Shown one piece after another: positions 1 to 56,061 of a stretch of 56,061 nt of DNA. Made by a program: the position numbers and the translations under genes. How positions within the stretch are numbered: position 1 is the stretch's first letter; every line of letters begins with the position of its first letter. Below the pieces are notes generated by a model. The model had not been told where the DNA came from and ran no database searches. It worked only from the letters and a program-made list of their open reading frames with translations. Source of the stretch: a virus; the IMG/VR virus record IMGVR_UViG_3300005529_000044, positions 1-56,061 of that record; one strand, given 5' to 3'.

Positions 1-934
1 TGGTGGCCGCAACGCCTGTGTCGGTTCGGGTCGATGTCCCGCCGTTGCGAACGGTGCACTGCCAGTTACCAGCGTTCGTCCACCCTCCGTTTGGGTCGAA
101 CTCGAGAAAAACTCCATCGGTCGGATCAGCGGCTGTGACGGAAGCGAATACACCCCAGTAACCCTTGACACTCACGATGGAGGGTAAGTTGAGGCGTGTG
201 CGAAAGTCGAAAGCGTGGAAGTTTGCCGCGGACACGAAATCAGAGAATGCTGTTCCTGCCGCTCCATCCCTCGCTGCTTTGAAAATCGTGCAGTAGTTAC
301 CGCTAGTGGCCCCTGTGTCGTACGATATCCCGGTAGCTTCTCCAGCGCTTGTCACACCCCCACCTCCGCCGCATACTGTTGCGCCGTCCTGCTGGAATAC
401 ACTCCATCCCACCGGATAGAAGTCGGTCTTCACGCCGTCGGAGTAGACGTGGGTGTACTTGGTCATGTCGAGAGGATCGAAACCGCCGCCGCTGGTTGCT
501 GGATTCTCCGGAGCCAGCAGCACGTATGCCGTGCACGTGCCCGAGCAGGGACCTACAACCTGGCCCACCACGTCGCCGCCGCTCGTGGGATAGGCGGTCG
601 AACCCGTATCGTGGCCCTTGCCGGCGGCCGTGCCTGAAATCTGGACGTAATGCTGCGCGGTGGCGGTTCCGTCCATGTCGAGCGGCACCACGCCAACCGA
701 TGCGGCCAGAGACTGGGTGTTCGGTCCGACGCCAGGTTGGCCGCCGATGATCACCCCCTTGAATCCGGCTGTGTCGCCCGCCGACATGATGACGGCATTG
801 CCGGAACTGTCCAGCTTGAAGAGCCGATTGATGGTCGTTCCGGTCGTGGTGGCATTGTTGACCGGATAGCTGATATACAGGCTCTGCGCGAAAGTCACAG
901 CAGCCAGGACCAGAAGCGTCGCCAGTGGTTTCAT
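1..934 (-). CDS. Tail-fibre-like secreted protein, partial at left edge
   Basis: The reading frame is open from the ATG at 934 to the window edge (about 311 codons), so the C-terminus is missing. Residues 1-18 form a signal peptide (MKPLATLLVLAAVTFAQS). The rest is rich in Gly, Ser and Thr with little charge, and the last visible part (W-x-C-T-V-R, then T-D-T-G-V) resembles a beta-sandwich domain common at the ends of phage tail fibres. The ATG overlaps the upstream stop codon (ATGA), so it belongs to the leftward fibre operon. Its missing end is probably the fragment at 55889-56061. The fibre role is inferred from composition and neighbours. Confidence 0.8.
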   Translation of the reverse strand, partial: MKPLATLLVLAAVTFAQSLYISYPVNNATTTGTTINRLFKLDSSGNAVIMSAGDTAGFKGVIIGGQPGVGPNTQSLAASVGVVPLDMDGTATAQHYVQISGTAAGKGHDTGSTAYPTSGGDVVGQVVGPCSGTCTAYVLLAPENPATSGGGFDPLDMTKYTHVYSDGVKTDFYPVGWSVFQQDGATVCGGGGGVTSAGEATGISYDTGATSGNYCTIFKAARDGAAGTAFSDFVSAANFHAFDFRTRLNLPSIVSVKGYWGVFASVTAADPTDGVFLEFDPNGGWTNAGNWQCTVRNGGTSTRTDTGVAAT

Positions 935-2154
935 GATGGCCTCACTAGGGTAAAGTTGTAGGTCGTGCTCGGCGGATCGTTCGCGGTGCCGGTGAGATTG
1001 CAGACCTGTAGGCGGGCGTTTCCGTAGGCCGTGACCTTGGCTTCGGGAAAGACGCCATCCGCCAGTGCCGCCCCGTTCACGTACACGCGGTCGCCTGGAA
1101 ATGCATCCTTGACCGCAACGTCGACGGCTGTGCATGCTCCGTTCGCCGTGCTCGCGATATCGGCGACGGCGGATGCGTAGCCGATGTGGATGACCGAGAG
1201 CCCGTAGGGAACCGAACCGGATCCGGACCCCGCCGGCGCGGAGCAGCCGCTTGAGGCGTCGCTTAAATCCGCGCACCCCATTGTCCCGACCGTAAAGGGG
1301 CTGCCCGGCGAGGTTTGCTTCACCACCTGTGAGGTGCCGCCGGTGGCCGAGAAGTCCGTGGTGCCGCCAGGCAGAGTGAGAACGCTATTGCTGCCGGCAT
1401 TGGCGGCCGGCTTGATCTTGAGGGATCCGCTGTTCGCCCCTGGCAGATCCACGGACCCGCCATTCACCCCGGTCACGACCAGGTTGCCGAGCACCTGCGC
1501 GTTCGTTCCGTCCCAGACAAAGGTCTGATGCGAGCAGGCGTTCGCTGTCGTGTCGATGTCGCCGTGATTCGGGATGGTCGTCGGCCAGACAAAGGTGCGT
1601 CCGCCGGTGGCGTCTTCGCAGACATTGAAGGTCAGTAACTGGCCCGTGGAAGCGCCGGCCAGCGTACTTGAGGTGACGTTACCGGTCAGTGTGATCAGGA
1701 AGGACGTCGCTGTATTGGACGCCGCGGTGAAGGTCGGTGTGGCGCTGTAGGGGACCGTGGTGTACCCGGCCGGATTGCCCGACCCGCCGCCTCCCCCGCT
1801 CATCAGCGTCCAGGTATCGGCCGCCGTGCATCCGTACCAGTTCTGGCCGGCACTTCCGGCCGTGTTGAAAAATACCTCGCCGAGGTCACATTTGGCTGGA
1901 TTCGACGAGCCGATCTTGTGCGAGATGAATTGCCAGGCGTAGGAACTCGCTCCGGTTTGCGTGCACACATACACCTGGCTCGGGTTCGTGGCCGGGTTGT
2001 CGTAGCGCAGGTAGATCGCCCCGCGTTCTCCGGTGCTGTCGCAGGCGGTCGCAGGAGGAGCTCCGGCGCCTTCGAGGTACCGGATCGGCGGCTGGGCGAG
2101 CGCCGGAACTCCAAGTGCCAGCGTCAACCAAAATCGTTGCATGCCACGTTTCAT
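931..2154 (-). CDS. Secreted fibre-like protein
   Basis: 407 residues with an N-terminal signal peptide (MKRGMQRFWLTLALGVPALAQ). After it comes an S/T/G/A-rich, beta-type sequence with few charged residues and a Gly-rich linker near residue 120 (GGGGGSG). The C-terminal part ends in a compact beta-like segment. The start codon overlaps the stop of the upstream fibre gene (ATGA). I do not recognise a named family; position and composition suggest a tail fibre or surface-exposed protein. The signal peptide is odd for a cytoplasmically assembled virion part. Confidence 0.8.
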   Translation of the reverse strand: MKRGMQRFWLTLALGVPALAQPPIRYLEGAGAPPATACDSTGERGAIYLRYDNPATNPSQVYVCTQTGASSYAWQFISHKIGSSNPAKCDLGEVFFNTAGSAGQNWYGCTAADTWTLMSGGGGGSGNPAGYTTVPYSATPTFTAASNTATSFLITLTGNVTSSTLAGASTGQLLTFNVCEDATGGRTFVWPTTIPNHGDIDTTANACSHQTFVWDGTNAQVLGNLVVTGVNGGSVDLPGANSGSLKIKPAANAGSNSVLTLPGGTTDFSATGGTSQVVKQTSPGSPFTVGTMGCADLSDASSGCSAPAGSGSGSVPYGLSVIHIGYASAVADIASTANGACTAVDVAVKDAFPGDRVYVNGAALADGVFPEAKVTAYGNARLQVCNLTGTANDPPSTTYNFTLVRPS

Positions 2155-3350
2155 AGCAGCGGCCTCCAGGCGTAGGTATCGGCCGAATCTTTGAGGCAGA
2201 TCCGGAGCGTGTCGGCGACGCCAGCGCCTCCTTGGACCACCGTATATTTGCCGCGGGCCGAGCTGTCGCAGGTGCCCTCAGCCTGGTTGGCGATCGTCGG
2301 TCCGGTGATCGTCGGAGCGCTTAGGCTCGGCGTTATGATCGTCGGACTGGTCTGAAACAGAGCCGGCCCGGATCCGCTCTCATCGCTCAGAACGCCGGCG
2401 AGCTGGGCCGAGGTCGTCGTAGCGAACACGCTCAGATTGTTGGCGACGTAGGCGATGGTGCCGCCGGTGCCGAAGACGACGGTCGATCCGTCCGTGCCCG
2501 ACAAGGTCACCGTGTTTGAAGCCGTGAAGGTCTTGCCGTCTGCAATGGTGAGCGTCGCCGCGGTGGCCGGAGCGGTGATCGTGACTTTATTGACTGTGGT
2601 CGCCGTGGCCGCTCCGAGCGTCGGTGTCGTGAAACTCGGCGAGACCGCGCGCGCGATCGCGCCTGTGCCTGTGTTGGCCGTCACTGCCACGCCGTTTACC
2701 AGAAAGCTGTTGCCGGCGCCCGCCGTGTCGAACGTCTTGTTGGTCAGTGTATCGGTGGTCGCGCGGCCGACCAGTGTGTCGGTCGTGCTCGGCAGCGTGA
2801 GAGTCCCGGTGTTGACAATCGACCCGATCACCGGAGCGATGAGGGTCTTGTTGGTGAGCGTGTCGGTGGTATTCCGCGCCACGAGCGTGTCGGTGGCGTC
2901 GGGCAGCGTAAGCGCCCGCGTGCCAGTCGGCGTGCCGGTCAGTCCGATGTAGGTCGTTCCGTATATTCCGGTCCCGTAGAGGTATAGGTTGCGGACCGGC
3001 TTGAGCGTGCTGCCGATATCGATGCCGGACTGAAACAACAGCGCTGCGTTGACCGAGGTCGTCGCCAGATTATCGAGGGCCGCCGACGCGCCCCCAGCGC
3101 CGCTATTCAGTTGCTGCGTCCACACGTTCGCCGTGGCGCATTCGTAGAGGTTCTGCCCGGCGGTGGCGTCGGACTTGAAGAACAGTTCTCCCACGCCGCA
3201 GGTGCCAGGCAGGGCGGTCCCCACCTTGGTCGGCCTAGTGCTGATGGCGGCCGATGCATCCACCGCTCCGAGCGCCGAGGCGTCTGAGACGCTGCGCGTC
3301 TGCGCGATGAGCGCGGCCGCACAGAACACGAAGCTGGCAAGAACCTTCAT
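2151..3350 (-). CDS. Secreted tail-fibre-like protein with repeats
   Basis: About 399 residues starting at MKVLASFVFCAAALIAQ, a signal peptide. I chose this start over an upstream one because it gives a clean signal sequence just after the previous gene's stop. The middle carries repeats of the type T-L-P-(D/S)-x-T-D-T-L-V-x-R followed by T-D-T-L-T-N-K-T, a pattern typical of phage tail-fibre shafts. The C-terminal 40 residues contain a Cys pair (C-D-S-S-A-R-G-K and R-I-C-L-K) and end W-R-P-L-L. Likely a fibre; the receptor is unknown. Confidence 0.8.
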   Translation of the reverse strand: MKVLASFVFCAAALIAQTRSVSDASALGAVDASAAISTRPTKVGTALPGTCGVGELFFKSDATAGQNLYECATANVWTQQLNSGAGGASAALDNLATTSVNAALLFQSGIDIGSTLKPVRNLYLYGTGIYGTTYIGLTGTPTGTRALTLPDATDTLVARNTTDTLTNKTLIAPVIGSIVNTGTLTLPSTTDTLVGRATTDTLTNKTFDTAGAGNSFLVNGVAVTANTGTGAIARAVSPSFTTPTLGAATATTVNKVTITAPATAATLTIADGKTFTASNTVTLSGTDGSTVVFGTGGTIAYVANNLSVFATTTSAQLAGVLSDESGSGPALFQTSPTIITPSLSAPTITGPTIANQAEGTCDSSARGKYTVVQGGAGVADTLRICLKDSADTYAWRPLL

Positions 3351-3360
3351 GGATCTGGTC

Positions 3361-3729
3361 TCAATTTGCTGGCTTGCCTTCAAGCGGTACGGCTGCGGGC
3401 TTGAGGACGCAGATGTATTCGCCCTTTTCGTTCTGTTGCACGTTGAACCTGTCCCCGCATTCCTTTTGCATCTGGGCACCAGCAGCTTGGAGCGCCTGGT
3501 AGGCCTGGGCCCGGTCGTCGACCAGCTTCCGCATGGGTTCGCTCAGCCACTCGCGAAAGGTCGCGTCCGCGCGCTGGTACGCCCCGGCGGCCTTCTCGTA
3601 GGCGTACTTGGCCGCGATACTGATCTGCGGGTCTGGCGGAGACTTGGGCTTAAACGTTCCGGTGCTGTTGTCATCCTCTGCGAGCATTGGCAGGGCCACC
3701 AGAGCCAGAATCACGATTGCGCATTTCAT
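3361..3729 (-). CDS. Small exported protein of unknown function
   Basis: 122 residues. The start MKCAIVILALVALPMLAE follows a strong GAAGGAGG ribosome-binding site, and longer upstream starts lack one. A signal peptide is followed by a mostly helical, charged region (K-Y-A-Y-E-K-A-A-G-A-Y-Q-R-A) with two Cys residues near the C-terminus. It lies between two large fibre-like genes. It could be a periplasmic partner or assembly factor for them, but no family is recognised. Confidence 0.7.
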   Translation of the reverse strand: MKCAIVILALVALPMLAEDDNSTGTFKPKSPPDPQISIAAKYAYEKAAGAYQRADATFREWLSEPMRKLVDDRAQAYQALQAAGAQMQKECGDRFNVQQNEKGEYICVLKPAAVPLEGKPAN

Positions 3730-3746
3730 CCGTTTCTCTTCCTCCT

Positions 3747-6700
3747 TCAGAAAGCTGATAAAGCCGCCCGGAAGCGGGCCCCGCCGAGGCAGACCACGAC
3801 GAAGTCGTCCGAGGTCACCGCCAGCCATCCGTCACTGACGCCGGCGCAGACGATGCCCGTGCTCGCTCCGGTCGAGCGCGTATAGAAATTGCCCGTCGAT
3901 CCGATCCACACGTTCGATACCAGGCCGCCCACTGGGGTGTTGAGTGGCCCCAGGAAGTACCGGTTCGAATCGATCACCGCAGTGCCGTTGACGAGGTAGG
4001 GTGCCAGGCCCGTGCCGCCGGCCATATTGATCGATCCGCCGGCGGAGATATCGCCTTGCCCGTTGACGATGAATGCGCCGCCGTTGGCGGTGTAGGCGGT
4101 GGTGAGGCCCGTCACGGTGGAGTTGAAGGCCCCGCCGCTCGCTACGACGTTGACGAACGTGGCGTTGCGGCTCGTATCGATGACGGTCGTACCTCCGACG
4201 CGGTAGGTTCCGCCGTCGAGCGTTCCGGAAAAATCGGCGTCCTGCGTCCATAGCTTCAGCCAGCGGCCGCCCAGATTCGATCCGAGACTGTAGGTCGCGT
4301 TCAGCGACGGCGTGAGCGACCCGGTGACGGTCTGGGAAATGTCCAGCTCCCGGACCCAGGCCTTTCCCCACCGGAAGGCCGAGCTACCGAGAGTGTACAC
4401 GTTGGCGGCCTGTGGGTTCACGTTTCCGTTGAAGTTGAAGAGCGTGGGATTGCCTCCGGAGAGCCGATCGTCCACCTGCAGCACGTAGGTTCCGGAGGAA
4501 TTCCGGAGTCCGACGACGTGAATTACCCCGCCGATCCCTTGTCCCATCGTCCAGTCGAAGAAATCGCTGACGGCGTCCGGCGTGCCGAGTTGGGTTCGTA
4601 GGAACCCGGCATCCACCGTTCCGCCGAAGTTGCCGTTCCGGAAGTATGCCGCGCCCCCGCTGTTCAGGCCGACATCGTTGGTCGTCGCCCCGGCCAGGCT
4701 GGCGGTCGCGCCGAAATTCTGCTGGCTGGTGAAGCTGTTGGTGATGTTCGTCCCGGCGATGATGTAGCTTGCGTTCTGTGGCGTGAGTGTGCGCTCCGTC
4801 GCGGTGCTGAATCCGTCCACCTCGAATCGCAGGAGTTTGGTGGCATCCAGGTTCCCGCGAACGATGTCTGTTGTATCCGGAACCGGCAAGCCGCCGCCGG
4901 CGCCGCATCCGCTACACGTCCCGGTCACGTCCAGGTCCGTCGCATAAATCTTGCGGATCCGCAGCGCGCTCGATCCGATGTCGTACGCATTCGTGGTCTG
5001 CGGCTGGATGTGGCCGAGGAATTGGAATAGCGTCGGGTCACCGGCGTTTCGACGGTCATCGATGTTGAGCACGTACTGGCCGCTCGAATTCCGGAGTCCC
5101 ACCACGTGCTGGACCCCGCCGATCCCCTGACCCATCGTCCAGTCAAAGAAATCCGTGGGCGCATCTGGAGTGCCGAGCTGCGTCCGCAGAAAGGCGGCGT
5201 CGACCGTGCGGCCAAAATTGCCGTCGCGGAAATACTTGCTGGCGAGCGCTTGGCCCACGTCGGCCACGGCGTCTCCGGCCAGGCTCGCAGTGTGCGTTTG
5301 CACCTGCGAAAACGTCTGCGCAATGTCCGTGCCCGCAATGGTGTAGCTGGCATCCTGCGGCGTCAGCGTCCGCGTGGTCGCCGTGGTGAAACCGTCTACC
5401 TCAAACCGCAACAGTTTGGTGGCGTCCGTCGATCCCTTGACCACGCTCGTCGTATCGACCACCGGCAGTCCGCCGCCTGATCCGCAACCGGTACACGTGC
5501 CGTTCACGGTGAGGTTGCCGACGATCAGGTTGCCGTTGCCGCCCATGTTGTCCCCGATCCGCAGCGTGCTGGCGGCGCTGCGAAACAATTGAGTGTCAGC
5601 CACCGGGAACGAGGCGAGATTCACGCCGCTATACCACAGGATGTAGGCATCCGAACTCATGTTGTAAGTCAGCGCCTGCGTGAGCGTCTTGACGGAGCCG
5701 CCGTTCACCGTATAGAGGCCGCCGCCCGCAAAGTAGGCCGTGCGGGTGCCCGCGTTATCGAGGAAGTCGACCACGGAATTGCCGGACTGGCTGGCGCCGT
5801 CCTGGATGGTGAGCGACGTAACCCCCGTGCCGGCCGTTTGATTCTTGAGCTTGAGAGAGCTGACCGCGTAGTTGGTCGAGGACAGGAAAACGTTGTTGTT
5901 CGCGTCGAGCGTCCACATGCTCGAGCCTCCTCCGCCCGTGCCTTTTGATTCGATCTGAACCAGTCCGGTAAACGGCGGATTGAAGCTGAAGACGAGGTCG
6001 CCTGACGTATTCCGCGTGTAAGAGCACAGCACGGCCAGCCTGGGCGTGGCGCTGTCGAAGCAATATGCTACGGGCAGCGTTCCCTGCCCGTGCGTAAGCG
6101 CCAACACGGTGAGCGACGTAGCCGAGGTGACCGTGGTCGTGTAGGGCGTGCCGGTGCCGCCGCCGCCCGAGCCGCATGTTTGAATCGACAGGTTTCCGGC
6201 GCCGTCGTCCGTCCAGCACCCTGCTTGGCTTTGGGAGGGCAACTTCCAGGTGACGTCGGCCGTCGCGGAATTGGGCGCGGAGAATCCGACATAATGCGCG
6301 GTCGCCGCCTGGTCCCGGAATCGCAGGTAGCCCGTGACGATCTCGTTTCCGGTCACCTGCAATTTTTGGCCGGTGGTGGGCGCTCCGCCCACTCCGACGT
6401 TTCCGGCAGAGTAGTAGATGTCGCTGCCCGAGATCACCCAGGGCTGCGTCCCGCCGCCACCCCCGCCGCCCGAACCGGACACGTTATCGACGGTCCAGAC
6501 GACGGCGCCCTGCGCGGTTCGCAGCTCGAGCTTATAGAGCGAACTTGACGAGAGCCAGATATCGGCGCGGCCCGCTCCGTCGAGGATGACCGGATTTGAA
6601 TTTGCCACGCTGGCACTCGAACTGGTGTAGGTGGCAAGCGGCGTGGTCGTGCCCGCCACGTAGGAGTAGAGCAAGCCTCCCACGATCGGGTTGCCGTTGT

Positions 6701-6815
6701 TATCGAGCCCGGTGAATTTGGGAGGCGGCGCGAGCGTGGCCTGGCCGGAGACGGCCGCCGCGAGCAGAATGGCTAGTCCGGCGGTGCGGGCGAGCCTGAA
6801 AAGCTCTTTTCTCAC
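3747..6815 (-). CDS. Large tail fibre with signal peptide and duplicated module
   Basis: 1022 residues from a GTG start behind a GAGGG site. Residues 1-25 form a signal peptide ending V-S-G-Q. Residues 33-115 match the N-terminal module seen in many phage fibres: G-N-P-I-V-G-G-L-L-Y-S-Y, then A-G-T-T-T-P-L-A-T-Y, then N-P-V-I-L-D-G-A-G-R-A. Two long, similar modules follow (about residues 440-630 and 635-825), each holding C-(T/S)-G-C-G, L-L-R-F-E-V-D-G-F, and D-W-T-M-G-Q-G-I-G-G. The C-terminal stretch is a separate beta-like tip. This is the clearest tail fibre of the cluster. The module duplication suggests domain-length variation. Confidence 0.85.
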   Translation of the reverse strand: MRKELFRLARTAGLAILLAAAVSGQATLAPPPKFTGLDNNGNPIVGGLLYSYVAGTTTPLATYTSSSASVANSNPVILDGAGRADIWLSSSSLYKLELRTAQGAVVWTVDNVSGSGGGGGGGTQPWVISGSDIYYSAGNVGVGGAPTTGQKLQVTGNEIVTGYLRFRDQAATAHYVGFSAPNSATADVTWKLPSQSQAGCWTDDGAGNLSIQTCGSGGGGTGTPYTTTVTSATSLTVLALTHGQGTLPVAYCFDSATPRLAVLCSYTRNTSGDLVFSFNPPFTGLVQIESKGTGGGGSSMWTLDANNNVFLSSTNYAVSSLKLKNQTAGTGVTSLTIQDGASQSGNSVVDFLDNAGTRTAYFAGGGLYTVNGGSVKTLTQALTYNMSSDAYILWYSGVNLASFPVADTQLFRSAASTLRIGDNMGGNGNLIVGNLTVNGTCTGCGSGGGLPVVDTTSVVKGSTDATKLLRFEVDGFTTATTRTLTPQDASYTIAGTDIAQTFSQVQTHTASLAGDAVADVGQALASKYFRDGNFGRTVDAAFLRTQLGTPDAPTDFFDWTMGQGIGGVQHVVGLRNSSGQYVLNIDDRRNAGDPTLFQFLGHIQPQTTNAYDIGSSALRIRKIYATDLDVTGTCSGCGAGGGLPVPDTTDIVRGNLDATKLLRFEVDGFSTATERTLTPQNASYIIAGTNITNSFTSQQNFGATASLAGATTNDVGLNSGGAAYFRNGNFGGTVDAGFLRTQLGTPDAVSDFFDWTMGQGIGGVIHVVGLRNSSGTYVLQVDDRLSGGNPTLFNFNGNVNPQAANVYTLGSSAFRWGKAWVRELDISQTVTGSLTPSLNATYSLGSNLGGRWLKLWTQDADFSGTLDGGTYRVGGTTVIDTSRNATFVNVVASGGAFNSTVTGLTTAYTANGGAFIVNGQGDISAGGSINMAGGTGLAPYLVNGTAVIDSNRYFLGPLNTPVGGLVSNVWIGSTGNFYTRSTGASTGIVCAGVSDGWLAVTSDDFVVVCLGGARFRAALSAF

Positions 6816-6893
6816 ATAGCCCTCGATCAGCCTCTCGGCTGTTCCGGCCCTTACCGTCTCGCGACGTCAGGACCGCACTGGCTTTCGTAAAAC

Positions 6894-6921
6894 AGTTTAC
6901 CCCAGAATTGTCATCTTCCAA
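6894..6921 (-). promoter_or_regulatory. Possible promoter ahead of the large tail fibre gene
   Basis: On the minus strand, TTGGAA (6921-6916) and TAAACT (6899-6894) are separated by 16 bp, in one of the few longer gaps in the fibre cluster (6816-6910). The -10 lies in a near-palindrome (GTAAACTGTTTTAC). It would give the fibre genes their own start. The hexamers match the consensus only partly. Confidence 0.3.
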
Positions 6922-7720
6922 CTCCGACGAGCGACAGGCCTCCGCTGGGCGGGCCGGCCGGCGGGGCCGCCTCGTCGACTGCGAGAAAGACTGAGGCGCA
7001 ATCGACGGCGGTGCCCGTCGGATCGCTGGTGGCCGTGGTTCCCGTTAAGATCCGAAACTCGCCGCAGGCGTCCATGTTGCTGGCCGCGCCGCCCGCGTTC
7101 GATCCGTTACACGTGCTCGAGGTGAAATTCGTGGTCGCCGTCCACGTTCCCCCCGTGGCTCGCTCGAGCGCCGTTGCCCGCAGGAACAGATGCTCGGAGT
7201 TGGTGAGGCTGCCTACCGTCATCGATCCCGGATCTGCGGCGTCGTTGGCGAGATCCTGCGGCGTGCCGACGATCGAAACAACGTTGCCAGAAGTGATCTG
7301 GAATTCCTTCACGACGATGCCGCGCGCCGTGAGCGAGGAATGGTTTAGCGTGATGGTGCTCGTGCCGGAAGTAAGCTGCGTCGCGAGCTTGGAATAGAAC
7401 AGGCACACGGTCGCCCCGCCGGCCGCCGCGCCCTGGCCGTTGGTGAATTCGCGTAGCTTGGTCCAGGTGTTCGAAGCCGAGTCCTGGACCGATGTGCAAT
7501 CGGTGCTGTTTCCGTCCGTCGTCTGGACGTTGTCCATGCCCGCCCACAAGATCGCGACCTTGCCGGCCTCCATATTTTCGGTTGCGACGGTGCATGTTAG
7601 CGACGTGCCGGCGGTCTTCGAATTGGCCGTGCAAGTTCCAGCGTTACCCGCCCCAGTTCCCCAAGCCGCATGTGCCGGGATCGCAATGATGGCTACAAGC
7701 GCCAGGGACAGTCTTTTCAC
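6911..7720 (-). CDS. Secreted beta-rich protein, probable fibre or surface protein
   Basis: 269 residues from a GTG start (VKRLSLALVAIIAIPAHA) preceded by AAGGAG at good spacing. A signal peptide is followed by a C-x(n)-C beta-sandwich-like body containing an S-A-S-N-T-W-T-K motif. This resembles extracellular Acidobacteria and phage proteins I recall only generally. The C-terminal tail is Pro/Gly-rich. It lies between a Cys-rich exported protein and the large tail fibre. Surface location is likely; exact role unknown. Confidence 0.7.
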   Translation of the reverse strand: MKRLSLALVAIIAIPAHAAWGTGAGNAGTCTANSKTAGTSLTCTVATENMEAGKVAILWAGMDNVQTTDGNSTDCTSVQDSASNTWTKLREFTNGQGAAAGGATVCLFYSKLATQLTSGTSTITLNHSSLTARGIVVKEFQITSGNVVSIVGTPQDLANDAADPGSMTVGSLTNSEHLFLRATALERATGGTWTATTNFTSSTCNGSNAGGAASNMDACGEFRILTGTTATSDPTGTAVDCASVFLAVDEAAPPAGPPSGGLSLVGVGR

Positions 7721-7737
7721 GGGGGGTTCTCCTTGTT

Positions 7738-8028
7738 TTACGTGTGGCACTCGGGGTGACATCGGCAGGCGCCCTTGCGGCAGTACACTTTGCACTTCGG
7801 GCTCTCGCCGCCAGTTCCGTCGGGCCCGCACTTGGTATCGCAGATCCCGCAGTTTTTCTTGTAGCCGAAACCGTCAGTCGCTTGGCACCAGCGCGGCTGG
7901 CCGTCATGCTGCGGATTGCCGTCGCCTTCGTAAGGCGGGATCGGGCGATCGCCCTGGCCCTGGCCGAACAGGAGCACGGCCCAGAGTAAAGCTGCGCCTG
8001 CGACTTTACATTTGCGTATAAGAGACAT
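7738..8028 (-). CDS. Small cysteine-rich exported protein
   Basis: 96 residues. An N-terminal hydrophobic signal segment (residues 8-23, ending L-F-G-Q) is followed by a 70-residue region with ten Cys, mostly in the last 45 residues (C-G-I-C-D-T-K-C, C-K-V-Y-C-R-K-G-A-C-R-C). The spacing suggests a disulphide-rich knot or metal-binding fold. The start lies within the 3' end of the upstream fibre gene (23-bp overlap), so translation is probably coupled. No family recognised. Confidence 0.65.
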   Translation of the reverse strand: MSLIRKCKVAGAALLWAVLLFGQGQGDRPIPPYEGDGNPQHDGQPRWCQATDGFGYKKNCGICDTKCGPDGTGGESPKCKVYCRKGACRCHPECHT

Positions 8029-9823
8029 GGATGTGCGCGTTTACGGCGGCTGAGTTAGTGAAGCAAAGCGCCTGGCTGGCGGGCGTTGAGTAGACTGTCC
8101 CGAGGCCGCTGCCTTCGACGATGCCTGATTGGGCGATCAGGTCCCAGGCCGGGCTCAGGCTCGTGGTGCCGGTCCCGCAGTTAGACCCGGTTCCGTATTT
8201 CATCGTGACCGTGGTGGTTCCGTTGGCCATCACGGAGAGCTCGCAAATGTAGATCGCGGTCGATCCGGATGCCGCGACGATTTGCGTCGTCGTCGCCGTC
8301 GTCATGTCGAGAACAGCCGTCGAGCGGCAGGCGATCACGCCCTGTAGGTTCCCGGCGGTGAGCGCGCCGAAATACGTGGCGTTCGCCGGCACCGCGGATC
8401 CGGTTGCCCCGTGGCCGAAGTTGGCGATCGCGGAGTTATCGGAGGCAAGCACCACGCGCTGGACTCCCGTTCCGGCCGTGCCGTTGCCCATCGTGACCGC
8501 GACGCCATTCATCTGGGCCACATTGGTTGAAATGTTCGAAGCGGCCGAGGTCTTGATGTTGACATCGAGCGCCGAGGCCGTCGAGGTGAGCAGATTGCCC
8601 GATCCGTCCGCGGTGCGGACGACGCCGATTACCTTTGTGGTTTCCGCGCCGAGCGTGGCGTTGACATTCCAGGTTCCGCCTTGATTTGCCGTCACTGTGC
8701 CGCTGACCGGCTGCGTTGCTGCGGAGCCGTCGACCTTTAGGGCTCCGCCCACGCTCACGGTTGCGGCGTTTCCGCCCTGGCTGATCGTCGCAAGCCAGGG
8801 CGTGGTGTTGGCGGTGTTACCAGGCTGCACGGTCCAGGTGCCGCCCTGGTTCGAAGTCACCGTCCCCGAGATTGGCTGCGTCACGCCCGAACCATCGACC
8901 TTAAGGGGGATCATCGAGGCGATGCCCTGCACCGTGATCACATCAGCGCTCGCGACGCCTGCGGTTCCGAGCGCTGGCTGTTTCGCTGCGGTCGCCGCGC
9001 CGGTCGGAAGCGGAAGGCTTGCGGCCGATACCGGCTGGGTTGCCTGCCAGAAGGTTCCGCTCACGGGCTGCGTTACTCCTGAGCCGTCCACCTTCACGGG
9101 CGTCATCCCAGTGATGCCCTGCACACTCACGACGTTGGCGTTCGGCGTTCCCGCCGGGCCGGTGGGCGTGCCGCCCGAGCCTGCGGCCACGTTCACCAGC
9201 AGATTTCCGGAACCATCTACCTTCACCGGCTGCATATTGACGCCGTCGGTTGCCCCGATCGGAGTGCCGCTCGAAGGAAACGCCGATCCAAACGATGGAC
9301 CACTCGATGCGCTGCACCCGGTGACGCAGTTGACATAGGCCGGGTTCGCGGAGCTGGTTCCGACGACAGGCCCGATCACCTGGCCCTGGGCATTCGCCGC
9401 GATTACGAACAGGACTGCGAGCGGCGAGGCGAGGCGCAGGAATCGACCGAGCCGCATCCAGCGGCCCGACGCTACTTTCGCAGCCTTGAGCTTTAGCCGG
9501 TCGTTTTCTTCCCGCGCCTGGAGCAGTTCGTGGGCGAGCGCCCGGCGGATCCGCTCCTGGCGCGCGCGCTGCTCTTCGGCCAGCTTCTGGTGCGAGGTGA
9601 AGGCGGTGATGTGCGCGTCCAGAATCCGGCCGAGAATATCCAGGCGATCCTGGGCGTGCCGGTGGTCGGAGCGGTATTGCTCGATCGAGCGGGTGTGCAG
9701 ATCTAGCGTAGTCTCGAGCAGCTCCAGGTGCCGCCGATAGTCGGCGTCGAGGCGCGAGATCGCCTGCTCCCACTCCTGGACGTGGGCGAGGTCAAGTGGC
9801 GGCTTGGTGATGGATACGGCCAT
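8006..9823 (-). CDS. Tail fibre with coiled-coil N-terminus and internal hydrophobic segment
   Basis: 605 residues. Residues 10-117 form a charged coiled coil. Residues 129-144 are a hydrophobic stretch ending A-N-A-Q, like an internal signal peptide. From about 200 onwards there are repeated units built on P-V-K-V-D-G-S-G and Q-P-V-S-G-T, the shaft repeats of many phage tail fibres, and then a beta-rich C-terminal tip. The hydrophobic segment lies exactly where its neighbours have their N-terminal signal peptides, suggesting the coiled coil was fused in front of such a protein. Confidence 0.8.
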   Translation of the reverse strand: MAVSITKPPLDLAHVQEWEQAISRLDADYRRHLELLETTLDLHTRSIEQYRSDHRHAQDRLDILGRILDAHITAFTSHQKLAEEQRARQERIRRALAHELLQAREENDRLKLKAAKVASGRWMRLGRFLRLASPLAVLFVIAANAQGQVIGPVVGTSSANPAYVNCVTGCSASSGPSFGSAFPSSGTPIGATDGVNMQPVKVDGSGNLLVNVAAGSGGTPTGPAGTPNANVVSVQGITGMTPVKVDGSGVTQPVSGTFWQATQPVSAASLPLPTGAATAAKQPALGTAGVASADVITVQGIASMIPLKVDGSGVTQPISGTVTSNQGGTWTVQPGNTANTTPWLATISQGGNAATVSVGGALKVDGSAATQPVSGTVTANQGGTWNVNATLGAETTKVIGVVRTADGSGNLLTSTASALDVNIKTSAASNISTNVAQMNGVAVTMGNGTAGTGVQRVVLASDNSAIANFGHGATGSAVPANATYFGALTAGNLQGVIACRSTAVLDMTTATTTQIVAASGSTAIYICELSVMANGTTTVTMKYGTGSNCGTGTTSLSPAWDLIAQSGIVEGSGLGTVYSTPASQALCFTNSAAVNAHIHVSYTQM

Positions 9824-9829
9824 GGTGAT

Positions 9830-10132
9830 TTACGGATCGAAGTAAACGATGCCTCCGTATAGGCCTGGACCGGACGCGCTCCACACGACGCCGCCCTTGG
9901 CGGTTTCGCCCTCTTCGGGTGTGAAGTCAAGGCGGCTGTTATTCGGCAGCGTTTGTACTGGCAGGATCGGCGAGCCGTCGGCGTCGTTGGCCTGGACTGT
10001 CAGCGTGCCGCCGCTATTGTTGATGGCGTAGATCCGGCGCACGACGCAATCGCGGCCGATCTCGTTGGTGGCGGCTTGGGGGATGGCTTTGCGCTTGATC
10101 TCGCGTCGCTCGCGATTGCGGAAAAATCCCAA
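9830..10132 (-). CDS. Small conserved-looking phage structural protein
   Basis: 100 residues: a basic N-terminus (residues 1-20) and then a single beta-rich domain with no signal peptide. It lies 6 bp upstream of the coiled-coil fibre and 50 bp after the giant ejection protein. An AAAGGA box lies a little upstream. Possibly a fibre adaptor or small virion protein; family not recognised. Confidence 0.65.
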   Translation of the reverse strand: MGFFRNRERREIKRKAIPQAATNEIGRDCVVRRIYAINNSGGTLTVQANDADGSPILPVQTLPNNSRLDFTPEEGETAKGGVVWSASGPGLYGGIVYFDP

Positions 10133-10182
10133 GCCCGAAGTCCTTTCTGCTTCCCAGCAGTAAGTTCAGTTCCGAGTGTACT

Positions 10183-13100
10183 TCAATTCACGCGCGCCCT
10201 CACCCGGGCGATCTGCTCGGTCATGAGCTCGCGCCGCGTGTCCTGATCCGCGCGCTGGTAAGCGGGGCTGGTAATCAGCCGGGCGAGCGCCTGCTTGATC
10301 GCGACTCCTTCGCGCGTCAGGCGCGCTTTGTATTGCCCGTCCGATTCTGGTTTCTGCCAGGTGGCGTTTGGATGCGCGGCGCGGCGCACCCGGAATTCTT
10401 CGAGCGTCTCGCCCTTCTTCTGTGGGCTGGTGGCCACGGGGACGCGGTTGGCAACCAGTTCCCGCAGGACGAAATCGCCCTGCTCCTTGGCCTTGCTGCC
10501 GATGGTCGGATCGAGGACGGAGCGCCATTCTTGCTTCAGCGTCTCTCCGAATAGGTCGACGCGCTCGGGAAGTTGGTTGCGCAGGCCGGGAATACGCTCG
10601 GCGATTTTCGCGCGGATCTGCTCGCCTGCCGAGGTCGAGCGGGTTTCGCGCCGGGATGTGTCGGCCGCCGCGGCAACGTCGGCGACGGCGGTGGGGATGA
10701 AAGAACCCGCGGTTGAGCCGACCAGCGTCGTGAACTTTCGCTCTGGCTCGTTTCCGGCCTCGACGACTCCACTCATACCCTTCAGCATCGGCTGCTCCAT
10801 CACGGTCTTTCCTGCGATTCCCGCTATGGCTGGAAGATCACCGCGCGCTACAGAATCGCGCTGGAGAGTTGCGCCAAGCACGATTAGGTTTCCGACAGGA
10901 GAGAACGCATCGATCCGGTGCCATTTGCCATTGATCAGGACGGAACCGTACATCCGTCCGGCGGCTTCGGCCACATCCCGTTGGCCCTTTTCGGCCTGGG
11001 ACGTTCCGGTTGCCAGGCCCTTCGAAGACAGCCAGTAGCCGAGCCACAGAAGCGCCGAACCGGTCAGTCCCCGTCCGATCGCGAGCGAAAATGCCCGCTG
11101 CGTTTCCGCGTTCCAGCCTTTCGCAGATATCACCCTTTGGATGGCTACGGCGCTGCGGCCGATGCCGCCCACGGGCGTGTAGTCGATGATTCTCGAAATG
11201 ATGTTTGAAGGCGTGCGCACGAACGGAACGGCCAGATCCATGGCCGCAACCAGTGCGCGGCCGCCGGGCGTTCCCGTCCGCAATAGCAGACCTTTTGCCC
11301 CAGCCCAGGCCTGCGCAATCAGATTGTCATTGTTGAACGTGGCGAACAGAGCGTCTTTCCACGCCTCCGCTCGCATGGCGTCGGTAGGTTCGGCCACGGC
11401 TGCCAGCTTCATGCGCTCCTGCAAACTGCGCTCGTAGGCGTACACCTTGAAGACTCGGTCCTCAGCTCCCATGCTCCGGAACACGGCGTTGATCGCCGTA
11501 TCGAATACGCGGTTTCCCGTATTCACCTCACGCGTGTAGTCGAGCTGCGACAGGTCTTCCCTGGTAGCGCCTTCCCTCAGAATCTGGAGGGCTTCGCGCA
11601 CTCCACGAGTCGCCGCAGCTTTCCCGGCCGCGGCCACCGATCGAGGGCTTGGACCCTGCACCGTCTTCTGCCCGCTGAACAGCTCGAGCGCCGAATCGAC
11701 GATCACGGAAGGCGCGCGACTCACTTCTTCGAGGACCTGGAATGCCGTGTTGCCGCCTAGGTTTCGGAGATGGGTCCGCACGCCAGTCAGGAGTCCCGCG
11801 CGTCGGAAGGCCATGATGGCTTCGAGCGGCCCCGTTTTTTCGAGCTTTGCGAGCTTCCGCGCCAGCTCGATCCGTGCCTGCTTGACGGCCGGATCGCTGT
11901 CCACTTCGGCGCGCTCGGCCGGAGACAGTTCCCATTTGGACGGCGCGCGCTCTTTCGTCACACCCGCCATCTTCTGCTGGATCAGATCGAGCACGCGCTG
12001 CTTGTAGCGGGCCTGCCGTTCGGCAAGGCTCGGTCCTTCGGCCGGGGGCGGGCCTGCTTCGACGCGCGCTTCTTGCTGGGCCTGGCGGATGCGGACGCGG
12101 CGCACGGCGTTTGCTTCAGCTTCCTGGCCGCGCGCGGTGATGCCCTGCACGTCTTTCAAAACTTCGGCGGGCAGCTCGGCTCCCTCCGGGATTCCGATCG
12201 CGCGGCGGGCTCGTGAGAGCCAGTAGGTTACGTCGAACGATCCCTCGGCCATCATCCGGTGATAAGCCAAGTTGCGGCCGTCCTGCGAACGCGTCGGGAT
12301 CAGCACGTCGACCAGGCGGCGGGCGTCCTGCTCCAGGCGCTCGATCTGATCGGTCAGGCGGGCGCGTTCGTCGCCGGTCATGTTGGGCGCATTGGCCGAA
12401 AAGGCCTGGCGCTTCTGTTCCAGTTCAACGTTCAAGCCGTTGAGGGTTTCCCGAGCCGCGAAGCGCACGGCCGGATCGAGCGTGTCGCCCTGCTTCATCT
12501 TCGACACGTCCAGCTTGTCGACGAGCGACGGATCGAGCTCGCGGGCCTGCTTTTGGATGTCGGCGAAGCTCACCACCTGGCGGGCGGGGTTGCGCTGTTC
12601 GAAGTCGGAAAGCCGCGTCTCCATCGCCGTGCGGACGGGCTCGCTGACCTTGGCCAGCAGGTTGGCTTTCGTCGCCTCGTAGGAAGGCGATGTGACCGGG
12701 CGCGACGGTTCTCCTGCGGTCGGTTTCGCGGGTGGCTGAACGGTCTCGCCGTAGCCGCCCTTGGCCATCTGATCGCGATGAAGCGCCTGGGCCCGCATCC
12801 AAACTTTGCCGAGATAGGGCCGGATCTCTTCGCCCAGGTCCCGGAGCATTTCCTCGGACCAGGCCTTGAACTTCACCGCGCCCTTGGCGATTTTGATCGC
12901 GCCCAGCGCCGCGTAGTCGGCGAGCTGCTCGGCGGCCAGGCCGGGGCCTGCGGAAAGCGTCGATCCGGCTTCCCGGACGCGCTTGGCCATGCGCTCTTTG
13001 ATTTTCCGCTCCGCAAAATCGAGCTTCGATATACTGGAGCTGCGGCCGGTGACCGAGGAAGACGGTTCGGTCCCCGGTAGGGCCTCGGTGACGCCGACAG

Positions 13101-15525
13101 ATGCGCCGGGGGCCGGTCGCTCGTAGGCCGTGAGCAGCCACTCCGGGGTTTCTTTTCCCTTGAAGTCGGCCGCGATCACTGCACGGTTTCCGTCTTTCTC
13201 CAGGACCTTGCCCACTGTGCGGCCGCCTTTGCCTTTGATCTCTTCGACGACGGGCATAGTCGAGATCTGGTCGACAATTCGGTCCAGGTAGCCAGGCCGG
13301 CGGGCGTCGATGTGAGAGACGCCGTAGCCCCGCAGCAACCGTTCTCCTTCGCCGGGCGTTCCGTACACCAGTCCAATCGACCCCACCTCCGGATGTTCGA
13401 TGACGCCGCGGGCGTGTCCCGCTTTTCGCTCTCGCAGCCAGGCGAGCGCGTCCTGCGGACGGTTTCGAAATTCGCGCGCAACGGGCCCAAAGTCGTCGGC
13501 TTCCCGGAATGCCTCCCGGAAACTCTCGGCCTGGCTGGGCGGCTCGATCCCTAGTAACTGCTGGCCGCCGGCGCCCATCTGAGCTTCGGATGCATATTGG
13601 CGGAAGGCCCGGGCGGCTTCCGTCGGCTTCTCCTGGAGCTTGCGTGCGATCGCAATGGCCGGTTCGGAATACTCGGCCGGCCCAAACATGCCGCGCTGCG
13701 CCACCAGGTCATCGATAGTCATGTCGCGCCGGCGCGCGTCTTCAAGCAGGCTCACGGCTTGCTTCGTGGCTCCGGTGATGTCCCAGCCTTCAAGGCCTTC
13801 GGTTTTGGCGAGCGGCGCGGCGACCCGTTCGAGCTTTTCGCGGAGCTGCGTCGGCGTATCGTCGAACTGCCGGGCGTCTTCGAACAGTCGGCCGATCATC
13901 AGCCGGCTCACGCGGGCTTTACCCTCGGCGGTGAGGCTGCCGTCCTGGTTCAAGAGCTTGGGCTTTTCCTGGTTGGTGATCACGCCATCGGATACGAGGC
14001 GTTCGACGATCGGCCGGGCGTCTCCAGAAAGCGCCTGGTTGAGCGTTCCTTCCGGTCCCTGCTGGTCGATCCTCCGGGTGATCTCGTCAAGCGTGGGCGC
14101 CGTCACGCGGCGCGAGTCGGCGATCGCGCGCTCGGCCTGGCGTAGCTCGGCGGTCCCCACTTTGTTGAAATCCGTGATGGCGGCCTGCGCGTCGGGCAGG
14201 TCTTGTGCGATTTCGCGCACCGGGTTCCTCTCGAAATTGTGAGGGTTGTGGGAAGGATAGACGTCCTCGGCCTCGCGCAGCGCGTAGACGGCCTGGTAGC
14301 GCTTGCGCTCGCCGGGGATCCGGACCTCGGTGTCCTTGCCATAAAGCGGCGGCGTGGCCGGCGGCCGCGGCTCGATCGTCGCGCGCTGATCGGCAGTCGG
14401 CGGAACTTCGGCCGTGGCTGTCTGCTCGGGCGGCGTGGTGGTGATCTCGGGTGCGGGAGCTGTAGGAGCTTCTTCCGTTTCTGCTGGGTGCTCCACCGGC
14501 TTGCCCGCGTAGCCCTTGCTCACAAGGTCATCGACCACGGCGCGGTCAGTGTCGCTCAGCCGCTTATAGGATTTGCCCGCGAGCGTGCGCGCCAGGTCCT
14601 CTCGCGCGCCTTCGATGCGTGTCTGAGCTTCGGGCACGCCTTCGGCGGGCGGCGCGGCTGTGGCGCGCCGCTGGCCGCGGTTCATCGGTGCCGGCCCGGA
14701 GGACGCGAGGAAGTCTTCGGGCGAGACGGTCCACGTGCCGGCCTTCTGGCGGATCGCGATCTCGCGGTTGGCGGCGGCGCGCTGCTCCGGATTGAACGTC
14801 GCGGCCGCCAGGTCTTCGTTTGAGGCCGCGCCCATCTCGTCCATCAGCTTCTCTTCGGGCGTGCGCGGCGTGCCCGCTGGGATTGGCTCAGCTTCTCGGC
14901 TGGCTGCATGCCGCAGACCGAGTGCGCTCATGCCGGCATTGAGCATTGCGCTCGTGAACAGCTTGGCGGCTTGGGGATAGTCGCCCGCGTCGACTGCCTT
15001 TCGAAACTCCTGGCTATCGCGGTAGGCCGATTCGAGCATCTGCGCGCTGAACCCGGCGCTTATGGCCTTGGGGAGCGCAGCTTTGACCAGCGGGAGCTTC
15101 AAGGCGAGCGCGCCCAGGCCTCCGGTTGCGACCTGGATCCCGACGTTTACCGGGTTGAGCGTCATCTGCTCGGCGAATTCCGCGCCGGCTTTCGCCACAC
15201 CGCCCGCCACGGTGGTGGGCTTTTCGGGGATGCCCAGCGCTTCCTGGATGATCGGCGGTGCGAGGCCAGCGGGTGTCGCCCGCGATTTGACATACGCCGG
15301 TGTTCCGGGCTTCGGCGCACCAGCGGCCTCGTTGCGAAGGCGGAACGCGGGCACGGCTTTGCTGGGTGGACTGATATTATCAGGCGGTTCTGTAGAAGGC
15401 GCGGCCTGGCCGAGGAAATCCTCGGGCGAGACTTTCCACGTTGTTTTTGATACGACGGGCTCCGAAGCCGAAGCGAGAAAGGCCTCCGGCGAAACGGTCC
15501 AGCTACTTTGTGACGGTGTAGCCAT
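10183..15525 (-). CDS. Giant DNA-ejection/internal virion protein with nuclease-like domain
   Basis: 1780 residues. Three short repeats of W-(T/K)-V-S-P-E-(A/D)-F-L lie near residues 9, 30 and 263. Around residues 690-800 is a domain with G-S-I-G-L-V-Y-G and then K-D-G-N-R-A-V-I-A-A-D-F. It resembles the Barnase/EndoU/ColicinE5/RelE-like (PBECR) domains of phage polyvalent proteins. Long helical, Glu/Arg/Ala-rich regions follow, and the last third has amphipathic and hydrophobic stretches (L-T-G-S-A-L-L-W-L-G-Y-W-L). Size and position, just after two smaller ejection genes, match the large internal protein that podoviruses inject with their DNA (P22 gp16 or T7 gp16 position). A toxic or RNase role in the new host is inference. 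Confidence 0.8.
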   Translation of the reverse strand: MATPSQSSWTVSPEAFLASASEPVVSKTTWKVSPEDFLGQAAPSTEPPDNISPPSKAVPAFRLRNEAAGAPKPGTPAYVKSRATPAGLAPPIIQEALGIPEKPTTVAGGVAKAGAEFAEQMTLNPVNVGIQVATGGLGALALKLPLVKAALPKAISAGFSAQMLESAYRDSQEFRKAVDAGDYPQAAKLFTSAMLNAGMSALGLRHAASREAEPIPAGTPRTPEEKLMDEMGAASNEDLAAATFNPEQRAAANREIAIRQKAGTWTVSPEDFLASSGPAPMNRGQRRATAAPPAEGVPEAQTRIEGAREDLARTLAGKSYKRLSDTDRAVVDDLVSKGYAGKPVEHPAETEEAPTAPAPEITTTPPEQTATAEVPPTADQRATIEPRPPATPPLYGKDTEVRIPGERKRYQAVYALREAEDVYPSHNPHNFERNPVREIAQDLPDAQAAITDFNKVGTAELRQAERAIADSRRVTAPTLDEITRRIDQQGPEGTLNQALSGDARPIVERLVSDGVITNQEKPKLLNQDGSLTAEGKARVSRLMIGRLFEDARQFDDTPTQLREKLERVAAPLAKTEGLEGWDITGATKQAVSLLEDARRRDMTIDDLVAQRGMFGPAEYSEPAIAIARKLQEKPTEAARAFRQYASEAQMGAGGQQLLGIEPPSQAESFREAFREADDFGPVAREFRNRPQDALAWLRERKAGHARGVIEHPEVGSIGLVYGTPGEGERLLRGYGVSHIDARRPGYLDRIVDQISTMPVVEEIKGKGGRTVGKVLEKDGNRAVIAADFKGKETPEWLLTAYERPAPGASVGVTEALPGTEPSSSVTGRSSSISKLDFAERKIKERMAKRVREAGSTLSAGPGLAAEQLADYAALGAIKIAKGAVKFKAWSEEMLRDLGEEIRPYLGKVWMRAQALHRDQMAKGGYGETVQPPAKPTAGEPSRPVTSPSYEATKANLLAKVSEPVRTAMETRLSDFEQRNPARQVVSFADIQKQARELDPSLVDKLDVSKMKQGDTLDPAVRFAARETLNGLNVELEQKRQAFSANAPNMTGDERARLTDQIERLEQDARRLVDVLIPTRSQDGRNLAYHRMMAEGSFDVTYWLSRARRAIGIPEGAELPAEVLKDVQGITARGQEAEANAVRRVRIRQAQQEARVEAGPPPAEGPSLAERQARYKQRVLDLIQQKMAGVTKERAPSKWELSPAERAEVDSDPAVKQARIELARKLAKLEKTGPLEAIMAFRRAGLLTGVRTHLRNLGGNTAFQVLEEVSRAPSVIVDSALELFSGQKTVQGPSPRSVAAAGKAAATRGVREALQILREGATREDLSQLDYTREVNTGNRVFDTAINAVFRSMGAEDRVFKVYAYERSLQERMKLAAVAEPTDAMRAEAWKDALFATFNNDNLIAQAWAGAKGLLLRTGTPGGRALVAAMDLAVPFVRTPSNIISRIIDYTPVGGIGRSAVAIQRVISAKGWNAETQRAFSLAIGRGLTGSALLWLGYWLSSKGLATGTSQAEKGQRDVAEAAGRMYGSVLINGKWHRIDAFSPVGNLIVLGATLQRDSVARGDLPAIAGIAGKTVMEQPMLKGMSGVVEAGNEPERKFTTLVGSTAGSFIPTAVADVAAAADTSRRETRSTSAGEQIRAKIAERIPGLRNQLPERVDLFGETLKQEWRSVLDPTIGSKAKEQGDFVLRELVANRVPVATSPQKKGETLEEFRVRRAAHPNATWQKPESDGQYKARLTREGVAIKQALARLITSPAYQRADQDTRRELMTEQIARVRARVN

Positions 15526-16765
15526 CGGCGGTCAGGCGGCGCCGCGCTTCCTCGGCACTGATGCCGTTGGCCTGCGCGAAGGCAGCGAGACGGGACTCGG
15601 GAAACTGCTTTGACTGCCGGCCGGTCTTGGCGGTCGGAGCAGGCGTTGACGTCGATACCGACGTGTTCCCGGCCGGGGCCGCTGGTGCCTTTTCCTGGCG
15701 CGCCCAATTGTTATGCGGGACGGCCTGATTGGTCGCCGCGGCGACCTCGTTTTCATAGGCGTACTGCGCCGCGTCCATCCGGTCGACGTGCTGCTGCCAG
15801 GCGTCTTCGGGCTTGACGAGGGGATCCTTGAGATCTCGCAGGTACTGCGCCTTTGAGGCGGCCAGCGCCGCCGATTTCATGGCCTCGATTTGCGCTGCCT
15901 GTGCCGGGGCAAGCTTCTTGGCTTCCTCTGCCTTTTGCTCCATCGCCTTGTTGTGGCGTTTGGTTTCTTCGAGCTCGGCTTTGCGGATGTCGGCCTGTGA
16001 CTGCTGCTCGGGATTCAATCCCGCGGCGTTGGGCACCTTCGACGGCCGCGATTGGACCTCGGTCGCGGTGCGTTCCTTTGCTTCGGCTGTGCGCGCCTGC
16101 TCGCCTTCGATGCGCGCCTTCGATTCGGCCGCCTCCTGCTCTGCTTTGCGGCGGTTGAGCTCGTTGGTGATCTGCTGCTGGGCACCGAGCGCGGTATTGA
16201 CGTGAGTCTGGAGCCATTCATCTCCGGGATACTGCTCGGGGACATCTTCCGGTTTCACGTGGCCCGCGCGAATCAGAGCCGCGCGCGCGGTCTGGTAGGC
16301 TCGCGATCGCGCGGCCAGATCCCGGGCCGCCTTGTCTTGCGGGGTCTCGCCATCGACCGGCGGCGCTTGGGTTGAGAGCACAGCTTGCGCGGCGGATCCG
16401 ACGGCCTTCGTCTGTTTCTCGGCGTTTTCGAGCTCGTTCTGGGTCGCGGTGGCGATCTTCTGCTTGTGCGCGGCGATGATGTCGTCGAGCTTCTGCTGGT
16501 TGCGCGGCCGGACCTTCCCGCGCACCATGGCGGAAACTTTGTCGAGGTCTCCGCCTGACGCGCCGTAGGCCTGCTGGATCGCCTTCTGATCCTCGATGTC
16601 TTCGAGCTGCTCTTGCCGTTTGAGCGCCAAGTTGCGGGCTTCCTCTCCGCGGTAGGCTGCTTCGGCCATAGCGTTCTGAAGCTGCGCGGTCTGCATCAGC
16701 ACGTTGACGGGCGAAGCCACCTGCGGCGGCCGTACCTGCAACGCGATGGTCGGGTCAATAGGCAT
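15503..16765 (-). CDS. Helical DNA-ejection protein
   Basis: About 420 residues starting M-P-I-D-P-T-I-A-L-Q-V, which fits better than a start 45 bp upstream inside the previous gene. It is mostly Ala/Gln/Glu/Lys-rich alpha helix with long coiled-coil stretches (residues 30-130 and 200-320) and a short C-terminal domain (S-A-E-E-A-R-R-R-L). The 3' end overlaps the giant ejection gene by 23 bp. Composition and order fit the second of three ejected proteins in P22-like phages; sequence identity to a named family is not evident. Confidence 0.7.
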   Translation of the reverse strand: MPIDPTIALQVRPPQVASPVNVLMQTAQLQNAMAEAAYRGEEARNLALKRQEQLEDIEDQKAIQQAYGASGGDLDKVSAMVRGKVRPRNQQKLDDIIAAHKQKIATATQNELENAEKQTKAVGSAAQAVLSTQAPPVDGETPQDKAARDLAARSRAYQTARAALIRAGHVKPEDVPEQYPGDEWLQTHVNTALGAQQQITNELNRRKAEQEAAESKARIEGEQARTAEAKERTATEVQSRPSKVPNAAGLNPEQQSQADIRKAELEETKRHNKAMEQKAEEAKKLAPAQAAQIEAMKSAALAASKAQYLRDLKDPLVKPEDAWQQHVDRMDAAQYAYENEVAAATNQAVPHNNWARQEKAPAAPAGNTSVSTSTPAPTAKTGRQSKQFPESRLAAFAQANGISAEEARRRLTADGYTVTK

Positions 16766-16769
16766 CGGT

Positions 16770-17624
16770 CTAGGCGCCAGCGAACTGGAACTCGGAATCC
16801 GGGGAGACAAAGGGTGGCGTGCGAATCGAGCTCACTCCTCCCCGCATTCCAGCGGCGATGCGTTTGAGCGCGTTGAGCAACTGGAACTGCTGAAGCGCGT
16901 TCGATGCGCCCGACAGCGCCGAGCTCCAGACGTTGGCCTTCCCGACCGTTCCCGCGGCTTCGGCGTTGCCCTTTCCGGTGATCGCTTCGGTCTGCAATCC
17001 GGCTACGCGCAGCGGAATGTCGGAGGCGTATTCCTGGGCCTGGATGATGCGGCCGGCGTTGTCAGAGGCCATGCTTGCCCCCATGCCCGCGAGGTTCTGG
17101 AAACCCGCTGCCCGCGACAGCGCTGTCTGACGGTTTGTGTTGTAGGTGCCGAGCGCCCGCTCGAATGCCTGCTGGTAGGTCGTCTGGGCGAGACCCTGGG
17201 CGTACTGCTCGATTGCCTTCTGGCTCGCGCCGCCGCCTAGCTGTCCGCGGGCAGCTTGCGATCGCTGGAGCGCCTGTAATCCCTGATTGAGCGTCCACTG
17301 GTAGCCGGGGTCCTGTTCGAGGTCGCTGGGGTTGAACGCAAACTTGTCGGTGAAAGCGCCCGAGTTGAGCACGTTGAGCAGTTGCTTTAGGGCGGTCGAT
17401 CCCGCTTCGGTGTACGGCTCCGTCTGGGCGAGCGCCCGATCGACCGCAGGCTGGATTCCGGATTTCGCTTCCTCGCCGGCTTTGGTCGCTAGTTCGAGCG
17501 CTGCTTCTTCGGCCGAGGCCTGCTGGCTGGCAGCCTTGCCGGCGGCGTGCGAACCGATGAGTCCTCCGGCGACCGACGTTCCCACGGAGGCGATCAGCGG
17601 AATGAACGGGATTACGGCCGGCAT
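16770..17624 (-). CDS. DNA-ejection protein (P22 gp7-like position)
   Basis: 284 residues. A hydrophobic, Gly-rich N-terminus (P-F-I-P-L-I-A-S-V-G-T-S-V-A-G-G) is followed by long helices and the motif D-P-G-Y-Q-W, then Q-A-A-R-G-Q-L-G-G-G-A. These are common in phage DNA-transfer proteins. It is the first of the three ejection genes, directly after the GNAT-like gene (13-bp overlap). The N-terminal segment may be a membrane-inserting helix. Confidence 0.75.
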   Translation of the reverse strand: MPAVIPFIPLIASVGTSVAGGLIGSHAAGKAASQQASAEEAALELATKAGEEAKSGIQPAVDRALAQTEPYTEAGSTALKQLLNVLNSGAFTDKFAFNPSDLEQDPGYQWTLNQGLQALQRSQAARGQLGGGASQKAIEQYAQGLAQTTYQQAFERALGTYNTNRQTALSRAAGFQNLAGMGASMASDNAGRIIQAQEYASDIPLRVAGLQTEAITGKGNAEAAGTVGKANVWSSALSGASNALQQFQLLNALKRIAAGMRGGVSSIRTPPFVSPDSEFQFAGA

Positions 17625-18079
17625 TCGCGTTTACTCAGTCCGAAATATAACACGGCGTGGAGCTTTTGTTTTTTGCGCCAGGAATCTGGATCGCGGCCCC
17701 ATTGGCTGAAGCCCGCGGCGATCGCGAGTTTGCGCGCCAGGCGATTGTACTCAGGCACCGCCGTAACGATGCGTTCGCACGATGTGTTGTCGAACGTCCA
17801 CCGTGCCATCTCCCGCGCCGCCGTCACAGCCCGCGCGCCCCAGGCGTTCGGCAAAAGGCATGTGTGCGCTTCCCAGGTCACGCTGTTCTTCGGGCGAAAC
17901 TCAAACAGCCCCAGCAGTTCGGAGCCGTCCCACACCAGCATGTAATGAATCTCGGGATGGTCCACCGGTTGAAATTGCGCCGCGGGCGGCATGCCGTCGT
18001 CGCCGAGCCAGGGGTAAATTTTGGGGTGCGTGATGATCTGGCGGATCAGTGCCACGTCTGTAGACCGCTCGAATCTCAC
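17612..18079 (-). CDS. GNAT-type acetyltransferase-like protein
   Basis: 155 residues. The layout (H-P-K-I near residue 18, a strand M-L-V-W-D-G, then A-A-R-E-M-A-R-W and a Y-N-R-L-A-R-K-L-A-I-A-A-G-F helix) matches the small GNAT-fold proteins often found among podovirus tail and ejection genes. The ATG overlaps the stop of the tailspike (ATGA). In the family this fold transfers an acetyl group from acetyl-CoA; the target here is unknown. Confidence 0.7.
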   Translation of the reverse strand: MRFERSTDVALIRQIITHPKIYPWLGDDGMPPAAQFQPVDHPEIHYMLVWDGSELLGLFEFRPKNSVTWEAHTCLLPNAWGARAVTAAREMARWTFDNTSCERIVTAVPEYNRLARKLAIAAGFSQWGRDPDSWRKKQKLHAVLYFGLSKRECRP

Positions 18080-19779
18080 GCCAGCACCGGTTGCCCGCTC
18101 ACGCTTGAGCTGGCCGGGTCCTTCAAAAAATGTCCGGCCCCGCCGCCACCGAGCAGATGATTGTTCCAGATCTTATTGACCGCGGCGGCGGTCCAGCCCG
18201 CGCCGGTCTCCTCGATACAATAATGGCCTCCGCCGTACTCGATCGTGTTTCCCTCGATGCGGTTGTCAAGGCAGAGCAGCTCGTTGCCCGCCCCGCCGGC
18301 GGCTGAGAAAAGCTGGATCGGCGCGGCCGAAGCATCCGCCCGGTGATAGATGGTGTTCTGGGCGCACCGGCATTGCTTGGAATATCCCATCACGATGGCG
18401 CTCACCCCGAAGTTCACCAGCGTATTGTCGAGGAAGGCGAGCAGGACGCTCCCGCCGTTCTGCTGCGAGTTGCCGGCGTTGATGCCGGTCGATGTGTTCA
18501 CGCCGTTCTGGTTCGGACCGAATAACCCGCAGCGGTCGGTTACATAGTCGCTGTCGCCTGGCTCCGGATTCTGGCCGACGTTTGAATGGATGGTCGCCTT
18601 GCGGTGGCCGTCGGTGTCGATGAAACTGCCATTCATCGACATCCCGACGTTTTTCGAATACTCGATGTTTTCTGAAAATCCTCCGTCGATGGCGGTCGCA
18701 AACAGACCGGCCAGATACTTGGGCTCGGCCTGGTCGACGTCGGTCTGGGTCATATAGCCCACGCGGTGGAGCTTGTTGCCGATCGCCGAGCCGACGCGGA
18801 CGTTGCCGACCAGAATCCCATCGAGGCCGATGTCCTCGAAATCGTTGAAGTCGCAGTGAACGCGCACATGCCGCGCATCGAAGCCCATGGTGTGACCCCA
18901 GAGGCAGTTGCCGGTCACGCGGCGCCAGTGGCAGCCGCTGACTTTGAGGCCCTTGACGGATGAGAGCTTGCCCTGCGCCGCCCGCCCATCCATTCTCCAG
19001 AACAGGCCTCCGGTCCAGGAGCCGTAGGTCTTGTCGGCCGGGTTGGTGCCAAAGCGGTGCGGACGGTTGTTTTTGAACCACCAGTCGAGCACCTCGGCAT
19101 CGGAGATATCGGCCGTGTCGGCGTCAAATAAAATTGCATAGCCGCCGGTGTGCTCGATCCATCCGGCGCGAAAGCGGATCCCGGAGCAGCCCGGATGCAC
19201 CCAGATGCTCGTGTTGGCGGTGAGCAAGGCGTGCATCGGATCGGATCCGAAGTCGGTGTAGAGCAGATCGGTCGCCACAGTGGTTGCGCCGTCGATGCGC
19301 AGATTCTCGAAAGCCACGTTCTGGACGTTGGTCAGGTTGAACAGCCCGCGGCCCGCCGGTAGTGCGCCGCCACGCCTAAAAGCGGAATTGTATCCCAGGC
19401 CGAGGATCGACACGTTCGAGGGCACGTCCACGTCAAGAATGTCATAGGGCTGCTCCTGCGGCGGAACCCATAGCACGCCTCCGCCTTGGCCGGTGATCCA
19501 GTCGAAAGCGGCCTTGAGGTTGCGCGTGTTGGCATCGGCGGCGCTGCCGGCCACCAGGCCAAAGTCGCGAACGTCGGCCAGCAGCGGCGGGAACTTGTCG
19601 CGGAGCGCCGCCATCGCGCTGGTGATCAGGCCATACCACTTTTGCCAGTCGGCCGAAAACGCCGCCTGCTGCAGATACTTGTCGAACTCCGGACTGCCGC
19701 TGCGGTTTAGGCCCGGAAAGCGGCTTGCGCCGAAAATCGGCGAACGTAGCGGCGCGGGATCGGCCGGAAGCTGGATCAA
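18076..19779 (-). CDS. Beta-helix tailspike
   Basis: 567 residues from a TTG start overlapping the gp10-like stop (TTGA). Residues 1-70 look like an attachment region. From about 95 onwards there is a pectate-lyase-type right-handed beta helix: W-V-P-P, then I-L-G-L-G-Y-N-S, a long ladder of N-x-I and D-N-(R/T)-I-type turns, and Asn-rich rungs (N-T-I-Y-H, N-R-I-E-G-N-T-I-E-Y). This is the usual fold of podovirus tailspikes that bind or cut surface polysaccharide. Catalytic residues cannot be assigned by eye. Confidence 0.8.
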   Translation of the reverse strand: MIQLPADPAPLRSPIFGASRFPGLNRSGSPEFDKYLQQAAFSADWQKWYGLITSAMAALRDKFPPLLADVRDFGLVAGSAADANTRNLKAAFDWITGQGGGVLWVPPQEQPYDILDVDVPSNVSILGLGYNSAFRRGGALPAGRGLFNLTNVQNVAFENLRIDGATTVATDLLYTDFGSDPMHALLTANTSIWVHPGCSGIRFRAGWIEHTGGYAILFDADTADISDAEVLDWWFKNNRPHRFGTNPADKTYGSWTGGLFWRMDGRAAQGKLSSVKGLKVSGCHWRRVTGNCLWGHTMGFDARHVRVHCDFNDFEDIGLDGILVGNVRVGSAIGNKLHRVGYMTQTDVDQAEPKYLAGLFATAIDGGFSENIEYSKNVGMSMNGSFIDTDGHRKATIHSNVGQNPEPGDSDYVTDRCGLFGPNQNGVNTSTGINAGNSQQNGGSVLLAFLDNTLVNFGVSAIVMGYSKQCRCAQNTIYHRADASAAPIQLFSAAGGAGNELLCLDNRIEGNTIEYGGGHYCIEETGAGWTAAAVNKIWNNHLLGGGGAGHFLKDPASSSVSGQPVLA

Positions 19780-21179
19780 GCGACCTCCGCATAGCCGTCG
19801 ATGAGCGTTGCCCTGCAGGGATCGCTCACGGTGAACTCGTAGACGCGATCGCGCGCGCGGCCCAGGCGATGCCAGTGCACGCGGGTGCGATACTCGCCCA
19901 GCCGGCCCAAAGAACGCTGGTGCTCGTTGCCCCACGTTTTCCCGCCGTCGTTCGACATGCGCATCACGATCTTTGGATCGTAGCCGGGCTGATCGGCCGC
20001 CACGTCCAGACCGACGCCGCGTTCGACTTCCACCTCGAGTTCCCGGTGGCTCAGAAACTTGTTTTCGCGCGAGATGTGCGGTGTGATCCGCATCCGTCGC
20101 AGCGGCGCGCCGGCGTCGTCCAAAAATTCGGGGCTTTGCTGGTAGATTTTGCCCGAGGCGAAGTCTCCGACAAAATGCTTGTTCCACACAAAAGCGTGGC
20201 AGCGCGCGCGATCGAGCTGATAGCGGCCCCGTTGCGGCGACCACAGGCCCCGCTCGTGCCAGGCGATCTCGCGCGGCAGCAGCGCATCGTATACGAAACT
20301 GCGCTCGGCCGAAGGAAAGTGGCAGACGAGGAAGAAGTGGCCGTGATCCTCGTAGGAGAAAAATTCCGCGTCATCCAGGCGCGCGAAGCTCGCAATCGCG
20401 TCCTCGATGGCGTGGTTGCTGATCCGCACCGGCTGGTACCCGTCGGCGCGCCAGACCACACTCTGGCCGCGCGCTGTCGATCCCAGCCAGGCTGGCCCGG
20501 TCGGCAGAATCGCAATCGCCCAGGGCGAGGCCACGCCCTGTTCGATAAAGGCGGCATCGATGCGCTCAAACGGAAACAGCGCCGCCCCGGTGTCCTGATG
20601 CACTTCAATCGAGTCGAACCCGAAGATCCAGAGCAGCCGGTGATCGGCGAGCAGCGCAGCGATGTAGTCCGGATAGCCTTCCTTGTCCGCCACGTCGAGC
20701 GGATCCCAGGCCGCGCCATCGAGCGAAATCCGGTATTGCTTCGAATTCGGAGTCGAGGCGATATAGTAGCCATCGATAAAGGTCCCCGTCGAAGCCGGCA
20801 CGACCGGCACCACCACCACGCCGTTGGCGAGATAGCCCTGCCCCTCGCTCGTGATGAAGATCGAATTGCCGTTGAGCACCATGCGCACCGGATTCGGCCC
20901 ATTGCCCACGTCGCCCAGGACAGTGAAACTGCCGTCCTCGAAGACTTCACACAGCTTGGCGCCGGCCACGGCGAACAGCCGCTTGTTGCCGGCGAGCAAG
21001 CCGCGCACCGGCTGGTCCGGCAGCGTGCACAAAAGCTTGCGTCCGGGCGTCGGGACGAGCCGGATGGAGCTTTTGCCTGCCGGAGCTTCGACCAGTTCGG
21101 GATACCAGTTGACCGTGCGTTCTCCATCCGCAGCCTTGGCTTCGAGCTCGTAGGTTCCGCCGATGATCGGGATTCTCAA
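19776..21179 (-). CDS. Packaged-DNA stabilisation/tail protein (P22 gp10-like)
   Basis: 467 residues from a TTG start that overlaps the previous stop (TTGA). Upstream in-frame sequence is antisense-like and lacks a ribosome-binding site. The order I-D-G-Y-Y-I-A-S-T-P-N-S, then D-P-L-D-V-A and P-D-Y-I-A-A-L-L-A-D-H, then L-L-W-I-F-G-F-D-S-I-E, then F-P-F-E-R-I, and I-E-Q-G-V-A-S matches the P22 gp10 (Phage_stabilise) family, which closes the portal channel beneath the adaptors. Its place between the gp4-like adaptors and the tailspike supports the call. Confidence 0.85.
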   Translation of the reverse strand: MRIPIIGGTYELEAKAADGERTVNWYPELVEAPAGKSSIRLVPTPGRKLLCTLPDQPVRGLLAGNKRLFAVAGAKLCEVFEDGSFTVLGDVGNGPNPVRMVLNGNSIFITSEGQGYLANGVVVVPVVPASTGTFIDGYYIASTPNSKQYRISLDGAAWDPLDVADKEGYPDYIAALLADHRLLWIFGFDSIEVHQDTGAALFPFERIDAAFIEQGVASPWAIAILPTGPAWLGSTARGQSVVWRADGYQPVRISNHAIEDAIASFARLDDAEFFSYEDHGHFFLVCHFPSAERSFVYDALLPREIAWHERGLWSPQRGRYQLDRARCHAFVWNKHFVGDFASGKIYQQSPEFLDDAGAPLRRMRITPHISRENKFLSHRELEVEVERGVGLDVAADQPGYDPKIVMRMSNDGGKTWGNEHQRSLGRLGEYRTRVHWHRLGRARDRVYEFTVSDPCRATLIDGYAEVA

Positions 21180-21373
21180 TTGAGGCCCAGCCTCCAGTTG
21201 ATTTCCTGATTCGTTTCGTCCAGCTCGATAAACAGACGCGCGTATGGTTCCTGGATCTGTTGGCCGCACCCGGCGCAATGCACCGGGCCGCAGTGCGTAA
21301 CCTTCATCGAAACCAGATGGCTCGCGCGGATCTGCCCTGTTGCCCGGATTTCTCGCGGCTTGAACTCTTCCAT
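21176..21373 (-). CDS. Small zinc-knuckle-like protein
   Basis: 65 residues with a C-G-P-V-H-C-A-G-C-G cluster in the middle and a beta-like C-terminus (Y-A-R-L-F-I-E-L-D-E). The metal-binding pattern suggests a small zinc-stabilised fold. It lies between a gp4-like adaptor and gp10 and is coupled to gp10 by TTGA. Family unknown. Confidence 0.65.
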   Translation of the reverse strand: MEEFKPREIRATGQIRASHLVSMKVTHCGPVHCAGCGQQIQEPYARLFIELDETNQEINWRLGLN

Positions 21374-21375
21374 GG

Positions 21376-22140
21376 CTACCGATAGCTCCCCAGGCGCACG
21401 TCGAACCGGTTGTGCCGGCCGTAGCGGAACCGCGTGTAGCCGACGTCGTTGATGAGTGTGGTGCGATTTGCCGCCGCGTTCTTGGCCTTGATGACCGCCT
21501 TGGCGCGTTTCGCTTCCTCGACGACGTAGGGCTGCAATTGCGATTTGGGGTAGAGCACGGCCAGCTCGAGCGCCAGATTGTATTCAAGGGCGTGCTGGTA
21601 GCCGGGCATCAGCCGGATGGCTGCGTTTGGATCCGCAAACTGCTGGACCGATTCCGGGAAATAGAGCGCCACGGTATTGACCGTCGTCGGGATCGGCCAG
21701 GGCGTGATGACGCCCAGGTCCGCCTCGGGGCGGTAGTAGAGCGCCAGCGGCTCAGATGCGAGCTCGCTGTTGTTCATGATGCCCGAGTACTCTTCGGGTG
21801 TGGTGACCCACAGCGGAACCTCGATCGATTGCGTGTTGGGCAGGATGAGCCCGGCGCGCAGCAGATCGACGGGCGGGCCGCCTGCGGTCACCCAGTCGGG
21901 GTTATCCGCCTGGTCGCCGATCGTGTACGACGGCTTGTTCGGCGTCAAGGGAAACGTCGCGCGGTTTTCGGCCCATACGAGCAGCTCTTCCAGTTTCCAG
22001 GAATCGATCAGAGAATTGAGCGTCTGGACGTCCTCGATTGCGAGCGAGTTCGTATTGGTCGGCTGATGGTACTTCCGGCCCGGAGCAGTGGTGATTCGCG
22101 CCAGGCGGCGGGCCTTCATCGCGATGTCGAGCGGCGTCAC
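21376..22140 (-). CDS. Tail adaptor, second P22 gp4-like paralogue
   Basis: 254 residues with the same layout as the next gene upstream: an N-terminal helix, L-N-S-L-I-D-S-W-K, a P-S-Y-T-I-G strand, and later a helix with E-Y-N-L-A-L-E-L-A. This is the gp4 tail-accessory pattern (portal-attached head-completion adaptor). Having two copies in tandem is unusual; one may be a stopper-like ring. Spacing to the upstream gene is 9 bp. Confidence 0.75.
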   Translation of the reverse strand: MTPLDIAMKARRLARITTAPGRKYHQPTNTNSLAIEDVQTLNSLIDSWKLEELLVWAENRATFPLTPNKPSYTIGDQADNPDWVTAGGPPVDLLRAGLILPNTQSIEVPLWVTTPEEYSGIMNNSELASEPLALYYRPEADLGVITPWPIPTTVNTVALYFPESVQQFADPNAAIRLMPGYQHALEYNLALELAVLYPKSQLQPYVVEEAKRAKAVIKAKNAAANRTTLINDVGYTRFRYGRHNRFDVRLGSYR

Positions 22141-22149
22141 GGGAATTCT

Positions 22150-22911
22150 CTATTGGCCTGGCGCTGCGGCGCCCTGGGCTCCGCCCATCGGCACGCCCTG
22201 CGACGGTCCGTTGAGCGTCTGCGAGGCGGCGAGCGCTCCGATCGCTTGCAGGTTCGCGTTTTGCAGGAGCTGCTTGGCGTCTTTGGCGATTGCGATGAGC
22301 GCGCCCGCGCGATTCTGGTCAAGCTCGCCTGAGGGAAAGGACGGAAGCAGCTCGATTGCGAGCGCGGCGCGGATCGCCCGTTCGTAGCCCGCCGGGAACA
22401 GAAATGGATCCGTCACTAGGGCGAACTGCGCCAGCACTTCCCAGCCGAAGACCTCAAGCAGCGGCGCTGTGATCGGGATCGGATGAACGTGGACCGCCGA
22501 ACGGCCGTCGGCTGTCAGGAAATCGGTGTCGAGGTAGACCTTGTCGGGAGCGAGCTGCGTCGCAGCCAAGTCACGGATCGCCGCCCACTGCTTCGAAGTC
22601 AGGATCGAGACTTCGCTCCGGAACCCCTGCGTCCCCTGAAGAATGCAAGCGGCCGTTTCCCACAGGATCGGGCGCGGCACGTTGAAGTCGGCCGCGTTCG
22701 GCCCGATCTCATAATCCTGCTTGTTCGCCTGGAGCTGGAGCGTGCGGCGCTTCTTGGTGTAGAGGTTGGTTCCGTCGAGACTCCAGCTTGCTAAAAGCGC
22801 GTTCAGCCGGTTGAGGCCGACAGCGAGATCCTCGGGCGCGCTCTCTTCGCCCGCGGCGACGACTGTGATGTCCTGGAGCGCGCCGGTTATGATATCGCCC
22901 ACGGAGGGCAT
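22150..22911 (-). CDS. Tail adaptor/head-completion protein (P22 gp4-like)
   Basis: 253 residues. The N-terminal helix A-L-Q-D-I-T-V-V-A-A-G-E, then L-N-R-L-N-A-L-L-A-S-W, and the strand K-Q-D-Y-E-I-G-P are typical of the P22 gp4 family, the first adaptor ring on the portal that completes DNA packaging. The C-terminal 40 residues are low-complexity (Ala, Gln, Gly). It lies directly after the coiled-coil head gene and before its paralogue. Confidence 0.8.
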   Translation of the reverse strand: MPSVGDIITGALQDITVVAAGEESAPEDLAVGLNRLNALLASWSLDGTNLYTKKRRTLQLQANKQDYEIGPNAADFNVPRPILWETAACILQGTQGFRSEVSILTSKQWAAIRDLAATQLAPDKVYLDTDFLTADGRSAVHVHPIPITAPLLEVFGWEVLAQFALVTDPFLFPAGYERAIRAALAIELLPSFPSGELDQNRAGALIAIAKDAKQLLQNANLQAIGALAASQTLNGPSQGVPMGGAQGAAAPGQ

Positions 22912-22914
22912 GGG

Positions 22915-23469
22915 CTACTTCTCCTTCTTGGCGGCCTTCTGAGCTTCCTTCAGTCTGGCCTCGAGCGCGGCGTGCGCGGTGCGGAGCTCGTCGAGTTCGG
23001 CCCCCTGCTCCTGGTGTGCCTGCTGGAGCTTGTCGTGCTCCGCCTGGAGCGCGGCATGGTCGGCCTGGAGTTGCGCGTGCTGTTCCGACAGCTCTTTCCA
23101 GGACTTGTCGAACTGTGCAGCCTGTTCGGCAAGCGCAGGTGACTTCGCCGAGCCAGAGGCCAGTCGTTCATCGGCGATCTCGGGTTCGTTCGCCCAGGCT
23201 TCGACCTGGCGCTCGTGCTCCTCGGCATCCTTGACGATTTTGGTCTGGCCGCGCGGCCCCGTCAGGAATTTCGGGTACTCCTGCTTGACCGGGCGCGGCC
23301 TGCTGTTGGGCGGCGATCCCGGCACTTCCGCGACGTCGGCCTTGGGCACGGCCTCGATCTTGTCGCCATGCTGGGCGTACAGCTTGGTATGCTCGATCCG
23401 GTCCTGGACCAGCCGGGCTGTGCCATCCGGCATCGTGAGCCATTTCGGATAGTGGTGGAACGTTCCCAT
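22915..23469 (-). CDS. Coiled-coil head-associated protein
   Basis: 184 residues: two short P-K-(W/F)-L-T repeats (residues 8-12 and about 66-70) that look like a duplicated beta motif (Y-P-K-W-L-T-M-P-D-G and Y-P-K-F-L-T-G-P-R-G). A long C-terminal coiled coil follows (A-L-Q-A-E-H-D-K-L-Q-Q). No family recognised. The position between a head protein and the tail adaptors suggests a virion or assembly role. Confidence 0.7.
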   Translation of the reverse strand: MGTFHHYPKWLTMPDGTARLVQDRIEHTKLYAQHGDKIEAVPKADVAEVPGSPPNSRPRPVKQEYPKFLTGPRGQTKIVKDAEEHERQVEAWANEPEIADERLASGSAKSPALAEQAAQFDKSWKELSEQHAQLQADHAALQAEHDKLQQAHQEQGAELDELRTAHAALEARLKEAQKAAKKEK

Positions 23470-23487
23470 TTTGAGTTCCTTTCCTCG

Positions 23488-23922
23488 CTAGTTCCGCTCA
23501 TCGTAGGACACGATGATCTTATCGCCCGTATTCGAACCGCCAACCCAGAAGCGCTGAAGATCGATGCCGCCATTGGTCGCAGCCGTCGTTCCCGGGCCGC
23601 CGTCGGTGTAGGTGCCGCCGGGAGCGGTCGCCGTCGCCGGGGCGAGCTCGGCGGTGAGCTGGCCGGAAACGGTTGGATCCGGGGTAACTCCCACCGGAAT
23701 ACCGTCCATCACGTAGCCGCGGCCGGTGCCGCCCGTTACCATCTGCACGAAGATCCGGTTGGCAATCTTCGGCTGCGCCGAAATCTGGACGGGCGTCCCG
23801 GCAGTGATGGTGATCGTGATATTGACACGCCGCGCAAAGCCCGGTGCTGCGCAAATACAAAGGGCCGCCGCGAGCGCAAGCAGGCGGCGGCCGGTCACTC
23901 CGAACATAGGACGGAACTCCAT
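23488..23922 (-). CDS. Small exported or head-surface protein
   Basis: 144 residues starting M-E-F-R-P-M-F-G. A hydrophobic signal-like segment (residues 13-29, ending P-G-F-A) is followed by a beta-rich body (N-I-T-I-T-I-T-A-G-T-P) with several Gly/Thr-rich turns and the C-terminal end D-K-I-I-V-S-Y-D-E. It lies two genes after the coat gene, where decoration proteins often sit. That role is inference. Confidence 0.65.
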   Translation of the reverse strand: MEFRPMFGVTGRRLLALAAALCICAAPGFARRVNITITITAGTPVQISAQPKIANRIFVQMVTGGTGRGYVMDGIPVGVTPDPTVSGQLTAELAPATATAPGGTYTDGGPGTTAATNGGIDLQRFWVGGSNTGDKIIVSYDERN

Positions 23923-23936
23923 CGTTTTTGAGGAAG

Positions 23937-24659
23937 CTAGTACGACGGATTCCACTTCGTGCCGTCCCAGCATTCAAGAAGCGCCTTGTTGACGACCGAA
24001 GTGGTAGCGAGCGAAATGTTGCCGCTCGTTCCGGTGCTGCCCAGACCGTCAGGAATCAGCACCAGGCAGCCGCCGGGTTGCCAGCCGGCTGGCACGGTGA
24101 TCGTATTGACCGCCGTGGTGCCGGTGACATGGAACATCGTGCCGGTGGCCGCGATGGTCGAAGCCGAGGCGACGGCCGAACCGAGCACGGCACCCGGCGC
24201 TCCTCCGACGCCTGAGGCGGTGAGCACGAACTGCCCGCCCAGGCAATCGTACTTATTCCCGCTCGGGAACACGATCACCGGGACGTACGCCAGATTGCCG
24301 CGCGTGCAACTTCCCGAAGGTTCGGCGCGGTTGATGTTGCTGGTAAATGCCGCTGGGAAGCCCCGGTACACGGTCGCGCCGGATAGATGGCCGGCGGCGG
24401 CTGTCCCGTTGCGCCCGCGGTTCACGGTTACGGTGGTGCCACTCACGGTCAGGACCTGCATCAACTCGCGGTCGATCAGCAGCAGGACCTGCGACTGGGC
24501 GGTTTGCGAGGTGATGCCGGTGGCCGAGGCGACGGCGAAGGTAGTTTGGCTCGCCGTGATCGCGGCCGACAAGGTCGTTGTGCCGATCGCGGTTTGGCCC
24601 GAGACAAGGCCTACTGCCAGCAGCAGCGCGGCCAGGATGGTCATCAGTTTCGATTTCAT
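23937..24659 (-). CDS. Exported protein next to coat; possible decoration or fibre
   Basis: 240 residues. The start MKSKLMTILAALLLAVGLVSG follows an AGGAGG site. After the signal peptide there is a T-I-G-T-T-T-L-S-A-A-I-T-A-S-Q-T-T-F segment and an R-G-R-N-G-T-A-A-A-G-H pattern known from phage-associated surface proteins (often a repeat at tail-tip fibres), then a beta-rich C-terminal half. It is the gene right after the coat protein. Confidence 0.7.
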   Translation of the reverse strand: MKSKLMTILAALLLAVGLVSGQTAIGTTTLSAAITASQTTFAVASATGITSQTAQSQVLLLIDRELMQVLTVSGTTVTVNRGRNGTAAAGHLSGATVYRGFPAAFTSNINRAEPSGSCTRGNLAYVPVIVFPSGNKYDCLGGQFVLTASGVGGAPGAVLGSAVASASTIAATGTMFHVTGTTAVNTITVPAGWQPGGCLVLIPDGLGSTGTSGNISLATTSVVNKALLECWDGTKWNPSY

Positions 24660-24696
24660 GGTCTTCAAATCCTCCTGTGTTCCTCGTGTTCCCCAC

Positions 24697-25953
24697 TTAG
24701 GCCGCGATCCGGACGCACCACTCCGGACGGAGCACCGCCTCGCCGTGGAGGATCTCCAGGCGGGTCTTGTAGCTGCCGTCGTTGATGTCCCAGTCCCGCG
24801 TGTAGCGCATCGAGATACCGGTTTCCCTATCGGCGATCGAGCTCGCTTCATCCAACCCGTTCGGTTTTTCGAGGAAGCCCATCACGAGCGTGAGCGCGTC
24901 GCGGTGGAACGCGAGGCCCTGCGGGCTGTCCACGTCCGTGATTGTGGCGAAGTTCGCCGTGCCGACGTTGAACACCAGCACGGGAGCGTTGTCGGCGGGA
25001 GCCGCGGTCACGGTCTGGTAGGCGCCGTCTACGATGATCGGCGGCGAAACCGGAATGGCCATGGCGCCACCACCGTCGGCCACCTGGTCGACCAGGACGA
25101 CGAAGTCCTGCAAGCGCCGGGTGTTCTGGCGCGACAGCGGATTCACCGCGTTGACGCCGGTGAACTGGATCACATCCCCACGCTTGAGCGTCGAGGTCCC
25201 TGCGGTCCAGCCGTCGGTGTTGACGGTCTGGGTCCAGTTGCCGTCGGCATCCTGCGTCGCGATCTGATTGGCGCCGTTGACGAGCGGGTTGCCGGTCACG
25301 TGGCCCACCGTGTGCACCGCGATGTTCTGGCTCATGAACCAGTCAAAGCCCGAGGCGCGGTACATCTCGCCCTCTTCATACTGCTTGGCGATGGTCGGCT
25401 GGGGATTAAAGAGGGTCTGCAACGCCGGAACGATGATTTCTTCCATCTCCGGGTTGTAGACCATCGAGCGGCGCATGTCCGGCGGAGCCGAGGAATCGTG
25501 CAGGACGCGCTTGGCCTTCATGTAGGTGGCAAGCGAGTTGGGCGTCGTGCCAGGCGTGCCCACGCACTGGTAGACGTCCTTGTACAGGTTGCACAGTGCG
25601 CGATCGACGTCGTTGCCGAGCTGGGTGGCCTGCGGCCCGATGATGTCTTCGCGGAGCCGCTCGATTGAGAGCTGGAGATCGATATCGTCGATCTGCAAGC
25701 CGATGTTGAGCGGGTGGTTCAGCCGGACGGGGACCGTCGACTGAAAAATGTCCTGGATATTCAACGCCCGCTGTTCCCTCGAAATGAAGCGTTGCGGGCG
25801 GCGCACCATAATGACGTCGCCGATCTTATTCCCCTCTTTCCCAAACTTCGAGTCGTAGGAACGGTTGACCTGGCGCACCATCTTGGTGCTGTTGATGAAT
25901 TCCGCCATGGCCGCCAGGTTTACGGCGGTCGGCGTAATAATGCGATTCGCCAT
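24697..25953 (-). CDS. Major capsid protein (P22 coat type)
   Basis: 418 residues. The N-terminus (N-R-I-I-T-P-T-A-V-N, then V-R-Q-V-N-R-S-Y-D-S-K-F) and the internal insertion (about residues 220-350, V-V-L-V-D-Q-V-A) fit the P22 coat family (HK97 fold with an extra I-domain). The downstream segment S-P-Q-G-L-A-F-H-R-D-A-L-T is a hallmark shared by such coats. It follows the scaffold gene. It assembles the procapsid with scaffold and portal. AGAGGGAG lies ahead of the ATG. Confidence 0.88.
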   Translation of the reverse strand: MANRIITPTAVNLAAMAEFINSTKMVRQVNRSYDSKFGKEGNKIGDVIMVRRPQRFISREQRALNIQDIFQSTVPVRLNHPLNIGLQIDDIDLQLSIERLREDIIGPQATQLGNDVDRALCNLYKDVYQCVGTPGTTPNSLATYMKAKRVLHDSSAPPDMRRSMVYNPEMEEIIVPALQTLFNPQPTIAKQYEEGEMYRASGFDWFMSQNIAVHTVGHVTGNPLVNGANQIATQDADGNWTQTVNTDGWTAGTSTLKRGDVIQFTGVNAVNPLSRQNTRRLQDFVVLVDQVADGGGAMAIPVSPPIIVDGAYQTVTAAPADNAPVLVFNVGTANFATITDVDSPQGLAFHRDALTLVMGFLEKPNGLDEASSIADRETGISMRYTRDWDINDGSYKTRLEILHGEAVLRPEWCVRIAA

Positions 25954-26032
25954 CGATCTGCTCCCTCTGCCTCACGGCAGTGGTGCTGAGCGCGTCTCCC
26001 GACGGGCCCAGGCTACTCAGATTCGTCCCGGT

Positions 26033-27163
26033 CTAAAAGCGCCGGCGCGGATGGGCCTTCATGAAGTCGCTCACGGGCGAGTCTCCCGAGGCCATCTTGT
26101 CGTAGTCGATCGCGGCGCCGCTCACGCCGGAGCTCGAAGCCCCAACGGTTGCCGGCGGCGGTGCGGCCGGTTTCGCTTTTGACTTTCCTGGCGTCTCGGC
26201 CTGGCGCGTCTCGGCGCCTGCCTGCTTGCCAGTTCCATTACGGTCGGTCGCTGCCGCCTTTTCGCCGGCTTTACCAGCGGCATCGGTGGTGCGGTCGCCC
26301 GCTTTCTTGAAGAACGTCGGCAGAAGCTTTTCCATCTCCCGGCGCGCCCGCCGTTCGGCTACCGCCCGTTGCGCCTCGGTTGCGGTCTCCGGCAGGTCGG
26401 TCGCCAGGAAAATGCGCTCGCTTTCCTCGATGTGATGCTTCGCCAGCTCGTAGGCCAAGCCGGCCGAATCTTCGACACTCAGGATGACGCTCGCCATGGC
26501 GGTTGAAAGCAGCGCCTCCGGATTTGCAACTACGTCGTCGTAGTCCTCAAACCGTTCGCGCGCCTCCTCCTGCTGTTCCTGCCAGCGCTTGCCGCGAGCC
26601 TTGGCCGATTCGGTCTGCTCGGCCTGCTTCTTCTCGCTCGCGGTTTTGACTTCCCGTTCGTGACTCTTCCGGTCCGCTTCCGCTAAAATCCAGTCCGAAA
26701 AGGCCTGGTCGTAGGCAGCGTCGGGATCCTCGGCGTTCAGGAAATCGGCGCGCTTCGGGCGCGGTTTGGGTTGGGCAGCAGCCGTTTCGGTCTTTGCCGG
26801 CGCGGCTGCGCCTGCTGTTAACTCTGCGACTTTCGCTTGGAGCTCATCGACCTGCGCCTGAAGGCGCTGGTTTTTGAGCTTTTCGCGCTTGCTTCCCGGA
26901 ACCCTGTTCCGCTCCCGGTCTTCTGCTCCACTGGCCTCCGCGCCCTTTGACGCATCGGCGGAACTGCCGCCGTCCTTGCCGCCTTCGGCCGGCTTCCCAT
27001 CGGCGGCCGCGGTTTTGTTGCCAGCTTCCCCGCCTGTGGTCTCGGCCGCGCCTTCGGAACCCGGCGTTTCCTCCTGGCCCTCAAGCTCGGTGACTTCGTA
27101 ACCAGCCTCTGCCAGCGCTGCTTTCGCTACGTCCGGCGGATCGCTCGTCTGGATGTGCAGCAT
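26033..27163 (-). CDS. Scaffolding protein
   Basis: About 376 residues starting M-L-H-I-Q-T-S-D. Residues 25-110 are a low-complexity acidic/Gly/Ala stretch, followed by long helices rich in Glu, Ala, Lys and Arg (R-E-K-L-K-N-Q-R-L-Q-A-Q-V). The C-terminus is basic (A-H-P-R-R-R-F), as in scaffolds that bind coat through a C-terminal helix-turn-helix. Position between portal and coat matches P22. Sequence identity to a family is not visible by eye. Confidence 0.8.
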   Translation of the reverse strand: MLHIQTSDPPDVAKAALAEAGYEVTELEGQEETPGSEGAAETTGGEAGNKTAAADGKPAEGGKDGGSSADASKGAEASGAEDRERNRVPGSKREKLKNQRLQAQVDELQAKVAELTAGAAAPAKTETAAAQPKPRPKRADFLNAEDPDAAYDQAFSDWILAEADRKSHEREVKTASEKKQAEQTESAKARGKRWQEQQEEARERFEDYDDVVANPEALLSTAMASVILSVEDSAGLAYELAKHHIEESERIFLATDLPETATEAQRAVAERRARREMEKLLPTFFKKAGDRTTDAAGKAGEKAAATDRNGTGKQAGAETRQAETPGKSKAKPAAPPPATVGASSSGVSGAAIDYDKMASGDSPVSDFMKAHPRRRF

Positions 27164-27205
27164 CGGAAACAATCATACGCTCAAATGTTGCGAGCCTGCA
27201 AGCCC

Positions 27206-29365
27206 TTAGGGTTGAGCAGGGGCGGCGGGTTCGCTTTGTGGGTTCCCGCGTTCGGCCGGCGGCGGCATCTGCGTGCGCAGGTCGCGCTGCAATTCGGCGT
27301 CGTGCTCGGCCAGCGCCACATCGACGCGGCGGCCGGCTTCGACGTCCCCGGATTTTAGTTCGGCGACGGCAAGCGTAGTCCGGTTCTGGGCGTCGGCGAT
27401 GCGCTCGCGCGAGGCGAGTTCGAGCACCTTGGCCTTGCGCTCGTCTTCTGCGGCGTTCAGGGCCTTCGTCAACGAATCGGCCAGCTTCTGGAACACCTGA
27501 AGCTGCTGCTCGAGCTGCGCAATCTGCGCCTGGGCCTTGGGCGGGATCGCCTCGTCGCCGGCATTGCGCGGGTCAATCGTATCGGCAATCTTTTCCGCAT
27601 CGGGCGCGTCCGAGGTCCGGATCATCATCGGCAGGGCCGGGGCCATCGCCTGCGGGAAGCTCTTGAGCAATTCGAGCAGGAAATCAAGCGACTCGCGGCG
27701 CCGGGTTTCGAACTTCGGCCCGACCGATACGACGACCTGGTAGTCGCTCGGATCGAGATCGACGATTTTCCCGTCGCCCAGGTCGGCCTGCGGAAACTGG
27801 TCGCCCGCGATCAGCTTGACGCTCCGGTGCGTGCCGTCCGGATCCTGGATCATGCGCTCTTGGTCGCGGTTGAAGACTTTCGGGATCATCCGCAGCAGGA
27901 TTTCGCACACACGCTGTTCGTGGCGGCTGTAGTTGTCCACGTAGTGGAAATGGCCGATGTCCCCGGCCGACTGGCGTGCCAGGATTGCCTTGCCCGACGT
28001 TTCGGGACCTTCGTTGCCGAGCGAAGCATCGTAGGTGTCGAGCTGGGCCTTCAGATTATCGACCGCCAGACTGATGCCCGCCATGATCGACTGGATCTCG
28101 GGACCGGCCGTCTGCCGCTGCGGCGCTGGCAGCAGATTGCCGTTCACGGATTTCTCGTTGTAGGGCAGGACCCCGAACGGTTCTTCGTTGGCGTTGTCCC
28201 AGAAATGGCGCAGGCCTTCGATCTGGCCGAGTGCGGCCACGAACGGCGCGAGCGGTGAGAGTCCGACGACTTCGGCGAGCTTCGAAAGCATGTAGTCGAG
28301 CAGCATGCTGGCGTCGCGGGCGCTGAACACCATGCCGCGCAGCGCGCGCTTGCCATCGAGCAGGATGCGTTCCCCGATAATTGGCACGAACGGAATGCTC
28401 GTGTCTTCCCAGACGATCTCCTCTGTCAGGAGCTCGACGCCGTTCAAAGTGACTTGCTTCACGGTCGGCTGGTCGAGCGTGCGCGACGCCAGCGCTACGG
28501 CCCCGGCGGGCAGCGCCCCCTGGATCACCGTGCCGTCCTCCAGCCAATGGATTTCGATCTTCCGGTTTTCGACGAACCAGTATTCGGCCACTACCACGTC
28601 GCCTTCCGGAAACCAGTCGCGCTTCAGGTCGTCGCCGATCGAGGTGAATGATGCCAGACTCGCGATCTGTCCCTTCGGATACGCCTGTTTGTAGCGCTCC
28701 AGCGACAGGCGGCGGACGACGAAGAGCCAGCGTGCGTCGCTGAAGTCGAATTTCTTGGCCTCGGGATCCCGATAGACCTGGAAGGGACTGCCGATCTCCT
28801 CGATCGCCAGCGTCTGGTTGAAGATCGAGGTATCGAGCGGTCCATCGGGGAGATTGGTCGTCTCGTACTGTTTCGTGATCCGCACCCAGCCGAGGCCGCC
28901 GGTGAGCGCGTCCTCAAACGCTGTCTCCTGGGCGATGTCGGCATGGCAAGCGTTTTTGATATGGCGGATGAAGCCTTGGAAGACCTCGGCTGCTTGCTTG
29001 CTCGCGCGGCCGCCGTAGGGAATGGCCCTGCCCTCGGGCGGATTCTGGCGTGCGTGATTCACCACGCGCTTGATCGCCGGCGTGAGGCGATCGATCGTCA
29101 GCACCGGCCTGTCTTTCTTCCGGCGTTTCGCCTCGCGCTTCGGATCCCAGTGCCGGCCAGCCCGAAACTGATGGTCCTCGAGCATCTGCTGCCGCTCTTG
29201 ACTCTCCGCGTTGACAGCGACGGCAAATCGGATTCGGGCTTGCTTTAGGATTTCTTCGGCGCGGGATTGCTCGGGAGTAAGGCCGCTGTCCGGCGCCGCG
29301 ATCCGCGCGGTCGCGTTGGTGCCTGTGGGCCTGCGTTTCGCTGCCGCCGTTTCCTGGGGATTCAT
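27206..29365 (-). CDS. Portal protein (P22 type)
   Basis: 719 residues, close to P22 gp1 in length. The N-terminal E-D-H-Q-F-R-A-G-R-H-W-D, then R-P-V-L-T-I-D-R-L-T-P-A-I-K-R-V-V-N and the D-A-L-T-G-G-L-G-W motif are typical of P22-type portals. A long C-terminal helix (coiled-coil barrel) covers about residues 620-700. It forms the dodecameric ring through which DNA is packaged and ejected. The ATG overlaps the stop of the small gene before it. Confidence 0.88.
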   Translation of the reverse strand: MNPQETAAAKRRPTGTNATARIAAPDSGLTPEQSRAEEILKQARIRFAVAVNAESQERQQMLEDHQFRAGRHWDPKREAKRRKKDRPVLTIDRLTPAIKRVVNHARQNPPEGRAIPYGGRASKQAAEVFQGFIRHIKNACHADIAQETAFEDALTGGLGWVRITKQYETTNLPDGPLDTSIFNQTLAIEEIGSPFQVYRDPEAKKFDFSDARWLFVVRRLSLERYKQAYPKGQIASLASFTSIGDDLKRDWFPEGDVVVAEYWFVENRKIEIHWLEDGTVIQGALPAGAVALASRTLDQPTVKQVTLNGVELLTEEIVWEDTSIPFVPIIGERILLDGKRALRGMVFSARDASMLLDYMLSKLAEVVGLSPLAPFVAALGQIEGLRHFWDNANEEPFGVLPYNEKSVNGNLLPAPQRQTAGPEIQSIMAGISLAVDNLKAQLDTYDASLGNEGPETSGKAILARQSAGDIGHFHYVDNYSRHEQRVCEILLRMIPKVFNRDQERMIQDPDGTHRSVKLIAGDQFPQADLGDGKIVDLDPSDYQVVVSVGPKFETRRRESLDFLLELLKSFPQAMAPALPMMIRTSDAPDAEKIADTIDPRNAGDEAIPPKAQAQIAQLEQQLQVFQKLADSLTKALNAAEDERKAKVLELASRERIADAQNRTTLAVAELKSGDVEAGRRVDVALAEHDAELQRDLRTQMPPPAERGNPQSEPAAPAQP

Positions 29366-29625
29366 TCCGCTCTCAAGGCTTCTATGATCTGGTCGGCGGT
29401 GACGGTGACTTCTTCGCCCTTATAGCGCACGATGAGGCGATCTATACCCGTCATCTCGGGCCTGCTCTTATCGTAAAGGCTGAGCATTATTGACTGCGCT
29501 CCCGACAGCTTCACGCCGGAGCGACCGAGTTGGAGCTCCCCGGATTCGCGTTGCTGGCCAACGAGCGTGCCCGCGACGGCCGCCAGCAGCCGGATGATGC
29601 CACGGCGCTTCATGGGCTCGGTCAT
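29362..29625 (-). CDS. Small head/packaging-region protein
   Basis: 87 residues. A hydrophobic patch (residues 10-23) is followed by a charged/beta region (L-I-V-R-Y-K-G-E-E-V-T-V-T-A-D-Q). ATGA-coupled to the terminase above and to the portal below. Small genes in this place are common in phages; no specific family recognised. Confidence 0.6.
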   Translation of the reverse strand: MTEPMKRRGIIRLLAAVAGTLVGQQRESGELQLGRSGVKLSGAQSIMLSLYDKSRPEMTGIDRLIVRYKGEEVTVTADQIIEALRAE

Positions 29626-31178
29626 TTCATCCAGCCCCCCGTGCTGCCATAACTCTCAGCGGAGTACTCTGACGCCTTGGCCTTGGGCGGTTCGGCTTTC
29701 ATGATTTTTCGGCCGCTTTCCCATCCGTAACGGAGCGCATCCTGCAGGTGGTCCTTCTGCTTGACAATCTTACCCTTGTCATCGCGCCGGTACAACCGGA
29801 ATTCCGCGAAGAAGTTCTTCAGCGTTTCAAACACTTTGAGTTGCCCCTGTGTGAACGCCTCGAAAACATCCCATACCCCGGTCTCAACCGCGTTCTCCGC
29901 CTCGACGATATGCAGGCCCAAATCGCGGTACATCTGGATGAGCTGGCGGCCGTCAACCTGGCTGCGGCCGCGGGCTGCCGGATCGATCACGCCCGGGATC
30001 CACTTGCCCGGTGCCTGGATCGCGACGACGTGGGCGGACGGCGACATGCCTTCTTCCCCCGCTCGGTAGTACTCGTGGTAGGCGACCACCTGGCCGGTGT
30101 CCGGATTTCGTGCAAGCCAGATCGCCGCGGTGCGATTCCATCCGACGTCGAGCGCGTAGCAACGCGGCCAGTGCTTCGGGATCGGGAAGGGCTTGATCGC
30201 GATCTCGGTTTCTGAAATCGGGTACACCGCGCCCGAGCCCATCTGGGGGATACCCTTGGTGCGCGCGTCGCGCTGGTAGGGCGGAATCTTGGCGAGCAGG
30301 TCGGCCTTGGCTTGTTCAGTCAGGTGCGGCGCGTCATCCCAGGTCGCCATCACCACGTAGGTCGCGGTCTGGTGCTTGGTCCAGGTCGCCTCGGCGTTCT
30401 TGTATTCGTCTTCGGTGGAGAACTGCTCGGCGAGCGGCCGCGGCGTCCTGAGCGGAATCTGCTCGCGATAGAGATCCATGGCCTCGACCATCAGCTCGGT
30501 CATGCCGTGCATGGGCGTCGCGGTCAGATACACGATGCCGCCGGTGGTGATCGTGCGCAGCAAACACTCGACCCAGATTTCTTTCGGGCATTCCTCATCG
30601 AGCCAGATAACGTGAAGCTTCTCGGCGGAGAAAATATCGACGCCTGATTCGTAGCTTTTGAAGGTCAGTGTGCTGATGCCGCCCGATTCGTGGCGGATGC
30701 GGACGGTGTCGATCGCGTCGGGTGTTCCTTGGCGCATGCGGTAATCGACGATCGAGTCTGCCGGCACCATGCCAGTCCCCACGCCGATGACTTTGTCGGC
30801 CGGCTCGCCCAACTCGCGCGCAAGCTGGCCCATGAGCTCGGCCTGCACGGAGTCGCGAACTTTGGGCCCGGTGAGCCCCGCGGCCCAGGCCTTGATCGGA
30901 TGATAGAAGCGCTTCCCGGTCCACCACGCAGGATAACGGCCGGTCAGGTGGAGCGCGGTCTCGTAGGCGCCGGTGGTGCTCTTCCCGACCTGGTTGCCCG
31001 CCACAAATGCTCGCGCGCGGCGCGTGCGTCCAGCTTCGAAGAATTCCAGGTGCTTGGGGTAGAGTTCGCGGCGAAAGCGACCCTGGCTCGGGAAGTAGGC
31101 GCGGAGCCGATTGCGGGCGTTATCTAAAAACGCCAGGCGCAGGGCCTCGGGGTCCACGGCGTCGAGCGATAGGCTCAT
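29622..31178 (-). CDS. terL: Terminase large subunit
   Basis: 518 residues, a full-length packaging motor. Walker A is G-N-Q-V-G-K-S-T (61-68), Walker B is I-W-L-D-E-E (191-196), and the coupling motif is T-A-T-P (219-222). The C-terminal nuclease domain starts at Y-A-L-D-V-G-W (D344) and includes V-I-D-P-A and the final D-H-L-Q-D-A-L-R-Y-G. It packages DNA with the small subunit encoded just upstream (13-bp gap). Confidence 0.92.
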   Translation of the reverse strand: MSLSLDAVDPEALRLAFLDNARNRLRAYFPSQGRFRRELYPKHLEFFEAGRTRRARAFVAGNQVGKSTTGAYETALHLTGRYPAWWTGKRFYHPIKAWAAGLTGPKVRDSVQAELMGQLARELGEPADKVIGVGTGMVPADSIVDYRMRQGTPDAIDTVRIRHESGGISTLTFKSYESGVDIFSAEKLHVIWLDEECPKEIWVECLLRTITTGGIVYLTATPMHGMTELMVEAMDLYREQIPLRTPRPLAEQFSTEDEYKNAEATWTKHQTATYVVMATWDDAPHLTEQAKADLLAKIPPYQRDARTKGIPQMGSGAVYPISETEIAIKPFPIPKHWPRCYALDVGWNRTAAIWLARNPDTGQVVAYHEYYRAGEEGMSPSAHVVAIQAPGKWIPGVIDPAARGRSQVDGRQLIQMYRDLGLHIVEAENAVETGVWDVFEAFTQGQLKVFETLKNFFAEFRLYRRDDKGKIVKQKDHLQDALRYGWESGRKIMKAEPPKAKASEYSAESYGSTGGWMK

Positions 31179-31191
31179 TCGATCGCCAGCG

Positions 31192-31767
31192 TTATGCTGC
31201 GGCCCCCGGCGCTGGCCCGGATTGGGCAGCCACCTGCTGCATTTCCCGCTCCCTCAGGCGCTGGTGCGCTTCGGCAATCTGATCCGGAGTGAACAGCTCC
31301 TGAAGCCTGATCGCCTGTTCGCGCACGTGCACCTCGGCCTGGATCTTCAGCGGATCCTCGGGCGGCGTCTTGAGCATCGTGTCGAGCTTGTCGCGCTGCC
31401 CCAAGAACTGTTTGCCGAGCCACACCGCCATGGTCGCGTTGCCCTTCTTCAGCAGTTGTAGCTGCTGTCGGCGAATGCTGATCTTGCCGACGTTGCGCCC
31501 GCGCTCGACGATCGCCTTGACGTCGTCGGTCGCCACGAGCTTCTCGACCGTCGAGAGGGAGACCCGGAAGTAGGCGGCGATTTCCTCATAGGTGCATTGG
31601 AGCTCGCAGAGTTTTTCGAGCTGGGCGAGATCGATTGGAGCCTTGGGTCGGCCGGCCTTTCGTTTGGGCTGGGACGCCCGGGCGTCGGCCTTGGTTCCTC
31701 GATCTGTTGCTTTCCGCGCGCCACGCCTTTTTCTGGAACCCGTAAAAATACCCTCGCACCGGCGCAT
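31192..31767 (-). CDS. terS: Terminase small subunit
   Basis: About 191 residues from MRRCEGIF; longer in-frame starts would overlap the upstream gene and lack a ribosome-binding site. A basic N-terminus with G-R-P-K is followed by a helix-turn-helix (C-T-Y-E-E-I-A-A-Y-F-R-V-S-L-S-T-V-E) that recognises the packaging site. The C-terminal half is helical, with M-A-V-W-L-G-K-Q-F-L-G-Q-R-D-K typical of small terminases. It lies directly ahead of terL. Confidence 0.85.
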   Translation of the reverse strand: MRRCEGIFTGSRKRRGARKATDRGTKADARASQPKRKAGRPKAPIDLAQLEKLCELQCTYEEIAAYFRVSLSTVEKLVATDDVKAIVERGRNVGKISIRRQQLQLLKKGNATMAVWLGKQFLGQRDKLDTMLKTPPEDPLKIQAEVHVREQAIRLQELFTPDQIAEAHQRLREREMQQVAAQSGPAPGAAA

Positions 31768-31792
31768 CACTTCCACCGGCGTCGGCTCTATT

Positions 31793-32143
31793 TTAGCCGC
31801 GATGCGTGTCGCCGGGGAAGAGCGCGGCGCGCTCGGTCTCGCGCCAGGCGGCGCGGGCCAGCTTGCGATCCTCGGCGTCTTTGAGGGCGCGGATGCGGAA
31901 TTCAATGCGCTCATGATCGCTTGCGCGGCGGTAGAACCAGTCGCTGAAATCGGCGCAGGCCGAGTTCATTTCCGTGATCTGTAAGCGGTGATCGGGCAGT
32001 TCTTTGACGCGGCGATCCCGGCGCTCAACAAGCCAGAAGGCGACGAAGTTCAGGAATTTCGATGCGTCGGTTGCTTCCGGCAGAAGCTTCGACGGGTCGA
32101 ACGGCTCACGTTCGGCGCGGCGTTTGATGACGGGCTGGCTCAC
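31793..32143 (-). CDS. Conserved phage hypothetical protein
   Basis: 116 residues from a GTG start overlapping the previous stop (GTGA). Mainly helical with a W-F-Y-R-R stretch and a charged C-terminus (A-E-D-R-K-L-A-R-A-A-W). It lies just upstream of the small terminase. No family recognised. Confidence 0.65.
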   Translation of the reverse strand: MSQPVIKRRAEREPFDPSKLLPEATDASKFLNFVAFWLVERRDRRVKELPDHRLQITEMNSACADFSDWFYRRASDHERIEFRIRALKDAEDRKLARAAWRETERAALFPGDTHRG

Positions 32144-32307
32144 GGTAGCGTTTCCTCTTCGAAGGCGTGGCGATCCGATTCGAGCTGCCGCAGGTAGAGC
32201 GGCTTGTGCACGATGACGCCGCCGTCGGGCTTAGTGCCAAGAGAATTCGGCTGGGAATCGGCACGCCCTGGCTGGTCGGCGCGATTGTCCTGTTCGCGGC
32301 CGTTCAC
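32140..32307 (-). CDS. Small hypothetical protein
   Basis: 55 residues from a GTG start, overlapping the previous and next genes by 4 bp each (GTGA). It has a polar N-terminal half and a helical C-terminal half (P-L-Y-L-R-Q-L-E-S-D-R-H-A-F-E-E). Coupling on both sides supports it as a real gene; function unknown. Confidence 0.55.
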   Translation of the reverse strand: MNGREQDNRADQPGRADSQPNSLGTKPDGGVIVHKPLYLRQLESDRHAFEEETLP

Positions 32308-32489
32308 GGTTTGCGGCGGATGATTTTGATCCGCTGGCGCTGATCGGCCTCGTGTTTCGCCTGGGCCTGGCGGCCCTTTTCGGTTTCCCTGTTGCCTCGC
32401 ATGTAGCCGAGCTTGTTCATCGTCCCGTAGACGGCCCCCGGGTTGTTCGGGTATTCCTGCTTTAGCTTGGCTTCGAGGAAGGCAGGCAT
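32304..32489 (-). CDS. Small conserved phage protein (P-N-N-P-G-A-V-Y-G-T motif)
   Basis: 61 residues from M-P-A-F-L-E-A-K-L-K. The core Y-P-N-N-P-G-A-V-Y-G-T-M-N-K-L-G is a short motif I recall in many phage mini-proteins. A basic C-terminus follows. An alternative GTG start 9 bp upstream would overlap the previous stop. Function unknown. Confidence 0.7.
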   Translation of the reverse strand: MPAFLEAKLKQEYPNNPGAVYGTMNKLGYMRGNRETEKGRQAQAKHEADQRQRIKIIRRKP

Positions 32490-32494
32490 GGGGA

Positions 32495-32725
32495 TCACTT
32501 CTTCTTGCGGGTCGCCGTGGCGGTGGTGCCGAGCGTGCGATTAGCCTTCGCGCGGATCGCCGCAGCCATGGCGTGCGAAAGGTTGCCCTTCTCTTCCTGC
32601 TGTGTGGCGCGGGCTTTCGCGTTGGCGGCGTGCGCGCGATCGGGCATGGGATATTTGCGCTCTCCAGGCTCGCCGAACGAGCTCGACGGCAACTGCTTGC
32701 GGCGCTGGATGGTGAGCTTCGCCAT
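32495..32725 (-). CDS. Small basic conserved phage protein
   Basis: 76 residues: M-A-K-L-T-I-Q-R-R-K-Q-L-P-S-S-S-F, then P-D-R-A-H-A-A-N-A-K-A-R-A. This L-P-x-S-x-F ... H-A-x-N-A-K-A-R layout is widespread in phage and prophage genomes, with unknown function. Its ATG overlaps the stop of the upstream gene by one base (TGATG). Confidence 0.75.
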   Translation of the reverse strand: MAKLTIQRRKQLPSSSFGEPGERKYPMPDRAHAANAKARATQQEEKGNLSHAMAAAIRAKANRTLGTTATATRKKK

Positions 32726-32994
32726 CAGGATTTCTTTTTGCCGGCCTTGCCGTCTTCGTCGCCCTCGTCTTCCACTTCGACCTCGTGGCCGAAGTGCGTG
32801 GCGATCGCGTGGAGCGCGTCGGCCATGTCGCCATGGACCGTGGTTGTGGGCTCCTGATACATCTCGCCGCCGTGCGTCCTGCACTTTACGGTGTATCCGC
32901 CATTGTCGGCCTGCTCGATGTCGGCGGAGTAGCGAAGCTTGGGCGAGCTCTTCTTCGCGACCGCGGTTGCTTCGGAGTTCGATGTGCGGCGCAT
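32725..32994 (-). CDS. Hypothetical protein with a basic N-terminus and acidic C-terminus
   Basis: 89 residues. A short beta-like core (G-G-Y-T-V-K-C-R-T-H-G-G-E-M-Y) is flanked by a basic N-terminus and an acidic then Lys-rich tail (V-E-D-E-G-D-E-D-G-K-A). It is the first gene of the packaging block after a 213-bp gap. Function unknown. Confidence 0.65.
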   Translation of the reverse strand: MRRTSNSEATAVAKKSSPKLRYSADIEQADNGGYTVKCRTHGGEMYQEPTTTVHGDMADALHAIATHFGHEVEVEDEGDEDGKAGKKKS

Positions 32995-33207
32995 TCTGCC
33001 CGGAAGATTACCACGGATCGGGCGACGAAGGGAAGCAGAAATGTTTCGAGGCCGGCTCCCGTTGCAGGCTGGCCGGCCTCGTTGTCGTCTATAGCTTCGT
33101 TGCTGTGGTTGGCTTGTTCCCTTGTCAGAAAGATCGTCTGCTCTGTGTGAGCCTCCCTTCCGCCGCTGCGGCGGCTCCGTAAGTATACTTAAAAATTCGC
33201 GGGCGCG
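32995..33207 (-). other. Intergenic gap between replication and packaging genes
   Basis: No supported gene here. It holds a 9-bp perfect inverted repeat (GAGGCCGGC / GCCGGCCTC, 33048-33056 and 33072-33080, 15-nt loop) and a palindrome AAGTATACTT at 33181-33190. The palindrome contains TATACT, a good -10 hexamer on the minus strand, but no matching -35 is visible. The hairpin lacks a clear T run, so it may or may not stop transcription. The gap could be where late transcription starts. Confidence 0.4.
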
Positions 33208-33990
33208 CTAGACGTGGAAGATCGCCCGGAGCGCCTTCACGCCGTCGCGGATTTCTAAGAGTGCCTGGCGGTCGGCGTCGGTCAATCCGGTGCTTGCCGT
33301 TGGTGCGTTCGGGTCCTCGCCATCCTTGACGATCCACGGCGCCGTGATCGCGCCGCCGGTGATGATGACCCGCTCGCCCGGCTCGAGATGAATCGGGACC
33401 GGCACAGGGGGCATCGTCGGCTCGGGAGCTTGGTCTGGAACCTCCGTCACCCATCGGGGTAGGCCCTCCGATGTGTCCCAATGTCCGGGAGCTCCCACGC
33501 CGTGCGCATATTGCTGCGCCAGTAACGCGGCCGCATCGACGGCCTGACCGGTTGGCAGGCTGAAGGCCCACATCCGCCGCGTTTCGCTTCCGTAATCCAC
33601 GGTAAAGAACGCGAAGGCAGTTGCGGCCTGGTCCCAGAGGCCGGAGCCGCCCAGCTCCTGCATCAGCTTGCGCGCATCGGCTTCGCTGCAAAGACGGCCA
33701 GGATCTATCTGTGACCCGCTGCTCATGCGCGCAGGGGTGGGTGCCGGCGAATATTTCGGATACGTCATCAAGCCCGGCAGGTTCACGCCCGCCTGGTCAG
33801 CCGAGATCGAGATCGATGTTAGTTGCTTACCGTCCCAGACGGCGTAGGTTCCGCCGCTCGGTTTCGCGGGATCGAACCAGGATTTCGGCGGCAGCGCCGG
33901 ATTGAAGGTTGGGGCTTGTTTGCCGGTCTTTGCCAGGTAGGTTTCGCGGTTGAACTGCTCGAACAGGTAGGCGCTTTGCAAGGTTCGCAT
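33208..33990 (-). CDS. Hypothetical virion-region protein
   Basis: 260 residues with a GAGGAC site ahead of the ATG. Contains A-V-W-D-G-K-Q-L-T-S-I-S-I-S, a Pro-rich linker (E-P-T-M-P-P-V-P-V-P-I-H), and a C-terminal D-R-Q-A-L-L-E-I-R-D-G-V helix. No signal peptide. No family recognised. It lies alone between replication and packaging genes. Confidence 0.65.
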   Translation of the reverse strand: MRTLQSAYLFEQFNRETYLAKTGKQAPTFNPALPPKSWFDPAKPSGGTYAVWDGKQLTSISISADQAGVNLPGLMTYPKYSPAPTPARMSSGSQIDPGRLCSEADARKLMQELGGSGLWDQAATAFAFFTVDYGSETRRMWAFSLPTGQAVDAAALLAQQYAHGVGAPGHWDTSEGLPRWVTEVPDQAPEPTMPPVPVPIHLEPGERVIITGGAITAPWIVKDGEDPNAPTASTGLTDADRQALLEIRDGVKALRAIFHV

Positions 33991-34071
33991 CAGTTGTCCT
34001 CTTCCCGTCGGCAGTATAGAACAAAAACTGCGGAATCTGTTCCGGAAAAGTTTTGGGCGCGGAAGAGGGAC

Positions 34072-34377
34072 TCATTTCCCGCCCACGGAGGAGGCCGGGA
34101 TTCTAGCGGCGCTTTTCTCGGCTTTGGCCGGTTTCCGGCCCGGGATCTCCGACTGCCGGGCCAGATCGATGATCTCGGCCGCCCGTTCCCAGGACAGGTA
34201 TTGCGGAGGCTGAAGGAGATTCGAGCGCACGGTGATCATTCGCCGCTGGTCGTCGTACCAGATTCCATGGAAGTGCTTTAAGTTCAACAGGTCCAGCAGA
34301 ATCCGCATCCGCTCGGCTTCGGAGGGCACCCAGCGGAGCCTGCGGGCCGTTCCACGTCGATTCAATAACTTATCCAT
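34072..34377 (-). CDS. Hypothetical protein downstream of the replication initiator
   Basis: 101 residues, basic and helical (A-E-R-M-R-I-L-L-D-L-L-N-L-K-H-F) with a short beta segment (G-I-W-Y-D-D-Q-R-R-M-I-T-V) that could be an RHH or wing-like fold. No obvious ribosome-binding site at the ATG, so an internal start is possible. Function unknown. Confidence 0.6.
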   Translation of the reverse strand: MDKLLNRRGTARRLRWVPSEAERMRILLDLLNLKHFHGIWYDDQRRMITVRSNLLQPPQYLSWERAAEIIDLARQSEIPGRKPAKAEKSAARIPASSVGGK

Positions 34378-34619
34378 GTGGTTCGGTTTTTGTGGGGGTC
34401 ACATGAACCCGAGAATGGGCCGATAGCCCCGCAATCGCGTTTGGGCGCGTTTTGGCGCGTCGGTTTTGGGAACGTCTCTCTGGTCGATTCGGCCCGCGAG
34501 AATCGCAGCAGCGCCGTCCTGGGCGCTGCTGCATGGGGAATCTTGCGCATGCCTGAAGCGCATGCGATACGTGCATGTTCCCCGTGAAGGCTCGGTCGGT
34601 TGCGCAAAGGATTGCTCAC
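34362..34619 (-). CDS. Doubtful small gene after the replication initiator
   Basis: 85 codons whose ATG overlaps the initiator's stop (ATGA). The protein is basic, poor in secondary structure, and most of its length is the DNA of a hairpin and short direct repeats. It overlaps the next gene by 16 bp. It may be a coupled mini-gene or just an open frame through a regulatory stretch. Confidence 0.3.
   Translation of the reverse strand: MSNPLRNRPSLHGEHARIACASGMRKIPHAAAPRTALLRFSRAESTRETFPKPTRQNAPKRDCGAIGPFSGSCDPHKNRTTWISY
34505..34532. repeat. Strong perfect hairpin near the replication gene
   Basis: An 11-bp perfect inverted repeat GCAGCAGCGCC / GGCGCTGCTGC with a 6-nt loop. Close by, GCGCATGC is repeated twice with 5 bp between (around 34545-34565). 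There is no T tract, so a simple terminator is unlikely; a DNA- or RNA-structure role near the replication origin is possible. Confidence 0.6.
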
Positions 34620-35338
34620 TCGATTGCCCTTCGAAGGTCCCCTGGCGTCTGGAACCCCTGGGATGTTGTGGGTTTTCTTTTCTCGTAAGTGGCTGAAGCC
34701 ACAAGCGAGCGCGCCTCGTTGCCGATGGTAATTTGTGGTAGCGGCTCGCCGTCGGGAAGCTTCAGCGCTCCGGCTTCTTCGAGCCGATGCATGATCACGG
34801 TGACGTCGAGCGGTCCAGTGATCGGCGTCCCGGTCGCGACGATCCAGCGCTGCGCGAGCTTCCAGAGCCGCTCGGCCGTCTTGTCTCCGCGGTAGTAACT
34901 GGGCATGCCCATGCTTCCCTCGATGAGCCGAGCGGTGGGTTTCGTTTCCAACAGCGGCGGTGTTTTCTGGTTGGCTCCAGCCGGAGGCTCCATGGAGATA
35001 TGGATGGAGGGATCACCTGAGGGATCACCTGAGGGATCATTTTTCCCGCCCTGAGGGATCAAATTTATCCGTATCTGACTTAAAACGCGCTGTTTATTAG
35101 GACGACGGGAGGGATCACCCAAAATCTGTTTCTTTGATGTGGAATTTCCACGCCTTTGGGTGGAAATCCAGCCCTTTTCGCGGAGGCCGGCCATCGCGCG
35201 CTTGACCGTCGGGACGCTCAGTTTTAGGTCTGCGGCGATCGTCTTCTGGCGAGCGATCGTATAGGACTTTCCAAAACAGAAGTGCTTCAGCCGGAGGTAG
35301 ACCCGGCGCTCGGTGCGGGTGAGCGGCTCGGTCGTCAT
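34616..35338 (-). CDS. Replication initiator with winged-helix domain
   Basis: 240 residues. The start M-T-T-E-P-L-T-R-T-E-R-R overlaps the upstream stop (ATGA). Residues 8-65 form a helix-turn-helix domain (T-I-A-A-D-L-K-L-S-V-P-T-V-K-R-A-M-A-G-L) of the type found at the N-terminus of phage replisome organisers (lambda O-like). The middle contains D-P-S-G-D-P-S-G-D-P-S, which is the translation of DNA repeats (iterons). The C-terminal domain (L-W-K-L-A-Q-R-W) is likely the helicase-loading part. No helicase is seen in the window, so host replisome use is inferred. Confidence 0.75.
   Translation of the reverse strand: MTTEPLTRTERRVYLRLKHFCFGKSYTIARQKTIAADLKLSVPTVKRAMAGLREKGWISTQRRGNSTSKKQILGDPSRRPNKQRVLSQIRINLIPQGGKNDPSGDPSGDPSIHISMEPPAGANQKTPPLLETKPTARLIEGSMGMPSYYRGDKTAERLWKLAQRWIVATGTPITGPLDVTVIMHRLEEAGALKLPDGEPLPQITIGNEARSLVASATYEKRKPTTSQGFQTPGDLRRAIE
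35007..35117. repeat. Iterons within the initiator gene, candidate replication origin
   Basis: Five copies of GAGGGATCA at 35007, 35019, 35031, 35053 and 35109, the first three spaced exactly 12 bp. They are followed (35061-35100) by a stretch richer in A and T than its surroundings. Iterons plus an AT-rich tract inside the initiator gene is the lambda ori layout. Confidence 0.65.
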
Positions 35339-35532
35339 GCGGAGGCCCCTTTGGCCTTGGCGGTCGTGCGCGGCGTTCCGACGTGCCAGGCACGGCAGCG
35401 CCAGCACCAGTAGGGGACCTGAGGAACGGGGTTGCCGTCGCGTTTTTCGAGCGCGCGGACGTGCGCCTCGGCGGCGCCCTGGGACGGGTGGCGGTGCTTG
35501 CCGCAGGGCCGGACGCGGATGCGGACGCTCAT
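35335..35532 (-). CDS. Small Cys/His protein
   Basis: 65 residues, basic, with C-G-K-H-R-H and C-W-R-C-R-A-W-H clusters fit for binding zinc. It lies between the sulfotransferase-like mini-gene and the initiator, overlapping each by 4 bp. Small zinc-knuckle proteins in this place are common in phages. Function unknown. Confidence 0.65.
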   Translation of the reverse strand: MSVRIRVRPCGKHRHPSQGAAEAHVRALEKRDGNPVPQVPYWCWRCRAWHVGTPRTTAKAKGASA

Positions 35533-35666
35533 GGCTGGTGATTATGGATGCGCGAGCTTGGCAAGCGCAACGGCTGCTGGCGATCGACCCCGGCCGCCTG
35601 AAACATCTGCATCATCAGGGAAGTACCGCAGCGGCACTGTCCAGAAACGAAAACGGCTTGCTTCAC
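35529..35666 (-). CDS. Mini-protein resembling a sulfotransferase P-loop fragment
   Basis: 45 residues from a GTG start overlapping the previous stop (GTGA). The N-terminus V-F-V-S-G-Q-C-R-C-G-T-S-L-M-M-Q resembles the first strand, phosphate-binding loop and helix of sulfotransferases (usually S-G-x-x-R-S-G-T-S). The rest of that enzyme is absent. Either a truncated relic or a mini-protein with a phosphate-binding loop. Real translation is plausible from the tight coupling. Confidence 0.5.
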   Translation of the reverse strand: MKQAVFVSGQCRCGTSLMMQMFQAAGVDRQQPLRLPSSRIHNHQP

Positions 35667-35983
35667 TTGGCATCCTCCATGTGGGTGTGGCGTCGCGCCG
35701 GGGTACCGCACGATACGCGCGTAATGTGAAACTTTATTCCTTGCGCGGAAAGGACGCTCTGGCAGAACTCCATGATGGTCAGAAGTTCTATTTCCGTATC
35801 CGCCGCTTGACGAAGTCGCTCTAACAGCGGCCGCAAAATCGCCGCTGCATCGGGTCCGATCTTCCGGTGAAACGGTATTATCGGCGCTTGGCCATTAAGC
35901 CGAGCCATCCCCTCCGGATAGAAATCCGCCAGGGTGGGCTGAAACGGCGGGAAAAAATCGTTGATCGAAACACTTTGCTCCAT
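35663..35983 (-). CDS. Hypothetical protein
   Basis: 106 residues with an AAGGAG site. An acidic/aromatic N-terminus (F-F-P-P-F-Q-P-T-L-A-D-F-Y) is followed by helices (A-A-I-L-R-P-L-L-E-R-L-R-Q-A) and an H-T-H-M-E-D end. Coupled to the mini-protein below. No family recognised. Confidence 0.65.
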   Translation of the reverse strand: MEQSVSINDFFPPFQPTLADFYPEGMARLNGQAPIIPFHRKIGPDAAAILRPLLERLRQAADTEIELLTIMEFCQSVLSAQGIKFHITRVSCGTPARRHTHMEDAK

Positions 35984-36031
35984 GGCGTCAGAACTCCTTC
36001 GCGCACCCCCAACTTCCGCCCGATACGCGCT

Positions 36032-36316
36032 TCATGCGATTTGCTTCGCGTTTTGGCGGCGTTCCTCGATCCGCCGCGCATGGGCCGCCACATCGCGGTT
36101 CGCGGCGGGCGGAAGTTGGAAAAAATCTCCGGAGGGTGCCTGCCCGCCGACCGCTTTCACCATCTCCACTTCCACCTTGGCGACGTTGATGATCGTTTGC
36201 GCAACATCGCTGATCACCTTTGCTCGATCGAGATCCATCGGCTTGTCCGGATCTTTGAGCGCTTCGAGGGTTTCAAACAGGTGGTCGCGAAGATCGGTGA
36301 TTTTATTCTTTGCCAT
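36032..36316 (-). CDS. Conserved phage protein, helical
   Basis: 94 residues. The layout D-L-R-D-H-L-F-E-T-L-E-A-L-K-D, then A-K-V-I-S-D-V-A-Q-T-I-I-N-V-A-K-V-E-V-E-M is a frequent phage small protein of unknown function, often next to HNH genes in the replication region. Overlaps the HNH gene by 14 bp. Confidence 0.7.
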   Translation of the reverse strand: MAKNKITDLRDHLFETLEALKDPDKPMDLDRAKVISDVAQTIINVAKVEVEMVKAVGGQAPSGDFFQLPPAANRDVAAHARRIEERRQNAKQIA

Positions 36317-36983
36317 GGGACTCCCTTAATTTCCGTTTCAGAACGCCGTTGAGCTGGATCACATCGGCGAGCTCGCGAGGCAGGCGGCCCCACATGCGGT
36401 TGCGGTGCGCCAGCGCGGCGCGGCTGATCAACTCCAGGTTTTCGAGGGTGCAGTTCTTCCGGTTGCCGTCCTTGAACACGACGACGTGGCCTTTTGGGAC
36501 GGGTCCGTTTTTCTGCTCCCACACATAGCGGTGGTATTGCGGCCAGACGCCTGGATTTCCCCAGCCTGTCGGCTCTTTGCCGTAGACTGCCTCACGAAGT
36601 TTGATCCGCAGATACCCGTCGCTGTCCGGGAGGATCGTGCCGACCGGCACCCAGTTCTTCGCGGCCATCCCGGAGCGTTGGCCTTTCTTGAACTGCGTCT
36701 CCTGCATCCGGCCGGGCGCAAATCCGGGGCGCCTCAAACCCTTATTTGCGGGAGTCTGGCCCTTTTTGAACTCGGTGGTGGGACTGATGCGCTGGCCCTT
36801 TTGGATCCGGCATTCGCGGCGAAGGTAGGCCGCGTCTTTCCGGAGGCCCAGTTTTTTCGCCACCTGATAGACGCTGCTGGCGGTCCGCTGCAAACGCGCG
36901 GCGATGGCTTGCGTGGGTAGCGAGGCGTACAGTTCCTCAACCGCTCGGAGCTCTTGCTTGGAATAGAACCGCCGACCCATCAC
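36303..36983 (-). CDS. HNH homing-type endonuclease
   Basis: 226 residues. The N-terminus has a helix-turn-helix (L-P-T-Q-A-I-A-A-R-L-Q-R-T-A-S-S-V-Y). Next come F-K-K-G-Q-T-P-A-N-K-G-L and F-K-K-G-Q repeats typical of DNA-binding modules (NUMOD-like) in homing enzymes. The HNH core is Y-H-R-Y-V-W-E, G-H-V-V-V-F-K-D-G-N-R-K-N, and L-E-N-L-E-L-I-S-R. In this phage it may cut competing DNA or act in genome exchange. Confidence 0.85.
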   Translation of the reverse strand: MMGRRFYSKQELRAVEELYASLPTQAIAARLQRTASSVYQVAKKLGLRKDAAYLRRECRIQKGQRISPTTEFKKGQTPANKGLRRPGFAPGRMQETQFKKGQRSGMAAKNWVPVGTILPDSDGYLRIKLREAVYGKEPTGWGNPGVWPQYHRYVWEQKNGPVPKGHVVVFKDGNRKNCTLENLELISRAALAHRNRMWGRLPRELADVIQLNGVLKRKLRESHGKE

Positions 36984-37195
36984 GCTTTGCGCATCGCCTC
37001 CAGCTTGCGCACGTAGTCCTCGGCCTCGCGCCAGTCTCGGCGATCGCGCTGGACTTGGCGGACCTGAGCCTCGTCGCGCGGGTCGGGTTGGTTCGTGCCA
37101 GGCACCAGCGCGGTCTCTATCGCCGATTCGAGATGATCCTGGAGCAGGGCGAGGAGGCGCGTCAAGCGCGCCATGTCGCGCTTGGTGAGCCTCAT
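36980..37195 (-). CDS. Small helical protein
   Basis: 71 residues, basic and helical (R-L-L-A-L-L-Q-D-H-L-E-S-A), overlapping both neighbours by 4 bp. Possibly a regulator; no family recognised. Confidence 0.55.
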   Translation of the reverse strand: MRLTKRDMARLTRLLALLQDHLESAIETALVPGTNQPDPRDEAQVRQVQRDRRDWREAEDYVRKLEAMRKA

Positions 37196-37476
37196 CGGCT
37201 CTGCTCCTGGTCGTGCGCGGGATCGCTACCGCGCCGCATGATCTCGGCGTTGGCCGGAAAACCCGCTTCCGCCACGCGCTCGATGATCCCGCTGACCATC
37301 CTGCGGGCGATCTCGGACGCTGGTCCGCGGTTACCAGGATGCCGGAGCGCGAGCTGGAGATGGCCGACGATGGCGGCGCACGTCACTAGGTCCATGTAAA
37401 CCGGCTGAAGGTAGTCGCGCCCGCGGGCGCTCATGCTCTCCTCGCTTGCGGCGCGGATCAGTTCTGCATCTGTCAT
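37192..37476 (-). CDS. Small protein, first gene of the late/replication operon
   Basis: 94 residues with a GAGGAGGAG site 8 bp upstream. Helical (A-E-L-I-R-A-A-S-E-E-S-M-S, G-H-L-Q-L-A-L-R-H-P-G-N). It starts the leftward block beginning just after attP. No family recognised. Confidence 0.6.
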   Translation of the reverse strand: MTDAELIRAASEESMSARGRDYLQPVYMDLVTCAAIVGHLQLALRHPGNRGPASEIARRMVSGIIERVAEAGFPANAEIMRRGSDPAHDQEQSR

Positions 37477-37500
37477 CGCTGTGTCTCCTCCTCGTCTTGA

Positions 37501-37729
37501 CTTACACTGCGTCTTACACTGACTTGCTGCGCGCCAGTGCGTTTCGGTGCGTATAGGCCTTGGTATTCTGCTGAATCTATAGCGTGGAGTTGCACCGGAA
37601 TGCTGCGGATTTAGATTCGTAATCAGCAGGTCGCCGGTTCAAGCCCGGCGGGTGGCTCCATTATTTTCAGTACTTTGCATCGCTTTCCCTATCCATACAG
37701 GACGTGTCTTACACCGTCGGCTTACACCC
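37501..37729. other. attP: attP region with tRNA-derived core and integrase arm sites
   Basis: Core at 37616-37660: a 45-nt copy of the 3' half of a tRNA, from anticodon loop TTCGTAA through variable loop AGGTC, T-arm (GCCGG, TTCAAGC, CCGGC), acceptor 3' strand GGGTGGC and T-CCA. The anticodon would be CGT (Thr). The tRNA's 5' half is absent, as expected for a phage attP. On each side are two direct CTTACAC repeats (37501 and 37513; 37708 and 37721), spaced 12 to 13 bp, all in the same direction: likely arm-type integrase sites. The integrase gene ends 69 bp beyond the last repeat. Confidence 0.8.
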
Positions 37730-37797
37730 GTAGTTTTTACCGGATCGGCGGTTTGCGCGAAGCCGTACATCGTCACAGCCGCCAACAAAAGGAAAAA

Positions 37798-39096
37798 TCA
37801 CATCGTCCTCGCTTTCTCTTCCGGCGCCGCGGCGTCCTTGGCCTGCATGTGCTGGCCGAGCCGGACGGCCAGGTCTTTGAGGCGCCGCTCGCTCACGATG
37901 TGGTAGCGATCGAAGACGGCCCGCGTCTTGTGGCCTGAGATCTCCATCGCTTCTTTTTCGCTGAAGCCCGCCTCTATCATGTTGGTGACGGCAGTCCGGC
38001 GCAGGTCATGAAAGAGCTGGTCGGGGATACCGGCGAGCTCGCATGCTGTCGCCCAGGACTTTCGGAAATCGCGCACGCGCCGGCCTTCGTGCTGTAGCAG
38101 ATAGGGACAGGCGAGACATTCTTTTGACTGCGGATCGTCGCCCGTGACTCCGCTCTCTGCCGCTTCGGCGTGGGGCGTTCCCGTTTTGTGCCCGGCTCGC
38201 TTGCGCGATATAACCGTTTTCCCAGGTTCGCTTGCCTTCCTAACGTGGGAACTCGTATGTCCGTGGCTCCCCGCAGTCAAAGCCTTGTGACGCAGCCCCG
38301 CGATCGCCATCTCTAGCTCGGCGGCCATGTCGCCGTAAATGGGCAGGTAGCGCGGGTGTCCGTTCTTCGTGGTCGCTCGCCTGATCAGGATACGACCGGC
38401 CTTTAGGTCGATCGCGTCGATCCGGATGCTTGCGATCTCGCCCTTTCGGGCACCGGTGTGGTAGCCGATCACCAGCGCGATCCGCGCGTATGGCGGCAGG
38501 GAGTCGCGCACGGCCTTGTATTGGTCGTGCGATAGAATGCCCTCGCGTGGATCGCTTTCCGGCAGCATTTCGAAGTGTGGGATGCGGGTCACCAGCGGAG
38601 GGTCTTCCATCGCACCCAAGTTCAAGGCTCGGCGAACATAGGCGAGCTCGCGATTGATCGTCGCGTTTGCCGGCCGCGGTTTGGCCTGTTGGCGATGATA
38701 AGTATACCTACGTATCAGCGCGCTAGTGACGTCTTTCGCCTTGATGGACCCGAACCAGGCGCGCAACCGCCCTGGCTCTTCTCGGCCGTCGCCTGGCCGC
38801 AGCCAGCTATTGACCAAACGCAGCGAATGCCGGCCTTTGGTGCGATAGGAGTCAAGAAGCAAATCGAATAGCTGCGCCATCTTTACTCGCTCTGGCAGCA
38901 CGTCAGATTCGGAACTGGTTGCCGACATCTTGCGACGCAGAAACTGCACGGCCTCGTCGTAGTCTTCGGTTTCTGCCGGCAGCGTGACCGGCTTGCCCTG
39001 GACGTAATAGCGCACGTACCATGTGCGCGTTTCTTTGAGTTGGCCATCGCGGCCGCGATAGCGCTGGTGGAAAACCGAACCGCTGGAGAGCTTCAT
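37798..39096 (-). CDS. int: Tyrosine integrase
   Basis: 432 residues. Catalytic residues: R217 (T-G-A-R-K-G-E), K244 (T-T-K-N-G-H), H363-x-x-R366 (F-H-D-L-R-R-T), H389 (S-G-H-K) and nucleophile Y398 (D-R-Y-H-I). A core-binding SAM-like domain lies at about 70-165. Residues 275-345 are an extra insertion between K244 and the H-x-x-R box, with C-L-A-C, not seen in most integrases. It is the last gene of the leftward early operon, next to attP, and is ATGA-coupled to the excisionase-like gene. Confidence 0.92.
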   Translation of the reverse strand: MKLSSGSVFHQRYRGRDGQLKETRTWYVRYYVQGKPVTLPAETEDYDEAVQFLRRKMSATSSESDVLPERVKMAQLFDLLLDSYRTKGRHSLRLVNSWLRPGDGREEPGRLRAWFGSIKAKDVTSALIRRYTYHRQQAKPRPANATINRELAYVRRALNLGAMEDPPLVTRIPHFEMLPESDPREGILSHDQYKAVRDSLPPYARIALVIGYHTGARKGEIASIRIDAIDLKAGRILIRRATTKNGHPRYLPIYGDMAAELEMAIAGLRHKALTAGSHGHTSSHVRKASEPGKTVISRKRAGHKTGTPHAEAAESGVTGDDPQSKECLACPYLLQHEGRRVRDFRKSWATACELAGIPDQLFHDLRRTAVTNMIEAGFSEKEAMEISGHKTRAVFDRYHIVSERRLKDLAVRLGQHMQAKDAAAPEEKARTM

Positions 39097-39353
39097 GACG
39101 TGACCTTATTCCTCCGGATCCATTCGTCGAGATCCTGTAGGTCAACCATCTTACGCCGGCCGCTGGCGACGACGGGCAGCTCGTGGCGCTCGATCATCGT
39201 CCAGATCTGCCGCTCGGAGAGTGCCAGGTATTCGGCGGCCTGGTCGACGGTCAACAGCCGCCGATTGGTCGCCGGGTTCACGTGCAAGGCCTCGCGCACG
39301 GCGTCGCCGACGATCGAGCGCAGCAGCTCGGCAAACTGGTCGAACAGACTCAT
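39093..39353 (-). CDS. xis: Excisionase-like MerR-type helix-turn-helix protein
   Basis: 86 residues. The C-terminal half is an HTH_17 domain: R-R-L-L-T-V-D-Q-A-A-E-Y-L-A-L-S-E-R-Q-I, then a wing and D-L-D-E-W-I-R-R-N-K. Such proteins bend attachment-site DNA as excisionases. Location immediately before the integrase supports this over a pure regulator. Confidence 0.8.
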   Translation of the reverse strand: MSLFDQFAELLRSIVGDAVREALHVNPATNRRLLTVDQAAEYLALSERQIWTMIERHELPVVASGRRKMVDLQDLDEWIRRNKVTS

Positions 39354-39679
39354 ATTCCGCTGTAGCCTTCCGGTTTCGGTTTCTTGATCGTGCTGTCGAC
39401 GAGCTGGCGCTCGCGCGAGTCGTCGCGCTCCATCTCGATTCCGATCTGCACGCCGAGTTGCAGCGCCATCCGACAAGCATCGAACAGCGATGACGAACCG
39501 CAGAGCACCCCCGCGATCGTCTGATGGACGTGCGGGTGCTGGGCCATCTCGGTCGCCAGGTGCGCGTATTTTTCGCCGATCGCGGCCGCCCGGATCAGCG
39601 CTTCGAGGTGTTGCTCGGGCGGCGCGTCCCGCTTGGTCGCGATCACCACGGTGTCGAAGGCTTCGGCGAAGGTCTTCAC
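39350..39679 (-). CDS. Hypothetical helical protein
   Basis: 109 residues from a GTG start coupled to the previous stop (GTGA). Helical with a G-V-L-C-G-S-S-S-L-F-D-A-C pair of Cys. No family recognised. Confidence 0.55.
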   Translation of the reverse strand: MKTFAEAFDTVVIATKRDAPPEQHLEALIRAAAIGEKYAHLATEMAQHPHVHQTIAGVLCGSSSLFDACRMALQLGVQIGIEMERDDSRERQLVDSTIKKPKPEGYSGI

Positions 39680-39927
39680 GATTTTGGTTTCCTCGCGAAG
39701 TCCCCGGCCATGGGGCAATCTATGAAATGGTTCAGGCCGGCCGAAGTGTACGGCACGTTCTTCCCGTTGCGGTGGCGGACGAAATAGATCGGCGCGCTAC
39801 AGCCGCGGCAGATAGCCGGCTCGCCGATCAGGTCGAGCAGCTTCTTCATGGCCGCGGCCTGCGCCTGGACGCAGAGCACGTCCGCGGTGTGCGGCAAGCG
39901 GCAGAGTCGGCACAGATCAGCCGGCAT
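39676..39927 (-). CDS. Small zinc-binding-type protein
   Basis: 83 residues, start M-P-A-D-L-C-R-L-C. Contains two Cys pairs (C-R-L-C, C-R-G-C) and a later C-P, with a helix between them (A-M-K-K-L-L-D-L-I). A probable zinc-stabilised fold; no known function. Confidence 0.65.
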   Translation of the reverse strand: MPADLCRLCRLPHTADVLCVQAQAAAMKKLLDLIGEPAICRGCSAPIYFVRHRNGKNVPYTSAGLNHFIDCPMAGDFARKPKS

Positions 39928-40195
39928 CGGGCGTCTCCTCTCGTTCGGCCGCGGCGGCGGCCTCGATCTTCGATTGCAGGCCTTGGCGCGTGGCGGTGCG
40001 CTCGGCGATCTGGCGCGCCTCCGACTCGAGCACGCAGCAGCCGCAATGCGCCGTCGTGCCCCGGTATTCGCGTGGCGCGCCCGACTTGTGGCCGCACTCA
40101 AGCTGGAGATACTCCCAGCCCGGCGCTTCGGGATCCGGCCAGCGGCGCTCGATGCGGCGATCGAAGTTTACCGGACGCTTGATGCGGTCAGCCAT
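39917..40195 (-). CDS. Small Cys-rich hypothetical protein
   Basis: 92 residues with an AAGGAAATCT site. Has a C-G-H-K ... H-C-G-C-C pattern and a long Ala/Glu-rich C-terminal helix. Likely metal-binding; unknown role. Confidence 0.6.
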   Translation of the reverse strand: MADRIKRPVNFDRRIERRWPDPEAPGWEYLQLECGHKSGAPREYRGTTAHCGCCVLESEARQIAERTATRQGLQSKIEAAAAAEREETPDAG

Positions 40196-40431
40196 AGATT
40201 TCCTTCCAGCGCCGGGCGGAATTGCTCAAGCTCGCGCTTGATCATCTCGAAGTCTTCCCGCCGGACGATGACGTATTTCCGCCGTGCATCGCGAAAACCT
40301 TCCTTCACCATGGCGATGCATTCCTCGCCGCCCGCGTCGCACTCAACCTTCAGCGTTTCCGGCGCCGACAGCTCGATTAGCCGATCGAGGTCGCCCTGGA
40401 GCAGGCGGCGAGCTTCGGACAGGTCAGGCAT
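40168..40431 (-). CDS. Hypothetical protein
   Basis: 87 residues. Begins with a helix (S-E-A-R-R-L-L-Q-G-D-L-D-R-L-I), followed by D-F-E-M-I-K-R-E-L-E-Q-F. The N-terminal half resembles the next gene (L-A-G-D-L-E-R-I-I), so the two may be distant paralogues. Overlaps both neighbours. Confidence 0.6.
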   Translation of the reverse strand: MPDLSEARRLLQGDLDRLIELSAPETLKVECDAGGEECIAMVKEGFRDARRKYVIVRREDFEMIKRELEQFRPALEGNLWLTASSVR

Positions 40432-40630
40432 AGAGCTCCGTGAGGCGACGCTGGAACGTGAGTAGCTCGGCGTGCAGCCGGTCGAGCTCCGCGGCGTCGA
40501 TCATGGCGACCGGCGGCAAGCCGGCCTGCAGGGCTTCGGCCTGGAGATAATCCGCGACGCGCAGCGTGTCGACGTGGGCGATGATCCGCTCGAGGTCGCC
40601 GGCCAGCAGCTTCCGGTTGAGATCACTCAC
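40424..40630 (-). CDS. Hypothetical protein
   Basis: About 68 residues from a GTG start (V-S-D-L-N-R-K-L-L-A-G-D-L-E-R) with GGGAG ahead of it. An upstream ATG gives a longer form. Helical, similar in part to the following gene. No family recognised. Confidence 0.55.
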   Translation of the reverse strand: MSDLNRKLLAGDLERIIAHVDTLRVADYLQAEALQAGLPPVAMIDAAELDRLHAELLTFQRRLTELYA

Positions 40631-41105
40631 GCGGATTACTCCCGGGACCAATCAGCTTTACGAACAGTTCACCGCGCCGTGCCAGGCCACTATTCAGATA
40701 GTGCGCCGCGCAGCCCTCGATCGTGGCAGGATGGTCGACACCGGCGACCCACACCAAAGCTCCGCGCGCGCGCTCGGCCGCGATCCAGTTGACTTGTTCG
40801 GGCTCGAGATGCGTGGCTTTCTTCCGGCCTGCGCGGACCCGCTTGAATTCCCACCAGAGAACCTCGGCCGCCGGCGCTTTCAACACACCATAGCCCCCAG
40901 TCGGCAGTTCGATCAGATCAAAACGCGAGTAGCGAATGAAAAGCCGATCGCATGCCCCCGCCTCGCCGGTCCGTTTACGTTTTCGCTCGCTGAAATTTTC
41001 TTCGTACTTGAGCACCCTCCAGCCGTCGAGCTCCATCGCCTGGACGATGGTTTGCTCGATGTGGATTTCTTTGGTCATATAGCGCACGGCTACGGGGCGG
41101 CTCAT
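40623..41105 (-). CDS. VRR-NUC domain nuclease
   Basis: 160 residues. The pattern E-Q-T-I-V-Q-A-M, then D-R-L-F-I-R-Y, W-W-E-F-K-R-V and Q-V-N-W-I-A-A-E-R is the VRR-NUC fold (PD-(D/E)XK type; E-F-K is the catalytic strand). In phages these act as DNA-structure nucleases in replication or recombination. ATGA-coupled to the next gene. Confidence 0.8.
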   Translation of the reverse strand: MSRPVAVRYMTKEIHIEQTIVQAMELDGWRVLKYEENFSERKRKRTGEAGACDRLFIRYSRFDLIELPTGGYGVLKAPAAEVLWWEFKRVRAGRKKATHLEPEQVNWIAAERARGALVWVAGVDHPATIEGCAAHYLNSGLARRGELFVKLIGPGSNPRE

Positions 41106-41557
41106 GCCTTGGGCTCCGGTGCGGGCAGCGCGAGTTGCGCATTCCAGACCTCGAACGCTGTGCGTCCGTCGGCTGCTAGCGCGTACGGCATGAACACTTC
41201 GTGCGGTTTACACATGCCGGCTTCGATCATCGCGTTCTGCACTTTCACCCAGGTGAGTAGTTGCCGCCAGGCGATCCGTTCGGCCTTGGCCTGGAGCTTC
41301 GATCTCTCCGGCACGTTCGACCCTGCGCGGCGCTTTAGGTGCTGGTAAACGCCTTCTATTCTGGCTGGCATCGAAAAACTGATATCTCGGCCCTCGGCGC
41401 GCAAGGTCCAATCGATGCCGGTGATCTTGCCGCCGTCGTCGTGATGTGTGGCTATCCGGCGGGCTCCCGCCTTTACCAGTTCGGTCGCAATCTCAGCCGC
41501 CGAACGGTCGGCTTCGACCTCGGTCGATTCGAGAAACATCGGCTTCTTCATGCTCAT
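41102..41557 (-). CDS. Conserved phage protein
   Basis: 151 residues. Layout (L-E-S-T-E-V-E, G-A-R-R-I-A, I-S-F-S-M-P-A-R, A-W-R-Q-L-L-T-W-V-K-V-Q-N-A-M, H-E-V-F-M-P-Y) matches a common phage family of unknown function, often beside the VRR-NUC gene. ATGA-coupled on both sides. Confidence 0.7.
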   Translation of the reverse strand: MSMKKPMFLESTEVEADRSAAEIATELVKAGARRIATHHDDGGKITGIDWTLRAEGRDISFSMPARIEGVYQHLKRRAGSNVPERSKLQAKAERIAWRQLLTWVKVQNAMIEAGMCKPHEVFMPYALAADGRTAFEVWNAQLALPAPEPKA

Positions 41558-42216
41558 CGCAGGAAGTTCTTCCGCTGGCCGTCGCTATCGTCGATGCGCG
41601 ATTCGATCGCCTTCTGGTCGCGCAGGATCGTGAGCACGGAATAAATTGCCGAGGGCGTTGCACGCAGTTCTTTGATCAGGTCGGCCGAAGTCATCGGCTT
41701 CTTGCGCAGCGCCGCCAGGATTTCGGCTTTGCGGCCCGACGGCTCCGGCGCTGGCTCGCCTGCGGGTGCCGCCGGTTTCGTGCGACCGCCGCTGCCGTTT
41801 GCCGTACGTTGCCGGCGCGGCTTGTCAGTCCTATTTGACCCGGCTGCGGGTTCGTCAATTTTATTTGACGCCCGGCCGACCTCGATGCGGGCGTTCGTAA
41901 CGGTGATAGGCCCCCTGAGTCCCGGATCGTCGACGAGGTCCGGCGCGTCCGGCGGCTCCTGCTCCGGCGCTTCGCCCAGCAGCAGCAGGCAGCGGTGTTC
42001 CATCTGCTTGCAGCAGGAAATCAGCACGCGCAGGCTGCCGCGATACGCCTTTTGGTCGAAGGGCAGGCCCTGGAGAATCGCGTCGATCGTCTGGGCGCCC
42101 CGGATCATCTCCCCATGCAGCAGGATCTGATCCTGCGGGAGCTCGTAGAGCTGGAGCTGTGGCTCGACCGGTGGAGGCGGATCGGGCGGCGGAGGGATGA
42201 ATCGCGGGCGCTTCAT
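41554..42216 (-). CDS. Winged-helix DNA-binding protein with Pro-rich N-terminus
   Basis: 220 residues. The C-terminal 50 residues form a winged helix (R-K-A-E-I-L-A-A-L-R-K-K-P-M-T-S-A-D-L-I). Residues 8-17 are Pro-rich and 120-160 are basic and low-complexity. Likely a DNA-binding early protein; target unknown. Confidence 0.65.
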   Translation of the reverse strand: MKRPRFIPPPPDPPPPVEPQLQLYELPQDQILLHGEMIRGAQTIDAILQGLPFDQKAYRGSLRVLISCCKQMEHRCLLLLGEAPEQEPPDAPDLVDDPGLRGPITVTNARIEVGRASNKIDEPAAGSNRTDKPRRQRTANGSGGRTKPAAPAGEPAPEPSGRKAEILAALRKKPMTSADLIKELRATPSAIYSVLTILRDQKAIESRIDDSDGQRKNFLR

Positions 42217-42800
42217 CGCGTATTCCTCCGGATCGGCGTCGTCTTGCCCTTGTGGCCGGCCTGGCGCTGTTCGTGCTCTTCACGCGCTTCGCCGCGGAGT
42301 GGTAGTTCCTCCTGGCCGTCGTCGTGTTCGTCGGTATCGTGCTTGGCATGCTTCTTCAGCTCGCCGTACGTGGCTTTCAGCCGCGCCTTGGCGTCACCCA
42401 GGATGCGGCCCCAGGTGCCCAGCTTGGTTTCGAGCCCGTCATCGGCGCTCTCCAGCCGAAATCGGAGCACGGGCGGTTTCTCTTTCCCCTTCGTGACCTC
42501 GGGGATAAAGACTTCGAAGTTGCCGATTTTCTGTGCGCGCAGTGTGATCTCGTGCTGGGCGAGCTCACTTGCCGCGGGCGTCAGGATGATCTCGCAGGCG
42601 ACCAGCGCGCCGCGTAGTCCTGGCGTGCCGCGCACCGTCTCGGCCGGGAGGTCCTGCCAGCCCATGGCCTCGCGGATCGGCAGTAGCCAGGCCGATTCGA
42701 AGTAGGCGCGCACCGACGGACCGCCGGGTCCGCGCTTCGGCTTGGGCACGAACTCGAACCGGGTCAGGCGCGCGCCGGTGAATTCGATCACGTTCTTCAT
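42213..42800 (-). CDS. Hypothetical early protein
   Basis: 195 residues, start M-K-N-V-I-E-F with a GGAGGG site. The N-terminal half contains a basic stretch (P-K-P-K-R-G-P-G-G). The C-terminus is highly charged (His/Lys/Asp/Glu-rich). No family recognised. Confidence 0.6.
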   Translation of the reverse strand: MKNVIEFTGARLTRFEFVPKPKRGPGGPSVRAYFESAWLLPIREAMGWQDLPAETVRGTPGLRGALVACEIILTPAASELAQHEITLRAQKIGNFEVFIPEVTKGKEKPPVLRFRLESADDGLETKLGTWGRILGDAKARLKATYGELKKHAKHDTDEHDDGQEELPLRGEAREEHEQRQAGHKGKTTPIRRNTR

Positions 42801-42801
42801 G

Positions 42802-43053
42802 TCAGTATTTCCCTCCGTGGGTGAGGGCCGAATTGCAATCCATCCGGGCCTCGCGGATTTTGCGGATCGCAACGGTCCGGTCGGGCCCGGGCGGCACGTG
42901 CTCGATGATCGTGTGCACGGCATGTATCAGAGCGACGCGCACGGCATGCCCGCGCTCGGTCTTCTGTTGATCCCAAGGATGGTATTCGAACATGTCGCGC
43001 ACGGTCGCGCGCACTTCGTCGGTCAGTTCCGTCGCTCGATTCAGGTCAGGCAT
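42802..43053 (-). CDS. Acb2/Tad1-like anti-defence cyclic-nucleotide sponge
   Basis: 83 residues. The pattern F-E-Y-H-P-W-D near the middle, V-P-P-G-P-D-R-T-V-A-I, then I-R-E-A-R-M-D-C-N-S-A-L fits the small Acb2/Tad1 fold found in phages. In known members these homo-oligomers bind cyclic nucleotides and so block CBASS or Thoeris defence signalling. GAGGAG lies ahead of the ATG. The match was made by pattern recall, not a search. Located in the early operon where anti-defence genes are expected. Confidence 0.7.
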   Translation of the reverse strand: MPDLNRATELTDEVRATVRDMFEYHPWDQQKTERGHAVRVALIHAVHTIIEHVPPGPDRTVAIRKIREARMDCNSALTHGGKY

Positions 43054-43363
43054 GGGGCTCCTCTTCGGTGGGGATGTCGTCAACTGCGGCTTCTGCGGCG
43101 GGCGGCGCGGCCTGTACGACAGGCGCCGGTACCGGGCGCAGCACGCCCGCGGCGCGCGCCCGGTGATATTCGTCCTTGAACTTCTCGACCAGCTTCGGGG
43201 TGACCTTCACGCCCCAGACCTGGACCAGGATTTCTCCGGCGGCGTTCTTGCCGATCAGTCCCTCGCGGCGGCCGCTGCCGGCGACGTCGATGGAAGCCAG
43301 CAGATGGCAGTGCCGACGTAGCTCGGCGAGCGTCATGGCGTAGCGGGGGCGAGGGTCGCTCAT
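43046..43363 (-). CDS. Hypothetical early protein
   Basis: 105 residues from M-S-D-P-R-P-R-Y-A-M. Contains a short beta strand G-E-I-L-V-Q-V-W-G-V-K-V and a Pro/Ala-rich tail. ATGA-coupled; no family recognised. Confidence 0.55.
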   Translation of the reverse strand: MSDPRPRYAMTLAELRRHCHLLASIDVAGSGRREGLIGKNAAGEILVQVWGVKVTPKLVEKFKDEYHRARAAGVLRPVPAPVVQAAPPAAEAAVDDIPTEEEPHA

Positions 43364-43581
43364 GAATTGATGTGTTTCTCGCGATCGCGATCGACCTGGT
43401 CGAGCGCGTTCAATGTGGCGTCGAACTTTGCCGGTTGTTTCAACACCCACCGGAATAGATCGATCATGATCGGGTTGATCGCTTTGAAATGCTCAGGAGC
43501 GTCCAGGACTGCGTCGGCGTTGGCCTGGCATTCTTCCAGGTGCGCGAGCGCGCGGCGGATCTCGGCTTCGCTGCGCATCAT
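43360..43581 (-). CDS. Small helical early protein
   Basis: 73 residues starting M-M-R-S-E-A-E-I-R-R. Helical with repeated L-E-E-C/A patterns. ATGA-coupled on both sides; unknown function. Confidence 0.55.
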   Translation of the reverse strand: MMRSEAEIRRALAHLEECQANADAVLDAPEHFKAINPIMIDLFRWVLKQPAKFDATLNALDQVDRDREKHINS

Positions 43582-43706
43582 GGCTCGAACGCCCTCACGA
43601 AAAACAGATACAGCCGCATCCACCAGGGCATCCGCGGTGACAACACGGCCCGCCATACCAGCACGCGATAGCCGGGCGTGAGGACTGCATACGTGCGCGT
43701 TCTCAT
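43578..43706 (-). CDS. Tiny membrane protein
   Basis: 42 residues with hydrophobic stretches (R-V-L-V-W-R-A-V-L and W-W-M-R-L-Y-L-F-F-V). ATGA overlaps both neighbours. Too short for a homology call. A membrane-active mini-protein is plausible. Confidence 0.5.
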   Translation of the reverse strand: MRTRTYAVLTPGYRVLVWRAVLSPRMPWWMRLYLFFVRAFEP

Positions 43707-43819
43707 GGGTGCTCCAGCCAGCCCAGATACCAGAGCCCCAGGCCAATTGCGATCACGGCCAGAATCACCTCGAGCAGCACGCCGGCGGCCCAGTCGCGCA
43801 ACTCGCGAGCGCGGCTCAT
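43703..43819 (-). CDS. Tiny single-pass membrane protein
   Basis: 38 residues with one clear membrane helix (A-A-G-V-L-L-E-V-I-L-A-V-I-A-I-G-L). Exact 4-bp overlaps with the ParB-like gene and with the next mini-gene support it as real. Function unknown. Confidence 0.55.
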   Translation of the reverse strand: MSRARELRDWAAGVLLEVILAVIAIGLGLWYLGWLEHP

Positions 43820-45384
43820 TTGGCGGCCTCCTTCCGCTTTGCGGCCTTCTTGTCTTCGGCGGCTTTTTCAGCCGCGCGCTTCTTCGAAGCTTCGAATTTG
43901 GCGAGCATCGGTGCACCGACGCTCTTCTGCAATTCGCCGAGGTCGATGCCGGCGCCGTCCAGGATGCGCTTGTCCAAGATGCTGCCGGATAAGTAGCGCG
44001 GGTTCCCATAGGGATGCATCGCGCACAGCCCGAGAAGGAGACCCTGAACGGAATCGTCGTTTGGGATCGCGGCAAGCAGGGCCTTTTCCAAATCGGCGTG
44101 TTTTGTTTTCGGCAACCGAAGAATGTGCGCCAGCTCTTTGCGGCCATCGTCGCGCAGGTAGCCCGTGACGAGCTTCTCCGCGATGATGTGCAGTTCGTGC
44201 TCCCCCAGGCCTTGGTCGCCCGCTATGATCTGGCGGACTGCTTCGCGGCGCGCCTCCACCCGGATCGTCTCGTCGAGGCGCTTCTTCTTGTCGGCCCACT
44301 TGTCGGCCACCGTGGCCGGCTTGCCGAAATCGCTGCTCTGGTACTGGCCGTGCTTCTTGCACTCCTGCGAACGGCAGATGAGGACCGTGTGCCCCACGCG
44401 TTCGGTTCCTGTCGCCACCAGCGCGGGCTCGGCGTGCTTGCACTTATCAGACTCGGTGCGGATCAGTAGGAAATTGCTACGGCCGATCACGCCCGCCGAC
44501 AGCCGGTCGCCCCAGTCGAGCGTCACGCGCGGCAGGTCCGGCCTGGTCTGGATCATCACCTGCACGAAGGCCGCCCGCTTGGCCTCGAAGCATTTCCCGT
44601 CGAGGCACTGGTCGCCCTTCTTCATGTCGTCGAACAGCTCGGCGTTGGCGCCCGTGCGCTTCTGGCAGGTGGTGCACGGCCCGGCCTTGGGCACCAGGTT
44701 CGGGTCGGATTTCTGCCAAGGCGCGCCGGCCAGATTCCGGTGCACGTGCTCGCGAATCCAGCGGGCCAGCTCGGACGCGGTGATGCCTGCCTTGTCCGGC
44801 TTCTTGCCGTTCCAGCTCGGGCGGAAGCAATAGGCAAAGGCCTCGTTCTGTCGGTCCTCGGGAAGGCGGCAAATATGGAGCGCGTGACCGTACGTAATCT
44901 TGCCGTCGAAGTACGCGGTGCGCGCCTTCGAGATCAACTGGAGCAGCTGGATCCGCTTGTAGATGTAGCTGCGGTCCTTTCCCACCTTTTCGGCGAGCAC
45001 GTCGGCGTTGTAGGCCTCGGACTGGAGTAGTCGCGCATAGCCCTCCGCTTCTTCGAGCGGATGCACATCCTCGCGCTGGAGGTTTTCGATCACCTGGATT
45101 TCGAGCGCCTGCTCGTCGGTCAGCTCGATGATGCGAACCGGCAGCACGGCCAGCCCGGCCAATTTGGCGGCCCGGAAACGCCGGGCGCCGGCCACGATCT
45201 CGTGCTTCTCCTGGTCTTTGCCACGGGCTGGCCGAACGAGCAGCGGCTCCAGAATGCCGTGCTCTTTGGCGCTCTGGGCGAGCTCGCGGAGTTTCCCTTC
45301 GTCGAAGTGCCGGCGCGGGTTAGTCTTCGATTCGACCAGTGCGCCGATCGGGAGCTCCACGAGTCGGCTCTCAGTGGCCGGCAT
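43816..45384 (-). CDS. ParB-like protein
   Basis: 522 residues. The N-terminal ParB domain has K-T-N-P-R-R-H-F, V-A-G-A-R-R-F-R-A-A-K (GxRRF-like CTP-binding box near 65-74) and E-N-L-Q-R-E-D (100-106). A helix-turn-helix follows (Y-N-A-D-V-L-A-E-K-V-G-K-D-R). The mid part holds paired Cys (C-T-T-C-Q-K, C-L-D-G-K-C). There is no ParA partner in the window, so a role in partition is doubtful. ParB-like nucleases or regulators are common in phage early regions. Confidence 0.8.
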   Translation of the reverse strand: MPATESRLVELPIGALVESKTNPRRHFDEGKLRELAQSAKEHGILEPLLVRPARGKDQEKHEIVAGARRFRAAKLAGLAVLPVRIIELTDEQALEIQVIENLQREDVHPLEEAEGYARLLQSEAYNADVLAEKVGKDRSYIYKRIQLLQLISKARTAYFDGKITYGHALHICRLPEDRQNEAFAYCFRPSWNGKKPDKAGITASELARWIREHVHRNLAGAPWQKSDPNLVPKAGPCTTCQKRTGANAELFDDMKKGDQCLDGKCFEAKRAAFVQVMIQTRPDLPRVTLDWGDRLSAGVIGRSNFLLIRTESDKCKHAEPALVATGTERVGHTVLICRSQECKKHGQYQSSDFGKPATVADKWADKKKRLDETIRVEARREAVRQIIAGDQGLGEHELHIIAEKLVTGYLRDDGRKELAHILRLPKTKHADLEKALLAAIPNDDSVQGLLLGLCAMHPYGNPRYLSGSILDKRILDGAGIDLGELQKSVGAPMLAKFEASKKRAAEKAAEDKKAAKRKEAAK

Positions 45385-45670
45385 TGGTCGCTTCCTCGGC
45401 TGGCGTGTCGTACTCGTGCAGCGCGTCGTTATTGTGCGTGCGCTCGCGCCGGATTTCGAGCGGATAGCGGATCAGCAGTTTCTCGTCCTCCGTGCGCAGA
45501 ACGCAGTGCATGCGGTTGAACTCCCAGGCCATGAGCGTTCCGGCCTTCACGTGCAGCACGGGTCCGAGCATGTAGGAGACTGTGACCTTTTTGCCGAGGA
45601 ATTTCTCGATCTCCTGCGGCCAAGGATTCTGCTTGCGCGGAACGAATTTCCTGCGCGGCGCCGTCGTCAT
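45371..45670 (-). CDS. Hypothetical early protein
   Basis: 99 residues with an AGGAG site. Basic N-terminus, a mid-part beta core (V-T-V-S-Y-M-L-G-P-V-L-H-V), and an acidic tail. Overlaps the ParB-like gene by 14 bp. No family recognised. Confidence 0.6.
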   Translation of the reverse strand: MTTAPRRKFVPRKQNPWPQEIEKFLGKKVTVSYMLGPVLHVKAGTLMAWEFNRMHCVLRTEDEKLLIRYPLEIRRERTHNNDALHEYDTPAEEATNAGH

Positions 45671-45814
45671 GCGCGTGCTCCTGTCGATTCAGATTTTGGG
45701 GCGATGGGGGAAAGCGTCCCGCGCTGCGCTCTCGGTGCCCTGTGACTGCGTCCATCTCGCCAGGTGTGTAGAGAGACGAACCAGAAGCTCAAAGCGCAGC
45801 GCGCGATGCTCGGC

Positions 45815-46042
45815 CTATCCGATCTCCGCCAGTTCGCGGCGGCGGAATTGGCGCCCGGCTTCTTCGTGTTCGAAACGGTCGAGAGCGACGATCAAGTCGC
45901 TTGTCTGCTGCCGCGTTAGGTCCGCAAGCGACTGGAGGGCGCTCTCTTCGGCCACTTCCCGCGCCATCGCCAGCAGCTCTCCGTCCGATACGCCGAGGCG
46001 CTTCACACGCTGCTCGAGTTCGAAGGCCTGTCCGGGCGTCAC
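45815..46042 (-). CDS. Small helical early protein
   Basis: 75 residues from a GTG start (GTGA overlap) behind GGAGGG. All-helical, Glu/Ala/Leu-rich. A gap of 144 bp follows, with no clear gene. Unknown function. Confidence 0.6.
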   Translation of the reverse strand: MTPGQAFELEQRVKRLGVSDGELLAMAREVAEESALQSLADLTRQQTSDLIVALDRFEHEEAGRQFRRRELAEIG

Positions 46043-46311
46043 GCGGCCCTCCTGGTGCGCTCGTCCTGCCGGCGCCGCCATTCCGCGTAGCCGTGGTCCA
46101 AAACTTCTTCGCTCGCCGCCGTCTTGGTGATCCGCGCCTTCCGCACCGCCTTGTCGAAGCTGTAGCCCATGCCGAACAAAAGGCCCGCAAACGTGCGCCG
46201 CGTCATGTAGTTCGAGCTCAATTTCCTTTTGCCCGATGGAGTTCTGGGCGGAAGCGGTTCAAAGTCCCCGCCCTTTCCGCCAGAATCGATCGGCGTGGCA
46301 CGATCATCCAT
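46039..46311 (-). CDS. Hypothetical early protein
   Basis: 90 residues from M-D-D-R-A-T-P, behind GGAGCA, overlapping the RHH gene by 8 bp. Basic with a helical core (T-F-A-G-L-L-F-G-M-G-Y-S-F-D). No family recognised. Confidence 0.6.
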   Translation of the reverse strand: MDDRATPIDSGGKGGDFEPLPPRTPSGKRKLSSNYMTRRTFAGLLFGMGYSFDKAVRKARITKTAASEEVLDHGYAEWRRRQDERTRRAA

Positions 46312-46510
46312 GTTTTGCTCCTTTACTGAAGGCCGCGGCCGCCTCCTGTTCGAATTCCGGAAGGATCCGATCCAGGATGTCCTTGAGCGCAGCACCGAGA
46401 CTCTGGCGTCGTGCGCCTGCAACAGCAGTGAGACGTTCCTTCGTTTCCAGCGGGATACGCGCCTGAAGCAGTTCCAATTTCTCAGCCTTCTTTCGTGGTA
46501 TGTTCTTCAT
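46304..46510 (-). CDS. Ribbon-helix-helix regulator
   Basis: 68 residues from M-K-N-I-P-R-K-K-A. The strand L-E-L-L-Q-A-R-I-P, helix L-E-T-K-E-R-L-T-A-V-A-G-A, turn and second helix L-G-A-A-L-K-D-I-L form an RHH (Arc/MetJ-type) fold. It is the first gene of the leftward early operon and starts only about 16 nt after the predicted transcript start. It and the divergent RHH at 46574 likely bind the ATGCAT operators between and beyond them. Confidence 0.75.
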   Translation of the reverse strand: MKNIPRKKAEKLELLQARIPLETKERLTAVAGARRQSLGAALKDILDRILPEFEQEAAAAFSKGAKHG

Positions 46511-46532
46511 GCTGTTATTAGAAACCATACGG

Positions 46533-46562
46533 ATCATACTGCATGCATGTGATGCATGTCAA
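46533..46562 (-). promoter_or_regulatory. Leftward early promoter with operator
   Basis: Minus strand: TTGACA (46562-46557), an 18-bp spacer, then TATGAT (46538-46533). The spacer holds two ATGCAT palindromes with 9-bp spacing. The sequence matches the rightward promoter at 47258 at 27 of 30 positions. It would drive the whole 46510-37798 operon, with a leader of about 16 nt. Confidence 0.75.
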
Positions 46563-46573
46563 GAGGAATTTGC

Positions 46574-46879
46574 ATGTCCATTGAAAAGCACGTACAGGTG
46601 CGGCTGAACGAAGCCGAGAAGCAAAAGCTAAAGATCCTGCGCCACGAGATGCAAGTCGACAGTCTCCAGGAACTTATGCACCGGATCGTTCTGGCCGCCA
46701 TCGAGAAGACCGACGTGCAGGCGAGCCGACCCGCCCAGCATGAGGCCCTTTACCAGAAGGTCGCGTTCATCCTCAGCCACGGCGAAGACGCCGATCGCGC
46801 GACGCTCGACCGCTACTTGGACTTTCTCGCATCGGAAATACGGGCGCGCCGGGCACTTCGGAAACACGGTTCACGGTGA
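46574..46879 (+). CDS. Second ribbon-helix-helix-like regulator
   Basis: 101 residues from M-S-I-E-K-H-V, chosen because AAGAGGA lies ahead. The strand K-H-V-Q-V-R-L-N, helix E-A-E-K-Q-K-L-K-I-L-R and second helix S-L-Q-E-L-M-H-R-I fit an RHH. A C-terminal helical extension follows. It is transcribed away from the other RHH gene, with the shared operator between them. Resembles the layout of paired phage repressors (P22 Arc/Mnt) in principle. Confidence 0.65.
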   Translation: MSIEKHVQVRLNEAEKQKLKILRHEMQVDSLQELMHRIVLAAIEKTDVQASRPAQHEALYQKVAFILSHGEDADRATLDRYLDFLASEIRARRALRKHGSR

Positions 46880-46942
46880 TCGAGGGCCGGGGGCATCGAT
46901 CTATCGACTGAAAACGGCCAAAATTGATAGTACTAAAACCGC

Positions 46943-47248
46943 ATGAGTTTTTTCCTTAACACGAACTGGCCCGGAATCGGCACAGCAATCTTTAAGCTGG
47001 GCGCATCGTCCTTATGGCTAGCTCTGTCCTTTCGATTCGGCTTCCGCTGCCGGCACGAAGACGGGGGCACGCTTGATTCGCGGCCTGGCTCAACCCTAGA
47101 AGCGTTTATGGTTTTCCCCGTTGTTTCAACGATTCCCGCTTACCTGTTGTTCGAAGGCCAGTCCGATTACGCCTTCGCCCTCGTGGTTTTGTCCTGCGCC
47201 GCGATGGTTCTCGGCTACAGGCGCGCTCGCAAGCACAAAAAGCCCTGA
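46943..47248 (+). CDS. Small membrane protein
   Basis: 101 residues with two hydrophobic segments (about residues 20-34 and 54-92, the latter probably one or two passes) and a basic end. Lies between the two promoter/operator copies, so it may respond to the same switch. No family recognised; a superinfection-exclusion role is speculative. Confidence 0.6.
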   Translation: MSFFLNTNWPGIGTAIFKLGASSLWLALSFRFGFRCRHEDGGTLDSRPGSTLEAFMVFPVVSTIPAYLLFEGQSDYAFALVVLSCAAMVLGYRRARKHKKP

Positions 47249-47257
47249 TTTTAGTCG

Positions 47258-47303
47258 TTGACATGCATTACATGCATGCTGTATGCTTTGCATGTAACGC
47301 ATG
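47258..47303 (+). promoter_or_regulatory. Rightward early promoter with operators
   Basis: TTGACA (47258-47263), 18-bp spacer, TATGCT (47282-47287). The spacer has two ATGCAT palindromes 9 bp apart. A second pair of GCATG half-sites (47290, 47299), again 9 bp apart, covers the transcription start. 27 of 30 positions match the leftward promoter at 46533-46562. Confidence 0.75.
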
Positions 47304-47405
47304 AGCCGACGCATTCCCCACCACGTCATCGCCCGAAACCGCGCCAGGGTCGAAGCCGACTGGAACTGGCAACGCCACAATCCCGCGCTTTCCGGAGGCA
47401 ACTGA
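47301..47405 (+). CDS. Mini-protein at the start of the rightward operon
   Basis: 34 residues (M-S-R-R-I-P-H-H-V-I-A-R-N-R ... R-H-N-P-A-L-S-G-G-N). The transcript would begin only about 7 nt upstream, so it is nearly leaderless. It resembles the N-terminus of the protein at 47612 (R-R-L-P-R-R-I-A-R-R-R, R-H-N-P), so it is probably a shortened paralogue. Confidence 0.5.
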   Translation: MSRRIPHHVIARNRARVEADWNWQRHNPALSGGN

Positions 47406-47408
47406 GTC

Positions 47409-47612
47409 ATGAACTGCTACGCCATCCGCACGCTGAGCGATCGGAAGTTCGTCGGCTCGATTTACGCCGATGACTGCCACACCGTGCCAAGCCCCGATCC
47501 GGATGATCCGACGACTCTGACAGCCTTCGATGTCGATGGCCACTCGGTCGCGTATATCTGGAGCGATCGCCTGTCCTGGGAGATGGATCAGCACTCGCGG
47601 AGGAAAATCTAG
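47409..47612 (+). CDS. Hypothetical early protein
   Basis: 67 residues with GGAGG 11 bp ahead of ATG. Acidic/aromatic, with C-Y-A-I-R and C-H-T near the N-terminus. Overlaps the next gene by one base (TAGTG). No family recognised. Confidence 0.6.
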   Translation: MNCYAIRTLSDRKFVGSIYADDCHTVPSPDPDDPTTLTAFDVDGHSVAYIWSDRLSWEMDQHSRRKI

Positions 47613-47845
47613 TGCGCCGCCTGCCCCGCCGCATCGCACGCCGGCGCGCTGGTGACGCGCTCGCCGCCGAGGAATTCGATCGCCACAATCCCGAGCCCGT
47701 GAAGCCCGGCGGCCCGTGCGCGCTGTGCGGCAAGCCCGAAGACGACCACTACGCCGGCATGTGCGATGACTGGCGCCCCTACACGCCGAAGAAGGCGGCA
47801 CCCTGGAAGATCGACGGCGAGTTTGACGCTGGACTCGAAAGATGA
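47612..47845 (+). CDS. Small zinc-knuckle-like protein
   Basis: 77 residues from a GTG start with GGAGGAAA ahead. Basic N-terminus like the mini-protein at 47301, then C-A-L-C-G-K-P-E-D-D-H-Y-A-G-M-C, which fits a zinc-binding loop. Unknown function. Confidence 0.65.
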   Translation: MRRLPRRIARRRAGDALAAEEFDRHNPEPVKPGGPCALCGKPEDDHYAGMCDDWRPYTPKKAAPWKIDGEFDAGLER

Positions 47846-48495
47846 GCACGCAGCCCGCCCTCGATCTCCAGGCGTCCAAGCCCACGCTGCGCTTCGACGC
47901 CGTCGCGCACAAATATTTTCTCGATCCGGAAGGCGTCGAACTTCCCGGAGTCACCCGCGCGCTCGAGGGCGCTGGCATCGTCGACTGGTCGATGGTCCCG
48001 CGCGATATTCTCGTCGCCGCTCAGGAGCGCGGCACGCGCGTCCACGAAGCGCTCCATTACCTCGATGACGGCGAGCTCGATGAGCAAAACCTCGATCCCG
48101 CGATCCAGGGCTACGTGAGCGCCTGGCCCAAGGCCAAGGCACAGCTCGATATCGAAATTCTGCTCGTCGAGCACATGGGATTCAGCGCGGCGCATCGCTA
48201 CGCCGGGCGCATGGATCGCGTCGTCACGCTTCCCAAAAAAGGCGGCGGCCGGAGAAAATCTGTGATCGATTTCAAAACCGGCATCGTGCTTCCCGGCCAC
48301 GCCGTGCAGCTCGCTCTTTACGTGAGCCTGCTCCCGAATCCGTTCGAGTACGACCGGATCTGCCTTCAGTTGAGCGCCGACGGCACCTACCGGGTTCACG
48401 AATATCCGCCCGAGACCTTCCAGCGCGATCTGGCGATCGGCCGTGCCGCCGTCGGTATCTGGCACTGGAAGCAGAGTCAAGGCAAACGAGTTTAG
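47842..48495 (+). CDS. RecB/Cas4-type PD-(D/E)XK exonuclease
   Basis: 217 residues. Motif I R-G-T-R-V-H (63-68), E110, G-R-M-D-R (122-126), catalytic D-F-K-T-G (143-147) and Q-L-A-L-Y (156-160) define the PD-(D/E)XK fold. Together with the annealing-type gene two positions downstream it likely forms a Red/RecET-like recombination pair acting on double-strand ends. ATGA-coupled to the previous gene. Confidence 0.85.
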   Translation: MSTQPALDLQASKPTLRFDAVAHKYFLDPEGVELPGVTRALEGAGIVDWSMVPRDILVAAQERGTRVHEALHYLDDGELDEQNLDPAIQGYVSAWPKAKAQLDIEILLVEHMGFSAAHRYAGRMDRVVTLPKKGGGRRKSVIDFKTGIVLPGHAVQLALYVSLLPNPFEYDRICLQLSADGTYRVHEYPPETFQRDLAIGRAAVGIWHWKQSQGKRV

Positions 48496-48507
48496 AGGAG
48501 GAAAGTC

Positions 48508-49263
48508 ATGCAACCATCGAAAGCAGCCACGCAGGCCCTGCCCGGGCCGCGCCTTGTCCCGGTCGCCCGGGAGATCGATCCGGAGTTTCAGGCCGCGCTG
48601 AGCTGGCCGGAGCGCGCTAAAACGCTCAAGGTCATCGACGCCGCAACGCTCCAGCTCGCCGCCGATGAACGCGCGGCCGCCAAGGCCTTAATCGTCAAGG
48701 CACACGAAAGTTTCGATCCGATCTGCAAGTCGGCGTATGACGCCTGGCAAGTCGCCATCCGCAAGCGAGCCGAGATCCTCGACCCGCTCGAACAGGCGGT
48801 GAAGATTTACGACAGCGCGATGGTGGCCTACAACCGCGAACAGGAACGAATCGCGCGCGAGACCCAGCGCAAACTCGAAGAAGAGGCCCGGCTCCGCGAG
48901 CTCGAGGAACGCGAGCGCGAGATTGAGCACGCCGAAGCCACCGGCGCCACGCCGGCCGAAGTCGCTTCGATCATCGAGCGGCCGATCGTCGCGCCGCCGG
49001 TGGTGGCGCCTGCCCCGGCCAAACCCGCCGGCGCCGTCATCAAGCAGAACTGGAAGGGCCGCATTTCCGACATGCGAACCTTCATCACGCACCTGGTCCA
49101 AAACAAACGCTGGGAGCTGCTCGGACTGCTCGCCGAGGACTCGCCTGCCTGCAACAAATTAGCCGGCTCCATCAAAAACACCGGCTCCATTCCTGGCTTT
49201 GAAGCCTGGGACGCGGGAAGCGTCGCCAGCACAGCAAGCGGCCGCATGCCGCGGAGGTCGTAA
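48508..49263 (+). CDS. Coiled-coil recombination-associated protein
   Basis: 251 residues with a GAGGAGG site. A long helical middle (K-L-E-E-E-A-R-L-R-E-L-E-E-R-E) and a C-terminal domain (I-K-Q-N-W-K-G-R-I-S-D-M). Such proteins are often found between nuclease and annealing genes in phages. Function unknown. Confidence 0.7.
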   Translation: MQPSKAATQALPGPRLVPVAREIDPEFQAALSWPERAKTLKVIDAATLQLAADERAAAKALIVKAHESFDPICKSAYDAWQVAIRKRAEILDPLEQAVKIYDSAMVAYNREQERIARETQRKLEEEARLRELEEREREIEHAEATGATPAEVASIIERPIVAPPVVAPAPAKPAGAVIKQNWKGRISDMRTFITHLVQNKRWELLGLLAEDSPACNKLAGSIKNTGSIPGFEAWDAGSVASTASGRMPRRS

Positions 49264-50051
49264 TGCCTGAAAGTGAAGCCCTCACACCCACGTCCGTTGA
49301 TCTGGTCGAATTCGGCACGTTTCGCAAGCCCGAGCACGCGCTCGCCGAGGCCGAGCTCGTCGCCAAGGCGTTCGCCCTGCGCGCGGAACGCCTCAACCTG
49401 TTCGTGCAAATCGGCCCGTCGAAGCACTTGAAAATCGAGGGCTGGCAAATGCTCGCGATGATGTATCGCGTCTCGGCCGGGATCGTCTCGACCAAGTACG
49501 TCACGTTCGGCGAATTCGAGGGCTTTGAGGCCACCGCGGAAGCCATCTACGTCCCGACCGGCCACCGGATCTCGACGGCCGAAGCGATGTGCATGAATGA
49601 CGAGGACCGGTGGGACATGCGCCCGGAGTACGAATACATCGAAGGCAAAAAGACGCAGGTCGGCGAGGTGGAGGTGCCTCTCCAGCAGTTGCGCTCGATG
49701 GCGCAGACGCGCGCCTGTTCGAAGGTCCTGTCGAATCTGCTGCGGTTCGTCGCGGTGATGGCCGGCTTCGCCGGCACGCCGGCGCACGAGATGACGGGCA
49801 GCAACGGCTCTGCGGCGACGCCCGCATCGGCCCCGCAGCGCACCGGGGCAGCGGCGCCCACCGATCCAATCAGCGAAAAGCAGCTCGGCCGGCTGTGGGC
49901 GATCGCCAGGAACGCCGGCAAGTCCGATGAAGCCGTAGGCGTGGTGCTCGAACACTTCAAGTACTCGACGGCCGCCGGCGTGCGCGAGGCTGCCGCCCGC
50001 GTGCAGCGCAAGGACTACGAGGCGATCTGCGCGGAGCTGATGCGGCAATGA
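49263..50051 (+). CDS. Probable single-strand annealing/recombination protein
   Basis: 262 residues (TAATG coupling). The N-terminal part H-L-K-I-E-G-W-Q-M-L-A, then R-S-M-A-Q-T-R-A-C-S-K-V-L-S-N-L-L-R, resembles phage Rad52-type annealing proteins (Sak-like), a family I recall by pattern only. The C-terminal half (S-E-K-Q-L-G-R-L-W-A-I) is a separate helical domain. With the nuclease two genes upstream it would act in recombination. A different DNA-binding role is possible. Confidence 0.6.
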   Translation: MPESEALTPTSVDLVEFGTFRKPEHALAEAELVAKAFALRAERLNLFVQIGPSKHLKIEGWQMLAMMYRVSAGIVSTKYVTFGEFEGFEATAEAIYVPTGHRISTAEAMCMNDEDRWDMRPEYEYIEGKKTQVGEVEVPLQQLRSMAQTRACSKVLSNLLRFVAVMAGFAGTPAHEMTGSNGSAATPASAPQRTGAAAPTDPISEKQLGRLWAIARNAGKSDEAVGVVLEHFKYSTAAGVREAAARVQRKDYEAICAELMRQ

Positions 50052-50110
50052 TCAAGAAGGGCTTCCGCAAGGATTACGACGCGATCGTCGCGCGGGTGAT
50101 GCAGTCGTGA
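50048..50110 (+). CDS. Tiny ORF, partial copy of the preceding gene's end
   Basis: 20 codons starting in the previous stop (ATGA). The peptide R-K-D-Y-D-A-I-V-A-R-V-M-Q-S repeats the C-terminus of the annealing protein (R-K-D-Y-E-A-I-C-A-E-L-M-R-Q). Most likely a tandem-duplication remnant. It is translated only if coupling works. Confidence 0.45.
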   Translation: MIKKGFRKDYDAIVARVMQS

Positions 50111-50292
50111 CGCGCTCCGCGAAAGCCTCGGCCGGCCCTTGCCCGCACTGCTGCGACACCGGCCTGGTCGCGGACTGGGTCGGCGATTCGTTCCAATTCC
50201 GGCGCTGTATCTGCGCGGCCGCGGCCAGCCCGTTTCTCGAGCACTGGGTCGGGCGAGTTATTCACCCTGACGATTTCGTGATGGTGCGCTGA
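50107..50292 (+). CDS. Small zinc-ribbon-like protein
   Basis: 61 residues from a GTG start (GTGA). C-P-H-C-C and C-I-C form a likely zinc site. Unknown function. Confidence 0.6.
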   Translation: MTRSAKASAGPCPHCCDTGLVADWVGDSFQFRRCICAAAASPFLEHWVGRVIHPDDFVMVR

Positions 50293-50296
50293 GGCC

Positions 50297-50392
50297 ATGA
50301 TCCTGGCTTCGCTCATCGCCGTTTTTATCATCGTCGCGCTGCTCTGGGCGATCACGTCCGGAGTCGGCCACGACGATCAATGGAGGCACTAA
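50297..50392 (+). CDS. Tiny membrane protein
   Basis: 31 residues with one membrane helix (L-I-A-V-F-I-I-V-A-L-L-W-A-I). Its stop overlaps the next gene's ATG (TAATG). Unknown role. Confidence 0.5.
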   Translation: MILASLIAVFIIVALLWAITSGVGHDDQWRH

Positions 50393-50691
50393 TGGAAAAG
50401 CAACGAGTCGATTCTTCAAGCATCTTCGCGATCGGGCGCGACCAGTCGGGAACCGAGATCCAGTTTCACGCGGCTGGCTGCAAGGTCCGGACCAAGCGCG
50501 GAGGCGACGAGGTTCCCTGCGATTGCGAGGGCGGGGATACCTACCATTTCCCGCTCAACGATGAGGAGCACGCCGCGCTCGTCTCCGCGCCCTCAATCGG
50601 CGGCTACTTCATGCGAAACATCCGCCACGCCAAGAAACGCGATGGCTCGCTGCGCTATCCGGGCACCAAGCGCGAGGCGACGACGGCATGA
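50392..50691 (+). CDS. KTSC-domain protein
   Basis: About 99 residues from M-E-K-Q-R-V-D-S-S-S with GGAGG ahead. V-D-S-S-S-I-F-A-I-G-R-D, then I-Q-F-H, Y-H-F-P-L, and S-I-G-G-Y-F-M-R-N-I-R match the KTSC fold (lysyl-tRNA-synthetase C-terminal-like) with an insert holding C-D-C. In phages its role is unclear. Confidence 0.75.
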   Translation: MEKQRVDSSSIFAIGRDQSGTEIQFHAAGCKVRTKRGGDEVPCDCEGGDTYHFPLNDEEHAALVSAPSIGGYFMRNIRHAKKRDGSLRYPGTKREATTA

Positions 50692-50831
50692 ATCTCCGTT
50701 ACCTGACGGTTGAGACGCGCGTCGGTTTCTGGCAGCGGTGGAAGGTTCTGATCACCGGCCGCGTGCGCGTGAAGGTCCGCTTGGCCGAGCCGATTGCGAT
50801 CATCGAAGCGGCAGAGCTTTCTAAAGTCTAG
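50688..50831 (+). CDS. Small basic protein at the convergent junction
   Basis: 47 residues (M-N-L-R-Y-L-T-V-E-T-R-V-G-F-W-Q), ATGA-coupled. Its stop codon (50829-50831) overlaps the stop of the opposite-strand hydrolase (50828-50830) by two bases. No family recognised. Confidence 0.55.
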   Translation: MNLRYLTVETRVGFWQRWKVLITGRVRVKVRLAEPIAIIEAAELSKV

Positions 50832-51676
50832 CTGCGCGGAGTGGCCGCTGCTCGCCAACTCGGACGCCCCGATACCAGCACGCCGCGCCAGGCCTCGTAG
50901 AACTCCATCTGGTCGCGTGCGGCGCCGTGGCTCTTACACCAGGCGGTGCCGTCTAGCGGGATCACGTTGGGCGGGATTCGTTCGGTGCCGTGCTCGGGGC
51001 CGCTAAATCCCAGTGCGCGGTCGCCGAATCCGCCCACGCCCGTCTTGACCAGACTCCACAGGTTCCGAGGCACGGACCCGAGCCATCGGTAGGCCCCGCC
51101 CAGCACCTCGTCTGCGCGCGAATACACCACCAGACAGGTGCCCGCGATCTTCGCCACAGCCGTTGCGTAGGCCTGGCCGGTCTCGATCGCTTCATCATCG
51201 ACGGCCGCATTGGTCAGGATCAGATTGCGGAAGGCCAGATCTCCCGTGCGGTTTGATTCGAGCACCACCAGATTGCCCAGGCTGTGCGCTTCGGCGTCGA
51301 TTCCGTTCGGACTTAGGGCCTGGAGGATCGTACGCAGCCGGCGTCCGGCATGCCGGGCGGAGTACTCGGCGACCACGTACGACAGCGGATCGAATCCGGG
51401 CCAGAGGACCAGCATGGCCACCTGGTAGGCTCCCGTCTCACCCAGAATGCCGCGCAGTTCGAGGTTGCGGCAAATGACGGCGAACGCGTCTTCCGCCGCG
51501 CGTTCGGTATTGTTGAACCCTCCCACCACGACGAGCAGGCGGCGCGCCAGGGTGAGCTCCCGGAGGCGCGCCAGCGCTTGCTCGCCCTCGAGGGTGTCAC
51601 TGCCGACGCGCAGGAAGGGACTTCCGAACCAGAAGCGCGACCCGAAGCCGCGGCACAGGGAAAGGATCAGACGCAT
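50828..51676 (-). CDS. Alpha/beta hydrolase, lipase/esterase-like
   Basis: 282 residues with AGGAG ahead of the ATG. The core strand L-L-V-V-V-G-G-F-N-N-T, then W-P-G, and the nucleophile elbow A-H-S-L-G-N (Ser132) are typical of serine alpha/beta hydrolases (DUF900-like). Acid D189 and base H250 are candidates only. It is the last gene of the lysis cassette. A role like mycobacteriophage LysB, attacking an envelope lipid, is inference. Confidence 0.65.
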   Translation of the reverse strand: MRLILSLCRGFGSRFWFGSPFLRVGSDTLEGEQALARLRELTLARRLLVVVGGFNNTERAAEDAFAVICRNLELRGILGETGAYQVAMLVLWPGFDPLSYVVAEYSARHAGRRLRTILQALSPNGIDAEAHSLGNLVVLESNRTGDLAFRNLILTNAAVDDEAIETGQAYATAVAKIAGTCLVVYSRADEVLGGAYRWLGSVPRNLWSLVKTGVGGFGDRALGFSGPEHGTERIPPNVIPLDGTAWCKSHGAARDQMEFYEAWRGVLVSGRPSWRAAATPRS

Positions 51677-51685
51677 GTGGCTCTC

Positions 51686-52228
51686 CTACTTGTCGCGACC
51701 GAGGGCGATTCCCGTCCAGCAGCCGCCCGCCGGGAGCGTAATTTCGGCCGGCAAATCGAGGATTCGAAGACGAGCCGGGTCCGGCGCGGACCGCTGTAGT
51801 TTGGTCGCAATCCAGTGCGCCAGGCCTGCGGCGATCGCGAGCGTCGACACGGCCTTGGTTTTCTCGCTATCGGTCAGCTTGATCAGGTTCCCGCCGGTGA
51901 GCGCCGCCCCTCCCAGGCTCAAGCCCTCGCCGACGTCGAGGGCGAGCTGGGCCCGGGAGCGCCCGACGGCACGGACCGCGAGGGCATCCGTGGCGCCCGG
52001 GCTGAATAGGAAGACCCCCTGTTTGGCCGCTTCCTGGATCACCTGGCCGGCCGAGGCCCTGGAGCCCGCGGCCGTCGCGCAGACCGCGACGTTCCAGGCG
52101 GCTACACCCGCGTAGCGGCGTTCGAGAAACGCCCGGGCGATCGCGGCGGGGGTGGGTGTGGCCGTGACGGTCACCTGGCCTGTGGCGAGCGCCGCAAGGC
52201 CATACGCGATGGCAAGAACGCGAATCAC
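51686..52228 (-). CDS. Exported protein with C-terminal hydrophobic segment
   Basis: 180 residues: a signal peptide (A-I-A-Y-G-L-A-A-L-A-T-G-Q) and, near residue 130-143, a short hydrophobic segment (V-S-T-L-A-I-A-A-G-L-A). ATGA-coupled to the nuclease upstream. Could be a spanin-like or envelope component, but no motif supports it. Confidence 0.6.
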   Translation of the reverse strand: MIRVLAIAYGLAALATGQVTVTATPTPAAIARAFLERRYAGVAAWNVAVCATAAGSRASAGQVIQEAAKQGVFLFSPGATDALAVRAVGRSRAQLALDVGEGLSLGGAALTGGNLIKLTDSEKTKAVSTLAIAAGLAHWIATKLQRSAPDPARLRILDLPAEITLPAGGCWTGIALGRDK

Positions 52229-52713
52229 CTCGGGGTGCCTTTCTCAAAACGCCGCCTATACTCGGCCCACCAGTCGCCCAGAAACACGGCTTGCGCGGCC
52301 GCTAGGCTGAGCTTGCCTTTGCAGACGTCGCGCTTGAGCGCATTTTCGAGGCGATCTTTTTCGTGCGCGCCATACGGCCGCGCCCACGGTTCGGGCCAGA
52401 GATTTTCCTCGCCGCGCGGAGCTCCGCCGAGCTCGAGTGGCACGCGATGATCTTCTTCATAGTCGGCCGGACTGGGCCCGCCCTCGGCCGAAAGCCTTAC
52501 CAGAATCAGGAGGCGCTGGAGCTGCTCGATCTTGAGTCGGTTAGTGTAGGCTGCCGGTGGCCGCACGGTTTTGCTCCATCCGGATTTACAGATGGTTGCC
52601 CCGATCGTCTCCTGCGTCACGGCCGGATTCAGCGCGCCCTTGGCCCAGTATGGCGGCAGTGATTGCCCGAACCCGATCGCTGCGGTTAGCGCGAACAGTG
52701 CGAACGCTTTCAT
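52225..52713 (-). CDS. Exported HNH-type nuclease
   Basis: About 162 residues. The start M-K-A-F-A-L-F-A-L overlaps the endolysin stop (ATGA) and gives a signal peptide ending G-F-G-Q. The H-N-H-like core is E-D-H-R-V-P-L-E-L-G-G (D88, H89), E-E-N-L-W-P-E-P-W (N104) and A-H-E-K-D-R-L-E (H117). The fold is common in phages. Export suggests periplasmic DNA degradation during lysis, or defence against invading DNA. Confidence 0.75.
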   Translation of the reverse strand: MKAFALFALTAAIGFGQSLPPYWAKGALNPAVTQETIGATICKSGWSKTVRPPAAYTNRLKIEQLQRLLILVRLSAEGGPSPADYEEDHRVPLELGGAPRGEENLWPEPWARPYGAHEKDRLENALKRDVCKGKLSLAAAQAVFLGDWWAEYRRRFEKGTPR

Positions 52714-53084
52714 TTTGGTGCCACCAGGTTCGGCTTTCCGCTCGGGCAATGCATGATTTCGAGCAGCTCCTGGAGCGGCTGGTTTTCGTCCGGAATCCCG
52801 GTCCATTTTTTCACGTTGGCGATGTAGGCCTCGGTCTGGTTTTCCGTCGGCGGTGCCCACTTGCTGATCAGTTGGCGCAAGCTCATGCCGCGCGCAATAT
52901 CGAGCGCCACCTGGTGGTACATGCCGGCGATGCCCTGGGCGCGTGATTCGGGAATCCAGAAGCCGCCCGAAACCGCGGGGGATGCGAGCCAGGGCGCGGT
53001 GCGCAGGTTGCCCGGATTATTGGAGAACGCGCGGCCCTCCTGGGTGGCGATGGCGGAGCAGATGCGGTAGAGCAGGTCTGTCAT
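52710..53084 (-). CDS. Endolysin, transglycosylase/lysozyme-like
   Basis: 124 residues. N-terminal A-T-Q-E-G (E16), N-N-P-G-N-L-R (22-28), and W-A-P-P-T-E-N-Q-T-E-A-Y-I (76-88) are the hallmark of the small 'structural protein P5'-type peptidoglycan hydrolases. E16 is the likely catalytic acid. It follows the holin and would degrade the cell wall. Confidence 0.8.
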   Translation of the reverse strand: MTDLLYRICSAIATQEGRAFSNNPGNLRTAPWLASPAVSGGFWIPESRAQGIAGMYHQVALDIARGMSLRQLISKWAPPTENQTEAYIANVKKWTGIPDENQPLQELLEIMHCPSGKPNLVAPK

Positions 53085-53087
53085 GGA

Positions 53088-53555
53088 TTAGGTGGCGGGC
53101 GGCGGTTCCTTCGCTGTGGCTTCTTTGATCGCCGCGGCAGTTTCGGCGGTTTCCGGTTTGCCGTTGAAGATTGATCCGAGCTTGTCGAGCGCCGCCTTAG
53201 CCACCGCAGGCACTTTTCCGCCGTACTTGGTGTAGTTGTCCGTGATCGAGGTGAACTCGTAGAAGCACAGCATGTAGGCCACCGGCTTGTGTACGTCAAA
53301 GCCGATGTCGGTTGAAAAGTAATGGTCGACGATGCCGGCCCCCGCCAGATAGACCAAGGTCCGGCACTTCAGGCTGATGCGTTTTACCATCGCCTGGCGT
53401 GTGAATTTATCCTGCGAGCGCGATCCTAAAAACTCCATCGCCAAGTCGAGCAGGATCAAAATCAGCAAGGCCTGCTCCGGGTGGGGAACCTTGGCCCACC
53501 AGGCGGCCAGCGTTGCTCCCGTGATGCCGGCCCATTTGAACGTCTCGTCTTTCAT
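53088..53555 (-). CDS. Holin
   Basis: 155 residues from M-K-D-E-T-F-K-W with GGGAG ahead (an alternative start at 53579 adds 8 residues). Hydrophobic segments at about 25-42 and near 70-85 and 99-112, followed by Y-T-K-Y-G-G-K-V-P, match the phage holin family of PF05105 type. Placed right before the endolysin, it would set lysis timing. Confidence 0.8.
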   Translation of the reverse strand: MKDETFKWAGITGATLAAWWAKVPHPEQALLILILLDLAMEFLGSRSQDKFTRQAMVKRISLKCRTLVYLAGAGIVDHYFSTDIGFDVHKPVAYMLCFYEFTSITDNYTKYGGKVPAVAKAALDKLGSIFNGKPETAETAAAIKEATAKEPPPAT

Positions 53556-53583
53556 TCGGCTGCTCCCGTTTTGTTCCATCGCT

Positions 53584-55881
53584 CTAATGCACTCGTCCGT
53601 TGTTGATGCGCGCCCCGCCCCCTGTGCGGCTGCCCGTATGGCCGCTGGTTGAAGAATCGACTGTGAGATTGCAATTGAGTGGTCCGTTCGGCGCGCTTCC
53701 GATCGCGTTGGTGGCCTGGAAGGCGAAGGTCGCAAGCCCAGGAACGGTCGGCGTGCCGCTGATATTCCCCGTCGAACTGTTCAAAGTCAGGCCGGTGGGC
53801 AGGGAGCCCGACGTGATCGACCAGGTGATGGGCGTGTCGCCCGATGCCGCCAGCGTGTAAGAATAAGCCGCCGCCTGGGTTCCGTTGGGCAGCGGGCAGC
53901 TTGTCGTGATCGTCGGAACAAATCCCCCTAACCTCCACCCCAGGTAGTTGTCGGCTCCGCCGATTCCGGCCACTTGGCCAACTGTCTTACCCAGGAACGC
54001 GTACACATTCATCGGTCCTGCGTAGTTGGTGAATCGATTGCACGGCGGAGGAACCATTCCGCCGAAACATCCGGGGAGCACGTTACCGTAGTCGGCCTCG
54101 TACCCATCGCAGCCTGGGCCGCTGCACGGCATGGAGCCTCCTGGTCCGTCGGCTGGCCCTCCGTAAGCGGCAGAGAATATCTCGTCACCGCGCGTTTTCC
54201 ACGTTGCGTTGCCAGTGGTCTTGTACAGCCAGCCCATGATCCAGATCGCGTCGAAATTACCGATGCGGTTTGTGTAACCTGATTGCAGTCCCGAACCGAA
54301 CGGGACGCAGAAAGACGCAGAGTTGTGACACGTACTTGAGGCTGGAAGGGAACGAGCTATTTGAGGGCTGTCGAAGTTAATAGACGTGTACGATCCTGCG
54401 GATACGTTGCCCATGTAGTTCTTGGTGGTTTGCTCCGCGCCGCCCCACGCTGACGTGAATGTTCCCTGCGTCTGGCTGGCGCAGGATTGGAGCTTCGCGG
54501 TCCACGTCGAGCCAGAGGAGTTCTCGAAGCCGATGTAGTCTGTGCCGTTACAGTTGAAATCAGTTTGTAGGGTCACTCCACCGGAGCATGTGAACGAGGT
54601 CGAGCCAGAGGTGACCGTGCAGGTGCCTCCGTGATTCACGAGTCCGGTTGCGTTCAATCCATCGTTCGGGTGATCCGCGTCGTAGTAGATCTGCCTTCCC
54701 GTAGGATCGTATCCGGAGCTGTAGACCCAGTTTCCGCTCGCAACGAGGGCCGACAGAACCGAGGCGGCGAGCGTGGTGTTGTTGCATCCTGCCGCAGTCG
54801 TGTCGTTCAGAACGTCATAAGCCCGCGCGAGTCCCTGATTGAGAGCGAAGACTCTCCAGGGAGATTCGCCTGGCATCGCATACGAGAATGGACCGTTCTT
54901 TTCGTTCCACCTGCCACTGGCGTCCTGGACCGAGAGCGCATCGTTGACCAGCGTTGTCACCATCGAGCAGTAGTTGGTGTGGCGCGTCGCGTCGGAGTCC
55001 GCACGCGCTCCCACTGCCGCCCAGATCAGACAGTAGCCAGGTTCACGGTTGTCTTGACCGTCTAGGCGGCAAGGACCTACGTTGGAGAGAAAGTTTAGGG
55101 AGTACACCTCTCCGTACAGAGCGGCAAGACGTGCCGTGCCCTGAGCTCCTCCGAGGTCAAGCGCACGAACGTATTGAGAGACGAGTGAGTACCACCGAGG
55201 TGGGTTCAGACCCTGGGGTGCTCCTGACTGAAGTGCCCATTCCCACCAGGTATCTGTGAAGTTCCGGAACGCAGTGAGATACGCAGGGTCTCCCGTGCGA
55301 AGGTACACGCGGTAGATTGCCAGCGCCGGATCGTAGAAGTTCCAAGAGGCTCCGCCGTTTTGTCCGCAGAGGCCCCAGTGCCCGCAACTGTACACCAGCA
55401 ATCCAGTCCCGTATGTCGGGTCGGTGATATCCACTACGCAGCGGGCGCAAGTATAAACGGTGAGGCCGCTCAGTGGACTGGAGTTCCAGACGGTGTTGCT
55501 CAGGCCGCTGCTGTTCGTGGTCGTGATTACGTTGCCGGAGACGCTCGCGACGCCCATGATAAGCCGCGTGTTTGCTGCCCCGTCCGGACCGTTCCAGGCG
55601 ACCAGGATTGTGTCGCCAGGATTCACCCCTGGGGCCGTTGTCCCAGTGAGCGTGATCGGGATCACGTTGTTGAGGGTATACGTGCCAGGCAGCGCCGAGC
55701 CAGTAAGGGGGACGTAGTTCATTGAGTAGTTGACGATCGCATCGACGTCGCCTTTGACCGCGAGGTCATAAGCAGCCCATGGACCCGAGTTCATCGGTAC
55801 GACCGGGCCGACGATATCGCTAAGTGCGTCAGCGCACGCTCCGCATGGTAGAAGAGCTAGGATCGCGACCAAGCGACGCAT
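53584..55881 (-). CDS. Secreted tailspike with glycosidase-like body and Ig-like domain
   Basis: 765 residues. Signal peptide ([17 protein letters not shown]), then a long Trp/Tyr- and Cys-rich body with helical parts like an (alpha/alpha) barrel glycosidase (D-T-W-W-E-W-A, about 205-600). Near the end is an Ig-like He_PIG domain ([30 protein letters not shown]). Probably a receptor-binding or surface-degrading protein; substrate unknown. Confidence 0.75.
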
Positions 55882-55888
55882 AGTGTGC

Positions 55889-56061
55889 CCTAGTGCCCGC
55901 TGAAGGTGATCTGGAGGCGCATGTTGCTGAGCGTGACAGTCTTTGCCGATGTCGTCTCGGTTACCGCGCGCCCTCCAACGAAGGTAGCGGCCGGAAACGT
56001 TGCGGCCGTGCTAACCGCCGTACCGTTGACAGAGCAGTTGAGTGTGCCGGACGCTGTGGCC
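55889..56061 (-). CDS. C-terminal fragment of a fibre protein, partial at right edge
   Basis: About 57 residues ending [12 protein letters not shown], read in the same direction as the tailspike. The pattern [10 protein letters not shown] and T-F-P-A-A-T-F-V resembles the last strands of the fibre domain whose first part ends the left-edge gene. Probably the missing end of that gene on a circular map. Confidence 0.65.

Follow-up and report, generated by a model that had tools for sequence, protein, structure and literature searches.

The genetic switch of phage lambda is the textbook bistable circuit, whose logic tends to be associated with HTH repressors and with a cooperative, cleavable CI protein. 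In the annotated lambda genome, the order of the elements concerned is exo, N, OL, rexB, rexA, cI, OR, cro, cII, O. A different class of DNA-binding protein, the ribbon-helix-helix (RHH) proteins, includes CopG, whose operator carries TGCA boxes spaced about 9 bp apart. Phage P22 possesses a second immunity region, immI, that modulates C2/Cro (PMC11016777). In the virus SSV1, the RHH protein F55 is reported to maintain lysogeny through its binding to tandem repeats in early promoters, and has been likened to CI (PMC5569661). Among open-licence papers we found no case of a bacterial phage whose CI and Cro positions are held by two RHH proteins.

Here we describe a locus in which two RHH-like proteins, P0001 and P0002, appear to take these positions. 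The locus lies in a 56,061-base virus record (the window, by which we mean the entire stretch of DNA that was analysed) whose products include a P22-type portal and coat, a terminase, and tyrosine integrase, excisionase-like and O-like proteins. The features of the locus, and of the operons to either side of it, are listed in Table 1.

Table 1. Features of the putative control region and adjoining operons, in window coordinates
Feature	Position	Strand	Remarks
O-like replication initiation protein	34616..35338	-	leftward operon; phrog_270 and phrog_391
Tyrosine integrase	37798..39096	-	leftward operon; Phage_integrase E 1.8e-17; phrog_1 E 7e-42
Excisionase-like gene	39093-39353	-	beside integrase; phrog_66 E 3e-10
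P0001, RHH-like protein of 68-74 aa	46304..46528	-	first gene of leftward operon; Cro position
Weak candidate promoter for P0002	46512..46540	+	CTGTTA, 17 bp, CATACT; speculative; faces leftward promoter; rank 194 of record positions with sigma-70 matrix
Leftward promoter and operator (PR/OR position)	46533..46562	-	TTGACA, 18 bp, TATGAT; ACATGCA twice in spacer, 9 bp apart; minus strand 46562-46533 reads TTGACATGCATCACATGCATGCAGTATGAT
Extra half-site TTGCATGT	46570..46577	+	over P0002 start codon
P0002, RHH-like protein of 101 aa	46574..46879	+	helical C-terminal extension; CI position; RBS AAGAGGAA
P0003, hydrophobic protein of 101 aa	46943..47248	+	putative membrane protein; rexB position
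Rightward promoter and operator (PL/OL position)	47258..47287	+	TTGACA, 18 bp, TATGCT; ACATGCA twice, 9 bp apart; plus strand 47258-47287 reads TTGACATGCATTACATGCATGCTGTATGCT
Degenerate third operator TTGCATGTAACGCAT	47288..47302	+	over predicted rightward transcript start; two mismatches to ATGCATNNNATGCAT
Exonuclease	47842..48495	+	rightward (PL-type) recombination operon; phrog_298 E 2.7e-21; PDDEXK_1
Second phage-exonuclease-family match	48508-49263	+	phrog_10477 E 3.5e-12

Two promoter/operator copies in inverted orientation

A first-pass annotation of this DNA had claimed two near-identical promoters, one directed leftward and the other rightward. Direct reading of the sequence bears this out, with 27 of 30 bases identical between the two. 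The copies belong to an inverted repeat that pairs 46526-46562 with 47258-47294 (37 nt, 84%) across a distance of 695 nt, and no other inverted repeat in the region is as long. When as many as three mismatches to the 30-base promoter are permitted, these are the only two sites in the record, and none arises in 100 shuffles. They are likewise the only promoter-like sites between 45.5 and 48.0 kb. Moreover, when the whole record is scored on both strands with a sigma-70 matrix, the leftward copy comes first and the rightward copy second.

Each spacer was also said to contain two ATGCAT palindromes 9 bp apart, and these are indeed found in both copies, starting at 46543 and 46552 in one and at 47263 and 47272 in the other. 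ATGCAT alone occurs at chance frequency in the record (11 seen, 10.2 expected), whereas its asymmetric form, ACATGCA/TGCATGT, is seen 9 times when 4.2 are expected, and six of these nine occurrences reside inside the two switch spots. Because it is this 7-mer that is enriched and clustered, ACATGCA/TGCATGT is the better description of the half-site. Each promoter copy is accompanied by two ACATGCA-type repeats and one extra, located at 46571 at the start of P0002 and at 47289 at the predicted rightward start. The element TTGCATGT occurs only twice in the record, at 46570-46577 and at 47288. The additional pair of half-sites reported over the rightward start is present, but degenerate (Table 1), and over 15 nt the segment 47289-47303 shows 93% complementarity with 47262-47276.

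One part of the initial description calls for an addition. The two promoters do not merely form a divergent pair for the RHH genes. The leftward copy does head P0001, but the rightward copy lies 0.4 kb past P0002 and heads the recombination operon instead. The strong copy is not the promoter of P0002, for which there is only a weak candidate. This candidate overlaps the operator, and so repression would be expected to affect P0002 as well. Both gene starts are also corrected. The ATG at 46537 lies within the leftward -10 box, which leaves 46528 or 46510 as the start of P0001, and P0002 starts at 46574, downstream of AAGAGGAA, rather than at 46556.

Gene order and the lambda plan

Gene calls, based on a hexamer score trained on the long genes of the same record, yield leftward transcription over 46528-931 and 55794-50828, together with rightward transcription over 46574-50831. 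P0002 receives a coding score of 47-51. The coding signal of P0003 is weak (2.4), yet it is the best of the six frames, and codon use in this gene is atypical. The protein has three stretches with a mean 19-residue hydropathy greater than 1 and a sub-threshold match to DUF7322 (E 0.0007). P0003 is possibly an exclusion protein or the product of some other lysogenic gene.

The leftward operon begins with P0001 and also carries the integrase, the O-like initiator and a ParB-like protein with an HTH (43816-45384, minus strand; ParB_N E 8.6e-26), for which none of the scanned proteins stood out as a ParA partner. An 83-aa protein encoded at 42802-43053 on the minus strand has a weak, sub-threshold match (E 0.0084) to the hairpin domain of Acb2/Tad1, which are phage proteins that sequester signalling nucleotides. 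On the plus strand, a sub-threshold KTSC domain (E 0.00043) is encoded at 50380-50691, close to the end of the recombination operon. Elsewhere, 28 of 30 bases are repeated between 4527-4556 and 5115-5144, within a large open reading frame (3747-6815). An Rfam search gave no matches.

The two inverted promoter copies enclose P0002 and P0003. The full order, which runs from the exonuclease through the rightward copy, P0003, P0002, the leftward copy and P0001 to the more distant integrase and O-like genes, corresponds to that of lambda. As in lambda, the putative repressor gene is flanked by inverted and related promoter/operators, and their orientation matches. The recombination genes are situated past the PL-type promoter (exonuclease, 47842, plus strand), and the replication initiator (34616, minus strand) belongs to the PR-type operon. 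This operon is headed by a small regulator, P0001, that is divergent from the repressor position. Since P0002 and P0003 are flanked by the two copies as cI-rex is by OR and OL, the CI and Cro positions would here be held by RHH-like proteins.

Similar arrangements are observed in two phages that were reached via exonuclease homology (about 32% identity), and hence independently of the operator. Shewanella phage vB_Sb_QDWS and Pseudomonas phage Itty13 share with the window a homologous exonuclease, a divergent small regulator, a repressor and a repeated operator-like sequence, and their recombination operons also run in the direction of the repressor. The repeat search that reports the PL/PR inverted repeat of lambda (33 nt, 79%, 2364 nt apart) finds one of 43 nt in QDWS (79%, 1255 nt apart) that flanks an S24 repressor and a small gene. 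In Itty13, an HTH_3 protein occupies the position of P0002 and an 18-nt repeat is present on either side. These phages differ from the window in that their repressors carry S24 (QDWS) or HTH_3 (Itty13) domains.

By analogy with these phages, the layout is that of a lambda-type lysis/lysogeny control region. A lysis/lysogeny control unit built on RHH proteins had been suggested at the outset, and the layout, the RHH-like scores and the lack of a CI-type domain all speak in favor of this proposal. However, the topology in which the operators flank the repressor gene had been missed.

Probable RHH character of P0001 and P0002

The claim that two divergent genes encode RHH proteins is plausible, although standard libraries give it little weight. 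The genes face apart and their products occupy the top two ranks in the matrix search described below, but the curated Pfam cut-off is not reached. P0001 matches Pfam RHH_1 with an E value of 0.038-0.09 and 14.4 bits, below the cut-off of 20.5, and its core matches FitA-like_RHH, also below cut-off (E 0.048). It is in addition the sole match within its own record, although a weak one (E 0.0042), to phrog_795, a profile to which Mnt and Arc of P22 belong as well. P0002 has no significant match in Pfam or the standard family libraries.

An ungapped RHH matrix built from ten families ranks P0002 first and P0001 second among 822 reading frames. Equal or better scores were obtained in 34 (P0001) and 38 (P0002) of 20,000 shuffles, and in related records, with 15,219 frames in all, the scores of these proteins are attained by just two frames that are not seeds. 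When each RHH family is left out in turn, P0001 and P0002 always remain within ranks 1-4, and with a matrix from Arc and Mnt alone P0002 falls to rank 8. The seeds of the matrix include Arc and Mnt, taken from the P22 record, Rv0298, taken from a PDB alignment, and ParD. Of the seeds compared with PDB entries, NikR, RelB and DinJ agree exactly in their cores and CopG in its sequence, and FitA and TacA are each one residue off.

This matrix was built after an attempt with five families, so that the RHH result depends in part on which method was chosen, most of all in the case of P0002. With the earlier five-family HMM the two frames ranked 6th and 8th (E near 8-10) and were not separated from shuffles, 273 and 389 of 5000 of which scored as well. 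A five-family ungapped matrix was matched by 5 of 3000 shuffles for P0001 and by 219 of 3000 for P0002. Given the failed attempt that preceded the ten-family matrix, we consider P0001 likely, and P0002 fairly likely, to be an RHH protein. Single-sequence monomer models of both proteins were of low confidence and uninformative, with no RHH match in a fold search; the model of P0002 places helices at residues 13-26, 31-45, 53-68 and 75-98. In an ungapped alignment, P0001 and P0002 have in common a Q-x-R at the positions of Arc N11 and R13. As circumstantial evidence, a common Q-x-R would fit recognition of one operator by both proteins.

Relatives of the locus were sought in several ways. Nothing was found for P0001, P0002, the ParB-like protein or the protein encoded at 48508-49263 in viral contigs scanned at the protein level, for P0001 and P0002 in tblastn searches of phages and plasmids, or for P0002 in a scan of the genome collection. 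A scan with the operator pattern gave 18 genome and 2 viral places, most of them in coding sequence; none of these has a second copy in a lambda-like layout, and they look like chance occurrences. A portal-profile scan identified 80 viral contigs as relatives, at no more than 37% identity. Neither a homologue of P0001 or P0002 nor an operator pair was present in 42 records, which comprise 40 of these 80 contigs (many of them fragments) together with Itty13 and QDWS.

A proposed RHH switch and its alternatives

We consider it probable that the locus is the lambda-type immunity cassette of a temperate P22-like podovirus, with RHH proteins in the CI and Cro positions that would bind the operators and provide the lysogenic function. 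A more complete proposal holds that an RHH repressor and an RHH antagonist share tandem operators as a bistable switch, which would constitute the sole immunity system and permit induction without RecA-driven self-cleavage. We advance this fuller version tentatively, as a possibility that falls somewhat short of being probable.

For such a mechanism we infer binding, promoter use, competition and the identity of the lysogenic protein, which from its position would be P0002. Two strong, outward-facing early promoters, with nearly the same operator in their spacers, would flank the repressor gene P0002. In the lysogen, P0002 dimers stacked on the ACATGCA repeats between the -35 and -10 elements of both promoters would block RNA polymerase. 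On entry into the lytic cycle, P0001, as the first leftward product, would compete with P0002 for these repeats, in the manner of Cro. Its binding would shut off P0002 and later damp both operons. A self-cleavage domain is found in neither P0001 nor P0002, and therefore induction would need another route, such as proteolysis or an antirepressor. LexA boxes of three types are absent from the 56,061-base record, and thus no link to the SOS response is indicated.

The initial observation that no CI-like gene is present extends to the entire window, in which HTH_3 and S24 are both absent; control genomes do give these domains. This absence argues against a scheme in which the RHH pair does no more than govern early lytic transcription by feedback, the part played by Arc in P22, while another regulator keeps lysogeny. 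Such a regulator might be the protein encoded at 41554-42216 on the minus strand, whose C-terminal part carries a winged-helix domain (HTH_5, E 2.7e-5). It might also lie elsewhere: the record, which shows no end repeats, is possibly incomplete, such that genes could be missing and a CI-type gene could be located outside it. However, P0002 sits between inverted operator copies, as CI does in lambda and the repressor does in QDWS, with a similar situation in Itty13. We therefore judge this scheme to be unlikely.

Alternatively, the roles of the two proteins might be reversed, with P0001 as the lysogenic repressor and P0002 as the lytic antagonist. The match to the P22 Mnt/Arc family is better for P0001, and Mnt is the protein that is active in the P22 lysogen. 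Yet P0001 comes first behind the strong leftward promoter that is directed toward the integrase and replication genes, which is the position of Cro, and it is P0002 that sits between the operators. A reversal consequently seems improbable.

The P22-like portal and coat, and a divergent RHH pair resembling mnt/arc, might also indicate a second immunity region of the P22 immI (Mnt/Arc) type, with the primary CI/Cro region outside the record. We doubt this strongly. The first genes on either side, including those adjoining P0001 and P0002, have no match to antirepressor families, whereas ant follows arc in P22, although a missing match falls short of proof. Furthermore, the operator is present in two copies instead of as a single shared region, and the RHH pair is found where the early operons diverge, whereas immI of P22 is among late genes. 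The P22-type portal, scaffold, coat and terminase set itself (24697-31178, minus strand) appears to represent a divergent lineage, given that its portal is at most 37% identical to anything found. Least credible is RHH autoregulation of the toxin-antitoxin or copy-number type, with P0002 as antitoxin and P0003 as membrane toxin, because although many RHH proteins are antitoxins and P0003 follows P0002 in the same direction, P0003 and its neighbours match no toxin or defence family, and the second promoter copy before the recombination operon would be left unexplained.

Comparison with known regulatory systems

If P0001 and P0002 do form a lambda-type immunity cassette, then the same circuit layout would operate with a different DNA-binding fold in both roles, which would mean that the layout outlives its proteins. 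Induction without CI cleavage would become testable. In addition, the existence of such cassettes would explain some temperate phages that seemingly have no repressor, as annotation looks for HTH domains.

Among other RHH systems, P22 immI (mnt/arc/ant) likewise has a divergent RHH pair at a strong promoter region, in a genome with P22-type capsid genes. It differs in carrying ant and in having a single operator region with no second promoter copy, and no CI-type gene is recognised in the window. SSV1 resembles the window in combining an RHH protein, F55, with tandem repeats in early promoters. SSV1, however, is an archaeal virus, for which the account cited describes one RHH protein and no divergent RHH partner. 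CopG of plasmid pLS1 is also a small RHH repressor, but its task is plasmid copy control.

Lambda, too, differs from the window in several respects. CI and Cro are HTH proteins, whereas RHH-like proteins without a self-cleavage domain are found in both positions in the window. Where lambda has rexA and rexB, this virus has one small membrane-like gene, and its integrase resides in the PR-type operon.
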